Shown piece by piece: positions 1 through 64,000 of a DNA stretch of 64,000 bases. Numbering within the stretch: the first letter of the stretch is position 1; the number at the start of each line of letters is the position of its first letter. Under the pieces are notes generated by a model. That model was not told where the DNA came from and did not search any database. It saw only the letters and a program-made list of their open reading frames with translations. The translations under genes were made by a program, and so were the position numbers. Origin of the DNA: Eonycteris spelaea (Eukaryota; Chordata; Mammalia; Chiroptera; Pteropodidae); assembly GCA_003508835.1 (NCBI GenBank), contig PUFA01000006.1, forward strand, positions 5,270,001-5,334,000, written 5' to 3'.

Positions 1-285
1 AGAATGTGTTACTTTTCAAAAAACAAATGTAGTTTCAGGTACATAGTACAATGGTTAGACATTTGCATAATTTATTAAACTCGTCCCCCGATTGCTCTAG
101 TAACCCCCTGGCACTGCACACAGCTGTGACAGTAACATGACTCTGTTCCCTCCGCTGTACTCTGCACCCCCGTGACTGTTCTGTAACTACTAATCTGTCC
201 TTCGTCCCTTCACCTCTTTCACCCAGCCCTCACCCCTCCCCCGTGGCAATCACCAGTTTATTCTTTTCTAGTGAGAAAGTGCTTT
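1..285 (+). repeat. L1 3'UTR fragment
   Basis: The text reads like the 3' untranslated tail of a mammalian L1: a 'tttcaggtacatagtacaatgg' type opening, then a run with 'cccgtgactgttctgtaactac' and a pyrimidine-rich end near 'cacctctttcacccagccc'. It lies in the BMP8 intron upstream of the penultimate coding exon. The wording resembles laurasiatherian, perhaps bat, L1 tails, which is the only weak lineage hint in the window. Subfamily and exact ends are not determined. Confidence 0.6.
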
Positions 286-663
286 TCTGTAAAAACCCTG
301 AAAATGGAGTCAGTCTGAACCCTGAGCATAAAATGTCAAACCCACAACAGGGAACCCAAGGCCAAGGTGGCGGGGCCTCCGCCTTCGCTGCCACAGCAGC
401 TACAGGAGCCGTGGCCGTGGGGGGTCGGCGGGGAGGATGGCGCTGAGCGCTGACGGCAGGTGAAGGGGACACAGCTGCTTTCCAGTCCTGCCTGCTGAGG
501 GCCTCCGAGGGGATGTCAGCCCACTGGGAGGGGCCCGAGTGTGGTTTGATGGGGGGAGGTAAGGGGCAGCCCTGAGTCATCCGTGACAGGTGCCGGATAG
601 AGGGGCTCGGGAGGGGCCACCCGGTGGGATGCACCTTCTTCCATTCTCCCCCTTCACCCCCAG

Positions 664-774
664 GATTGGGTCATCGCCCCCCAAGGCTACTCAGCCTATT
701 ACTGTGAGGGAGAGTGCTCCTTCCCCCTGGACTCCTGCATGAACGCCACCAACCACGCCATCCTGCAGTCCCTG
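664..774 (+). CDS. BMP8B: BMP8 penultimate coding exon
   Basis: 111 bp, phase 0 on both sides, following an acceptor ending ccccag and followed by donor gtcagt. It encodes 37 residues from DWVIAPQG to NHAILQSL with cysteines in YYCEGEC and the BMP8-specific LDSC. The 111-bp size matches the equivalent exon of BMP7. Confidence 0.95.
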
Positions 775-3700
775 GTCAGTACCGCACCTGTCCTGCCCGG
801 ACCCCCGGGGAGGGCGTGCTGGGGAGAGGGTCTCGGACAGCCAGGGGCCAATGGGAGCGCCTGCTCAGGTCTCGGGGAGCCCCCTCGGCGTGGAGCCTGC
901 TGCTGCGCACACGCGTAGTCAGGTTCCCACACGGGAGCGGATGCTGCTCCCGGCGGGGCCACGCCGTGTGTAGACTCTGCGGGTGCACACACATGTGCAC
1001 AACGTGCACATGGGGACATGTAGGTACAGGTGCTGGAACCAGACTCATGAAGGCGGCCTGCTTGTGGTCACGTGCACACACAGAACAGATGTGTATCCCC
1101 CCTCGGCACCTGTGTGCTTTGAACACGTGGGCATCCACGCGCACTGGTGTGTCAGACCTTCTGTGACGCGTGCACACAGGGTGGGACAGGGGTGTGTGTT
1201 CACCGCCCTCTTCAGGACGTGTGCAGGGAGAGTCTCCGTGTGCCCAGTGCCGGGCGTTCTGACCTGGGCTCCGCCTTCTGTTTACTCCCTGTGGGCTCTT
1301 CCCCCGGGTCCTCCCGGCTCTTTGTGTGGTTGGTTTGGTGGTGTGGTTTTTGATGCCTGGGGTCTGAGGTCATTTTAAATGCCGAAAACGAGTTTCTGTG
1401 AGGAATATCACTGCTCCTGCGTATCGCTCAGTGTTTTAAATGTCTGTTGTATTGAGACGTCTTTCTAGACCATTTACCCAGACCCCTAGCTCTTAGTATC
1501 CCTAGCGTTATGTTTATCTCCTAAGAGGTTGTCAAGGTTGTCAAGGTGATGCCTTAGGGTGAGAGAAAAGGACTGTAAAAAGTGGCTTTGGCCCTGTAAG
1601 GCCTCCTTTCTCGACAACAAATGGGGTTCGCTAGACCCTGGGGGCCGCCTTCCTTGGGGACGCTCAGGGGCGATGTGCCGTGTGATGGCCACCGCGGCTT
1701 CCGTGCTTCAAGCACGTGCACCTCCCAGCCCCTGCGAGGGACCTGGGGTGACGGCCGCACCCGCATCTCTAGGGCTGTCCCTCCCCTGCCTCTGCCCGGA
1801 CCCTGGCCCTCAGTCCCCAAGGTAGGTCAGCAGGAGTGAGCACTCAGGGTGTGCTGGGGCGAACGAGACAGTGACTGCCTCTCGGGGAGGCTGTCAGTGA
1901 ACACATGAGCCAAGCACAGGCCAAGACGATGGGTCCTGTGAGAAAGGAAGACTGGGCTTCCATGGGGAGGAGGAACGTTCCAGGCACAAGGGTCCAGGCC
2001 CCAGGACAGGAGCAGCTGGATGGGCTCAGGGCCTGCAGGGAGGCCAGGCTGCAGGGGAGCAAAGGAAGGCCGAGGGAGGTTACACTGGGGTGCGGAGGGG
2101 CCCTAACATAGGCCCTGGGGTCCCTGTAAGGTGGCAGGTGGGTGGATTTCGTCCCAAGTAAAGCGAGAAGCCTTTGCAGGATTTTCGGGAGACAGTATCA
2201 TGACCTGATTCTCTAGAAGCATCTCTCTGGCTGCAGTGGGAGGATGGGAGGCTGGACCATGGGTGGAGGGCGGAGGAGGCCGAGAGACAGTGAGGAGGCT
2301 TCTGTGGCCACCTGACAAGAGGACCAGGGTGGCTGGCAGGTGGTGAGAAGTGGCTGAGGCCACAGGGATGGTGGAGGGAGGGTCAAGGGGAGGCACCAGG
2401 GGCCTCCAGGTGAGGGCTGAGTGACCTGCTGAGTGACCTGCCCCTGGGGGGCAGAGTTGTTGTTGGGGTAGGAGGAGGGACTGGGGGAATGGTTGTCTGC
2501 TTCTGCCACCACTTTTGAGGCCCAACGAGACCCCACGTGACCAAGTCAGGCAGGTGGCTGGATCTTTGAGTCTGGAGTTCAGAGGCCAGGCTGAAGCTCT
2601 GCACTGAGAGACGTGGCCCGTGCCTGGCCTTTGGGTCCTGAAAACAGATGAGATTATCTGGGGACACAGTAGGTCCAGGAGAGGAGAGGCCTGTGAAGGA
2701 AGAGGAGCCCTGAGGAGACTGGGGGAGTGATGTGCGAGGGCCTCGGAGTGTCCTGGGGGCCAAGAGAAGGAAGGTGACCCTCCAGGCTCACCCTGGGGCC
2801 GTTCTGCACGCAGCGTCTGGGAGCTGGGCGGTCTCACTGAGGCACAGAGCTGACCTCTTCTCAGCTGAGAAACTTCCCTTTGCTGCCCATTATCTCCAGG
2901 AGGAAGTCTGGGCCCTGAGCCTGGGGCGCGGGGCCCCTCATTAGCCACCCTGCTGACCTCTCCCACGCCCCCTAGCACACGCCCCAGTGCCCTGTCTCCC
3001 TGCAGACACTCAGCGCCAGCGCGTGCCCCGGGTCCCCACCTCTCTGCCTTTGCACCTGCCGTCCCACCGGGGGCGTCCCCCTCTGCCCCGGGCCCGCCCC
3101 CCTGCCCGCCCCGCAGCCTCGCCTGCCGCCCTTCCCTGCCAGGAGTGGTCGCCATGCTCGTGCGCCCGCAGCGCTCGGGGCCTGCTGCGACATCGTGCCA
3201 CCCCGTGGGGCCTGCCTGTTTCCTGGAGTGTTGCCCGGGTCCCCGTCCCACCCCACCGAGGGTGGGGACAGGGACCACGTCTGGGACATTTCTGTGCTCC
3301 CCGCCCTGGCACGGTAGGCACAAGACACGTGCCCAGGTACATTTGTGTTGGAAATGAGAAAAGCACCCTTAGACGCCTTTGGCCGAGAACACTGAGGCCC
3401 CCAGTGAGCGGACTGTACCCAAAGTAACAGAGCCTCTGACTGGTCTCCTAGTGGCTCAAAAGCGAGTCTAATGGAACGGCCCATCGGACTCTGCAAATCA
3501 ATCTGTTTGGTGCCAGATGGAATGCAAGGCCCTTTCTCTTCCGTCGCTGATGTGATCGAGCTTGGTCTGGGGTGGGGTCGCGGAATGGCCGCAGCCCTGT
3601 GGGCCCGGGTTCTCTCTCAGGAAAGGCCCTCCCCAGTTTCCAGCCGCTAGAGCCCGTGGCTGGCTCACCAGGCTGGTGTCACTCGGTTTTACACGTGGGC

Positions 3701-4995
3701 CCATGAATGCCAGGCCAGACACCACATGTGGAGGCTGGGAAGGTGGGGAGCAGTGGCCCCTCACATCCCAGTCTGGCTGGGCATTCCTGCAGAGGCCTCG
3801 GCTTCCCCTGTGGCCGCAGAGAGGCTCTGGCCCAAGCGAGCCCAGTGACCGCTCACGGCCCTCCCGGCAGGTTGGCTCAGAGCTTTTGGGACAAGGCTGG
3901 GCCTTGGGGAACGGGAGCCAGACTGCTGCACAGGTCCCCCCATCAGACAGCTTCATCCAAGTCCTGCTCAGCAGCCTCCGTGAGGCCTGGTCAGTCCTGG
4001 GCCCTCGGAGTGGCCACAACACACACGGATGGAAGCAGGCTCCTCTTCCCTCCTGCCCCCAATAGCTCGGGGCTGTCTTCAGGGCCCGTCCATGTGGGGC
4101 CCTGATGAGGAGTCCAGTGTAAACTCAGCTCATCCTGCCAAGTCCCAGGATAAATATTTGTATGGAGGCTGAAATAGCTCCTCGATCAGGCTCTTTTTCG
4201 GTGGGTAAAGCTGTTCAGGAGGAGGGAGTGGGATCACTACACCCAGGTCCAAGTCTCGCCACAGGTCACGTGGCCTTGTCCCGTTTCTTCATCTCCCAGA
4301 ATACTACTTCCCTCAGAAGCTGTTATGAGGGGTGAAAAGTACTTTGAGAAATAATGTGAACACCCAGGGGTGAACCTAGAATCCTAGGCTTTATCCAGTT
4401 GTTCCACGGACACTCAGCTCAGTGGAGGAGGAGGAGAAAGACCATAAACAGCCAAGGCGGACAAGACAGGGTCAGGGATGTTACAGGAGCGCAGAGAAGA
4501 GGGAGGGGCGGAGGGGACCCCAGAGGGGCGGTGCTCCAGGGGCATCAGGCAGAGGGACCCGCCACCAGGAGCGCTGCACTGTGTTTGGGGACAGGCAGGG
4601 TCCTCAGGTGAGGGGAGTCCATGTGGCAGGGAGCCAGCACCCAGGCCTTGCCCCGAGGGCCTCAGGCAGCGAAGGGTCAAGGAGGTCAGGGCTGGAGCTG
4701 AGGTGCACCTGCCCTGGCTTGAGAATAAAGCGGGGAGGGGAGAGTGGCAGGAGGCCAGGTGCAGGCAGGAGCTCGGCCGGGGCTGTGCGGGTCCTGGGAG
4801 AAGGCCACCGTGCTCACCTCTGCCTGCCGCCCCCTCCCTGGCCAGGTGCACCTGATGAAGCCGGACACAGTCCCCAAGGCGTGCTGCGCGCCCACCAAGC
4901 TGAGCGCCACCTCCGTGCTCTACTACGACAGCAGCAACAACGTCATCCTGCGCAAGCACCGCAACATGGTGGTCAAGGCCTGCGGCTGCCACTGA
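664..4995 (+). CDS. BMP8B: BMP8 (3' part of gene): last two coding exons, join 664-774 and 4846-4995
   Basis: This is the C-terminal part of a bone morphogenetic protein of the BMP5/6/7/8 group, a secreted dimeric TGF-beta ligand that signals through type I/II receptor serine kinases and SMADs. The two exons join to give 86 residues from [14 protein letters not shown] to the terminal VKACGCH. Six of the seven conserved knot cysteines are present here; the first lies in the exon before the window. An additional cysteine in PLDSCMNAT, where BMP7 has tyrosine, is a BMP8 hallmark, and NAT is a likely N-glycosylation site. Exons 1-5 lie left of the window. In human the BMP8 copy next to PPIE is BMP8B; if this species has only one BMP8 gene the A/B suffix is arbitrary. 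The frame is intact. Confidence 0.93.
1850..2770 (-). repeat. L2 LINE, minus orientation
   Basis: A chain of L2 3'-region words read in antisense: the segment around 1885-1995 (increase of gtgaacacatgagccaag, then 'ggaacgttccaggca'), the block at 2155-2215 equivalent to L2 'ggactttgg..gggaagcc..gacatgatctga', and the 2565-2715 segment with 'gagtctggagttcagaggcc'. Strongly diverged and interrupted. Confidence 0.6.
2860..3320 (+). repeat. L2 LINE, plus orientation, GC-rich
   Basis: Shows the L2 sense progression: text resembling 'ggaagtctgggccctgagcc', then '..tctctgcctttgcacctgcc', then a run ending near 'gggacagggaccacgtctggg' and 'ccctggcacggtaggca'. It lies next to the minus-strand L2 at 1850-2770, so two L2 pieces sit in opposite orientation. 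Confidence 0.6.
4225..4370 (+). repeat. MIR SINE fragment
   Basis: Contains MIR-like text 'ccaaggtc..cgccacaggtcacgtggcc' followed by 'tttcttcatctcc' and 'agaagctgttatgagggg'. Old and diverged. Confidence 0.5.
4846..4995 (+). CDS. BMP8B: BMP8 last coding exon
   Basis: The acceptor is tggccag; the exon begins GTG CAC CTG ATG and runs in frame to TGA at 4993-4995, giving 49 residues. It contains the adjacent cysteine pair in KACCAPTKL and the closing VKACGCH, two landmarks of the TGF-beta knot. The 3'UTR follows directly; I see no clear AATAAA in the next 500 bases, so the transcript end is not placed. Confidence 0.96.
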
Positions 4996-7489
4996 GGCCC
5001 TGCCCGCCGGCCACTGCGGCGCCACCCGGATCAGGCCCTCTCCAGGGGCAGGAGACCCTCAGCTGCCAGCAGAGCTCTGGCCGGGCCACAGGGAGGGCCC
5101 TCGTACCTCTGTCCATGCGCAGCCAGGGTCTGGTCCTCTCCAGGCCCCTCTGCCCCCTCCCCTGGGTTCGTGGTTTGTCCCATTCCATCCCATAGGGCCT
5201 GATGCACACAGCAGCCTTGGTGTGCTGACGGCGCTGTCTGCGGTCAGCACAGGCCTATCTTAGGACCTGTCCTTGGCCGTCCTGGCCCACACTGTGGCCG
5301 ACCTGGGACGGTCTGAGCTGCACCTGGAGCGTAAGTGTGGCTGTTGGGCTCTGCGCCACTCACCGCAGGCTTTGGGTGTGGGAGCAGGGTCTGCCCCTTC
5401 CCAGGGCAACGCTGGGCCGTTCCGGGCACAGTCAGACACGTGCACGCCCTCAGCACAGCGCATGATTGAGCTCCTAACCTGACCCGCTGGCCGTTAGCAC
5501 GTTAGAAAAAGGACAAGCTGGGGGTCCTCATGCCCTGGGCCTGCCCTTCTCCTGCCTGGGGAAGAGGCGCCACCCCTGGGGAAGCAAGGGCCTTGGGGGA
5601 TTCCAATGCCCTCAGTCTCCACGTGGAGCTCAGCACTGAGACAGAGCTAACTCTCAGCAGAAGCAAGGAGTCCGTGCAGTGAGTGGTCCTGGCAGACACA
5701 GCACAGATGCCCCACTGCCCATCCCCTTGCCCATGGCCATCAGAATCAACCTGGGTGTTTTTTCCACTGAACCTGGCAGGGCCTCAGGACCCTCAGCACA
5801 AAACTCTAGGCAGCCACCAGCGGTTCGGAGTTGAAATGAACTGGTTTCCCGCTCCCGCCGTGCGAAGGAGCAATCCATTGCCCCAGAGCACGCTGCCTGG
5901 GCCGCCTCTGGCCAGACACTGTCAGTGTGTGCTGGAGTCTAGGAGGCAAGAACGGGCTGGTCACCCCGTGTGCCCAAGTCCTGTCCTGTTTCTTGGGGCC
6001 TCTGAGCCAAAGAAAAGGCCCCTGTCCCAGGGGGAGTGACAGGCGGTAATTTAGGCTGAGCTGCGTGGGGAGGTTCCCGGAAACCACTGCTCTCCTTGGA
6101 GCAGCTGAGGCAGTTGGAGTGTTTATTTGATTTTTGACTTGCTAAGCCTGTAATTTACCTGCTGGAGCACACAGAGTCCAGCTGCCTGAACCCTGAAACA
6201 CTGTGTCATTAAAAGCAGGTCCTGGGCCCACCCCAACCCACAGGCACAGCCCGCAGAGGGAGCGCGACCCATGTGCCCAAGGACAAGCATCCTGGAATTC
6301 ACTGCACCCTGAAGACAGGCTCCCGGAGAGCAGGTCTAGAGCAGGGGTGGGGGCTGGGGCCATGCTGTGGGACAGCTCTGCCCCCACCAGGAGACTCTGG
6401 GAGCAAGTGCAGAGGAAGAGATCCCTCCAGGTACAGAGGGTGGGCCCAGACCGTCTTAAAGTAGTGAGTCCCCGTTCAGTGTAGGCATCTAAAGTCTGGC
6501 CTAGATGTTGGGAGACCTGACTTGTTGGTGGCTTCTTCCTCTGGGTCTCATTTTCCATCCTTAACATGAAGGCAGGAGACTTCCTGACCTCCAGAGGGCC
6601 TGCAGCCAAGGAATCTGTCTGCTGACCCTTTCTCACACTGAGCCCAGATGCAGCCCCAGAACCCTGAACACGGAGCTCAAGTGGCCGTTGTGAATCTGGG
6701 TCATAAATCAGATGGCGGTTACAAATTGGCACATGACTGGAACCTATTTGCCATTCTAGTACTTATCTAATAGCTCTTTCTTCCCAACATCACGGATTGT
6801 CTTTTAGTAACTGTAAATTTAAAATAAGCCAACTAACTTTTTATTTCCCCTGGAAGCTTAAGTGTCCAGCCAATGGCCTGGTGTAGGTAGGGGTGCACTT
6901 GGAATGTCTGTCAAATTACCAAAGATTTGTAGATATGGAGTACGCCTTCCCTATCAATCAAGCCATGCACCGCAGGAATGAATAGGAATTGCAATCCTCC
7001 TTTTTCGTGCAGAACTGAAAAACAGTGAGTCATTGCTTACCTATCTGGCCATCAGCAACTTATGAGATCTAGTCATCAAATGAAATCAAATTTAAAAAGT
7101 CCTGAGCAGTGAAACAATTGTGGACCCAAAGCCCATGCATTTTTTTCCGTGAGTTATCGATTTGCTGAGCCAAGCATGGCCGCTGCAGTGTGCGGCCCCG
7201 GCTGGCAGATATGCAGCACAGATGCCACCATTTCCCTTTCTCTTGCTCAGGGCATGGCTTCACCAGACCACAAGGATAAATGAGTGTGGTCAGACTCACT
7301 GACAGCAGTGAGAAATCAATGACAGTTGACAGGAAGGGAGGGCACACGGAAAAACAGGCTAAGGAGAAATGCACAGCAATCTTGGTATTTGCAGTTGAAT
7401 CCTGGCCTTGAGACCAAGTTGTCAGAATGTTAGCATTCACTGTCTTCTAAGGTAAGGGAATAATATATTCTGGAAAATCTCTAAGGAAT

Positions 7490-7665
7490 AGGAAAGAGGC
7501 GGCATAGCAAGAGTACAGATTTTTGGAGCCAGATGGATTTGAGTCCTGGTTCTTTTTCCTCAGTAGAGCAGGATATTGGTTATTTCCTTCCAATCTGTTA
7601 TAAAGATCAAATATGTGCATAAATATTTAGGACAATGTCTGGCTTATAAATGCTTAACAACTTGT
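7490..7665 (+). repeat. MIR SINE
   Basis: Carries MIR words in order: 'gcatagcaagagtacagatttttggagccag', then 'tttgagtcctggttct', and at the 3' side 'ggacaatgtctggcttataaatgcttaac'. Confidence 0.6.
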
Positions 7666-8039
7666 ACCTGCTAGTATTACTACAAATAAATTTGCTAATT
7701 TTGAGCCACTTCTGTGCTTGTCCACTAAACCTCCTCCTAGGCTGTGTTCTGTGGGTGGTGGTGTATTTACTTCAGAGCTGTGCTTTTCTGTGATGCATCT
7801 ACACATGGTAATCCTTTGAGGGCAGCACTTGAATTCTCACTTGCTTGAAAGGCCTGAAGCATGCCCAGTTTTGCCCCGTTTTGCCCACAGTGGCCAGGGC
7901 TGTGGTGTTCCAGAGACACGCGGATCCCACTGTCTCGCTGAGGGCGTTCAGCACCCACCAAACGCATCTTTCAGCAATTTGAACAGAGGATTGTCCATCC
8001 TGGGTTTTCCTACTTATGGCAAGACCTTGTGCAAGCACT

Positions 8040-8360
8040 TGACCCACTTTTTAAAAAAATGTTTTTTCATTTACTACAAAAATAATGCAATTTTGGAGGA
8101 AAGTTAAATAAAATAATTCAAATCACCATAGTTCTATGACTCAGATAAACACACTATTACTATTTTGTGAATTTAATTCATTTTTTTCTAGAATATACTT
8201 ATATAGATGTTTACATATTATAATAGGTATTTTGACAAAACTGGTATACTGTGCTATATAAGTGCTTTGAGATATGCTTTTCCCACTTTATGATACAGTG
8301 AACATTTCCATTAATAAATATTTTTTAAAAACATGGCTTTCTAGTTTTCCATCACCTGAA
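8040..8360 (+). repeat. AT-rich LINE-derived stretch (family uncertain)
   Basis: Text such as 'catttactacaaaaataatgc' and 'gaacatttccattaataaatatt' resembles an old LINE 3' region in sense orientation. No coding potential. The family is not assigned with confidence. Confidence 0.4.
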
Positions 8361-9994
8361 CTCTACGATACTGTTTTCATCATTAAAAAGTAGGTCCCAC
8401 AAACCTCTTGTTGGAGGGTTGCTGTGAGGCTGCTGTGACTGACAAATGCACCGTGCCGGCAGCATCTGGAGGCAGATATGTTGTTAGAGAAGAAACTCCA
8501 GCAGTAACAAGACTGATTCTAGGGCCACAACCCCTGGTCTCTGCCTTCGTGTAGCTGTTAGAGGCCCAGCAGACAGATGGGGCCCAACCCTGAAGGTTGT
8601 TGACGGAATGAGTCGGCAGAACGGAGCCCCACATCCTTAGCCCCGGCACTGGAGAAGCAGGAATGTGACAGGGAGGCCACCTGCACAGGAGCCAGGCAGT
8701 CGTAAGAAAGCAGCTTTGTCCTTTAGTTTGCAGCAAAGGGCCCACGGTGCCCTGGGGTCCACTTCCCCCTGGAGTCTACTTCCCATAGGCCAGAGCACTC
8801 CTGAGAAAGGGGGATCAGTGTTGCCCTGAGTAGCTGAACTAGGCAGCCAGGTTACTGCTCCCCAAACTCTGAAGCCTTTCTCCCACCTGGCAGAGTTGAG
8901 TCCTGTTTCCTCAAGTCTCCCACAAGGGTCCAGACCAATCATGGGGATCAGAACTGTCTCCCCTGAGGGCCTTGGGCCTCCCTGCCATAGACTGAGCCTG
9001 AAGCCCAGTTAAACTCCCAGGACTCCATTATGATCTGGGGGTAGGAGACAGGCTAAGCTTCTGGTCCCAGCTTTGCCATATTGTCCCAGGTGACCTTTGC
9101 AGTCATGTCCTCTGAGCCTTGGTTTACCTCTGTACAGGGTTCTGGTGTGAATAGTGAGATGACGCCTACAGACACTCCAGTGGGGCCCTGGGAAGGGCAG
9201 CAGCACCCAACAACTCCAAACTTGCTTTCTGACCTGCTCGCTGGTCTCAACCTCCTCAGGCCATGAAGGAAGAGCAGAAAGTGGCAGAGTCACCATCACA
9301 GGCGTCAGCCCTCTCTTGAGAGGCTGGCTGTGCTAAGTGCTTCAAATGCATCCTTTTCTGGTTCTTGAAAAAGCCCTGAAGTTGCTGCTATCATACCCGT
9401 TTCATGAAAGCTGCCTATGCCTGTGACTGAGCTGTGGCAGCTGTGGTCTACACCAATGGGGCCCAGGGCATGGATGGTCTCTTGGAAGCCCATGGTACCC
9501 ATGTAGTATATCCCAGCCACAAGGAAACAGAAAACTGGCCAACTGCAGCACAGGGAGCTCAGCTGAGAGCAGGCAGTCCATTTGGTACATGGGAGCCAAA
9601 GGCAGGGTCAGAATGCCATCACTCCCCAGCAGAAGCTGTCATGGGTCACAGGACCAGAGGGCAGCAGGCCCCTCCTGCCTTCTGGCCCATTCAGATCTCA
9701 ACTCAAGATGAAAAAGCCCAGCCCAGTGGATTCTGAATGGCTTGAGTAACCCAACCCACAGGGAGGTGCCCAGTGGCTATAGGGCTCAGTCCTTGCTTAG
9801 AGTCTTCCATAGGTGAGCGATCTTCAAAGCCACTTTGCCCACCAGAACATGGAGGGGGAGTGGAGAGAAGCCAGCCTAAGCAGTGGCTGCACACAGTAGG
9901 ACCAGACTGCAAGCTCAGCATTCAGCATTGGGTGAGACCATTTGTCTCATTCAGGGGCCAGCAATTTTCTGTAAAGTTTCAGGTAGTAAAAGTA

Positions 9995-10515
9995 AATATT
10001 TTTATCTGTCAACTTGGCTAGGCCACAGTGTCCAGTTTTTAATCACACATTAGTCCAGATGTTGCTGTGAAAGTATTTTTCAAGACGTGATTAACATTTA
10101 AATCAGTAGAGTTAAAGTAAAGCAGATTACCCTCTATAATGTAGGCGGTCTTCATGCAATCAGTTGAAGGCCTCAAGAGAGAACAGACTGAGGTCACCAG
10201 TGTTTCCAGGGATTTTTATATCTGGTAAAACAAACTAGAATTTACTGTATCAGAAGAAATGTCCAGGAGCCACACTGGTGAGCCCAGGAGAAGCCCTGGC
10301 AGCAAAGGCCTCACACAAGGCAGGAGGAAATCTGCTTCCAGACGGCCTGTGGACTTGAACTGCAAATTCAACTCTTCCCTGGGTCTCCAGCCTGCTGGTC
10401 TGCCCTGCAGATTTCGGACTTGCCAGCTCCCTCAATCGCAAAGCAATTCCTTAAAATGAATCTCTCCCTCTACACATACACACACACTCCTATTGATTCT
10501 GTAGATCTGGAAAAC
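9995..10515 (+). mobile_element. MLT1-type LTR (ERVL-MaLR), with an internal insertion
   Basis: The left part reads 'ctgtcaacttggctaggcc', 'gtgattaacatttaaatcagt' and 'caatcagttgaaggcc'; the right part reads 'gacttgaactgcaaattcaactcttccctggg' and 'gatttcggacttgccagc', all MLT1 landmarks in order. About 10195-10322 is additional sequence not expected at this point of the consensus; see findings. This is an old, noncoding retroviral-type LTR. Confidence 0.75.
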
Positions 10516-10519
10516 TCCA

Positions 10520-10690
10520 ATATTGAGACTATTTAATGTTTGTTGCCAATTACTCAACAATGCTGCTATAGGGAGGAAGCAGCCATAGACACTACATAAA
10601 CAATGGATATGGCTGTGTTCCAATAAAACTTTATTCATAAAAATAGTCAGCAGGCTGGATTAAGCCTGCGTAATGTGCTGACCTCCTATC
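10520..10690 (-). mobile_element. hAT-type nonautonomous DNA transposon fragment
   Basis: Contains 'gtgttccaataaaactttattcat' and 'agtcagcaggctggattaagcctgcg', the signature words of a MER33/MER3-like hAT-Charlie element. A second piece of the same kind lies near 24070-24385. The exact family name is uncertain. Confidence 0.55.
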
Positions 10691-11081
10691 TGACAAATAA
10701 GCAAAGTACCTGGCGTAGAGAAGGCAGTTTGAGTTATAATTTCATTTTTTAAATTCTGTAGAATAAAACTGAATAAATAAATGAATCATTGAGACTGATA
10801 AGCATGTTTGCTGGCTACGAATGAACACCTTGAGTTTAGAAGTACAGGCGGCAGATGGGAACTTCCCTATATCTTTGATTTCCGTTGTCCTGACAATGGT
10901 CTGATAAGGATATCTGGCTTGAAGATACATTCCCTGGCATCTCAGGGAATACACCCAACGAAGGAAAAAAAAAGTTGTGGAGAAGACACTATGCCCTACT
11001 CCCTCACCAGCCTACCTTGGTCATAGATGCAGCCTCTGACATTTCCCAGGAACTAGCTGGAGGCAGCAACAGGAACCAGAA

Positions 11082-11087
11082 TTTATT
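11082..11087 (-). terminator. PPIE: PPIE poly(A) signal AATAAA
   Basis: TTTATT on the plus strand reads AATAAA on the minus strand about 310 nt after the PPIE stop codon. It is the first canonical hexamer in the 3'UTR and the likely main cleavage signal. Confidence 0.65.
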
Positions 11088-14000
11088 TTACCACAGGAAA
11101 CATCCAGAAGACACACTGGAGGGCCCCGGGGACGCCCTGGCAGCAAAGCTGCAACACCCATGCACAGCTGTCCACAGCAGGGAGAGTGGCCTGGCACACA
11201 CGCTGGCTCCCACACCCACAGTCTCGCTTGGGAAAGAGCCAGAGGAACCCAGGCCATGCCTGCAGAGGAGCTGCCCCAAGCTGACCCTGAGAAGGGCCAT
11301 GACACAGACCCCTGCTTAACGGGACACCCTCGCGTGCTGGTTTCCCGGGCTGACTGCTTCTGGATACGCAGGGGCAGCGTAGAGAACGTGCCTCTCACAC
11401 GTACTCCCCACAGTCGGAGACGATCACCGTCTGCTTTGGCTTTCCGTCCTTGCTGCCCTGGGCCTTTGTGGGTGGAACAGAGGGGAAACCAGGGGAGGGA
11501 GGGTAAAGATTAAAGGTGGCTCAGGGACAGTCCTCAACTCCCAGCCTGAGCAGAGGCAGCCTCGGCCCCTCTCTCCAGGCCACAGGGTGCCCGCCCCAGC
11601 TCTCTCACTGAGCTGTGCATCAAGGGCCCGGGCAGCCACCCACCTCAATCTGCCGCAAGACATCCAGGCCTTCTGTGACCTCCCCAAATACCACGTGCTT
11701 GCCATCCAGCCAATCCGTCTTGTCACACGTCAGGAAGAACTGGGAGCCATTGGTGTTTGGGCCAGAGTTGGCCATGAAGCAGGCCTGGGGGAGAGAAAGC
11801 ACGTCAGCTCCCTCACCCAGGGTACGAATGGTCATACTGTCTACCACCCTTTGGCAGCAGACTCTGGATGTACAGACCATGCAGATGCCTTGTCTTTCAC
11901 TCAAATGATAGTCAAAAAAATGATAATCAGCATTGTTTTAATCATTTTATACTGGTTTGTCTTTTCATTCATTCATTCATTCAACAAATATTCACTGTCT
12001 ACTGCTGAGCCTTGGTGACACTGGTCCCAGCTCTGGTGGAGCTCAGTCTAGTGGAAAAATCACTCTGGAAAAGTCGCTCAGGAGGACTGTGCTGGGACAG
12101 CCACAACACAGCAAAGCCCACTGATACAGACATCTGTGTAGGGAACGAAAGCACAAGGGGCAGTCACTTAAGAGTGTGCGTGAATGTACCATGCTGCTGG
12201 TGTCACTGTCATGGAAGGCTTTCTGGAGGAGGTGCCATCTGAGTTTAGTCTAAAAGGCCCAGGTTTGGTGGGGCTGAGGGGCATGGGGAGCTGCAGCTGA
12301 CCTGTGGCGGTGAGAAAGCCCACTCATGGCTGGGCCTCTGCGGCGTGTGCTCCCTTTGGATGGGGACTGTGTCCCCGTCTACTCTCAATGCCAGAGGAGA
12401 ACAGGGTGTTGACACATGGCAGACCAGCCCTGGGAATATCTGTTTTACACAGTCGAATACTTGTGTGTTCACTATGTGTCAGACGCTGTTCCAGAGCACA
12501 GTGCAGAAAAGAGCCTGCGTCCTGCCCTCACGAGGCTGACATTCTCAGAAGGGAGACAGAAAACCAATAAGGAAAACAAATTTATAATATAATATCAAGT
12601 AAAAAGTGTGATAAGAAATGAAGCTGACTAAAGAGAACGAGATGGAGGAAAGCCCATTTAGAGGGAGGTCAGGGCAGGCCCCTCAGACGAGGTGACCCGT
12701 GTGTGACACCTGAAGGAAGTGAGGGGTGAACCGTGTGGGAACCAGAGGACGAACGCTCCAGGAGAGGACACGGCATCTGCCGAGGCCCTGGGTGCGTGAG
12801 GAACAGCGGGTCTGCCGTGGGGACGGGACGCACGGGGCAGAGCTCGCAGTCAGCGATCGTGGGGCGGTGCCAGGCCCCAGGTCAGTGGGCCCCACAGGAC
12901 CAGATCCTATGACGATGTGGCCACGAAGGCTGTCAGCAGAGCAATGTGACGGGACTTCGTTTATAAGGTTCGCTCTGACTGCCCCTCGGAGATCAGACTA
13001 CGAGGGCGAAGAGGCAAGAGCAGGAACAGGGAGTGAGCGCGCAGGACCCTGGGGGTGGGGTGGGGTGGAGAGCGGCCAGACCAGGAGGTGACCTGAAGAC
13101 AGGTGGACCTGACGTCTGGGTGACGGAGGAGAGGGGTCAAGGATGAGTCCTGAGTTTCTGACTAATGGGCTCGGTGGACGGTGGTGTCACTGACTGAAAC
13201 AGGGAAGGGGGAGAAGAGTTTGGGGGAGAAGAGCAAGAGCTATGAGGGCCTGAGAAGCGTGGGGTGTCCACAGGGAGAGGACAGGGAGGGACTGGCACGG
13301 AGACGGGAATGTGGGCAGATAACTTGCAGATGTGACTGAGAGCCCTGAGACTGGAACTCTGCCTGGGCCAGTGGTTCTCAATGGGGTCATTCCTATCCCC
13401 AGGGGCCCCTTGGAAATTTAAATGTATTTCTGAATATCAGAAATATTATGGACTGCTACTGGCATTAGTGGGTTGGGAGGCCTGGAATGCTCCATGTTCT
13501 ACAATATCTTACAAAATGAGAAATTGTCCCATATCTTCTTAGACTTTGAAATGTCCTACTAGACAATGGTGTGGGTGGAAGATCTGTTTACAATTTTCTG
13601 CACCTAAAACCTAATTCCATCATATTTAAGCCCAAAGTTTTCTGTTTTTGTTTTTGGCAACTACTATCAAGAGAATACTGTCATTTGTTTAGCTAAGAAT
13701 TTAACCAACTATATTTACCACTCCACAAAACCATGTCACCAACAGTTATGCTTCCCCTGGTGTCCAAGCTGCTGGTCCACAACAGCGCCTGCATTTTCTA
13801 GTTGCTGCACCTGAAATAATTATTTGTCATCTGTTTAGTGTGCTTGAACATTTACCTATGGAAACCCAGATTCTTCTATTACAACTTATTTCCTTCGAAG
13901 TTCGTTTCTATTAGTTACAGAAGATTGATTTTTAAAACAATTATGTCAGGAGGTAGGATAATCATCTATGAATTCTGTTTCAGCGCAGTAAAGAAGGAAA

Positions 14001-17000
14001 TTATAAGCTATCAGAAAAAGGGGGCAAGGGGCTTCTATGGAGACAAAGACTGAGCTCTGGGCCACTTCTGTTTTTTGGGGTCAGGAAAAGGAGGAGAGCA
14101 AAGACTGAGCAAAAGTAGTCAATCAGATAAAAAGAAAACTAGAAGGGGGAGGAGTCCTGCCAGCCCAGTGAAGAAAGATTCAAGGAGCAGGAGATAGCGG
14201 TATAAATGCTGCTGAGAGGCACAGGAACATGAGGCCGAGAGGTGCCTGTTGGTAAGACGGAGGGGTGTGGCTAGAAGTCTGGCTAGAGGAACATAGAGAG
14301 AACAGAAAGCAGGAGTCTACACAACTTTTTCAAGAAGTTTTGCTTAGAAAGGGATGAGAGGCATGGGTGATAGTTGAGGGGGATATGAGGCAAAGGATGA
14401 TATTTTAAAAGATTGATACCACATGCTTTTATGATAGGCTGCTCTAGCAGAGCACAGGGATGGAGGATACAAGGCAGTAAGGGCGAACGACTGCAGAAGC
14501 CAGGTCCCTAAGGAGGGGCAAGGGAATGGGGTCCAGGCCACAGGCAGGGGGGCTGGCCTGCGGAAGACAGCCCATTCCCGGCCTCAGAGAGAAGTCAGAG
14601 CATGTGTGAAGAAATGCAGGAGGCCATCCATTAGCTGAGGCAGAGGGCGATGTGGAGGCTTCAGCAGTGAAGGAAGGAATGGAATCATCATCTCTGATGG
14701 GGACTGTGGATTAATGAGGAAAACCTAATAAGGCTGCCCAGCGGCCCTGAAGAACTAGAGTCAGAAATCTCAAGTGGGACCGTTCAGTGCAGTTCTGTGT
14801 TTTCCTTTAGTTGCTCGGGGACTAACCACTGAAATTTTTTACTGAGTAAGTCTGACAAAGAGAGGCGGGCAGTCGGGTTGAGGCAATAAGAGTGAGCTTA
14901 CAATGAGAAATCACAGAACTCAAGCTAGGATAACAGGGAGTAGGACATGGTGGAAGGATGGATAGCGTATGAACGGAAGCAAGCTTACTCTGCTCTAGCC
15001 AGGCTGAACGCTTCTCCTCTGTGAACTGGTTGGTCTCTCCAGTCCCCCGACCCCTCAGCCAGAACCACAGCTCGTCATCCACCCTGCACAGCCATCCTGC
15101 CCCAGCCCAGCCCCACTCGTCACCACCCACTGATGGGTACTACCTGGTCCTGTGTGTTTGAGGATAAAGTTCTCATCATCGAATTTCTTCCCGTAGATAG
15201 ACTTGCCCCCAGTGCCATTGTGGTTGGTGAAATCGCCGCCCTGGCACATGAACTGGGGGATGATGCGGTGGAAGCTGCTCCCCTTGAAGCCAAAGCCCTT
15301 CTCGTGGGTGCACAGGCAACGGAAATTCTCTGGGGTTGAGAAAGGACAACGTGTTCAGGTTAAAAAAACAACAAACAAACAAACAAACAAATAAAACCTC
15401 CCTCTAATGAGACTCTGAAAACTATGTTACATTTGTTTAAGTCTTCTTTTAAAATCTCTGTGGTGTTGACATCTGAAAGGGCTACATGAAATTCTGGTTA
15501 AAGGAGGAGTGAATACAGGCATTCTAGCTCCGCCCCATAATAAATTCACCAATTTGGTAGAGTGATTTAAAAAAAAAAAAAACCAGGATGTTAAAAAAAA
15601 ACATGGGTGAATCTTTGTGACTTTGGATTTGGTAATGGTCCTTAAATATGACAAATATGGCACTGGTAACAAAAGAAAAACAGATAAATTAGACTTCATC
15701 AAAATTAAAAACTTTTGTGCATCAAAGGACAATCTTAGAGTAGAAAGGCAACTCACAGAATGGGAGAAAATATTTGCAAATCACATCCAATAAGAGTTTA
15801 ATATCCAGAACATATAATAAGCTCCTACAACTCAACAGTAAAAAGGCAAACAACCCAATTAATAAATGGGCAAAAGACTGGAATAATTCTCCAAAGAAGA
15901 TATACAAATGGCCAGTGAAGCACATGAAAAGATGTTCAACATTAGTCATTAGGGAAATGTAGATCAAAACCACAATGAGATACCACTTCACATCTATTAG
16001 GATGGCTATGATACACGGAAAATAGCAAGTGGGAAAGGTTCTCAGGTTATAGGCTTGTGAATATATTAGGCACCTGAATAATCCAAGTTATTCTCTTTAT
16101 CTTCTGAAGCAGGAAGCCAATAGATAATGTCTAGCATGAAAAGACCAGGAAGCACTAACATAAATGTGTTACCTACCAATATTGAGGTAAAAACCAAATG
16201 TGTCAGCTAAGTTGAAATTGGCTGCCTCTGAAGAGCAGCACATGGTGTTGGTGGTGAGGGAGGGTAAGAGGACAGCACCTGGGGACTGGGCAGCTGATTT
16301 CCACTGTTTTATCAAAATGCACTTTGTGAAATTGACTTTATATCTATATAATGAAATCTTAGATTAAACAGAAGTCAATATTTAACAAACTCAAGAACCT
16401 GTCAGTTAACAGTATTCTAGGAAGGACCGGATGTAGATAGGAGAAAAAGACAAGTTTTAAATGTACTGCCTTCAATATTTTTGGAATCTATGTGTGAGAT
16501 ATTCTTTTTTCTTTTTAAATGAAAACATATTTATTATCTTTTTTACAAAAATATTTAAAAATAGTAAACCAGCACTTATGAAGCCTCAAAAACACCTGCT
16601 CTGAATAGATCTTACTAGATCTCAGGATCAAATTTACTCAGGTCAGAAGCGATGTCAAAGGCGTAAGAACCGAGGCATCAAGAACCTTGGCAAGGTCAGT
16701 GTCAGCCACCAGCTTCTTGGCCGTCCTGAATGGAGTCCTGCCCACCTGCTGTCATGGGGACGACGTCTGAACGCAGGAGCATCTGGATGCGGCCGGCTGG
16801 CTTGTTCCCAATCTTGATGTCCATGTACACCTGAGGATTCGACCGGGCCTTTTTCGCAGTGGGCTCTCCCTAGCGTGGAAGACACCATTAGGTTAGAGAG
16901 GACTCCTTGACTCCATGAGTAGGACAGCGAGTACTCTTCTGAGCATGCGCCCAGAGCCCAAATGCAGAGAGCAGGCTGGAGCGAGGTGCTGACAGGGAAG

Positions 17001-20000
17001 GCCTTGGGCCCTGATGGGGCTGCAGAAGAAAGAGGCCATGGCCACAGCACCCAGCTGGACACCTAGGGAAAGGAGATGTCAGCACTACCTAACTTGAGCC
17101 CCGCCCGCAGGCATGTTATCTCATCACACTCGCCCTCACACACCTGGCTTGCTTCACCCTGCTCTGCAGTCACACAACAACACTTTTCTGGCTCACGATA
17201 CACAACTCTCAACATCATCAAACCCCAGCTCAAGTCACTCACCTTAGTCCAGTTAAACAGATCCATATACGTAACATCACTTTCTTCTGTGCTTAGCCCT
17301 GCATGTCTATGGCTGGCTACAATGGAAGCAAGGAGGGGAGCCTCCAGTTGGAAGTGCTCAGAAGACAATGGAGAAGCTGGGGCCTTGCTCTACACCCTAT
17401 GTAGATGAAGCTAAGCAGAGGACAAGGGGACATTTAATACAGCCATGACGTTTGTTCCAAAAGAAAAAAGTCATGTGTTTGTAATTTGTCCGTGGTTTAG
17501 TTTAACAAACGTGCTGAGGTATTATGCTGGGCACTGAGGACACTATTACCATCAACTGCTGCTAACAGCAGCCGTAGCACAGTAGTAGCAGCAATTCATG
17601 GCACTTGCTATGTACAGGGTGGTATTCTACGTTCTATTTACATTAGCTCATTAAGTCCTCATAATCACCTTGAGATCAGGACCATCATCCCCATTTTACA
17701 GATGAGGAACTGAGACACAATGAAGTTCAGTAACTTGCCCAGGGTCATAGAGCTGATAAGTGGTGAAGCTGGAATTCAAACCTAAACTACTCAATCCCCT
17801 CTCCCCAGTCCATGCTTTTTGTTTTGTTTCTCAGTTTTTTTTCTTTTTTTTACACCCAGTCCACACTCTTAATCACCTTACCCCACCTTACATTTTTATT
17901 AACAAGATGCATAATACAAAGCCCCTATCCTCAGAGTTTGCTGCCTAGACAGGGAAAGGCAATAAGCACTTGAGTTGCTGTACAAAAGCAAAGATATACA
18001 GGGAAAGACAGAGTGTAAAGTGGAGACCACAATATGAAGAGGTGGAACTGAGACTGACGAGGTGGGCAGTATCAAGAACTTGGAGAGCCCCTCTGGACTT
18101 TATCTCATGGACAGGTGATAGGGGAGTCACTGAAAAGGTCTCTGCAGGAGAGTCAGATATTATCTTGTGCTTTAAAAAGATCATTCTAGCCATCTTTATG
18201 AAAGACTGGAGGACAGCAAGACTGTAGCCAGACTAATTAGGAAGCTATTGCAATTATCCAAATGAGATGAGAGGCTAAACTGGGACAATGGAACAACTGG
18301 GGAGAAGGGATTTAAGAAGATTTAAGAGAAAAACTTAGAACACGATGATGGATGGTATTTTCTCTATTTTAAAAAGGGATCTAGGATGACCCAGAATTAC
18401 TCCACTGACTGTGAGGGCCATTTATGTGCTCTGCTTCGCATCCAAATTTCTGGCTGAGGTCAACATGTGGATGGATGGTAACAAATTAACAAGCTTGAGA
18501 ACACAGAAGAACAGGATTAGTGAAGGGAGGGCATCTACTTTAGATAACTTTAGGCTTTAGGCTGTCTGTGAGACAGCAGCAGTGTCTGAAGCTCAACATA
18601 GAAATAGAGACCAGGAAAGTTACAGCAGACCAGAGGCTGTGAAAAAATCAGACTGACTGCCACTGTTTGGCAGAGAGTAAAGAAAGATGCCATGAGTCAA
18701 AAAAGAAACCCAAAGCAACAACGTTTGTATGGAGGGAGGCCTAAGAAGCATGGCCAGGAGAGATGCTGAGAATCAGGAGAAAGTGCCAAGGAGAGGCTCT
18801 CTGAAGAAGAGAGGACCTTGAACCTGTGTACAGATGGAAGGGATAATACCATTATCCTGTCCTACCAGCCCTCAAGGACGGAAGAGGAAGACAGTGAGCC
18901 TTATGATGCTTCAATAAAAGAGGAGGGCTGGTCAGGAGGGGCGAAGAGGAGCACTCACTACAGGTCCTCACCTCAGGCTTCCTCCTTGGCAGCTGCCAAC
19001 ATGAAGCAGTACCCAAGAGGAGCTGAGAAGCTCATGACGCAGAGCACAAGGATGAGAGGCCTAAAACCTCTCTTTAGGTCACTCAATAGTGCCTTAACCA
19101 AATTACTGAGTTAATTTTTTATTCTCTTTGCTTTTGTATATGTATTTGCAAATTTCCACAAGAGCTTAAAAAGTCTCCATGGTAAGTGCCAGCCTCTCCT
19201 CTAGAAGCACATGCCTTCATCTCACCTCCTGGGTTTCTGCCTTGGGAGGCTCTGAGCCTTCTTCTTCTTTATTCTCTTCCAGAGTCTTCCCGGAAAACTT
19301 CTTCAACCAGTCATCATCTGACCAAACTGAAGGGAAAGAATCAAACCAATGTTAAGAGATTTGAGCTATCAGGCACCTGCTAATTAGCTGTTTTGGTCAG
19401 CAAAGTGGAACACACTCAGCCAGAGGATTCTGCTCTGGGAACTCCCAAGGGCAAGGAAAGTTCCTGTTGGGAATGCTGGCCCTGAAGTACAGCTCGGCAG
19501 GTCTAAGTGAAAAGCTATGCCAAATGGAAAAGTGTAGCCTTGCTGGTTCCAGCCCCTTGGTGGAGCACCCCAGGAATGAGAAAACTGGGAAAGATAAGAG
19601 ATCAGGCAGGGTTTCTCTCATAATGGAAACAACTGCCCGAAGAAGCTCAAACTCTTTTCATTTACCACAAAGGTGGCACATGTCTTTCGCCAACGTGAAT
19701 CATCCTCTACTCCTGTCCACCAGGAGTAGCACTCAACACCTACTTCCATGTAAATAGGGAGAAAAAATGCAACTAAGGCCACACTGGAGGATATGATGGG
19801 GAATGTGTGCTCGTCCCCACTCACCTGGTCTGGAAGAGCCTTCCTTTATCCTCATTGGTTTGGCCAAATTGACGCGAATTGTCCGTCCAAAGAGTTCAGA
19901 TTCATTCTGAAAAGATTGAAAATCCAGCACCTGAAGTCAGACTGCTTTTCCATTTGCTTCTGATACATCTGAGACATGCTCATGACTTGCTCTCCCTTAA

Positions 20001-23000
20001 TCCCTGACCTAACAGCAAATTTGCATCCACCAAAAAGCAGCCCTTGGGTTGCAAGGAATTTCCTCCCAGAAGCCATCACACATCTCCTTTCTACAATACC
20101 AAGAACCGTGCTAACAAAAGTAACTCCGGGTTCAGAGTGCTCTGAAATTTTAAGTGTAGTTTCCAAGTACCTGAACTCACCTTCAAAAGTCAAGGTCAGC
20201 TCTGAAATGGAGAGAAATAATCTGAGAGCTGAGGAATATATGTAGTTAATGGGTAACAGAAACCAGGACTGGAGCAGAAACTGACTATCCAAAGATAGCT
20301 AGTACCAAGAATGGTCACTTAATGTGAATCTACTCAGAGCAGTGAAGAAAATTTCATGGTAAAAAGTGTAGAAAAAAAGGTCTATTGTGATGAAACAAAA
20401 AATAATAAAAATAAATTTCTTATAGTTAAAATTCAGGTTTAACTACACACTAATTTGTAGAACAAAGATTTAACAGGTGCTGATTAATTTGCAGTATTTT
20501 TTCCAACAAAGTTCTATCAACACTACAGTATGACATCTTGCACACCAGAGCTGATATGAAAATCACAAGGATCTCAAAGAGGGCACAAATTCTCAAGAGT
20601 GTCATCATTTTCTCCAAGGACTTCTCCAGGACATTCAAGTCATTTGTGTCAGTAGCACCCCCTGTCATAATCCTTACTGAATTTTTCTTCTCAATTGTTA
20701 ACCAGTCTAATGCTTCATGAAAATAAATTCTGCCTCTTTTGCAAAATATAAAATTTCCCTGTGAAATTACTTTGCATAGTGTTGCAATTTATTATCCTAG
20801 ACATGGGGCAGCCAAGGAGAGATTAGCCAATAAAGATGATTAGGATTTATATTATTGTTAAATGGGGAAGGATGTTTAAGGATTAATCTTCTAAGTGAGT
20901 AATTCAGAATGAATATTTCCACATGACAATTTTTACTTCCCCACGCAACCTTGTAACTTCGGAGGTTCAGCAAACCAATAATATGAACACGAACCCTCTG
21001 TACCACCAAAAATAGCTTTAGTAAGAATGAAGATTCTCAGCCATACCATGTTGTCAATAGCTGCTGCAGCATCCTGCCGAGAAAAGACAAGGTACAAGTT
21101 TAGCTTCCTGCAGTGTCTAAGCACATACTCAGTAGCAAAAAAAAAAAAAAAAGGCAAAGTCATTTCTATATTTACTGCCTAGGTTGTGCATGTGTCTAAC
21201 AAAGAGCGCTTCCTAGCTGACTTCAGAGCTGATGGTACAGCAATTAGCCATCTGGTGAAAGGCATACGCAATAATCACCGGTGCTGCCAGGCAAGAACGG
21301 ATATGAGCAGGGCTGCAGGAGCTCTGCCGAGCAAGAGGGGCAGGACTTGGCAGGTCTGAGATGTGAACCACAGCCTAAAATTTAAGTGAGGGACGTTTTT
21401 CTTCAAACAATACTTCTTATCTCTCTGGAAGCATCAGCATGAGGCCCAGAAACCTAACCAAATGGAGAAGAGCTCCCTCTGTGATCAGTAATAACACTAA
21501 CACAAGCCAAAGATGAAATATAGGTAACGCAGAATTATCTCACCTCTGCCAACTCAAATTCAACAAAAGCAAATCCTCGGTGCTTTTCTGAAAAAAACAA
21601 AGATAAAAACAAGTAATTACCATTTAGAGTAAAGGGAAAAAACAGATGATCACAAGGAAAGTGAAGCCAGTCGCACGTCATATCTAGATATTAGAAATTC
21701 AACCCAATCACTGTTTTGGAAGAAGAAATCTCATTCTTTAATTCTTTCTAGTTTAAACAGCATTTCAAGCAACATTAAGCTTTGTTTTTTAGTGAATATA
21801 GCTAAATAATGAACTATACTTTTAATCTTTAAAATAAGCATTCAATTCTGCTAACAAAGCCAAATTAAAATCTTAACCTTTGCATGCAAAGCAACTAGAA
21901 CAGCGAAGTCATTCAACCTATCAGATATTCATTCCAAATACATATTATGAGCATCAACTGTAGATAAAGTGTGAATCCTAAAACCCAAAAAAGGATGCTC
22001 ATTCTTTATTCTCAGGAAAATGCTGATCTACCTAGAAAGACCAAACACAGAAGGATTAATTTAATTAACCAACTGACCTTAAAGGACCAATATAACCTTA
22101 TTGTTTTTCACAGTTAAAGATCCTAGGTGCAGAGAGTTGAAAGACCGTGCTAATAATAATGCAGGGTCAATGACTGAGCCAGACCTAAAATGCTGGTCTT
22201 AAAAATGACAATAAAGGTAAAATAGAAAACTGAACTGTAACTGTTACATCTATTAAAGGTGTGCAGAGGCCAAGTCCCCAATGTTGGGGCTAGGCTTTCC
22301 AGCTGCTGAGAAGGGAACAGATGTGCTGGGGTACCCAGTAGGTAGTTTGAAACAACAGTCAGGTCCATTTTGAGCCCCATGTACCTCAAAATCTATCTTC
22401 CTACTGGGGTAAATTCTGCTTTATCTCAAATCCAACAGATGGGACTCCGCAAAGTTGTTACAGTTCACAACCACAAACCTCAGAACATCCCTTCTGCATC
22501 AAGATCACTGTCATGCTGCCCTACTGAGGCACCCTTCAGAACTTTGGTTATACCAACCACATAATACACTGTAGTAGGACTTTAAAATTTTCTTTTAAGT
22601 TCTTTTACCAGTAGGAGAATTCTGAACAGGAAAGACACTAAAAGGACTCACCTGTTTCATAATCTAGAGGAATCTGAATATCTGTAATGTCTCCGAAAGG
22701 AATAAAAGCAGCATGAAGAACTTTGTCGTCCACTTCCTCTGCAAGTCCACCTGCAAAGAAGCCAAAGGCCTTCTGAGCCACCCGTCCATTCTTTTGAGAA
22801 GTCCCTGCAGCACAGCATGCTCTAGGCGAGGGGAAGGGTGGTTCCATCCAGTCCTTTGGGTACATACATAAGCAATCCTCTTATCTACTTCTTCATCTAT
22901 ACTTATGAAATACACTACTCTCTTCACCCTTCTTGAAGACCCTCATCTAGCCTCAGGATGACTGAAATAGCTTCTTAACAGATCTCCCTCTCCTCCACAC

Positions 23001-23798
23001 AGCCAATTAGAATGAGATCGTGTAGATTTTAACCCATCATTTCCCTGCTTAAACTCCTTCAAAGGTTTCCCACTGTCCTCAGGATAAGGTACAAACTCCT
23101 TAGCAGGCTCTTCATAACCGGAGCCCTGACCACCTCTCCAGTCTCTTTCTCTCTATTTCCCCAATTCCCTGGGTCTCCCGAAGTGACCTACTTGCCCCCA
23201 AATGTAATGCTATTTCACACTTTGGGCTTTTGCTCTTGCAAACACACTTTCACCAAACACACTTGCTCCTACTTTGGCTACCTGGCTAACTCCAGCTCAT
23301 CAGCTCCTGCGTCACTGCATCCTGAAAGTTTGTTCTCGCCTCTCCAGATGACATTTCTCCCCGCACCCAGGCCCATGTCATCCTTGTTTGTCCCCATTAA
23401 AAGCGCTTATCAAACTGCCGATAGAGATTATTCTCAAGTCTACCTGGCTACTCTGGGAACCCCTTCCTTTAGGGCAAGGGCTGGGCTAAGCCATCGCTAC
23501 AAGTTAATGTTTGTAAAATGAATGGGCGCGAAGATTCAGAGGTCCATAATATTCCTCTACCAATCCTCAGTGTCCAGGAGGCAAAAGTGTTCCGGTTAGA
23601 GCTTAGTGGACTTAGAAAGGAGCGGAAATATCACATCTTGGGCTAACACCCTGAAGCAAACCAATACAGCCATAGATCCCGCCGAGAAAGCTGCTCGCCG
23701 CCCTCCGCGTCCAGCTCCACTGAAACCGGGTTCACCCAGACCCTAGCTAGTGCCCGCGCTTGCTCACCCACGTACAGCACACGCTTGGTAGTGGCCAT
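11082..23798 (-). CDS. PPIE: PPIE, RRM plus cyclophilin peptidyl-prolyl isomerase E; ten coding exons, frame broken in exon 9
   Basis: PPIE is a nuclear spliceosome-associated protein with an N-terminal RRM and a C-terminal cyclophilin domain that catalyses cis-trans isomerisation of prolyl bonds; it also binds the KMT2A PHD finger. Coding exons on the minus strand, 5' to 3': 23798-23768, 22750-22652, 21587-21544, 21073-21047, 19906-19825, 19326-19226, 16869-16746, 15329-15144, 11784-11644, 11463-11395. RNP2 (VLYVGG) is in exons 1-2 and RNP1 (RGFAFVEF) in exon 3; catalytic-region R191, F196 and Q199 are in exon 8 ([15 protein letters not shown]). Nine exons have sizes that keep the 301-residue frame. 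Exon 9 is 141 bp where 143 is needed, so the sum is 904 nt, not a multiple of three. Read literally, the protein shifts frame after residue 231 and stops after about 20 foreign residues, losing [14 protein letters not shown] and everything after it. Confidence 0.9.
11395..11463 (-). CDS. PPIE: PPIE exon 10 (last coding exon)
   Basis: Acceptor cacaaag, then GCC CAG GGC. It encodes [22 protein letters not shown] and TGA at 11397-11395. Compared with the human protein, KV-IIAD has become TV-IVSD; the end CGEYV is conserved. The frame used is the ancestral one, so the frameshift in exon 9 would prevent normal translation from reaching it. Confidence 0.93.
11644..11784 (-). CDS. PPIE: PPIE exon 9, 2 bp short of the expected frame
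   Basis: Acceptor ctccccccag-like, donor GAG-gtgggt. In the ancestral frame the exon encodes [19 protein letters not shown] through LDVLRQIE, including the residues equivalent to cyclophilin A A101, N102, Q111, F113, W121 and H126. The 5' end reads GCCTGCTTCATGGCC; mammalian PPIE needs 11 bases before ATG (coding GLLS) but only 9 are present. Exon 8 ends in phase 1, so the join is out of frame and gives TGA within about 62 bases. That stop is about 79 nt upstream of the last junction, so nonsense-mediated decay would be expected. Downstream codons remain intact, which favours a recent lesion or a sequence error. Confidence 0.9.
11950..12260 (-). repeat. L2 LINE 3' end, minus orientation
   Basis: Begins with 'attcattcattcattcaacaaatattcactg', the reverse of the L2 3' tail, in the PPIE intron between exons 9 and 8. 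It ends near 'ctggaggaggtgccatctgag', which is also an L2 antisense phrase. Confidence 0.65.
12450..13340 (-). repeat. L2 LINE, minus orientation, long fragment
   Basis: Shows the L2 antisense order: 'gtgtgttcactatgtgtcagacgctgttccagagcac', 'tgccctcacgaggctgacattct', 'cctgaaggaagtgagggg', 'ggatgagtcctgagtttctgact'. Located within the 3.4-kb intron between PPIE exons 9 and 8. Confidence 0.65.
13375..13590 (+). mobile_element. DNA-transposon-like fragment
   Basis: Begins 'cagtggttctcaatggggtc' and continues with 'ctgctactggcattagtgggt' and 'ctacaatatcttacaa', phrases of an old hAT-type element. The family is not named with confidence. Confidence 0.45.
14140..14700 (-). repeat. L2 LINE distal region, minus orientation
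   Basis: Matches the distal antisense part of L2: 'ataaatgctgctgagaggc', 'ctacacaactttttcaagaagttttgct', 'tgatagttgagggggatatgagg'. Intronic to PPIE. Confidence 0.5.
15144..15329 (-). CDS. PPIE: PPIE exon 8
   Basis: 186 bp, phase 1 in and out, acceptor ccccag and donor gtagta. Encodes [18 protein letters not shown] through KHTGP, including the cyclophilin active-site residues R191, F196 and Q199 within [15 protein letters not shown]. Identical in sense to the human exon by eye. Two further GT sites just downstream of the donor (after 17 and 20 extra bases) would change the phase and could in principle re-join exon 9 in frame. Confidence 0.96.
15364..15397 (+). repeat. (CAAA)n simple repeat
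   Basis: An A-rich run with repeated caaa units in the intron 5' of PPIE exon 8. No further structure seen. Confidence 0.8.
15590..16030 (+). repeat. L1 ORF2 3' end fragment, plus orientation
   Basis: The L1 ORF2 end is recognisable: 'gattagactt..catcaaaattaaaaac', 'tatccagaacatataa', 'ctcaacagtaaaaaggcaaac', 'aatgagataccacttcacatc'. It is truncated and interrupted by stops, and lies in the intron between PPIE exons 8 and 7, antisense to PPIE. Confidence 0.85.
16530..16745 (-). other. Candidate read-through terminal exon or old retrocopy directly 3' of PPIE exon 7
   Basis: Immediately after the exon 7 donor, the minus strand continues with GC-normal, low-repeat sequence and reaches AATAAA (plus TTTATT, 16530-16535) about 210 nt later, followed by an A-rich stretch. 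If the donor were skipped, PPIE would add about 16 residues before a stop and end here. The segment also contains a 32-residue open stretch in another frame (from TPFRTAKKL), so an old processed insertion is an alternative. I do not recognise the peptide. Confidence 0.35.
16746..16869 (-). CDS. PPIE: PPIE exon 7
   Basis: 124 bp, phase 0 in and phase 1 out, acceptor cgctag, donor gtgggc. Encodes [18 protein letters not shown] through [10 protein letters not shown], the linker end and first strand of the cyclophilin domain. The human I in GEPI is T here. KKAR is a possible nuclear-localisation element. Confidence 0.95.
17500..17790 (-). repeat. MIR SINE, minus orientation
   Basis: Contains 'attagctcattaagtcctcataatcacc', 'cccattttacagatgaggaactgagacac' and 'acttgcccagggtcatagagctgataagtgg', which is antisense MIR in full order. 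Confidence 0.85.
17890..18800 (-). repeat. L2 LINE, minus orientation
   Basis: L2 antisense phrases in order: 'gcccctatcctcagagtttgctgc', 'ggactttatctcatggacagg', 'gctttaaaaagatcattctagcc', 'gactaattaggaagctattgcaa'. Intronic to PPIE. Confidence 0.65.
19226..19326 (-). CDS. PPIE: PPIE exon 6
   Basis: 101 bp, phase 1 in and 0 out, donor gtgaga. Encodes [18 protein letters not shown] through PPKAETQE, the acidic linker between RRM and cyclophilin domains. Matches the human linker closely. Confidence 0.95.
19825..19906 (-). CDS. PPIE: PPIE exon 5
   Basis: 82 bp, phase 0 in and 1 out, donor gtgagt. Encodes [18 protein letters not shown] through EGSSRP, the last RRM strand (TIRVNLAKP) and the start of the linker. 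Confidence 0.95.
21047..21073 (-). CDS. PPIE: PPIE exon 4 (27-bp microexon)
   Basis: Only 27 bp, phase 0 on both sides, encoding DAAAAIDNM of the second RRM helix. Acceptor cggcag, donor gtatgg. The tiny size is shared with the human gene. Confidence 0.95.
21544..21587 (-). CDS. PPIE: PPIE exon 3
   Basis: 44 bp, phase 1 in and 0 out, acceptor tttcag, donor gtgaga. Encodes [14 protein letters not shown] with the RNP1 octamer RGFAFVEF, residues 47-54. Confidence 0.95.
22652..22750 (-). CDS. PPIE: PPIE exon 2
   Basis: 99 bp, phase 1 in and out, acceptor ttgcag, donor gtgagt. Encodes [18 protein letters not shown] through IPLDYET, the first RRM helix and second strand. Confidence 0.95.
22970..23500 (+). 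repeat. L2 LINE, plus orientation
   Basis: L2 sense phrases: 'taaactccttcaaaggtttcccactg', 'ggataaggtacaaactccttagc', 'cacactttgggcttttgctcttgc'. It fills most of PPIE intron 1, antisense to the gene. Confidence 0.7.
23768..23798 (-). CDS. PPIE: PPIE exon 1 coding part with start codon
   Basis: 31 bp from ATG at 23798, encoding [10 protein letters not shown] plus the first base of a glycine codon, donor gtgagc. The context agcaagATGG has A at -3 and G at +4, a good initiation site. RNP2 (VLYVGG) spans this exon and the next. Confidence 0.96.
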
Positions 23799-23960
23799 CT
23801 TGCTCGCGCGCTCTCTCTCCGGAAGCGGGCGCCCGCCCGCCCCCTTCCCATGGCCCCGCCCCCTCTCAATCCCGCCCCTCCGCTCCGCCTTGTCGCCGCA
23901 TCCGGATGCTCGTAGACCCCGCCCACTCCAGCGAAGGCCCAACCTGTCTTAGTAAGCATC
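23799..23960 (-). promoter_or_regulatory. PPIE: PPIE CpG-rich promoter
   Basis: A compact GC-rich block directly upstream of the PPIE start with several GC boxes (plus-strand cccgccccc-type runs at about 23835-23885) and an ETS-type CCGGAAG core near 23819. There is no TATA box, as usual for housekeeping genes. The transcription start is not fixed by the sequence. Confidence 0.7.
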
Positions 23961-24069
23961 GGGCACAGCCGGGGTGCACGGTGGTGAGAGTAGCGGCGTG
24001 GTCCAGATGCTCCCGGCGCTCTGTGCTGTTGGAAAGAATCCCGGGCGGAATCAGCCGGGAACCGCAAAT

Positions 24070-24385
24070 AATAAGTTAATACAAACAAACTACGGTCCGC
24101 GGGCCACCCCTGGCTGCCTGTTCTTGGACAGTCTACAAGCTAGGAATGATTTTTACAGTTTTAAATACTGGGGGGAAAATTAAAAACAAGAATATCTCGT
24201 GACACGTGAAAATGTATGAAATTCAATGTCCATAAATTTTTATGGGAACCCAATTATGTTTATTCCTTTAAATATTATATGTGGCTGTTTTCACACTTAC
24301 AAGGGCAGGAGACCTATAGCCCACAAGGCCTAAAATATTTACCATCTGGCTCTTTAGGAAAAAAACTGTGCCGACTCTTGTAATA
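24070..24385 (-). mobile_element. hAT-type nonautonomous DNA transposon (MER33/MER3-like)
   Basis: Phrases 'caaactacggtccgcgggcc', 'cacaaggcctaaaatatttaccatctggctctt' and the end 'tgccgactctt' are typical of this element, roughly from terminal repeat to terminal repeat. The same family as the fragment at 10520-10690. Confidence 0.6.
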
Positions 24386-24499
24386 AACCAACTATTACAT
24401 AAATCACAGATTGACATACATGGTAGAAAATAATGGAATCACTTATTTTAGACAGAGCAGTGGATTAAGAATTCCCTGAGATTACATTTAAGCTGAAGT

Positions 24500-24930
24500 T
24501 GAAAGAAGGGGAGCCAGAGAGAGAAGAAAGCAGGGAAAGGGATTTCAGAAAGAGGAGACAGAAGCACCCAAGGAACTGAAAGGCAGAACCTGGGCTGACA
24601 TGAAATCAGGCTGAAAGGTGGGCAGGGGACACAGCTGGCAGGGCCCTGGTAAGCCATGTGGAGGCTTTGGGGGCTTTGAGAAGCTGGTCACATTTATGTT
24701 CTAAAACGGGCTCTCTCTGACTACTGTGCCCAGAAAAGATTGGGGGGAAGTCTGGAGACCAGGAGGTTAATGCAATAGACTAGGATAGAGTTGATGGTGA
24801 CTTTCTCCCTCCAGTCCTTACCTGGTCAAGGTTAGGACACCCCAAACATTCGATATCTGAATGCTACCATTCAGAATGCCAGGAGAGGGTGGGGACAGAG
24901 GTAACAGTCACTGAACAAATTCAGTCCACT
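24500..24930 (-). repeat. L2 LINE, minus orientation, diverged
   Basis: Contains 'gccctggtaagccatgtggaggctttggg' and 'agaccaggaggttaatgcaatagac', which correspond to antisense L2 phrases. Borders uncertain. Confidence 0.45.
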
Positions 24931-25019
24931 GAGAGGGGAGTGCTGGAAATATGAAAAAACTACGTAAATTCTCAAATTATACCTTCATATATAATAAAAT
25001 GCAATATGATGGGAAAGAG

Positions 25020-25160
25020 GAGGTGAAATGAACACATACAGAGCATACTTGCTCTGTGTCAGCGATTCCACAGACTTTTAGTCCTCACAAACTTTTTCGG
25101 GTACCGATGATCACCCCATTTTACCCATCACACCCAATGAGCTCAAGTACTTTGTTCACA
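25020..25160 (-). repeat. MIR SINE, minus orientation
   Basis: Text 'ctctgtgtcagcgattccacagac', 'gtcctcacaaac' and 'ccccattttacccatc' gives an antisense MIR reading. Confidence 0.5.
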
Positions 25161-26164
25161 GTAGCAAATAATAACAGTATTGAATTTGTTTATTAAATAT
25201 ACAAAGCTGTAGTAACTGTCTTTAGTGGCAGTTTAGCTCTTTTCTAAAGACTTCATTAACTGCTTTGGAGGGATTTCCAAAAGTGCCTGGGCCAAAGGAC
25301 ATGCATGTCAAAGCAGTTGCAATTATTATATAACATACTACCACCCTCTTAAAATATTCTAGTCTACTTCTTTAATGTCAATAATGATCTCAAGCCTAAA
25401 AGCAGTTCCTTGGAGGCTATGGAAAGTAGTCGTATCTTTTCACATGGCATTAAGTTTTGGAAACCAATCTTTGGAGACTGTTAGGTAGGTGAAATGAATG
25501 GGAGAGTGGGATGCATGGGTTTCTGAAGGGAGATGTTAGACATCATGATCACACTTAGCACAATTTGTATCTACTTTTTAAAATCCCCTTTCTCCTCCTA
25601 GAGGAAAAACATTTTGAGAGCTAGATCATGTCAGTTTACCACTGTAACTCCAGGCCACTGCACAAATCCTTGGCATTTAGAGGAGTTTTAATATCTGATG
25701 AATGAAGCAGAGAAAAGCTTCTTTCGAATAATGTTGAAATGGAAAATTCTATTCTTAGCATATTGGGTGCCCAGGCCTCCTTTGCAGAGGCTGAATCCAG
25801 GACGTGGGCTGCCAACACTAGAGGTACATTTATGTGGAGCAACAGCCCAAGGTGCTAAATGCCACACAGCAGCGGGAACCCCTATAAAAAAGAACGAGCC
25901 AAATTAAAGCCCATCGCTTTTGGCAACCACAGTCTCCAGGAGTTTTCCTTTAATTCAATGGTTGTCTCATGTAGACTGTTTGAAGAACTAGAAGCTAAGA
26001 CATTCTCTCATCTAGCCAGGGACACTTTTCTTCACTGGTAGCAGAAGGGACGGATGTCCGGGTCTGCCAGAACCTAGGGGTGGTGGCCACTTTCCTGCTC
26101 TACACTGTCACTTCATGGCACTGGATTCACCCATGCCCTAGACTTTAGCCTAGGTATGGCAGAT

Positions 26165-26360
26165 TCCATATTCTCAGGCAGTGATTCTGAACTTGAGCAG
26201 ATATCAGAATCATCTGGAGGGCTTGTTAAAACATAGATTTCTGGGCTCCACTCCCTGAGTTGCTGATGTAGTAGGTCCAGGGTGGAGCTGGGAACTAACA
26301 AATTCCCAGGTGACATTGAAGCTGCTGGCTGGGGAGGCACACTTTGAGAACAATTTTTCA
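26165..26360 (-). mobile_element. MER20-like hAT element
   Basis: Contains 'gcagtgattctgaacttgagcag', 'gaatcatctggagggcttgttaaaac', 'tgatgtagtaggtccagggtgg' and 'aggcacactttgagaacaa', in the order of MER20. MER20 copies are known to act as regulatory elements in some tissues. Confidence 0.7.
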
Positions 26361-26989
26361 AAGAAAAGTCACGGCATATCAAGAGCAGGGCAGTAGAAGC
26401 AGTCTATTATGGGTGCAAACAAAAGAGTTGTGTTGTCTGTACAGAATTTTCAAACAAGAATAAAATAATTAGAAAGTTGGCCATGTTTTGTCATGCTCAT
26501 GCTCAGGCAACTCTGAAATATGAGTTACAAAATATTCCTCCTGGGGAAAAAATTTTTTTTAACAATTTAAGTTGAAACAATTACTGCGAGTACTCTTGAA
26601 TATGCCTCAAATTCACACATTTTATTACTTATTCTTAATAAATATTGTATTCTATGTAAAAGCTACCTTGGGAATTTAATTACACAGTTGGCCCCCAGCA
26701 CACTGAGACTCAGCTACACACGCATATGTGTAGGAAGTTCTTGGTAGTTCAGAATGGCTTGTGCTCCTTTCAAACTCACTCCGAGGACAGTTCATGTCTA
26801 ACCCTTCTGTTACTATAGATTCCTGCATTTAAATAGTATATTCAAAACAAGAAAAAAAAGGATCTAGTTGTACATGACTTTTTCTTTTCCAAATTATCTT
26901 TTTTCTTTTTTCCTGGAGCGAAGCTGTAGGTGAGGTTAATTAAGACAAAAAGATTTGCAAACAGTGGGATTCAGCCTTGAACAATGTCC

Positions 26990-27110
26990 AGTAAAATATT
27001 AAACATTAAAACTGTCTCTTGGATTTGGCAATGTTTCTTAAATAAGACACCCTAAGCATAAGCAACAAAAGGAATAGGTAAATTAGACCTTGTCAAAATT
27101 AAAACCATCT
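26990..27110 (+). repeat. L1 ORF2 fragment, plus orientation
   Basis: The phrase 'ttggatttggcaatgtttcttaaataagacacc' followed by 'aaattagaccttgtcaaaattaaaac' is L1 ORF2 in sense orientation. It abuts an oppositely oriented L1. Confidence 0.75.
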
Positions 27111-27114
27111 TAAA

Positions 27115-29090
27115 GCGTCTATTCACAAAGTTGTGCAACCATCACCGCTATCCAATTCTAGAACATTTCATCACCTCTTAAAGAAGCCACATACCTGTTA
27201 GCAGTCACTCTCCATTACTCTTTCCCCCTAGCCCCTGGCAACCACTAAGTCAGTTTCTGCCTGTATGGATTTGCCTATTTGGGACATTTCACATAAATGA
27301 AATAATACTAGATGTGGTCTCTTGTGATTGGCTTCTTTCATTTAGCGCCGTTCTTTCCAGGATCCTCCATGGTATAGCATGGCTCAGAACTTCATTTCCT
27401 TTTCTTTCCACATAATAATTTATTATAGGAATATCCCTCATTTTATTTATTCACTCATCAGTTGATGGACTATTGGCTATTATGAATAATACTTTTGTTA
27501 ACATCCATGCACAAGTGTTTGTGTAGGCATATGATTTTAATTCTCTAGGAGTAGAATTGCTGGACCATGCAGTAATACTATGTTTAACTTCTCGAGGAAC
27601 TGCCTCTAAGTCTGGCTCTATCACTTACTAGCTATGTGACCAAAGGTAGATTATTTCATTTCTCTGTGGTTCAGGTACCTCCTCTGTAAAAGATGGGACA
27701 ATAAAGGATTTTTTTTTTTTTGCTGATTTCCAAAGAAATTATACCATTTTACATTGCCACTATCAGTGTGTGAGGGGTCCGATCTCTCACACCCTTGCCA
27801 CCACTTGTGATCACATGACCTTTTCATTATGGCCATCGTAGGTGGGGTGAAGTGTTTATCTCATTTGGCTTTGATTTGTATTTGCCTGAATGCTAATGAG
27901 GTTGAGCATGACCATGTTGTTTTTCTTATCCTGAGATTTGCTTGTACATATCATTAGGCTTTCTCCCTGCTACTGAGTTGTTTTCTCTTGTTGATTTATA
28001 AAGACTTTCCAAACAGAGAGCTGATCATTCCTATATTACTTATTAGCAGTAGTCCAGTCTCTCCACTCTACCCCATAGGATCGATTGTGCCCTTTCTGCC
28101 ATATATTGAGTTTCTGATACGTTTGGTCCGCATCTAGGCTCTCTACCCCCTTAAACTAATGTGAAATAATTCTACACCACTTAATTTCTATAGTTTAATA
28201 ATAAATCTTTATAGCTGGTATCTTTTTTTCCTCAGAATTATCTTGGATATTCTTGGACATTTACTCTTTTATGTGAGTTTTAGAATCCACTTAGCTAGTT
28301 ACACAAAATATCTTGATAAATTTTTATTGGAATGAATTAAATTTGTAGGTTTTTTTTGAGGGAGAAGTGACATCTTTATGATAATGAGTATTCCCTTCCA
28401 TAAGCATGTTTTATTCTTTTATGTTCTTTTAATATCCTTAAAAATATTTTATTATATTTTCTTCTGCAAGGCCTCCCACATCTTTTATAAGATCTATTCC
28501 TAGATACTGTACAGTTTTTATTGACATTGAGAATGGTATCTTTTCACCTATTAATATCTTCTGGTTTCTTATTTCCATTTATAGTAATTTATTGTTTTTG
28601 TATGTTGTTCTTGTACCTAGTAGCCCTGCCACACTCTCTTATCGGCTCAAATAGTTTTTTCTAGATTTTCTTAATTGACAGTAATATAACCCTCAAATAC
28701 AGACAATGTTGTTCCTTTCTAATTCTTACACCTGTTATTTATTTCTCTTACTACATTGTCTGGGACCTCCAGAATAATGGTGAACTGCAGTGTGACAGAG
28801 AGCAATCTTACCTTGTTCCTGACTTAATAGAAACTCTCCCAAACTTTCATCTTAAGTATAAAGTTTAGATTTGGAGTAGATACCCTTTAATAGATTAAAG
28901 TTTTCCCTGCTATTCCTAATTTGCTAAGAATTTTTATTATGAACCCATGTTCAATTTTGTTGACTGATATTTCTGCATTTTTGAAAGGATCATATGATTT
29001 TCTCCTTTACTAGTTAATTGGCAAGTCACAATAATAGATCAACTAATGTTAAATTATCCTTCTGTGAGTCAAAGGAAAATTAACATCAGG
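27115..29090 (-). repeat. L1 (L1M-type) 3' half, minus orientation
   Basis: Antisense L1 3'UTR at the left ('gcccctggcaaccactaagtc', 'gatggactattggctattatgaata', 'gtagaattgctggaccat') passes into antisense ORF2 end ('tttgatttgtatttgcctgaatgctaatgagg') and on into ORF2 near 28900. It is full of stops and inactive. A MIR-like piece sits inside it at about 27600-27710. Confidence 0.8.
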
Positions 29091-29699
29091 TCTGGTCGAT
29101 GCATGATTGCCTGACAGTTGGTCTTCCTTAGTATGTTTCCTTGGAAACTGCAGAGTTAAGATAAACAGGGGATGTTGCGTATGCCACCTTTGTTGTGTGC
29201 TTGGGTTTAGAGGAGCTGTCAGTGGGCTCACACAACCAGAATGGTATAAAATATTGATGGGAAATAGAGGCTGCAGTTTCTGTGAGTCAAGATGGCCCCC
29301 ACACACCTAGGCTTTCCTGTGGTAGCTGTACATATTTTGTGGGCGAGTGACAAAAGAACCGGTGTACTTGGATAGCTCCCAAGGAAATAAAAATACAACA
29401 TCTGCCAGCCATATTGCATGCTTTGTATTCCAGATTTAAATCATTTGTGTCTCATAAGTCCGATTGCGAACTTGAACCCATAATCACAGCTGTGGTACTG
29501 CACCTCCCATTCTTGTGTTCATGATATATTATTTTTTAGTCACTGCTGGATTCTATTTACTAATAGTTTAAGCTTTTTGCAAATACACTCATTAATTTGG
29601 AATAAAATTTAGTTTCTTATTCTATCATCCCAGATTGGTTTGGCATTTGTAAATAAGTCCAGAATCCTTATCTGCAGTTCCAAAATTCAAAAAGTTCTG

Positions 29700-29770
29700 A
29701 AACCTAGCAATAGGGTTTTTTTTTTCATTTTTGTTTTGTTTTGTTTTGTTGTTTTGTTTTGGTGGGGGAG
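29700..29770 (+). repeat. T-rich (GTTTT)n tract
   Basis: Poly-T followed by gttttgttttgttttg units. Low-complexity, no gene. Confidence 0.8.
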
Positions 29771-30187
29771 GTATGTTTTGAGCAAACTCATTTGGAAGCA
29801 AAATCTCATCTAAACTGATATGGGGCTACTTACAGTTTTCATTTATCCTATTTAGTATGTTTTGCTGCAGAAATATTAACATACTTGATTGTGGGAGCTG
29901 GTCCAGACTGTGCTGGGGGTGTTTGTTATACACAGCTCACACTCTCATAAGCTTTCTAAACTCCAAAATCCCAAGAATGTTTCAAGTCTTCCTGGTTTCC
30001 TTCGAGAAAGCCTGATCTTGCAATTCAAAGACATTGGAGACAGTGAAGACCAATTGTTATTGGGCCATTTGATTTGCAGAAACTACTGGATTTTTGGGTG
30101 GACAGTTGGGGAAGAAAAAGGCTTTCCCTGTATTGTTTTTAGGGGGATTGTGTTTGGTTTAGCTATAGAGGTCATGTTTTAATTTTA

Positions 30188-30203
30188 CCTCTAGGGGGCA
30201 GTC
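30188..30203 (+). promoter_or_regulatory. CTCF-like motif
   Basis: The plus strand reads cctctagggggcagt, close to the CTCF core CCASYAGRKGGC with one mismatch. Prediction only. Confidence 0.35.
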
Positions 30204-30269
30204 ATGGATCATAAATTGGTATGGTTTTTAAAAAATCTGAAATAGATTAAACAGAGTGCCCATTTATGT

Positions 30270-30400
30270 TTGTATTGTTTTCACACTTCACAGATGAGGA
30301 ACCAAAGGCTTAGAAAAGCTAAGTAACTTGCTTATTTCACAGAAGTTCAAAATACCATAAGGCAGATCTGGGATTTTAACCTATATCCTAACACTATATT
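30270..30400 (-). repeat. MIR SINE, minus orientation
   Basis: 'cacttcacagatgaggaaccaaaggctta', 'gctaagtaacttgcttatttcac' read as antisense MIR. Confidence 0.6.
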
Positions 30401-30410
30401 CTCAATCTCT

Positions 30411-30484
30411 GTCTGTTTGTCTATCTATCTGTCTGTCTATCACCTACCTACCTACCTACCTACCTACCTACCTACCTACCTATC
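30411..30484 (+). repeat. (CCTA)n / (TCTG)n microsatellite
   Basis: A tetranucleotide tract: mixed tatc and tgtc units, then about ten perfect ccta units (30443-30482), then a ctct-rich tail. Likely length-polymorphic. Confidence 0.95.
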
Positions 30485-30534
30485 TCTTTCTTTGTCTCTG
30501 TCTCTCTCTCCCTCCCCGCCCTTTCTTTTCTGTA

Positions 30535-30790
30535 AAAGCACTATAGCAAAGTGGTTAAATGTACCAACTTTAAAGTCAGCTTGTTTGACCAGGAAGGCTT
30601 GGCACATATGAATATCTGCAGGGCAGAGTAGAGTCAAGAAACTGATTTTCATGAAGAATGAATGGCCTACCATACTTACCAAAGTCTGGCTCTATCTTTT
30701 ACCAGTAGTGTCACCGAGGGAAGTTTACTTAATTGCTCTGTGGCTCAGTTTCCTCATCAGTAACAATGAAATGATAAAGGAAATTTTTGC
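30535..30790 (+). repeat. MIR SINE
   Basis: 'atagcaaagtggttaaatgtaccaac' and later 'gctctgtggctcagtttcctcatcagtaac' are the two ends of MIR in sense orientation. Confidence 0.75.
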
Positions 30791-32469
30791 TGAGTCTTGA
30801 GCATATGCAGATGGACTTACCTACCACATGATTCTGAGCCTGAGTTCTAAATAAAGTACAAGAAAGGAATTGGTTAGGGCCCCAGAAGAAGGCACCAAAG
30901 TAACTGCTTCTTGGAGAACTAATCAGAATCAACAAAACCAGCCTGATGATGAACTTGTTATATTTGTGATCTGTGCCTCAACTGTACTATTTGGACTCAG
31001 CCTAATGGACTTATTGAGTCAATAGAGTTTCAAAAAATCACAAATGGAATTGGGACTCAGCTTTATTATGAACTAAAGCATCCTTTGCTGACTTGTTTAA
31101 ACTAGCCAATCACTCTCCTTATGAAACTGTGCCTTTTGTCCTTATCTTATCTTTGGCCCGGGAGTCAGTCTTCATGGGGCCTGTTCTCTCTGTTTATTAC
31201 CTACTCAAAAGGAAACCTTCCAGGCTAATCATTCAAGCTGTTTGCTAACATTCAGTCTGAAGATCCAGTCCATACAGCCTAACTTCTGCATTGAATCAAG
31301 TGTTTCTGCCTTACCTGAAAACTCACTACATACATATCGCTATTTATTTTTCCTTTTATTTGGGATAATAGTTCCCATCTCATAAGATTATTTTTATAAT
31401 AAAACTAGATGGTACATGTAGGGCACTTAGAACAAAGCCTCAATAAGTGTTATTGCTATTAATTCAACAAACTTTTTTTGGATGCCAACTCTGTCAGTCA
31501 CTGTTCTCTGTTCAAAGGACATTAAGGTATGTGTATCAGGAAGGGTCCAATCAGGAGATGGAAATCACATTAGTTATCTGAGCAGAGAGAATTTAATCTG
31601 AAGAATTGCTGCCTAGTTATAATTGACTGGTTAACTGACAAGGCAAGAAAAGAACAGTAAAGTATCTTAGAGGCAGCAATTACAGGAACAACCACAGTAG
31701 CCCCTTCTTACCTGCAGGGGATAAGTTCGAAGATGCCCAGTGGATGCCTGAATCTGCGGATAGTACTAAACCTTATATACACTATGTTTGTTCCTGTACA
31801 TACATACCTTTTCAATTAAAGAAAGCACTTTACAGCTTCTCTTTGGCATATCTGAATCGCCAGAATCATTATTCTTGCACTTTGGGGTCACGATTAAGTA
31901 AAATAAGAGTTACTTGAACATAAGCCCTGCATCGCAGCTACAGTCAATCTGAAAACCAAGACAGCTACTAAGTGACTAACATGGGGTAGTGTACGCAGTG
32001 TGGACACCCTGGACAAAGCTGTTGAGGGGATTAAGAGGGACAAGAATAAAAATTGCTTTTGGATTTGGCAAAGTAGAGGACTTTGTAGCCTGGACTGCCT
32101 TTAGATAGGAGATGAATACCTCTCCATTTTCATAGGGGCAGGAGAGATGGATCCAGACAGGAGTGATTTGTAAACTTGGTGATAGAAAGACAATGGAGTT
32201 CTTTTTTTCTAACAAAATGTCAATAAAATGACCTTAGGAGTTGTGACAACTAGTCAAAAAAGGCATACAAGATCATCAAAATTCCATCAAACACATTTTA
32301 GGTAACATGAGCTGCAAGACCAACCCTTAACGTTGCGACTATATAAAGGGCTTGTGTAACAGCTGTGATGGTGAGAAGAATCATCATGGATGTTTGCAAC
32401 GCCAGATCTCACCCGGTGAAAATCTCTAGTCATTTATAACTTCAATAATGGCCAGAGATGCTTATTAGT

Positions 32470-33045
32470 TGGGTAATTAACTTTAGCTGCTGCAACGAAC
32501 GCTCCAAAATGTAAATAACTTTTAATAGAAAGTTATTTTGGATTCATGTCACAGTCCGATGCAGGTGGTGAGAGCTTTGCTCTGTATGGTCATTCAGAGA
32601 CCCAGCCTTCTTCTACCTTAGGGTTTTGCCTTCTTCTGGGTCCATAAATTCCTCTTCGTTCAGCTGATAGATGGAGAAGAGAAAGGATCATGCGTGAGAG
32701 GTTTGTATAGGCCAGGCCTGGAGGACATGCATTCCACTTCCGCTCACATTCTGTTGGCCAGGTCTGTCACATGTTTACACCCCAGCAGCCCCAGCTGAGG
32801 TCTCCAGCGGACACCCGACATCAAGCATCTGACGTGTGTGATGTCTCCAGATAACTTTAGCACTCAGCTGTCGAATTTTCCATTTGAAGCCCCAGACATA
32901 GAGGAACAGAAATAAGCCACCCCCTACTATGCCCTGAATGAATCCCTACAATTGCATGAATTCTAATCCCTTAATTAAATTCCCTTTTCTATATTATTCA
33001 TGGTGTTTCTGCTTGTCTGATCCAACCCTGATTGATACAAACCAT
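32470..33045 (+). repeat. Old LTR-like interspersed repeat (family unresolved)
   Basis: Opens with 'ctttagctgctgcaacgaacg' and closes with 'tctgatccaaccctgattgatac', phrases seen at the ends of old mammalian LTR-type repeats. Noncoding. Confidence 0.4.
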
Positions 33046-33959
33046 GAACTTTAACAGAACATAATTGCCATTCTGAACGGTACAAGTGCCACTTAAGTTG
33101 AGCACCTTCAATTATTCATATATTTTAAAATATCTCCCCCAGATTCAGGTTTTCATTTTTGATGTTTAAAAGAAATACTATCCAAACACCATTGTTTCTT
33201 TATCCTGGGTGTTCATCTTTAAAATGTTTCTGTCAGATCTGAATCTTTTAAGAAGACAAAACCCTGCCCACTTACTACTTATTCAAATATTATAATGCAC
33301 CAGCAATAAAACCAAACTAAAGGGTAAACTATTTAGAGGTCCTAATATGTGAGTAATCTGAGGATAAAGATAACCTAATGATTCTTCTAAAGCACTGAGT
33401 GCTTCATAAAGAATGAGCAATGCAGTGTGTGCTGTCTGCAGAGACGTGGGCGAAGTAGCAGACGGTGCCCTCAGCATTTCTCAGAAGTGACTATTTTAGG
33501 AGGCCCATTTATCAATGTTCAGGATGGCATCCAATGAACTGAGAAGTTTATATTATAACTTATATTTACAAATAATCAATTGTACTGTTATTGCAGTTGC
33601 TACTTGTCATTTGCCAACTCGTATGTTAGTATTTCAATATTTCACCAACCATCTTAATCTTAACGGTGCACACCTCCTTAAAAGCCCTGTTTAGCAGTGC
33701 CTGCCACTGTGGAGGGATAGAAGGTCGGACCAAAGTGGATGATTTAGTTAGAGGTCTTACATATAAATTTTTCTTTCAGAATTCAAATCATAGAAGGTTT
33801 TTGTGTTCTTTTAAAACAAGAAACACATTTCCCTTGTGCGATCAAACCCTGCATCCTCACCCTTTTCACATCTAGTTTATTCTGGGGGCCTTTTCTTTTT
33901 ATTTAATCCTCCCTTATATTTATGTAATAGATATACATTATATAGTATATAAATATTAT

Positions 33960-34370
33960 ATATTATGTTTAGTTGAAGTATAAATGACATTCAATATTAT
34001 ATTAGTTTCAGGTATATAACATAATAAGTCAATACTTGTACATATTATGAAATGATCATCACTATAAGTCTAGTTTCTACCCATCACCATACATAGTTAC
34101 AGAATTTTTTCTTGCAATGAGAACTTTTAAAATTTACTTTTAGCAACTTTCAAATATGCAATACAGTATTATATATAATTATATGTAACTATAGTCACCA
34201 GGCTGCACATTACATTCCCATGACATTTACTTTATGACTGGAATTTATACTTTTCTGGGGATCCTTTCTTTCCCACCCAATGCTCCTCACCCAAGCATAC
34301 CCACATCCTGCTTTTACTTTTATGGCTTCCAGTTTCTCTAAATTTAAAATAAATAAGATGGACAAGTCAA
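33960..34370 (+). repeat. L1 3'UTR fragment, plus orientation
   Basis: 'ttgaagtataaatgacattcaatattatattag', 'catacatagttacagaattttttcttgc', 'tagcaactttcaaatatgcaatac' and 'actatagtcaccaggctgcacattac' identify an L1M-type 3'UTR. Confidence 0.8.
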
Positions 34371-34639
34371 TAGTTCTCAAACTTTAGTGTACACAAAATA
34401 TAGATTTCTAGTAGACATTCCCGAGTTTCCAGCTTTGAGACAGTGCAATGTTCTCCAGGTCACTTTGAACCATCTTCTTCTTTGGCTCCAGGCTAACTCT
34501 CTGTTTTCCAGATCTGAAGCCATATTCTGTAGCCCCACTCAGTAGAGTTGGACAGCCCAAAGTAACCAGGCAGACCCAGCCCAGATCACAAGGCCACCTA
34601 GTCTCAGCCAGAAACTAGAACTAGCACTGGGGAGCAGCT

Positions 34640-34855
34640 TCCATTTCTTGAGTCCCTGCTCTGTGCCCAACACTGTGCTATGAATTTTTTCATGCATTAA
34701 CTCATTTGATCCTGATGACAAATCTTATAATCCCAAGGCCATCATTCATCCTGCTTCAGAGATGAGGACACCAAATACTAATACATCCCATTAGGGAGTG
34801 TAGGGCAAATTGGGATTTCAATCAGACTTGTCTGACCCTGCTCTTTCCCTTCCTA
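34640..34855 (-). repeat. MIR SINE, minus orientation
   Basis: 'gctctgtgcccaacactgtgcta', 'catgcattaactcatttgatcctgatgac' and 'gggatttcaatcagacttgtctgacc' follow antisense MIR order. Confidence 0.7.
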
Positions 34856-35239
34856 CAAGAGCAGGAACTAAAACCTCAGATCCGGAATTGATCCAAGAAC
34901 TCAGTTTAGCTACTTGTCCACCAGGAACAGAAGAATAAGCTTAGCTCTTCTCTCTCCATTGGGTAGCTACTGTCATGGTTCCTCCTCCCAGTACCCTAAT
35001 GCCCGAGCACCTCCCTACCCTGCACCCAGATTCTCCTGCTATCTGGAATGGGGGTCAGGCTTCCGGTCACCTTCCATGTTGTAGATGTAGGAGGCCGTGA
35101 GAGCAGGATTGAAGCTCTCTCCCCAACAACTCTTACCTGCTCACCCCGCTGCCTTAGGCCCAGCACTCCAGTGCAGACCTCCATCCTTTCAACCACTCCA
35201 GCTCTCCCACCTCCACTCTCCAACCTACTCTCTACCCAG

Positions 35240-35700
35240 AAGCTAAGTAATCCTTAAAAATGTGATTCAGGTCATTCATGCTACCCGTGCCCAGCCACAA
35301 AACATCTGATGGCATTTATGATATCATGCAAAGTCCTGGCCACAGTCTTCTCTCAGCAAACTTCCTTCTCTCCAACCACAGAGGTCTTCTCTGAGCTCAT
35401 GCGACAAGCCACTCTTCCTCACTTCAGGGTCTCTGCCCATGTGGTCCCTTCAGCCTAGGACAGTCTCCCCTTCTTTCACCTGGCTGGTCACTTCTAATCC
35501 TTCAGATGTCACCCTCTTGGAGGCCTTCCCATGCCTCCAATCTGTCATTGAATCTAACACCCCCTTATTTTATCGCAGCACCCTGTTCATTTCTCTCTCA
35601 CAGGGGAAGTGATACATTACACATTATGACAACAATGTGTAATCGCATAGTTACTGGTTTACTTTTTGTGTTTGTTGCTGCTGTTTGACTATAAACACCA
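35240..35700 (+). repeat. L2 LINE, plus orientation
   Basis: 'gtgattcaggtcattcatgc', 'cttcagggtctctgcccatgtggtccc', 'cttcagatgtcaccctcttggaggccttccc' match L2 3' sense text. Confidence 0.75.
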
Positions 35701-35711
35701 TGAAAGGAGCT

Positions 35712-36115
35712 GCCATGATGGTTAATTTCATGTGTCAATTTAACTGGACTGTGGGATACCCAGAACATTATTTTGGTTGTGCCTGTGAGGGTGTTTTCTG
35801 GATGAGATTAGCATTTGAATCAGGGACTCAGTAAAGCAAATCCACCTCCATCCTCCCCACCCAGCCCCAATGAGGGTAGACCTCATCCAATCCATGAAGG
35901 CCTGAGTAGAAGAAAAACCTGAGGAGAATTTGCTCTCTCTGCCTGGCTATTTCCTATTAGGATGTTGATCTGCTCCTGCCTTTGGACTTGGATTAGGACT
36001 GAAATTTAAAGCATCATCTCTCCTCTCCCCAGCATGCCAATTGCAGATCTTGAGATTTCTTAGCCTCCATGATTGTGAGAGTCAGTCCTTATAATAAATA
36101 TCTATATCAATATAC
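35712..36115 (+). mobile_element. MLT1/MaLR-type LTR
   Basis: 'gatggttaatttcatgtgtcaatttaactgg', 'gggtgttttctggatgagattagcatttgaat' and 'tccatgaaggcctgagtag' give the LTR landmarks in order, ending near 'attgtgagagtcagtcc'. Noncoding relic. Confidence 0.75.
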
Positions 36116-36879
36116 ACATATACGTGTATATATATCCTCTTGGTTCAGTTCCTCATTCAAGCTAGCCATGTTTCAAGTGCTCAATAGCCACGAGTGACTA
36201 GTAGCTACCATCTGGGGTAGCCTGGATTTAGAATATTTCAGTCATCATAAAAGGTTGTATTGGTCAGCCCTGGACGATAAGATCTATCTTCTGCTACTCA
36301 GGAATTGACTGCTCGAGGATACGATCTTTACCCTCTCCAGCTGGCACTGCCACCCATCTCCTCTCCCCAGTGCTTTTTCCTCCTTTGTTCTGCTCCTCCT
36401 TTTGCGGCGTTGAGGCAGATCAACATACTCTATGGGTCAGCTGAGCTAAAACTGGGAAATGAGAGTCAGAATCCCTTTCCTGAGACACCCCAAAACGTCA
36501 TGAGCTAATTCGTTGGGGTCTCCCGCCAGAGCTCAGGGAAGGGAGCCATTTGGATATACCCATAAGGAATGAGGGGAGAGAATAGCATGTCTGTCTTTAC
36601 ATGTATTCCTCTTCACAGTATTCCTCCTGCCTCAGTCCTCTCACGGAAATCTAGAAGCAGAAAGGTGGCTGAAACTACAATCTTCAGTATCTGAATTTAT
36701 AGTATTTTACAGTCACTGATCTGCTTGCTTCAGCTCTGTTCTCATCCTGCTATGCTCTTCTCTGTCTAGGAAGAAGCTGGAAGTCTGCACACTACAGTTT
36801 CTCAGATCTCATTCTTGACTGGCTTCCCATGAGGTTATGTCAATGAGAGGCACTGGTGGGACTTTTGAAGGCAAAAGGG

Positions 36880-37430
36880 AGAAGCCCACGCCTTTTTTTT
36901 CTTTTTCTTTTTCTTTTTTCTTTTTCTAGAAGTGGTAGGAGCAGCTGCTTCCACAGCAGCAGAAACAATGGGTGAGTGCAGGCTCCTGGGTGCCTGCTCA
37001 GGAAGTTCTCTTGGGGGGCGGGGAGGGGTTGCCACCATGGCAGACACGATAGCAACCTCAGCAGCCTGGTGGGCGCGAACGCTGGCAGTCGCCAGAGCTG
37101 CATGTGACTTCAGACCTCCAGCCTGAGCGCGATCAGGAGCTCCGGGCTTCCCGCGGGCACCAGTGGTGGTGGTTCTAGTGGCGGCGGCGGCAGCTTCTCC
37201 AATTGACCGAGCAACGCGATGACCACGGGCTCTGGAGAGCATCGTTTCCCATTTCTTTCCCCTTCAGCCTCGGGGTGGTAGTGGCGTCCTCGAATTAGAA
37301 ATCTCTGGGAAACCTCGCTGTGTTTTGTTCCTCTAGCCTTTCTAACACTGTTGTGTCCGATCTCCTGTACTGAATTCCCTCCTTGAAATACTGATCCCCG
37401 CCCCCCCCGCCCCCACGCCTCTTCGTTCAA
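36880..37430 (-). pseudogene. GC-rich block with A-rich end on the minus strand: possible processed retrocopy, source unknown
   Basis: On the minus strand this 0.5-kb block begins GC/CpG-rich with CCG runs (about 37170-37195) and ends in an A-rich tract of about 35 bases (plus strand T/C run 36893-36927), the layout of a reverse-transcribed mRNA with a degenerate poly(A). A 135-residue minus-strand open frame covers it but is alanine, proline and lysine rich and resembles no protein I know. It could equally be an isolated CpG island beside a pyrimidine microsatellite. Confidence 0.3.
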
Positions 37431-37679
37431 TCTCTCTTTCCCTTTTCACTGACTGGAGCCCCTGGGGATGGTAGAGCATAAAATCCAAGACTCAGTCGCA
37501 AATCACTGTAAGAAGGAGAGCCACCCATCAACCTGACAGCGACCTTAGACTGTTCGTAAACAAGAAATGCACTTTCGTTGCATTCGAGTTATTACACGTT
37601 TAGATCTATTTGTTTCAGCAGCGTAGCCTTTGCCCCAACGGATACAGTGCCTTAACTGTGATTTATATATTTATGTGAA

Positions 37680-37830
37680 TACAGTGCTTACTTGTGCTAG
37701 GCACTCTGCTAAGCACTTCAACCTCGTTGAATCCTCACACAACAAGTAGTTCTTTTTATCATTCTCATTTAAAGACTAGGAAACTGAATTGCAGAGAGGT
37801 AAAGCAACTGGTCCAAGGGCTGTCTAACTC
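37680..37830 (-). repeat. MIR SINE, minus orientation
   Basis: 'cttgtgctaggcactctgctaagcacttc', 'gaatcctcacacaacaagtag' and 'agactaggaaactgaattgcagagaggtaaagcaac' are antisense MIR. Confidence 0.8.
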
Positions 37831-37901
37831 GAAAGTCTATGTACTTGTATATACAGACATTATATGGGCGTGTATATAAAATGTGTATATAGATAGATTT
37901 C

Positions 37902-37937
37902 ACTTATAGGTATACTGAAATCAGTATACCTATAAGT
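37902..37937. repeat. Perfect 17-bp inverted repeat, 2-nt spacer
   Basis: Left arm ACTTATAGGTATACTGA at 37902-37918 and its exact reverse complement at 37921-37937, separated by AA. It could form a cruciform or hairpin. It is flanked by AT-rich sequence with tata steps. Confidence 0.9.
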
Positions 37938-38007
37938 ATACTATAAATATTACATATTCCTGTTAGGCTTGTTCTCTGCTTGCCTTCACTCTCTACCCTC
38001 TCTGTGC

Positions 38008-38020
38008 TGCCCCCTGGTGG
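38008..38020 (-). promoter_or_regulatory. CTCF-like motif (strong match)
   Basis: Plus-strand TGCCCCCTGGTGG reads CCACCAGGGGGCA on the minus strand, an exact fit to the CTCF core. Occupancy cannot be judged from sequence. Confidence 0.5.
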
Positions 38021-39041
38021 CTGCCTTGTGAACTGCATCACTTGAGCTTCTTTGCCCTCTGGCTTCCGGTTGGGTTTGGTCAATGGAAAACACGAGTAGG
38101 AAAACGGCACATGGGAATAGAAGGAGGTCATGGTATTTATTCCATCCACCCTTAGTCTCCCTCTACCAGGCCACATATCTGCAGTGGCTGTGTTTCCTTA
38201 ACTAAAGGTCTGCACTCCCACGGAAGTCTCTCCTACAACGGCTCTGCTCCCTCCCCTTGCCCCTTGAGGCTTGAGCAGATAATGATCTCCACTAGTGCTA
38301 GCCCCGGTACTTGACAATACTTTGTTGAGTTCTCTCAACTATACTTGTAGCTGCTAAAATAATTCCCTTATCAACTCATCTTCAGTTATCTCTTTGAGTG
38401 CCATCTGCCTTCTGTCAGCATGCTGATAAGTGTAGCCTATATGTGTTTTTATAATTTAGAAACTTCTGTTGTCCTTGGTAGGAGCACCTACCCTTCCTAC
38501 TCTGGGTACACAATCTTTGGGAAGAGGTGACATTATCTCTCAGTTCTAGGAGTGGGCAAGTGACTCAGCCCTGGCCAATCAGAGCACTACATCCTCCTGT
38601 CAGGTTAGCATAAGTCCCAAATGAGGCCAATGAGAACCAGAGTAAGATGGTGACTAGCTGTGCCAGGGAAGAGAAGCTCATTTTAAGCCCCAAAGTAGCC
38701 TTATTTGTGGTACTCTAACCTGAGAGTGTGTTGGCCTGGAGATGCTGGCAGATAGCTTGCCTTTATGGGGATCCTAAGAATAAAGTTAACTAGTAAAGCA
38801 AAGACCTTGAAAGAGGTCATATGTTAATCACATTGTTAAGCTCCAGTCAAGCCATCCCTAAAGTCCAATCTACTCCTGGGGTTTTCACATACTTGAGCCA
38901 CTACGTTCTCTTTTTGCTTAACCCATTGCTGGCTAGATTTTCTGTCACTTGCAACCAAGAGTCATAAGCGATTGAGAAATATGCCAAAGTCATATGTGTT
39001 TCTTGCAAGTAAACAGAAATCACCTCTAGATAACTTAAGTT

Positions 39042-39097
39042 GGAAAGGAAAGGAAAGGAAAGGAAAGGAAAGGAAAGGAAAGGAAAGGAAAGGAAAC
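39042..39097 (+). repeat. (GGAAA)n microsatellite
   Basis: About eleven near-perfect aggaa/ggaaa units. Purine-only, so able to form triplex-type structures. Confidence 0.95.
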
Positions 39098-39479
39098 AAA
39101 TAAATTTGGGAGGAGGGATGTGAAGTGGTTTACAGAATCAAAGGAAATGCAGAAGTAGGTCTTAGAAAGGGCATGAACCAGAGTGGTCCCTGGGAATTTA
39201 GATAGCAGGAATGAATGGACAGCATCGTCAGAGCACTGCCCTAGAATAAACCAGTGATAACAGTCTACTACCTTGAATCACTTTATTCAGGATTCAGATT
39301 AGCTTTGGAAATAAAGAGAGCAAACGAAAGAGAAAGGAGGAAAGAGAGTCCATTTGGCCTTACTTCAATTTTGTGCTTAATCTTTGTTCATGGAAAGGTA
39401 GGACACCTGGATTGATAGTCTTACCTAAACTGTACACAACTGGGTAATTTCCCAAAGCAAAATCTGTCCTAAGAACTTT

Positions 39480-39690
39480 GCATATTTATAAGCTCATTTT
39501 AACCCTCAGAGTAGCCTTTTGAAATAGGTATTGTTATTATGCTTATTTCTACTTTACCAATGAGGAAATTGAGAGACAGCAAGGTAAAGTAACTTGCCTG
39601 TAGTCACATAGCTAAGTGATGAGCTGGGATGCAAAGCCAGGCAGCCTGGCTTCAGAGTCTGTGCACCTAATCCACTACACTATAGGGCTT
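39480..39690 (-). repeat. MIR SINE, minus orientation
   Basis: 'ctcattttaaccctcagagtagcc', 'ccaatgaggaaattgagagacagcaaggtaaagtaacttgcc' and 'ctggcttcagagtctgtgcacctaatccactacactat' give a nearly complete antisense MIR. Confidence 0.85.
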
Positions 39691-39784
39691 CACCAACAGG
39701 AGGAGAATGAAGGTAGGACAGGCAAAAACACAAGGTCTCCTGCAGTTAATGCTCAAGGGAGGGATTAAGGGGCATTTCCATTTC

Positions 39785-39787
<3 letters not shown>

Positions 39788-39834
<47 letters not shown>
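39788..39834 (+). repeat. (CT)n microsatellite
   Basis: An uninterrupted ct tract of about 47 bases. Length-polymorphic in all likelihood. Confidence 0.95.
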
Positions 39835-39839
<5 letters not shown>

Positions 39840-40429
39840 AGCTACCATGTATTAACCAGACCAAAAAAAAAAAATAGATTTCTTTTTTGAAAAGAAAAAT
39901 CTTGCTTAGCCAACGGAAGAAAGGGAAGGAGCCCAAGATGGTGATCTTACTCTCTCTCAGCCACAAAGAAGACTGTGAAATATCTAGGACCCAGGGGAAT
40001 TCCAGCTGTCACCAGACTGCACTAGCCAAGGCTGAGGAAACCCAGGGAGTGAGGAAGGTGTTATCCATCATAAAGGCATTGTTAAGGACCAGCAAGGGGA
40101 AGAATGCTAGCACTCTGGTGAAGCTAATTGATGTGGCCATCACCTACAGACCTCTGCCCTCACCCAAACCCCACTGGACTCATTTCTCTCAGTGCCCCGT
40201 TTTATGGCCTCCTGCACAACCACACTGTTCCTTTTGCCATGCAGCCTGCTCTGCCCTCATTCTGCAGGGCCTGCTCCGTCAACATTCTGGAACAGGTATC
40301 CCCAAGCCTGAGAACAACAAGGCCACAACAATGCTCTAGAACTTAAACCTCATAACTCTGGCCAGACTTAGCTGCAAAGCAGTGGAAACCCTCACTCTGT
40401 TCTTGACACGGCCCCTCCCCAGGAAGCAC

Positions 40430-40920
40430 AGGTCAGTCAGTGGTTTAGAGTGTGGGCTCTGGATTCAGCTCTAGGTTAGTATTCCAACTCTGTTGCAAAC
40501 AGGCTGTTTGTTGCAGTGGGCAAAGTTTCTAACTTCTCTGAGCCTCTGTCCACTGCCATGAAGGAAAATAATGATACTAGGGCGATTAATTTCAGTCCCT
40601 ATGCACTGGTACAGCTGAACTGACTATTAAAACATCAAAATACTTTCATCTTGACTAGTAAATAGTTAGCAATAGCCCATGGGCCCCTACCTCCCTAGCA
40701 TTTCTCCAGCATGCTCCCCTTGATTCAGTAACTAAGGTGTTAACTCTTGGCAGAACAGAGAACTACAACGTCCTTGCTCTAGTGCTTGTGCCTGAATAGG
40801 GCTGTTATATATTTTTAATATCACCCCTGGCAGTGGTCATCTCTGAGATTAAGTGAGGTGATGCAGATAAAGGACTTGGCAGAGAGCCTGGTACATAGTG
40901 AAACAACTCAGTCAATGTCA
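40430..40920 (+). repeat. MIR SINE sequence, plus orientation
   Basis: 'cagtggtttagagtgtgggctctggattcag', 'aacttctctgagcctctgtcc' and, further right, 'gagattaagtgaggtgatgcagataaagg' with 'gagagcctggtacatagtg' look like one interrupted or two adjacent MIRs. Confidence 0.6.
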
Positions 40921-41429
40921 ACTGTGATTGCTGTAAACATCAAACCTAAAAAGCAAAGGCAGGATCAAGGTCAGGGTCTCAGGTATTATGAGCAGGTGAA
41001 GATGGGTTTTAACTGACAGGTCAAGAATAGTCACAGGCCCTGAGATGATTCATGGGTAAGGCCCCGTGGGTGGTCCTGCCTAGTTTAGAGCCAGAGCAGG
41101 ATCAATGTATCCTGCTTCGCAAACTGCCCCTTGCCTTTCTTGCCTTGCTTCCCTGAGATTCATGGATCCCACGCTAGATTCCAGGGCTGGGGATGAGGTT
41201 GTCAGAAGAAGCCACATATCAGTGCCCTTGTAGTTTAGGAGGGCTTTTCCTTGTGTTCGCTACTACTAGCTCTGCTGCCAGAATTGGAATCGCATGTCTT
41301 GTCTGCCTGACACAGAGAAGCTGCTCCCAGGAGGCTGGGCTTTGCCTTGCTAATGCCTTGAGATATTAGAAAGAATATTCCAATCCAAGGTCCTTCCCCT
41401 CAACAAATTGAAAGATCTTAAAGAGAGGC

Positions 41430-41660
41430 CTAGAAATGTAGGCTCTGTAGCCAGACTGCTTGGGTTCAAAACCCAGCTCGGCAGCGTTCCTAGCTATGTG
41501 AACTTGGGCTAGTCACTTAACTGCTCTGAGCCTCAATTTTCTCATCTGTTAAATGGGAATAATAATAGTACCTGCCTCATAGAGTTCTTATAAGGAATAA
41601 ACTAAGTGTTAGGATAATGCCTGACACAAAGTAAGTTCTCAGTATATGGTAGTTATTGTC
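41430..41660 (+). repeat. MIR SINE, nearly complete
   Basis: 'gtaggctctgtagccagactgcttgggttcaaaac', 'gctatgtgaacttgggctagtcacttaactgctctgagcctc' and 'atgcctgacacaaagtaagttctcagtata' are in full MIR order. Confidence 0.9.
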
Positions 41661-42185
41661 AAGGAGCCTACAAGTGTAGTGGAACAGTCAGATTCATGCC
41701 CGCATAATTATGTTCAGGGTGGCAAATGGTCTTTCTTCAGCCTGCTGGTTGAAATTCTTCCCCTGCTCCGCTGGGCCTCCTGTACCAGCTCCCACATTTT
41801 ACAGACTAGGAGGCCCAGAGAGGGTCTTGCCCATGGTCATATGTAGTGTCATTGGCAAAGATGGAACCCATTTTAGAGTTTCAGCTACCACTTCCAGCGT
41901 CCCCACCCTCCCTGCCTCTCCTCACTTCCTCATGCCTTGGGTTAAGGTTCTTGGGAACTGGGATGAGTTCTTGCCCATTTCTGGGTCCCCAGGGTCCAAA
42001 GTAGAGAAGGTGCTCAGGAAGTGACAGAGTTAGGACTTTCAAACACTTGCCCCTCGTGAGTCACTAACCAAAGGGGCCAGGGATGTGCCTGCTAATTGGA
42101 GCTCCAGGTGCTGTCATGCTGCTAGGGCCCCAGATAGAAGACAGAACCTGCAGCGAAAGAGAGGGAGGGAGGGTTGGAAGGGGGG

Positions 42186-42187
<2 letters not shown>

Positions 42188-42241
<54 letters not shown>
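42188..42241 (+). repeat. (GA)n microsatellite
   Basis: About 27 uninterrupted ga dinucleotides, 1.3 kb upstream of the likely HPCAL4 first exon. Confidence 0.97.
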
Positions 42242-42245
<4 letters not shown>

Positions 42246-42429
42246 TAGTTCCTCCCTAGCGAGCCAGTCCGAGGAGTTTCTTGGACCAGCCAGAGAAGCC
42301 TCCTCCATTCTTGGCAGGAGGGTCCTCCTAGCCCTCCATTGCCTCGCCCACCTCAACTTTTGCTCAACAGAAGCCCTGCCTCTCCCCTCTCCCTCTGCTC
42401 TTCTGCATCCTCACTCCCGTTTGACCAAT

Positions 42430-43700
42430 CACTAGACTCCCCGCCCCACTTTTGACAGATGTCTAGTAGCCCCTCCCCCGCACGTGGCCCAGCCAGAGGC
42501 TATCCGCTCCGCTTTAGCCCCCAGTTTAGAATAAAAGGGTTCCGTCCCATAGCCTTGGGTCAGGAACTCTCACCTTCCAGTGCAATTGGGGCGGCCCGGC
42601 CAGGCTTTGGGGAGACCCCCACGTGCGGGAAGGAGGTGTTCTCGGAGCCCTGAAACCTTCCAGACCCTCTCAGTGTAAACCGCCTGGGGTTTATGTCAAC
42701 ATCCGAGGCCGGAGACTGGCGGCGGCTGGGGACCGGCACCGTCTATCGGACGGGAAAACGGGAGGTTGGGAAATGAAATGGAGTGGTCCATGGGGTAGGC
42801 GGAGGGATCCTTCAGGGGGAGATCCTAACATGCTTTTGGGGGTCCGTGAGAAATAAGGGAGCCTGTCTGGGGAGGGCTTGGAACTAGGGACTGCAGGGAG
42901 CCCACGACTAGAGGGGGGCAACACAGAGGCTGGGTACTTCGCCGTCCGTGCAGCGCTCTCCGCGCGCGCCCGCCCGCCCTCTTTTCCGTTCCACGGCGTG
43001 ACGGGAGTGGGTGTGTTGAGGGCCGTGACGCGAAGGCGTGGGCTGCTGACCACCTCATCTCTTTCCTCCCCCACTCAGCTTCTTGGCAGCTCCTCATCGC
43101 CTTCTTACAATTTCGGGTGGGATATTGGTGGGGTCACATCTTGTGACTCACCCCTCTTCCCTCCCCACCCCCGCTGGGGCCCAGAAAAGGAAGGCTGAGA
43201 CTTGGCTGTGGCTCTCCCGTTTCCATAGCAACCGTGAGATTTTTTTGCGAATCCACTTCAATCTTCGACACTTTTCACCTTAGCCTATGGCTGGGGTCTG
43301 AGACTGAGGGCGGGATACAGATCGGGGTACAGCCGTCCCCATCCTCGCGACTCTAGGAGGGTCAGCGCGGGCGGGGTGCGCTATGGCAGCCGGGCCTCAC
43401 TGGCTACCCTGTCCCCACCTGAAACCCCGCCTGCCACTCCGCCCCAGTGGAGCCAATCAAAGCGCAATCTGTCCGGGGTGAGGCGGGGCTTATGCAAATC
43501 GTGTCGGCTCCGAGAGACACATAGTGATACAAGAGCTGGGAGGCGGCTCCAGACGGACCTTGGAGAACCTGGCCTCCAGCCCGCGAGCCAATCTCGGTCC
43601 CCGCGGCCCGCTGAGGCTCGGAGCCATCCAGCGACCCGGCGAGCGGCCTCAGGTAACGCGGGCGGGGCCGGGCGGAGGCCCTTGTTCTCTCCCCCTCCAC
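42430..43700 (+). promoter_or_regulatory. HPCAL4: CpG island with HPCAL4 promoter region
   Basis: A 1.2-kb CpG-rich block. At its left end are an E-box CACGTG (42481-42486) and a TATA-like ATAAAAGG (42531-42538). At its right end, just upstream of the candidate first exon, are a CCAAT box (43453-43457), a GC box (ggcggggc, about 43482) and an octamer ATGCAAAT (43492-43499). The two clusters could mark two start sites. HPCAL4 is a neuronal gene; the sequence shows no convincing complete RE1/NRSF site here. Confidence 0.6.
43505..43652 (+). other. HPCAL4: Probable HPCAL4 noncoding exon 1
   Basis: Sequence downstream of the CCAAT/octamer cluster runs to CTCAG followed by the strong donor gtaacg at 43653. 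HPCAL4 family genes have a noncoding first exon several kb upstream of the ATG exon, which fits. The start is a guess; the donor is the supported end. A second donor-like gctcag-gtaaga at 43866 could end an alternative first exon. Confidence 0.5.
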
Positions 43701-43893
43701 TCTTCATTCCTTTCCTCGTCTCCTGTCCCCTCTGGTTCATCTCCCAGACCCCTGTCACAGGTGACAGCATCTAGGGATCCGCCCCTGGCCAGGGGACCCA
43801 ACCCAAAGTCCAGGCTCCATGGGTCCCAGGAAAGGAGGCAGAGCTGCCTCCTTACTCCCAGCTCAGGTAAGAACAACCATTGCTCTGGCCCCC

Positions 43894-43939
<46 letters not shown>
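43894..43939 (+). repeat. (CA)n microsatellite
   Basis: About 23 uninterrupted ca repeats just inside HPCAL4 intron 1, a Z-DNA-prone tract. Confidence 0.97.
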
Positions 43940-43940
<1 letters not shown>

Positions 43941-44589
43941 CTGGAGATGTGATGTTGCCAGTGATAGCGGAGGCAAATGTCACCCTCCCTCCTTTGGAGA
44001 TAGGTAGTCCACCCAGTCCCATGGCAACCTCCCACCTCCACAGATAGTCCCCACCCACATCTCTCAGCCCCACCAGCAGCTCGCTGCATTTCACATCACA
44101 AGGTCCCTGCTCCTAAAGACAGCCTCCACCTCCATAGAAAGCCCAGTCCCACTTCGCATTGTCCTTTCCTTCCACCTGTCAAGCTGACAGAGCTCACAGC
44201 ATACCTGGGGGGAGAGAAGAAGCTCCCTCCCGTCCCCACCCCCCTTTTCCCCAGTACTCCTCCTCCTGACACTCTCTCAACAGCGCTCCCTCCCCATGGT
44301 CTCAGTGCTAGACAGAGGCCCCATCCCATGTTATGCCTCTTTTATCTTGGTCGGAGGAGTACAGGGACTCCGCAGAGCACCCATATCTGTCAGTCAGTGC
44401 TGCCAAGATCCCGGCCTCCTTCATTTCCCTCACCCCTCATACCAAGGCACGAATTCCTCCCATTCTACTAATCAAATATCTTTCTAATTCATACCCTCTC
44501 TGGCCTTCCTGAACCCAGTTACTCTCTCTCTCCGCTCTTCCTGCTGCTCTGCAGAGTATGCCAAAGCTCCAAGTGGATTGTGTCACTCT

Positions 44590-44790
44590 TTTCCCTAAGG
44601 TAGCTTGGGCCTTGAGTGCAGCAGAGTTTGGTTCAAATCTTGCCCTTGCCTCAGTGCTGTCTGACTTTGGCTAAGTCCCTTCCCTCTCTGATCCTTCTGA
44701 AATGGGGAAGGAGTCAGAACAGCGGGTAGACTGGATGAGATGATCTTGAATAGCCTTCCAACACTGACACACTCGAATTCTGTGATTGAT
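44590..44790 (+). repeat. MIR SINE
   Basis: 'gagtgcagcagagtttggttcaaatcttgcc', 'gactttggctaagtcccttccctctctgatcc' match MIR in sense orientation, inside HPCAL4 intron 1. Confidence 0.7.
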
Positions 44791-45237
44791 TATGAGAAAA
44801 CAAGATCCCATTCCTCTTTCTTTGAACCATTAGGCTGTCTCAGAAAGGAAGCCTCAGCGGCTTTAGTCCTCAGCAAAGGAACATTGCTTCTTACACAAGC
44901 CTAGATCCAGGCCACCCCCTCCCACACACTCTCCAGGCCTGGGCCCCTCCTCAGCTGTTAGGAGTCGCTCCTAGACCAGCAACCCACATGGTATGGACAG
45001 CTCCGAGGCTGAGGTAGTCAACAGGGCCCACCATTTATCATCCTCTGCCTCTCATTAAGAAGGAGGAGAAGACCTGGCTGCTGCTGCTATGGCTGCTGCT
45101 TGGAGAAGAGCAAAGGAGGAGAGGAAAAAGCAAAATCTCCTGACCAGAGACTGTTGTCACCATGGCAACAGTCTCAGCACCGGCTCCTCTGAAGCTGGGT
45201 GAGGGTGTGGGATTATTGCCTCCCTCTGTCCCTTCCA

Positions 45238-46733
45238 CCCTCTCTGCCACCCCCCCCCATTTGAAGCCCACAATCCTGATCCCTTCCCTGTGGGAGAAGC
45301 CTCTGGGCACAGAGGGGCAGCGGCTTTGTGTCTGGGGCAGTGCCAGCTTCTTCACAGCTGGAGGGCAGCCCTTAAGAGGTAAGCAGAGAAGCCCTCACAT
45401 GGTCAGCAGGGTTACAGCACCAACAGAACATGCCCCCGTGCATTCTGGCTTTTGCCTTGCTGCTGATGGACTCTACTTGACCTTGGGTGAACTCTTCCTT
45501 TCCCTGGGTCTGGCTTCCATCTTCTCTGAAGTGGGTGCAATGTCAGCAGAACATAGAGAAAACAGCCTGAGGCCATTGCACAGAGGAAGAAGGGGTCCTG
45601 CCCACCAAGGATTATTCATTGAACATCCCTGGGTTCCAGGCACGGCCTTAGGACTCTACAGGGCAGTTCTGTGCAGCCACAGAGGACAGAGCCAGGACCC
45701 AGGTGGAACAGCTACCAGAGGGCAAACTTAGGAAATATGGGAAAAGTACTTTTCTTCCTGTCTGAACTGCTCCAAAGTGGACTGGGTCATACTGGGAGAG
45801 AATAAACTCTTTGCTATTGAATGAAAAGTCCTGGAGAACTTTTCTTGGCTTAGGCAAGGGTTTAATGCAAAGGCCTCTCTCAAATCATGCTCCACCCAAG
45901 AATTCTAGGTGCGGGTCAGAGAACTTTGAAGTCTACATACTGTGGGGCTCAACTGCACACTCTGACGGGGTCTACTCATATCCGAAATACTGTGCCCTTG
46001 CTGCTGACTGTCCACTCTCCAGGCTGAGAGAGGCTGATCATAAGGAAGTGGGTTTCAGCCAGGCCCGCAGGCTGATTATAGCTGCATCAGGTCAGGAGAG
46101 AAAAGAATTTTAGGGGAGAGGAAAGCAACTAAGCAACAGGTGAGGTTCTGACTGTGAAAAACTTGGCTCGAAAGGAGTATATCATTGTGAGAGGAGTGGA
46201 GGGCAGTAAGGCTAGACAGTCAGGTACCTTGACACCAGATTCTAGAAGATTCTGGAGTTTGAGGGGACCTGTGGGCATTGCCACCTCTAGCTTACATTGC
46301 GCTTCTGGGCGAAGCCAGAAAAGACATTGCCTCCAAACAGAGGAATCAGAAGAAAGGCACTCCCTCTGAGACAGTTGAGCCCACAGGCATGGCTTGACAA
46401 GCAGCCCCCAGCTGGATTTCAGCCCCTCGACCGTGCCCCAGGTCCTGACTATGGGGAAAGCGAGAATGTAGTGAAGGTTCTAGGAGCACTTCAAAAGAAA
46501 GAACAATAGGACTTTTGGCACGTTGGACCCAGGGAAAAGGGAGAGGGGAAATCTAACAATGACCCTGCTGACCGTGTGCAGGCGCCTCTGCTTACCTCTT
46601 GAGGGCTGCCCTCCAGCTGTGAAGAAGCTGGCACTGCCCCAGACACAAAGCCGCTGCCCCTCTGTGCCCGGAGGCTTCTCCCAGAGGGCAGGGATCAGGG
46701 TTGTGGGCTTCAAATGGGGAGGTGGCAGAGAGA
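45238..46733. repeat. Large inverted duplication: arms 45238-45413 and 46561-46733
   Basis: The two arms are reverse complements with about a dozen substitutions and a small length difference in a C run. A 68-base core (45305-45372 against 46602-46669) is identical. The spacer is about 1.15 kb. Both arms are single-copy-looking, not a repeat family I recognise, and both carry a donor-like aagaggtaagcaga at the same place. The whole structure lies in HPCAL4 intron 1 and could fold into a long RNA hairpin in the pre-mRNA. Confidence 0.92.
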
Positions 46734-48219
46734 GAAGGATTGTCACAGGTTGAGGATGAGTCTGGTTGTAGATGTGCTGAGTTAGAGGTGCTAGTAGGCT
46801 ACCCTGAGGCATGGATGTTTCCAGGATATCAGACACTGTGGCCTGGAGTTCAGCAAGATGGTCCAAGGGGGAGGCCAAGAGGGAGATCAGAGCTATAGTT
46901 TTCCTGAAAGGCAAGTAGACGTGGGGAAGGCCTGTACTGGGCAAGAGACGCCAGTATTTGGAGAGGGTGGACCAGGCAGTGGCGTGGATTCAGCCCGTGT
47001 GCTCATCTGGGCCCTTCCTCTGACCTGCTGTCTAAGTCTGAGCCAATTTCTTCTTTCTCTGGGTTTTCACTAAACTAAGAGGATCATGTTAAAGAGCCCT
47101 GCCAGCTTTGACCTGCTGATCTAAGAACAGTAAAGGGAATAAGGAGAAATGAAGGAGGACGAATAATCCTCAGTGTGCCTGGGACCAAATGGGGACAGGG
47201 GACAGTAATGACCCCAGGAGACAGAGAATTGTGGGAAGGCAGCACAGGGCAGGGAGGAGAAAAGGGCAGAAGGTGAGAGCCACACAGACTCTATGACACA
47301 CGCACAGAGACTGTGCATTCTGACGGATTTGCAGTCTCGTACACTGACGTGCTCTCACCCACCCCCTGCCCCTCACACAGACACTCAGGCGCATCCCACA
47401 GGAGACAGCGGAAGAGGCTCTGCCTCTCCCATCAGACACCTCCAGCTCTGGGTTCTCTAGCTTCCTAGACTGTACTCTGAGCCTTCAAACATGCTTTGGA
47501 CTTGGGGAGGGGCCAGCTGGGTTTGGAGCCTGCCTCCTTCTGCCCATGGCGTTGCAGAGGCATGCCTAACTCTGGTCCCAGTGCAACTTTTTTGGACCCT
47601 ACAGTTCCACGTTCCTGAAGATGGCGTGTCTCCTCCTTCCTGGCTTCTAGGGGCATCTAGGATTCCACATCCTCTGAGGGGGGTAGGTGGGGGAGGATAT
47701 TGCCACCCCCACTATTTCTTGATCTTTCTCACAGCTCAGTGGTGGAATCTGAGGCCTAGAGATATCCTGTAACTAACCTGAGGTCATGCAACAAGGGAAG
47801 AAGCATGGAACAGACCATTTGGTTGTTTAGTGCATACCTAGCAGTAAAGATCAGAAGCCACACTGGCCTGTGGTAGGAGGGGAATTTCTTCTGATGCCCC
47901 GAGGGCTTCCTTTTCCAGGTATCTTCATGACAGGCTCCCCTGGGGTTGGAGTCTGGTGCCCTTCCAAAGATTCCAGGCATGTCAAAGTCACCACCCAGGC
48001 CATGTCCTGGGAAACTCAAGTTTAGAGGGACATTCCTCCCATAGTGTTCAGACAGAAGTGTCCACTCAGCCTTCAGGGACTGCGAGGCCTCACTCTGGCC
48101 AGGCTTCCTGGGGAGGGACTGTAAGCACCTCTGCAAACACTTCATCTGGCATAGACTACCTGAGGGGCTCTAATTCCACTGGGGACTGACTCTTCGTCCA
48201 CCTCAAACTTGCTTCTCAG

Positions 48220-48560
48220 CAATACCACCTCCACCACTTAGCCCTACATCTGAGCACCTGCCTCAACTCCTCTGTCCCTCTCACTTCTACATCCAATCAG
48301 TCACCAAGTCCTGCCAATGTCTCTCCTGATATCTCTCAGTCCATCCCCATCCTCCACAACCCCTAGGTTGATGTCATGATCTCTTACTTAAATGCCGCAG
48401 GCCCCTCTCTGCTCACCCTACCTCCCCCATCCAGGTCATCTTGCATGTTGTAGCCAGAAGAAAAATTCTAAAACACATTCCTTCTCTCTGGATGCCCAGC
48501 ACCTAGTTCAGAACCTGCCATGTTGTTAGCATTCTGTAAGTGTTTGTGGAGTGAATACTA
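48220..48560 (+). repeat. L2 LINE, plus orientation
   Basis: 'atccaatcagtcaccaagtcctgcc', 'ttgatgtcatgatctcttacttaaatg' and 'atccaggtcatcttgcatg' are L2 sense-like phrases. Intronic. Confidence 0.55.
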
Positions 48561-49164
48561 TCTTCTTAGCCCTTGCTTTAAAACCTCAGTAGCTTCTCTC
48601 CTCCAGTAGAGGCTGACTCCTTGGCATGGATTGAAGGCTTTTACATCAGCCATCTACCTCTCTGATCCAATTATGAATTATTGAAGGTTGGTTCCTATCT
48701 ACTTTATCCACATCATTAACACAGAGCCTAGCACACAGTCAGTCTCACTACATGCTCATGGAATGAACTAATGAAAAGCAGAAAGTAATCAGGGTCATCT
48801 ATGCTACCAGCTAGGACTTCTATTTTTGTACAGAGGAAGGCGGAAGAGAAGCTTCCTGCTGGGGTGGCCTGGAAGGCCTTGAGGAAGAACTTGGGAGATG
48901 GTGTCAGGCGGACACATGGTAGCAGAGGAGCCTACAGAGGCTGGTGGGGCTGAGTGTGAACGTTCTGAATAGCAAGGAGAGACTTAAGACTATTCTATGG
49001 GTGTGGGGAGCTGTGGAAGGTGTAACCAGGAAAGCAGAGGATGAAGATTGTGGCATGTAGCACCTGTCAGTGAGAAAGGGAGCTGAGACCTGGAAGGCTA
49101 GAGATCCTGGGTGCCAAGAGAGAAAACCTGCGGGAAGAGAGGGAGGAGCCTGCTGTGGAGGCCC

Positions 49165-49200
49165 TTTGGCGGAGGCGGGGCGGGGGCGGGGCGAGGATAA
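49165..49200 (+). promoter_or_regulatory. HPCAL4: Cluster of GC boxes upstream of HPCAL4 coding exon 1
   Basis: ggcggaggcggggcgggggcggggcg holds three overlapping Sp1-type boxes about 310 bp upstream of the ATG exon, deep in the intron. It may mark an internal promoter; no start site can be assigned. Confidence 0.35.
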
Positions 49201-49491
49201 TTTAGGGAAAGGGACCCCCTCTTGTGCTGGTGGGGTGGAGAGGGGCAAGGAGGGGAGGCAGGAACTCCCATGGGAAGGGATGTGGTGAAGGATAGAGCCC
49301 AGCTGAAGGAAGATGGGGCTTGTTGAGGGTGGGGTGCTGAGAGGTGGGTGACCCACCCTGCTGCGGAGAGATCCTGGCTGTGGGAATGTGGGTTTTGTGA
49401 CGGGAGGGGGCTGCTGTGGAGACAGGAACCCTGTCCTCCGAGACTTGGAGGACCTTGCTGGACCAAGTTGAAGGAGCCTCCTGTCCCCCAG

Positions 49492-52400
49492 GCCCCGCCA
49501 TGGGGAAGACCAATAGCAAGCTGGCCCCAGAGGTGCTGGAGGACCTGGTTCAGAACACCGAGTTCAGCGAGCAGGAGCTGAAGCAGTGGTACAAGGGCTT
49601 CCTGAAGGACTGCCCCAGCGGCATCCTCAACCTGGAGGAGTTCCAGCAGCTCTACATCAAGGTGGGCGGGCCAGGGCGTGCGTGCGGGGGCGGGGCTAAG
49701 CACCCCAGGGGGCGGGCTGGGAGGGCCAGCTGTCCCTGCGCCCCAACCCCTCGCGTTCCCGCCTCAGTTCTTTCCCTACGGAGATGCCTCCAAGTTTGCC
49801 CAGCACGCTTTCCGCACCTTCGACAAGAACGGCGACGGCACCATCGACTTTCGGGAGTTCATCTGCGCACTTTCAGTCACCTCCCGCGGCAGCTTCGAGC
49901 AGAAACTCAACTGGGCCTTTGAGATGTACGACCTGGATGGCGACGGGCGCATCACGCGCCTGGAGATGCTGGAGATCATTGAGGTGCGCTGGGGCGGATC
50001 CGAGAGGCCCGGGTGTGCTGGGGTGACCCGCCCCTTGTCTTCGCTGCCAGTCCCCTCTCTGGCACCCCCTCTCCAGCCACCCTCCTCTTGGGCCTCAGGA
50101 GCCTCTCCTTCCCTGCACCCCACCTCTCTGCCCATCCTGCCTCCCAGGATGGTTGGGCTTTCATTGTAGGACAGTCCCTGTGCTAAGTGCTTTACCTAAC
50201 AACCCTGGGGGTAGGTACTGGCAGAAACCCCATTTGCAGATGAAGAAACCTAGAAAGTAGTGGTTCATGATTCAAATCCATGGAATCTGACTCCAGAGCC
50301 TAAATTCTCTTTACTGTTATTCTTTCAACAAATACGTATTGAGTGCCTGACACAGCCAGGCACTGCTTAAAGTTCTTGCTTTCGTGGGACATCCTTCTAG
50401 TGAGAAAATTTAAAAACAAGAACAGTAACTGAACTATGCTATGTCAGGCAGGAAATGTTATGAAGAAGATAAGCAGAGCAAAGTAAGGGGAGAGAGAGCG
50501 ATGGAGGAAAAGCAATTTTATATGAGGTGAAATGTGAGCAGCAACCTGAATAAGGAGAAGGGGCTAACCCTCTGATTATTCTAGCCCTCTACCACACACA
50601 TGTCTGGGGAAGAGTGTTCTATGCACGGGGAACAATAAATGCAAAGACCTTGAGGTTAGATTGTATTTGCTGTGTTCGAGGAGTGGTTGGGAGGCCAGGG
50701 TGCTAGAGGGAAGTAAGCAAGGGGAGAGTGGTAGGAAGGGGGTCAGATAGGTAGCCAGGACATCTATCACTTAGCATCTCACAATCTGAGGTAGAGACTT
50801 GACTTTATTCTGAGTGCGATGGAAAGCCAATAAGGGTTCTGTCTTCTCTGTCTGGACAATAGACTGGGGGTTGGGAGGGCAGCAGAAGTAAGGAGACCAA
50901 TTAGGAGACTTCCACAGCAGTCCGGTCAGGAGCTGGTGGAAGTAACAGTCATGGAAGAACGGTCAGTAGAAGTGGTTGGATATAGGATTTATTGCAAACT
51001 TAAGGCTGACAAAGGTTGCTGAAGGTTTGGATGTAGGCGTGAGAGAAGGAGAGTCAAGAACGACAGCGAAGTTTTTGGTCTGAACAACTAGAAGAATGAA
51101 TTTGCTATTTACTGAGATAGGGAATGCTGGGGGAGAAGCAGTTGGAGATGAAGAATTGGGTTTTAGACAGGTTAGTGTGAGATACTCATTAAATATCCAG
51201 TCTCAATGACCAAAGATGACTTTCCAGTATCCTCACCATCTCCCAGTATTCTCCCTGCCTACCCCCAGACTCCCTTCCTTCACCCCCAATCCTCTCCCCC
51301 TTTTGAGTGTTCACGCCTCCTTCATTGCCTCACTAGGCTATCTACAAGATGGTGGGCACTGTGATCATGATGCGCATGAACCAGGATGGGCTCACACCCC
51401 AGCAGCGTGTGGACAAGATCTTCAAGAAGATGGACCAGGATAAGGATGACCAGATTACTCTGGAGGAGTTCAAGGAGGCAGCTAAGAGTGACCCATCCAT
51501 TGTGCTGCTGCTCCAGTGTGATATGCAGAAGTAGAGAGTAGCGGCTGGTGAGGGGCAGGGCCCCTGGCCAGGAGAAGTGTGGCCACCTCCCAACCCCATG
51601 ACCTCTCGGGCTGGCCCTTCCCTGGGAAGAGGAGGACTCCAGCCTCACTCTCTGGCCCACCCACCCCTCTGTCCAAGTCCTTGCTCCCCTCAGTCATGAT
51701 CCTTGAGGGACCAGCTTACCCTGGAAAAGAGACAGATCCTCAGGTATCCTGGAGTCTAGAACTACCCCAGTCTTGGCCCAGAATCAGATTCCACTGGGCA
51801 TAAAGGAGTTGGCTTTTGCCCCTAGAGGCAGGGTTAAGGAGGGTGGCTGGGATTCTGCTTTGAAATTCTGTTCTTCCTGGCATTATGCTTTATAGGATAC
51901 GGCCCTACAGACCCCAGTTAAAGGGGCCAAATTGAGTCTGTCCTTTGCTGAGGACCCAGATCCCTTACAGGTAGTCTCTGCCCTGCCTCCTTGACTCTAC
52001 CTGGCCCTTCTGCCCCAGCCTTTGGAGCCTTCATTCAGTCCTTTCTTCAGCTAACATTTATTGAACACCTGTTCAATGTCAGGCACCTCCAGATGCTAAG
52101 GATAAGGTAGTCTACAAGACACGTTCCGTGCCCTCTGAAAGCTTGTAGAGTCATGAGGCAGACTTCCAGTGGTCAGGGTCTTAAATGGAGACCTCAAACA
52201 GCTGAGTAGGAGGTGCAGTAAAGAAAGGAACATTAAAATCTTTCCGCTCAGCTCCACACAGAGATGCAGAAGGATGAAGTGAAAAGTGTTCAGAAGTCTA
52301 GGAACCATGCGAATAGAATTTTTAAGAAAAAATAGAAACTTATGTAATACTTATTTTTTTAGTACCCTTCAGAAGAGCTAAATTCATTTTGTTAGTTTAG

Positions 52401-55370
52401 GATCTTAAAACGTACTTTATATTACTTGTTTTTTTGTTAGATGATCAAGTGAATATAGAAAATGCTAATTTTCATGGGAAAAAAGAGCTGAGAAAAAAGG
52501 GAGAAAATACCACCAAATTTACCAGATTACATTTATTCTTATCCAGCTAAATGCTGAGCGGTACCATTAGCAGCAGCTTCTGCTGCTTCCTTTTTAATGA
52601 TCTTTTTCAATTCAGTGAGCAACTCTGTTGTGCACTTGCTCTGGTTAGATGCTGACTTCAGAAACAGGAAAAATAAGGCTGGTAGAGAGTGAGACAGTAC
52701 ATTTCCCACATCTTGGTAGTTCCTTTCTGGATTTTCTAGTTTCAAAGATGGGCTTGTTGTTTCACTGCTACAGAGTGGCAGGAGCTAGAAGAGGACCACT
52801 TGGCCACTGTTTAGGCTGCCAGGCTGCAATGGACCAAATGACTAAAAATGTGCTGGGCATGCTCCATTGGAAAAGCTTTTCCTAACCCCATCCTAGTCAT
52901 CATATTCCAAGTGCACTGGGTTCGCTTTCCATTGTCTGCTTTCTGATTTTGGATCTATGAGCTATAGAGCTGCATGCTTTGACTGCCAGAAAATTCATCT
53001 TGCTCCTTCATCAAGTCTTTCACTTTGCTTTCTCCTGTATTTGTGATCGGAAAGTAGCTTTGATGTGCAGTGGCAATTGATTTCCTCTTGAACCCCTGGT
53101 GAAACAGTCTAGTACGCAGGTGCTGTCAGCCCAGGGTGGGAGCAGGGCATGAATGCTGAGTTGAAGAGCGTGGGACTGTGTCTGCAAGAAAACGATGAAG
53201 CACGCCTCTTACTGCTGAGTGCTCACCTGTCCTTCTCTGCAGGTGTAAACTCTTGGGGATGCTGACCTTTGGTCCCAAACTCTATTGGACCTTCCTTCTT
53301 GCTGCCCTTACGGGGAGCAGGGCCACTGGGTTTCCACCCTCTTTCTATCCTACCATCCATGTGGTAATGCTGGGGAATTCACATCTTCAGGCAGTAAGCA
53401 GCAGGTTTTTGTTCAGTATGCCTCAAAGGATCTTCCATTGCTCTCAAGAGTTGGCCTTAGGTATGTCTTGTGCTGTCAGTCAGCACCACAGATACAGATG
53501 CTCAACAGCCTGTCTCAGCTGACACTTCCAGTGGAAGGCTTTTTACAAAGTGGGGTTTCTATCCCCCATACATTGAATCGAATCTAACTCCCAATCACGC
53601 AGAACTTCATGGCTTTCAAAGTCTTGCCATCTACCCCCTCTCTTTCTATCCTCATAGCCGAGGGAAATGAGGATCTTCATTCCCTTTCTTCAGACTTGGA
53701 AACTGAGGCACAGAGGGAAAATTCTTTGCTTAAGAGCACACTGTCAGGAGGTAGCACAGTGTCAAGACTTGAACCCAAGGCTCTAAGAAGGTTTCTTCCC
53801 TTCAGAGTCTCTTCCCTGCTCATGTCTCTGACTCTGAGTTGTACATGGGTTGACTGTGGGGCAAGCTAAGTTGGTGTTGGTCTTTTACAAACTTCCTGCT
53901 AAGAAATTTCGGAGGCCGTAGTCTTCTAAAAAGAAATAGAAGCTTGGTAGAAGTTCTCACATTTTCAAGTATCTTGTTTTTTGCTTCTGGGCAGCTCTGC
54001 TAATAAATTAATGCTGTCCTAGGAGGCCTCTGACTCAGAACCTTGGAAGTATCTTGCATTGTCTTTACCATCATCTTCCTCCCTAAGAGAACTTTTTATT
54101 TCATCCAGCTAGTAGGCAAATCCTACCTGCTAGGGCATGTTTGATTACTCCAAGCTTCTGGACACATATCTCTAGTGATATTTGCTGGTCAGCAGGACAA
54201 AGATTCTCATACAGCCCAGAAGTGCTGAACACTTAATGCTGGGCCAGGAACCAGGACCACCCTCTTGCTGTTGGGAGAAGCCACAGGTAGGCCAGGCCTT
54301 GGTCCCACATGCACCTGGATGTCCCAAAGACTGTGTGCTGTGGTAGAGCACTGGTTCTGCTGTGAGAAAAGAAGAAGCCCTCCCATTTCTGTTCCAGCTG
54401 AGAGGGACTTGTCACAGAATGCAAGGTTCAAGGAGATTGAAGATGACTCACATAGTCATCAAAAAATATACAGACAGTTAAAACACTGATATATCCAAAT
54501 TCTCCTTTGAAAGGTTCTGATCTCCTTCTTATAATAGCTCTATGAATTGCAAGATCCCAGAATCTGCCTTCTAATTGTATTCTGTCTTCATTCAACCTTT
54601 TGGGCTAATTAATGAGCTCCTTATTTTTACTCTTTAAAAACCATCAGCAAGGGCTACTTCAGATGGCCACTCCAGCCCTTTGAGCTATAGTCAGGATTAT
54701 ATAACTTACTTTAAATCAAAAGTTAAGAAAAAGGAAGCCCATAAGCAATGACACTGAGTCTTTTCCTGATGATAGCAGAGTCCCTAGAGGTAGAGATTAA
54801 TCTTGCTGCAGAGAAGGAGAAAAGAGAAAGAATAAGAGAATAAGCTGGGGTATCTGGACAGGGTAGTAAGCTGACACTGTAAATATTTTTACACAAAAAT
54901 TTACAAAAGCAACAAATATTTTCTGAAGATCCACCCTGGGTGAGGCTTTGTGCTGACTTTAGAGATCACTCTGGGGGCAAGAAAACATTTCTTACATATT
55001 TTATTCATCGTTTTTGAAAAAAATATAATTCAAATCCTGAAATTGAAGTGTCTCAGAAAAATATGAGATTTTCATTCTGAAATTTTCAAGGTTTTCTATC
55101 TTTGCCAGAATGTGGGGCAGAACTGGGCCTCCCAGGGTGTCTGGCCCTTTCTGCTTGGTGGAAGCTCCAGGATTGTGCATGCCTAGGGAAGGAGGGGGGC
55201 TGGGTGGCAGAGGAGCGCCTCCCAAGTCATTCTCCAGCATAGCCCCCTATTTCCTTTAGAAGTGTTATTCCTGGCTGTGCCCACAGTGACTGTCCTCACT
55301 GTTCAATCCTGTGCTTTGTAGTGTGTTTTTTTTCACTGACAGCGAATAAAGGTGTGACTGTGTTGAGGGT
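49492..55370 (+). CDS. HPCAL4: HPCAL4, hippocalcin-like neuronal calcium sensor; three coding exons 49500-49661, 49768-49983, 51337-51534
   Basis: HPCAL4 is a 191-residue EF-hand protein of the visinin-like/hippocalcin family, a cytosolic calcium sensor that moves to membranes in neurons. The joined exons give exactly 191 residues without interruption. MGKTNS at the start is an N-myristoylation signal (G2, S6). EF-hand 1 is degenerate (KDCPSG, the family's inactive Cys-Pro loop). Calcium loops follow at D73-E84 ([12 protein letters not shown]), D109-E120 ([12 protein letters not shown]) and D159-E170 ([12 protein letters not shown]). The Kozak context ccgccATGG is strong. The upstream acceptor at 49490-49491 shows a noncoding first exon, probably at about 43.5 kb. 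The likely 3' end is the AATAAA at 55345, giving a long 3'UTR. By eye the protein matches the human one throughout. Confidence 0.95.
49500..49661 (+). CDS. HPCAL4: HPCAL4 coding exon 1
   Basis: 162 bp, 54 residues from [16 protein letters not shown] to FQQLYIK, donor gtgggc. Carries the myristoylation signal and the degenerate first EF-hand. The exon starts 8 bases before the ATG after acceptor cccccag. Confidence 0.97.
49768..49983 (+). CDS. HPCAL4: HPCAL4 coding exon 2
   Basis: 216 bp, phase 0 on both sides, 72 residues from [15 protein letters not shown] to LEMLEIIE, with calcium loops of EF-hands 2 and 3. Separated from the previous exon by a very short intron of 106 bp. Donor gtgcgc. 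Confidence 0.97.
50165..50315 (-). repeat. MIR SINE, minus orientation
   Basis: 'gtccctgtgctaagtgctttacctaacaaccctggggg', 'ttgcagatgaagaaacctagaaag' and 'gaatctgactccagagcc' follow antisense MIR. Confidence 0.8.
50316..51180 (-). repeat. L2 LINE, minus orientation, long
   Basis: 'ttcaacaaatacgtattgagtgcctgac', 'caataaatgcaaagaccttgaggttag', 'tgtgttcgaggagtggttgggaggccagggtg' and 'ctgggaatgctgggggag'-type text give the L2 3' end and body in antisense, filling most of the intron before the last HPCAL4 exon. Confidence 0.8.
51337..51534 (+). CDS. HPCAL4: HPCAL4 coding exon 3 with stop
   Basis: 198 bp, acceptor cactag, 65 residues from [18 protein letters not shown] to LLLQCDMQK, then TAG at 51532-51534. 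Contains EF-hand 4 and the C-terminal helix. Confidence 0.97.
52030..52300 (-). repeat. L2 LINE 3' end, minus orientation, in the HPCAL4 3'UTR
   Basis: 'cagctaacatttattgaacacctgttcaatgtcaggcacctcc' is the antisense L2 tail. It would be transcribed as part of the long HPCAL4 3'UTR. Confidence 0.65.
53660..53800 (-). repeat. MIR SINE, minus orientation
   Basis: 'cttggaaactgaggcacagagggaaaattctttgc' and 'agacttgaacccaaggctctaag' are antisense MIR, within the predicted HPCAL4 3'UTR. Confidence 0.75.
55345..55350 (+). terminator. HPCAL4: Probable HPCAL4 poly(A) signal AATAAA
   Basis: AATAAA followed within 20 bases by the GT-rich stretch gtgtgactgtgttgag, a good cleavage context, 3.8 kb after the stop. 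An earlier AATAAA at 54002-54007 has a poorer downstream context and may be an alternative. Confidence 0.55.
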
Positions 55371-56108
55371 TCCTACTCTTCTCTAAGCTGGGATAGAGCT
55401 GGGGTGAGGGGAAAGAGGGAGCTCACACAAGTGGGGCTGCTTCAGTAACTCCTCAGGGCTGAGGTCCTCGTTCTAGCAAGGACTCTGGTTACATGGAACA
55501 GAGACCTATTTGATAGTTCGAAGACAGGGGAAAGCAGACTACAAGGGACCCTAAAGGTGGGAAATTCAGAATGCCTGGGACTTGAATAGAACTAACAGTG
55601 GGGCCTTCTCTTTCCTCTGGGCCTCACGGGCTCTCATCTCCTTGGCAATATTTGCATCTGTGCTCCTTCCCTCGGCTTCTCTTCAGACTTCCTTGGTTGA
55701 CCAGCATCAAGTGGCTGCATCCCAAAGGCTGTCTGAAGACTCACCAGCAACTAACAACTCCCATCTGTGTCTCCTAGTTCCAGTTCTCCAGCAAGAGAAT
55801 CTGATTGGTTCAGCTTATCTTTTGGTGGGACACCTTGGTCCAATATTCTATGGCCAGGCCAGATGCTGATATGTGGGTTCTGTGGGCAGAGCAGTTCTCC
55901 CCACAAGGAGCTAGTGGCAGCAGATAGTGGGGCTTAGTTTCTCCCTCTGTTCAGTGCAAGGCGTCATTAAAGCCCAAATGAATGGATGGTGGGCAGTAGA
56001 GAGAAAGGCCAAGAGCCAGAATTACAACCATTCATATGGTATCCTTTGTACAAATTAGGAAAAGGCACCCGCTCTGAGTGGAAGCATCCCCATGAGTGCG
56101 CAGCCAGA

Positions 56109-56121
56109 CCAGTAGATGGCA
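56109..56121 (+). promoter_or_regulatory. CTCF-like motif
   Basis: ccagtagatggca fits the CTCF core CCASYAGRKGGCR. It lies between HPCAL4 and NT5C1A. Confidence 0.4.
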
Positions 56122-56689
56122 CGTGTGGGCTAATTAGAAAAATGTATCCCTTCTGAATACAGCCTTGTCATGCCAGGATGACAAGTGGAGTGTGGCCAGG
56201 ATTTCAGGCGCCATCTGCCCTGCTGGTCGGAGGTTGTGTAGTAAGTACATAATCTGTTATGTCATCCACAGGAGTCTAGCCCAGAGCCCTCAGACCCCAT
56301 ACACAGACCCAAATATGACAGGTGTAGGGATGGGAGTTGGTGGTGAAATATTTCTTTGAGGATACCCTCCAACAGCCAGAGAGGCACCGTTCCCTGCCGG
56401 GGGTTGGGGGCAGTGGCAGCTGGAGGCACCTATTTCCTCCTGAAACGCTCAATTACTTTTACAAGGGCTTTCTCAAGGACGCTTGGAGGGGGGTGGTTTT
56501 CTTGGCAGGAAGCAATTAGGACAGAGGAAGGAGGCTAACCTGGCCTCAGGGCAACCATGAACCTAAGGAGGTGACTCAGAAGTCTGAGAACTTGGGGCTG
56601 CTCTGCCCGGCTGAAGCCACACTGGGGGGATGGGCTGTCCTATCTCCTGCTTGCTTTGGAGTGCTTAGGTCCTGGGTTACCATCTAAAA

Positions 56690-57130
56690 ACTGCCCTCTA
56701 GGCCCTCACCATCTCTAGCCCAGGTTTGTCTACCTCCAGGATTGCCCTCTGTGCCATCTAGCTTCCCCTAAGAAACCAGAGTGATCTCCTTCAAGCACCA
56801 ATCTGACAATGTCAACTTTTCAAAGTCTCCCCTCTGCCCTCAGTATGATAAGCTCTTTAAAAGTCCCTCAAGGCCCTGCTTGATCTGCTTCCTACTGACC
56901 TCAGAAGTCTGTTCTTCCTCCTACCTCCCACTGCTGCACCTTGCATTTGAGCTACCCTGAATTGCCCCCACCCCCGTTTCCCTAAGGGATCTCTTAGGCT
57001 TCCGCATCTGTACACAAGCCATTGCACCTCTCCAGGCCACCCATTTTCCTATCTCAATGATCTTCTTCTCCGTGAAGGCCTCTCAAACCTCAAACAGTTG
57101 GCCCCTTATGTGTACACAGTCCATCATAGT
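56690..57130 (+). repeat. L2 LINE, plus orientation
   Basis: 'accagagtgatctccttcaagcacc', 'ccctcaaggccctgcttgatctgcttcc', 'ctgctgcaccttgcatttgagc' and 'ttctccgtgaaggcctctc' follow L2 sense order. Confidence 0.75.
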
Positions 57131-57199
57131 TGTCATACAGCTTCTCATGGGATTTCCTGTCAGCTCAGCTGGGCACACATCTAAGTCTCCAAGTAAAGG

Positions 57200-57680
57200 C
57201 AACTGGATGAGTCGAGACTTTGGATTGCGAGTGAACAAAACCCAATTCAAACAAGCTCCAACAAAATGGGAGGTTTATTGGCCCATGTAATTGGGAAGTT
57301 CAGGCACTGCTGGATTCAGAGGCTCAACATTGCACCCTCTTCCCTCCCTGCTTCCGCTTCTCCCTCTGTGTGACCTCAGTGTCCTCTCCTGATGGGCTTT
57401 TCCCATGATTTTTCCTCTGCCACAGGGAATGATGGGTTCTCAGCTCACAGTCTCAAATTAATGACCCCAGAGAAGAAAGAGCCAAATCTCCTAGCATCCC
57501 TATGTAAGAGTACAGAGAATAGCCTAGCTGTGGTCATATGTTCATCCTTGGCTCAATCACTATGTCCAGGAAAATAGAGCTCTACAGTTAGTCAGGTCTA
57601 GGTCACATGCCTACTCCTGTGACCAGGGAGGTGGCGGGTGAGGGGTAGGGTGGGGGAGGATAGATCAGGGTCAGTACTAG
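57200..57680 (+). repeat. Old interspersed repeat (family unresolved)
   Basis: 'gtgaacaaaacccaattcaaacaagc', 'gaggtttattggcccatgtaattgggaagttcagg' and 'cacatgcctactcctgtgacc' form a recurrent mammalian repeat pattern whose family name I cannot give with confidence. Confidence 0.5.
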
Positions 57681-58299
57681 AAGAAGAAGATGGGAAAGGT
57701 GGCGAGTCAAATAAAACCAATAGTCACCAACTTTGGGGGGGCAGTGGCATTTGTTGAAGCAATATGGAGAATCTCATGGAAATTTAGAGGTGGGTACTAT
57801 AGCCAGGGCCTCAACTGGAACTTGGGAAGCTGTCAGGACCAGAGGCAGCTTCCTCTCAGGGCAGCATGGTTTCCTGTTTGTGGGTTTTCTGCTGTCCTCA
57901 GTACATCTTTGCCCATTTTTATCTGCTGATTGGCTCATTCTGCTCACAGAGTTTCTACCCACTCTTAGTTTTATGTCAAACATAACTGCAACTTGCTAAA
58001 CCTCACTCAGGTCTCTTGGGAGCCAACTAGATTTCACAGCATCCTCATCTTCCATACCTGCAGTTGACTATCCAGCCTCTGTTTCCCAATTCAAAATTCT
58101 TGAGAAAGAGGAATCTGATTAGTCCAGCTCATCTTTACACCCCAGGTCAAACAGGTCAAAGGTCACTGGACAGCATGGGATAGTTCATCTTTGTCTCAGG
58201 TACTCACTCCCAATCCAAATAACCTCTTTATACAGTCTTTCTAAGTCCTTCGTGTCCATAAGGAACCTGAGAATAATTGACCCTTTCCTAGAGTTTCAT

Positions 58300-59440
58300 T
58301 ATTTATTGCTATGTAACAAGCCATCCTGAAATGTAATGCTCAGAACAATAATTTATTATTTTTCATGATTCTTTGGATTGGCTAGGCTCAGCTGAGAGGT
58401 TTTATTGCTTCATGTGCTGTTGGCTGGAACAGCCAAGATGGCCTCACTCATGTCTGGCAATTGGTGCCAACAGTAGCCTGGGAAACTGTCACAGGAAGTG
58501 ACACCCTATGGAGGAATTTGGATGCTCGGACAACTTTGTTTAGAGGAAGGAGAATTTATTAGGCCGGCAGAGCGTGTGAGGTTAACAGCTCCATGCACAA
58601 GCTCGCTCTAGTTGGATTTATTACAGCTTATATACTTTTGCAATGTCTATGCAAGGGGCATGTGATTCCTTTGTCTGAGGTTTTACATGTCCCTCCTTAC
58701 TCAGAGTGGGGAAGGGAAGCTTCAGGTGGGAGGGCTGTAGGGGAGGAACTTTTAGACTCGTGGTCTTACAGGTCGTTTGTCTTGTAGAGTCTGAGACCTT
58801 GGTGTTATCAGCACTGTTATCAGATTCTTGAACAGAGAGACGGGACTCCTAGCTTACAGACAGCGAGCAGCACTCATTGATGTCGTGCCCGCTCAGCGGG
58901 TTTCTTATCCAAAGGCTGAGCTCTAACTGTAACACAACAAACAGTTCCACACAGTCTTGACATTCATACACAGCTACAGAGATAAGGAAGGGGCTGGAGA
59001 ATCCTTGAGGTGGGGGATACAGCTGTGGAAAACATGCTAACTGAAGAGCATAGGGCGGAATGGGAGAAGAGAGCAGTTTTAACCGGCTGAGTCGGTTATT
59101 TCTGCAGGCCCTTTCCTTGGCATTTTTTTCAGATGCCTCCTCTCCTCTCTCAGAAACACTGTTCTCCACTGGCTTCTTATCTTCCAGGGCCTCTCTGCCT
59201 CACCATGTGGACTTTCCCACAAGGTAGTTCAGGCTTCTTTACATTGTATCTGGCTCCCAGGAGAACAAAAATGGAATCTGCAAGGCCCCTTCAGGCTTAA
59301 GCTTGGAAACTCTACAGAATCACATAGCAGTCTATTAGTCAAATGGAGATACCAGGTCAACTCAGATTCAACTCCACCTCTGAATGGGAGGAGTGTGAAA
59401 GTCACATTGCCAAAGGGAAGGCAGGATAAGAGAGATTTGG
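58300..59440 (+). repeat. Old LTR-like repeat split by a later insertion (58300-58486 and 59153-59440)
   Basis: The left part has 'tttattgctatgtaacaagcc..' and 'ccaagatggcctcactcatgtctggcaattggtg'; the right part resumes with 'ctgcctcaccatgtgg', 'gaatctgcaaggccccttcaggc' and 'caactccacctctgaatgggaggagtg'. These are consecutive parts of one known mammalian repeat pattern, so the middle is a later insert. Confidence 0.6.
58487..59152 (-). mobile_element. Solo LTR of an endogenous retrovirus, 5-bp target duplication GAAAC
   Basis: A 666-bp unit bounded by TG and CA and flanked by GAAAC at 58482-58486 and 59153-59157. On the minus strand it has the LTR order: U3 from 59152, a TATA box TATATAAG (58634-58627), AATAAA at 58622-58617 and again at 58560-58555, then about 70 bases to the end. 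No internal retroviral genes are present, so it is a recombined solo LTR. It interrupts an older repeat and is therefore younger than that. Its family is not identified. Confidence 0.8.
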
Positions 59441-59914
59441 GGGTCATCGATGGAAACAATTTATCAAGCTGGGAGAAGGGCAGGTCTATACATACTTCCC
59501 CAATCTTAAAACTTTTTATTGTTATTATTTCCCCCCTTCTTCCCACAGAAGGTTTGATTAGTTCCTCCCAGGACATGGTGGAGTCTGGGAAGTTCTCTTC
59601 ATTCTGTACCCCATCCCAGGCAGATACTCTCCAGGCGAAACCAGTATTTTCTTCTGCTGCTGCTCCCACTCAACCCTTGCACACTTCTAGGCTAACACAG
59701 AGATGTCCCTCCTCTGTTTCCTGGCCTGTGCCTTGGGATAGGTGGCATTAGTGTCTGCACGGGGCTCTCCACCAATGGGGACAATGCCCTTAAATTCCAG
59801 AATAATGGGCCAAGAGTCTGATTCCAAGGCTCCTTTTCGGCCTTTCCTCCATCCAGCCGCTTCATAGCCTCTAACGAACCACCTTAAGCTTGGCAGATGG
59901 GACCTGGGAGTGGT

Positions 59915-59929
59915 CGCCCTCTGCTGGCC
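59915..59929 (-). promoter_or_regulatory. CTCF-like motif near NT5C1A promoter
   Basis: Plus-strand cgccctctgctggcc reads ggccagcagagggcg on the minus strand, an exact CTCF core, about 750 bp upstream of the NT5C1A start codon. Confidence 0.5.
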
Positions 59930-59989
59930 ATCAGGGCGCAGCAAGAACTCAAGTTCAGGGTCCCTGGGAGTCTCTCCCGTCTGGGTGCT

Positions 59990-61250
59990 CCGCCAGATTC
60001 AGCGAAGCCTGGTCTCGCCACGGACTTGGGGACCCTTCCGCCTTGGTGGGGAAGGGCCCTCCACTGTGCAACCGGCGAGGAGCGGGCTCCTGCTCGTGGA
60101 CGGAGCTGTCCGTCCACTACCTCCTCCCCCTCCTGGGGATGGACTGGGATTTGAGGGAAGAGGACTCCGCTCAAGGTCCCAGGGTCCTGGCATCGGAGGG
60201 GAAAGCAGGAGTTACCTTGGGGGCGTTGGGGTGGCTAACGTTTCATTTTCTCCTTGAGATTCACCATCCTGGAAAAAAATCGTTGTCAGGCCTCCCCTCT
60301 CTCCGTGCCCTTGAGCGCCTGTGAACACCATCCCTCAATCCCGAACCCGCAGCAGCAGGCAAACCCCGCTTCAGGCCCTCTCTGCTGAGAGTCCGAGAGG
60401 CCAACCCCACCCCCATTCACTTCGGGCGCGGGGCGGTCTGGGAGGGAGAGCTCAGCTGTCCCCCGATACAAATACAGCAGCAACGCACCGGCAACCGAGA
60501 GGGCGATACTGGCATCCCGGTCCCCCACCCCGCCCCGCTGCAGGCTCGCACGCCCACACTCCCCGCGGCTGCCCGCCCCCTTCTCACGCCCGGGACGCGC
60601 CTCCCTCCTGCAGCCCAGCCCCGAGAGCTCCGTGTCTCCGCTGCCGCCCGTTCTGGCCCGGCTGGGTCACAGCCGGAGCATGGAGCCCGGGGAGCCCCTG
60701 GCGCCCGGCGAGCCCCGGCCAGGGGCAGAGGCCGCTGCAGCTCCCCGCTGGGAGGAAGCCAAGGCTTTCTACGACAACCTCGCGCCCAAGAAGAAACCCA
60801 AATCGGTAAACACAAGGCATGGGCGTGGGAGTAGCGCAGAGGAAAGGTCACCGGGGGAGGGGTCGTAAGCCCCTGGAGAGGGACCTATGGCGCCTCTCGG
60901 GAAGGGTACGCAGCCCCTCGAGCACCAGAATGCTCCCAGCCATTGGCGCGGGCTCGGGTTTATTTTGGGAGCTCTGCTCCAGGGCTCGGGTTCCACGCCA
61001 GGATCCCCTTCCCCCATGCTGTGGTCAGGGCTCAGCTCGGAGCCGGTGGCTCAGCCCCTCCCGGAGCGGGCTGTCTGGGGCACACGGGCAGCACTTGTTG
61101 GCAAAGCCGGTCAGGGGCGCCTGCGGAAGCGCCCTGGGCTCGGGTAACCGGACTCTGGAAACCCGGCTCCTTGCTATGCGCTCCGGTTTCTGCCGTGTGG
61201 GTACCGAGCTCCGGACCTGAGCCTCTGCGTTTGGGAGTCTGGCTCAGGGC
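59990..61250 (+). promoter_or_regulatory. NT5C1A: CpG island over NT5C1A promoter and exon 1
   Basis: CpG-dense sequence surrounding the first coding exon, with cgggcgcggggcgg-type GC boxes near 60423 and no clear TATA. The transcription start is not fixed. Confidence 0.6.
60680..60805 (+). CDS. NT5C1A: NT5C1A coding exon 1 (5' end of gene)
   Basis: First exon of cytosolic 5'-nucleotidase 1A, the AMP-preferring nucleotidase of muscle that makes adenosine from AMP. ATG at 60680 in context gagcATGG; 42 residues from [12 protein letters not shown] through [18 protein letters not shown], ending in phase 0 at donor gtaaac. The proline/glutamate-rich N-terminus is a little shorter than in human (42 residues against about 45), while [17 protein letters not shown] is conserved. 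The next exon (starting near PKPQNAVTIAVSSRAL in orthologues) is not found before 64000, so the rest of the gene, including the catalytic part, lies outside. Confidence 0.95.
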
Positions 61251-64000
61251 CTTGTGCCCCTAGTTCTGGGCTCCTAGCATGGACTCTGCTCCCCAGCTCC
61301 GGACTCTGCTCCTCCGGTAATGGACACCATCATCTCCGCCACCCGCGCGTGTGGTCTCAGCCCTCTAGGACTCACACAGAGGAGAGAACTCTCCCCCATC
61401 AGAGAAGTTCTTGATGCCCTGGTTGGCCCCTGGGCTTTGTTCACTCTCGCTTCCCAGATCTCGAGGACTTGGGGAACAGACTGAGAATAGAGGCTGGCCT
61501 GGAGCATCTTCCAAAGAGCTCTGGCCTGACCTTAAAATGTCCGGCTGCTTCCTTCCAAAGACCGTTCTCCAGGAGGCCCACCTGTCAACAGTCATTTTCT
61601 GCAGCACCGCCAGTCCCCTTCAGCGGTGATGGGACTGAGAGATGAGTTGGGCTGAGTGCCTGCCTCTGGAGCTCACACGGCGCTGAGGGAGACCCTGACT
61701 GGTGAAGTGCTCAGGTGAAAGACCATACAAGTGCAGTTGGAACGGAGAGGGAGTGACTGCCCACTAAGACAGGCTTTGAGGGGTGGCATTTGAGCTGATC
61801 TTTAGTCTGAGTAGGCAGAGTTTCTGAGGCAGGAAGGGAAATAAGATGGGCAAAAGGCATGGAGATGACAACTGAATGGGAGAATGCAGAACCTTTGGGA
61901 GAAGAGTTGGAGGGATGCCAGAGACCCGGGAAGGGCCTTGAGTGCCGTGTTAAGGAGCCTGGACCTTATTCAGTGAGCTTAGGGGTTTTAAAACTAGGTT
62001 CCATAGAGCCCCTTGGTTCAGGGGGTCTGCACACATGTAAATGAAATGTATTTTCTTTCTTCTTTAGAGTATGTTTTAAACAATTAAACATGTGTAGTAA
62101 GAAAACTCACTCAAATGTGTTATGTGGACATTTTAGCACCTTAGAGGCCACCAATACATTATAATTTATGCTGCAGGTTAAGTTTTCTTTCTTTTTTTTT
62201 TTTTTAAGCAAACCTCAGAATAAAACCTTTTCTGTGGTCTATTTAATAGAAGAGTACCTTGCGGTTGCTGACAATTATTGCTAAGTCTCTTGAGGTTTGT
62301 ATTTAAAACAAAACAAAACAAACCCTTTTACCATTTGCAACCACTTATTGGTGGGAATCAGGGTTTTCTCAATGCTGTGCAAAAACCACAGACGCAGAAA
62401 TAAATTGACTAGATGATGAAGCTTAAGTCTGCACTGGCATTAACCCCTGGTTTCAAATTTGTTGTCACCCAAACAACTGTGTTGTTTTCACTGGTTGACA
62501 GTATAATAAATACTTTATGTACATGTAATGCATTTGGATTTGTAAAATAAATTTATATCAATAAGATATGGTAATATCTATTGGGGTTTCCACCAAAACT
62601 TCATTTGAATAAAAAGGTCACCCTACTTTTTAAAAAATACGAAAACCATTAAGGAGTTATTGCAGGATTTTTCAGCAAGGGATTAACTTGGTCCCATTTT
62701 CATTTTAGAAAGATCACCCTGGGCAGTGTGGTGGATGAATTGGAGAAGATGCGTCTGGCAGCAGGCTGACCAGTGAGGAGGCTGGTCCCTGTCTAAGGAG
62801 GAAGCTGAACTAATGTCATGGCCTGGGGGATAGAGAGGAGGGCTTGGATGTTCACAACTACGGGTGATGAGTGGAGCTCACTAATCCATTTTCTCCCAAA
62901 TACCAAGGAACCAGAGAACTCAGGTCCAGTTGTCACTCATGACCTCTCTGTCAGCCCCTGACTCTCACAGTTCTCTGAGAGGCAAGGATCCTGGTGGCTT
63001 CCTGCAGTAGCCCCTCCTCCCACAGGCTATTTTGGGGGCTTTAGTCCTCAGGGGCCCCATCAGGGCCTGGCCTGGACTTATTCTCATTCCCAGGAGCCTG
63101 AGTGAAATATTCAAGCCCTGAAGGCCCATAGGAGGCCCTCACCTCATGGGGTCAGAGGACTTCCTCAGCACAGGCCTATCTGTCCCACTCTCCTCCAGCA
63201 GCTCTTTCCCCTCCAAGTCCTTCTGGAAATAACAGCTTTTGGCCATGCTCTTATCTTGGGCCCAACAGGCAGAATCGTATCTGTCTAAATGCCTAAATGA
63301 GAGCTCCTCAGACAGGCTAGGTGGAGCTGGGCTGCCCTCCATTATCCCTCCCATCCCTATCCCCAAGCCAAAGTAACCAGCCTGTCCCCCAGCCCCAGTG
63401 GAAAGCAGAGGGAGCTAGCAGTACCTGGCTTCCTGGAGGGCAGTGTTTCCAGGCTGAGTCCCTGGTCTTAGGTAAGGGTCTTTTTGACCCAGTTACCAGT
63501 CTGGAGTTTGGAATTCTTTCTGATTTCTGGAGGAACTGTTCCCAGGTGCACCTGACAACACATGACAGTGTGGCCTCCTTCTGCAGTTAGGTCCAGGCGG
63601 GTCTCTAAGTGCTTGCTTCTCCCCAGCTTCGGCCAGCCCCTTTTACCTGTTCCTTCAGCTCTGCCGGGAGCCCAGACCGGCTGCTCGACAATTCCAAATA
63701 TGGATCTGCTGGGATCCATATTTCCCATGGCATCTCATGTCCTCTAGGCCCTCAGACTCTACCTCACTTGTGCAGTGTCAGAGCAGGCTGAGTGGGGAGG
63801 TGGGGTCCTGCCCTTGGAACCTCCATTCTGAGGGAAAAGAGAGCCCTGCCCTTAGACACTGCAGTCTGAGGGCACCATGTCCGTCACCATTTCTCCCAAA
63901 TCTTGAAAGGACAGGCTGTGTGGGTGGAGTGTCTCAGAAAAGTGGCTAAAGTAGCAGGGATTGGGGTCTTCTGGGAGCTATTGTGGAGGGACATATCAGG
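60806..64000 (+). other. NT5C1A intron 1 (partial)
   Basis: No further NT5C1A exon is visible. The stretch has the CpG-island tail, L2 pieces in minus orientation (about 61640-62000 and 62640-62800), an AT-rich part at 62040-62640 and ordinary single-copy DNA to the end. Open frames here have no recognisable homology. Confidence 0.7.
61640..62000 (-). repeat. L2 LINE, minus orientation
   Basis: 'ggggtggcatttgagctgatctttagtc', 'aagatgggcaaaaggcatggag' and 'aaggagcctggaccttattcagtgagc' are antisense L2 phrases. A continuation appears at 62640-62800 ('ttttcagcaagggattaacttggtcc', 'agaaagatcaccctgggcagtgtgg'). Confidence 0.65.

Follow-up and report, generated by a model that had tools for sequence, protein, structure and literature searches.

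We found that the PPIE gene of Eonycteris spelaea, as assembled, falls 2 bp short in exon 9, and we hold it to be very probable that an indel error was left uncorrected here in the consensus of a long-read assembly. The frameshift is thus a correct observation with an ordinary cause, and the animal itself almost certainly has an intact PPIE. There, exon 9 would most likely measure 143 bp, with the strong acceptor CTCTCCCCCAG|GCC as its splice site, and the gene would yield the full cyclophilin E of 301 residues. The assembly is probably long-read based, and the raw reads should contain the missing bases. A loss of the gene, as implied by the first-pass annotation, is not supported; the evidence favours dropped bases.

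The PPIE locus and its exons

The window, i.e. the whole stretch of DNA analysed, covers 64 kb of contig C6 (5270001-5334000) and holds, in this order, the end of BMP8 (+), PPIE (-), HPCAL4 (+) and what resembles a first exon of NT5C1A. Since PPIE is thereby placed between BMP8 and HPCAL4, as in the human order BMP8B-PPIE-HPCAL4, the copy in the window was regarded as the authentic PPIE and not as a PPIEL copy. The sequence of PPIE (cyclophilin E, CYP33) was recovered over its whole length, with the RRM and cyclophilin parts and ten coding exons, by tblastn with a human PPIE sequence and by an exon model. The frame of 301 codons is interrupted, as the assembled coding sequence measures 904 nt and reaches a stop at codon 252. 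Rfam and tRNA scans of the 64-kb window gave no matches. The features of the locus are as follows:

23768..23798, minus strand: PPIE coding exon 1 with the ATG, 31 bp
22652..22750, minus strand: PPIE exon 2, 99 bp
21544..21587, minus strand: PPIE exon 3, 44 bp
21047..21073, minus strand: PPIE exon 4, 27 bp
19825..19906, minus strand: PPIE exon 5, 82 bp
19226..19326, minus strand: PPIE exon 6, 101 bp
16746..16869, minus strand: PPIE exon 7, 124 bp
15144..15329, minus strand: PPIE exon 8, 186 bp, donor CAG|GTAGTA
11644..11784, minus strand: PPIE exon 9, 141 bp in the assembly, 2 bp under the in-frame length
11776..11779, minus strand: position at which bases are missing when the exon is compared with the paralogue
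11395..11463, minus strand: PPIE exon 10 with the stop, 69 bp, identical in the paralogue
49500..51531, plus strand: HPCAL4 coding exons, in frame, anchoring the locus as BMP8-PPIE-HPCAL4

The two-base shortfall in exon 9

The exon sizes reported at first pass (31, 99, 44, 27, 82, 101, 124, 186, 141 and 69, summing to 904) were all recovered, with GT/AG borders at the nine introns. It was likewise confirmed that exon 9 has 9 rather than 11 bases ahead of its ATG, and that the normal splice is out of frame and meets a TGA, which the exon model places at bases 60-62 of exon 9. Transcripts are subject to nonsense-mediated decay when a stop lies more than 50-55 nt before the last exon junction. 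Since the TGA sits 79 nt ahead of this junction, the frameshifted transcript would be a target of the pathway.

A paralogue of the gene is present on the same contig. Its exon 9 starts as CAG|GCCTGCTCTCCATGG, with 11 bases before the ATG, versus CAG|GCCTGCTTCATGG in the window. Against this paralogue, MAFFT resolved the shortfall into one 2-base gap plus one substitution and BLAST into two single-base gaps one base apart, in both cases within 11776-11779, in agreement with the earlier placement of the missing bases at about 11776-11780. Conserved protein does continue past the lesion, as had been claimed: from the ATG of exon 9 onwards, 44 of 44 residues are identical to human PPIE (chain 1zmf_A), and a real lesion would therefore need to be very young. 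Nine mammalian PPIE proteins, three from bats, were compared at the junction itself, out of the 120 matches listed among 7309; none has a break or an insertion there, and two carry substitutions.

Indels and substitutions between the inverted loci

The paralogue belongs to a second PPIE locus (C6:5416002-5427739), which lies about 145 kb away in inverted orientation and adjoins PABPC4. Since the two loci are inverted repeats, partly kept alike by gene conversion, they can be used to detect errors. In true divergence, as in our contrast set, indels are fewer than substitutions, whereas consensus error produces the opposite. The tracts concerned are the following:

1..6476, unstranded: BMP8 3' region, 99.1% and 98.5% identity (two pieces), inverted relative to C6 at about 5431079-5437545
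664..774, plus strand: BMP8 penultimate exon
4846..4995, plus strand: BMP8 last exon with the stop
12200..13347, unstranded: PPIE intron 8 tract near-identical to the paralogue, 4 substitutions versus 6 indels

Up to window position 6400, the BMP8 3' region shows 21 indels versus 9 substitutions in 6303 aligned bases. Single-base events make up 16 of these indels, with 6 bases missing in the window and 10 in the paralogue. The count omits the ragged end at 6401-6476, which holds five more indels and six substitutions and would bring the total to 26 versus 15. The rest of the pair (11022-19338; 3458 aligned bases, the near-identical intron 8 tract included) has 51 indels versus 248 substitutions, and the contrast between both parts is significant (Fisher p = 3e-9). 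In the intron 8 tract, at a distance of 0.4-1.6 kb from the lesion, the window lacks a single base in five of the six indels, and in the sixth the paralogue has a gap of 2 bp. The tract 11200-11599 beyond the lesion, where the copies are 98% identical in part, has no indel excess (9 substitutions and one 3-bp gap). Indels thus outnumber substitutions in two near-identical tracts and not in the less similar 11200-11599.

Some further features of the pair were observed. The BMP8 3' regions differ by so few substitutions over the 6303 bases that recent gene conversion is indicated, in line with the concerted evolution published for BMP8A/B. The window also comes close to identity with the PPIEL-like copy at positions 11200-11500 and 12200-13347, with diverged sequence between them, as if conversion tracts reached into PPIE (exon 10, which is identical, and part of intron 8). 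Exon 10 of both copies departs from the KVII seen in all nine mammalian PPIE proteins; the pseudogene copy may have passed on its sequence, or the lineage itself may have changed.

Frame integrity elsewhere in the assembly

Variable exons of the clustered protocadherins are expected to carry an open frame of about 780-930 residues. Among 46 such exons, an unsplit frame of at least 750 residues was found in 7 and of at least 650 in 13, which leaves 39 short of 750; four of the 46 are split within an 83-residue domain. Two neighbouring protocadherin genes were followed, and in them one protein is spread over several frames, with gaps mostly of 1-2 bp. The last exon of APC runs as a single open frame until a shift at TTTCAGGG, and from there to the APC C-terminus in another frame; this check covered the readable part of a 9-kb stretch, about 2.1 kb excepted, and one shift was seen. 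Human APC presumably has one more C at TTTCAGGG. At a second locus, probably APC2, the match to APC_basic is divided between two frames.

HPCAL4 is in frame over 191 of 191 residues, and no frame break occurs in the nine remaining PPIE exons (763 nt) or in the matched PABPC4 exons. Since these exons are clean, the error rate in unique sequence, as judged from APC, the probable APC2, HPCAL4, PPIE and PABPC4, is lower than in the near-identical tracts and the protocadherins.

Frameshifts were therefore encountered in conserved genes unrelated to PPIE, namely the protocadherins and APC. As conserved genes are broken in number and their loss is not credible, bases are likely to be missing from the consensus. 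Together, the indel excess and the broken frames are what uncorrected errors in a long-read consensus look like. Several points weigh against reading the PPIE lesion as such an error: the single-copy coding sequence close to it is clean, the error rate in unique sequence is the lower one, the adjacent tract 11200-11599 lacks an indel excess, the lesion consists of two bases and not one, and some of the indels between the copies and some of the short protocadherin frames may be real. The first-pass annotation had offered three readings, i.e. a very recent lesion, bases dropped by the assembly or compensating splicing; the indel-rich tracts and the protocadherin and APC frameshifts favour the second.

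Alternative explanations

The main rival to an assembly error, although an improbable one, is a real and very recent 2-bp deletion, present in the sequenced individual as a heterozygous or rare null allele whose transcript would undergo nonsense-mediated decay while the other allele supplies PPIE. Such an allele would show the shortfall just as the sequence states it, exon 9 would be conserved past the lesion, as expected for a very young one, and the adjacent single-copy coding sequence would be otherwise unbroken, as was found. However, many similar indels occur in the assembly, both nearby and in unrelated genes, and because of them a biological cause is superfluous.

Less probable still is a real deletion, fixed in the species and offset by altered splicing (through the +20 or +17 donor downstream of exon 8, or an acceptor at -23), with a few residues inserted in the cyclophilin domain. 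The rescue sites proposed earlier do exist, as there is an AG 23 bases upstream of exon 9 and a GT both 17 and 20 bases beyond exon 8, and they allow stop-free in-frame combinations. Splice sites were scored with a simple position weight matrix (PWM), which is not a trained tool. The authentic donor of exon 8, CAG|GTAGTA (15138-15146), scores 0.4, being weak at +5 and the weakest among the nine PPIE donors, and the +20 donor comes near to it at 0.0. The latter is the best rescue site and would give a protein of 307 aa; that it rescues PPIE after a fixed loss, so that cyclophilin E gains a new insert, is just as improbable as altered splicing in general. The -23 acceptor would also restore the frame (308 aa), but it scores -9.6 versus 6.7 for the strong authentic acceptor of exon 9, and the +17 donor reaches -3.1. 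Moreover, the insert would fall in the conserved segment GPGLLSMANSG, which is free of insertions in all nine mammalian PPIE proteins compared, and a rescue demands the precise compensation of a change that resembles an error. On paper splicing could compensate for the loss, but this is neither favoured nor needed.

Least probable of all is that the PPIE of the window is a pseudogene and that a working PPIE lies elsewhere. It can appeal to the second PPIE locus on the contig, which adjoins PABPC4 as human PPIEL does. Against it, the window copy occupies the BMP8-PPIE-HPCAL4 position and its nine other exons are intact, whereas the other copy is decayed. Several independent lesions or relaxed constraint, as in a real pseudogene, were not observed in the window, where there is one lesion site and conservation after it. 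The proposed search for a second PPIE did find a locus on the contig, but a decayed one. In this second copy, exon 2 contains an in-frame stop, the frame changes in both exon 6 and exon 7, exon 8 lacks 18 bp and, separately, 2 bp, and exon 9 lacks 7 bp and carries an extra base. Assembly error may also account for some of these 1-2 bp changes, but hardly for the stop or the longer losses. A genome-wide DNA search with exon 9 and its flanks (1,962,903,590 bases in 3802 contigs) hit ten places, i.e. the window, the second copy (88%) and eight shorter stretches (43-125 bases, 72-91% identity) that presumably belong to other cyclophilin genes and to retrocopies; apart from the first two, the search found no close copy of exon 9. 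A working PPIE elsewhere was rejected, since the sole other locus found is decayed. The exon 8 donor of the second copy reads CAG|GTGGGA, versus CAG|GTAGTA in the window. It was also observed that a decayed PPIEL-like copy stands beside PABPC4 in a non-primate mammal, which suggests that PPIE was copied as long ago as BMP8 was duplicated.

An origin of the lesion by gene conversion was rejected, because the paralogue carries 11 bases.

An uncorrected consensus error thus remains the preferred cause of the shortfall, and a lone frameshift of a conserved gene in this assembly should not be taken as evidence for gene loss. Were the lesion real, it would be surprising for a mammal to have lost or remodelled a cyclophilin that is so widely used in the spliceosome.

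Comparison with known systems

The Eonycteris spelaea genome report describes a PacBio-only genome, assembled with Falcon and polished with Quiver, of 1,966,861,576 bp in 4,470 contigs (PMC6177735). Our literature search found no report that deals with frameshifts and sequencing errors in E. spelaea. In errors of long-read-only assemblies, as in the PPIE case, missing bases break conserved reading frames. Errors in homopolymer length are described as the commonest residual errors in long-read-only bacterial assemblies and as difficult to correct within repeats (PMC8812927), and another study attributes false frameshifts to long-read errors (PMC12007338). The cases in these papers come from bacteria or small genomes, whereas the PPIE case concerns a mammalian gene beside an inverted repeat.

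The arrangement of the loci resembles human PPIE/PPIEL and BMP8A/BMP8B, where there is likewise an inverted BMP8 pair, with PPIE by HPCAL4 and a decayed PPIE by PABPC4. Concerted evolution of BMP8A/B over more than 100 million years has been described (PMC2720389). The text of that paper, as far as it was searched, makes no mention of PPIE, whereas here the near-identity extends to exon 10 and intron 8 of PPIE.
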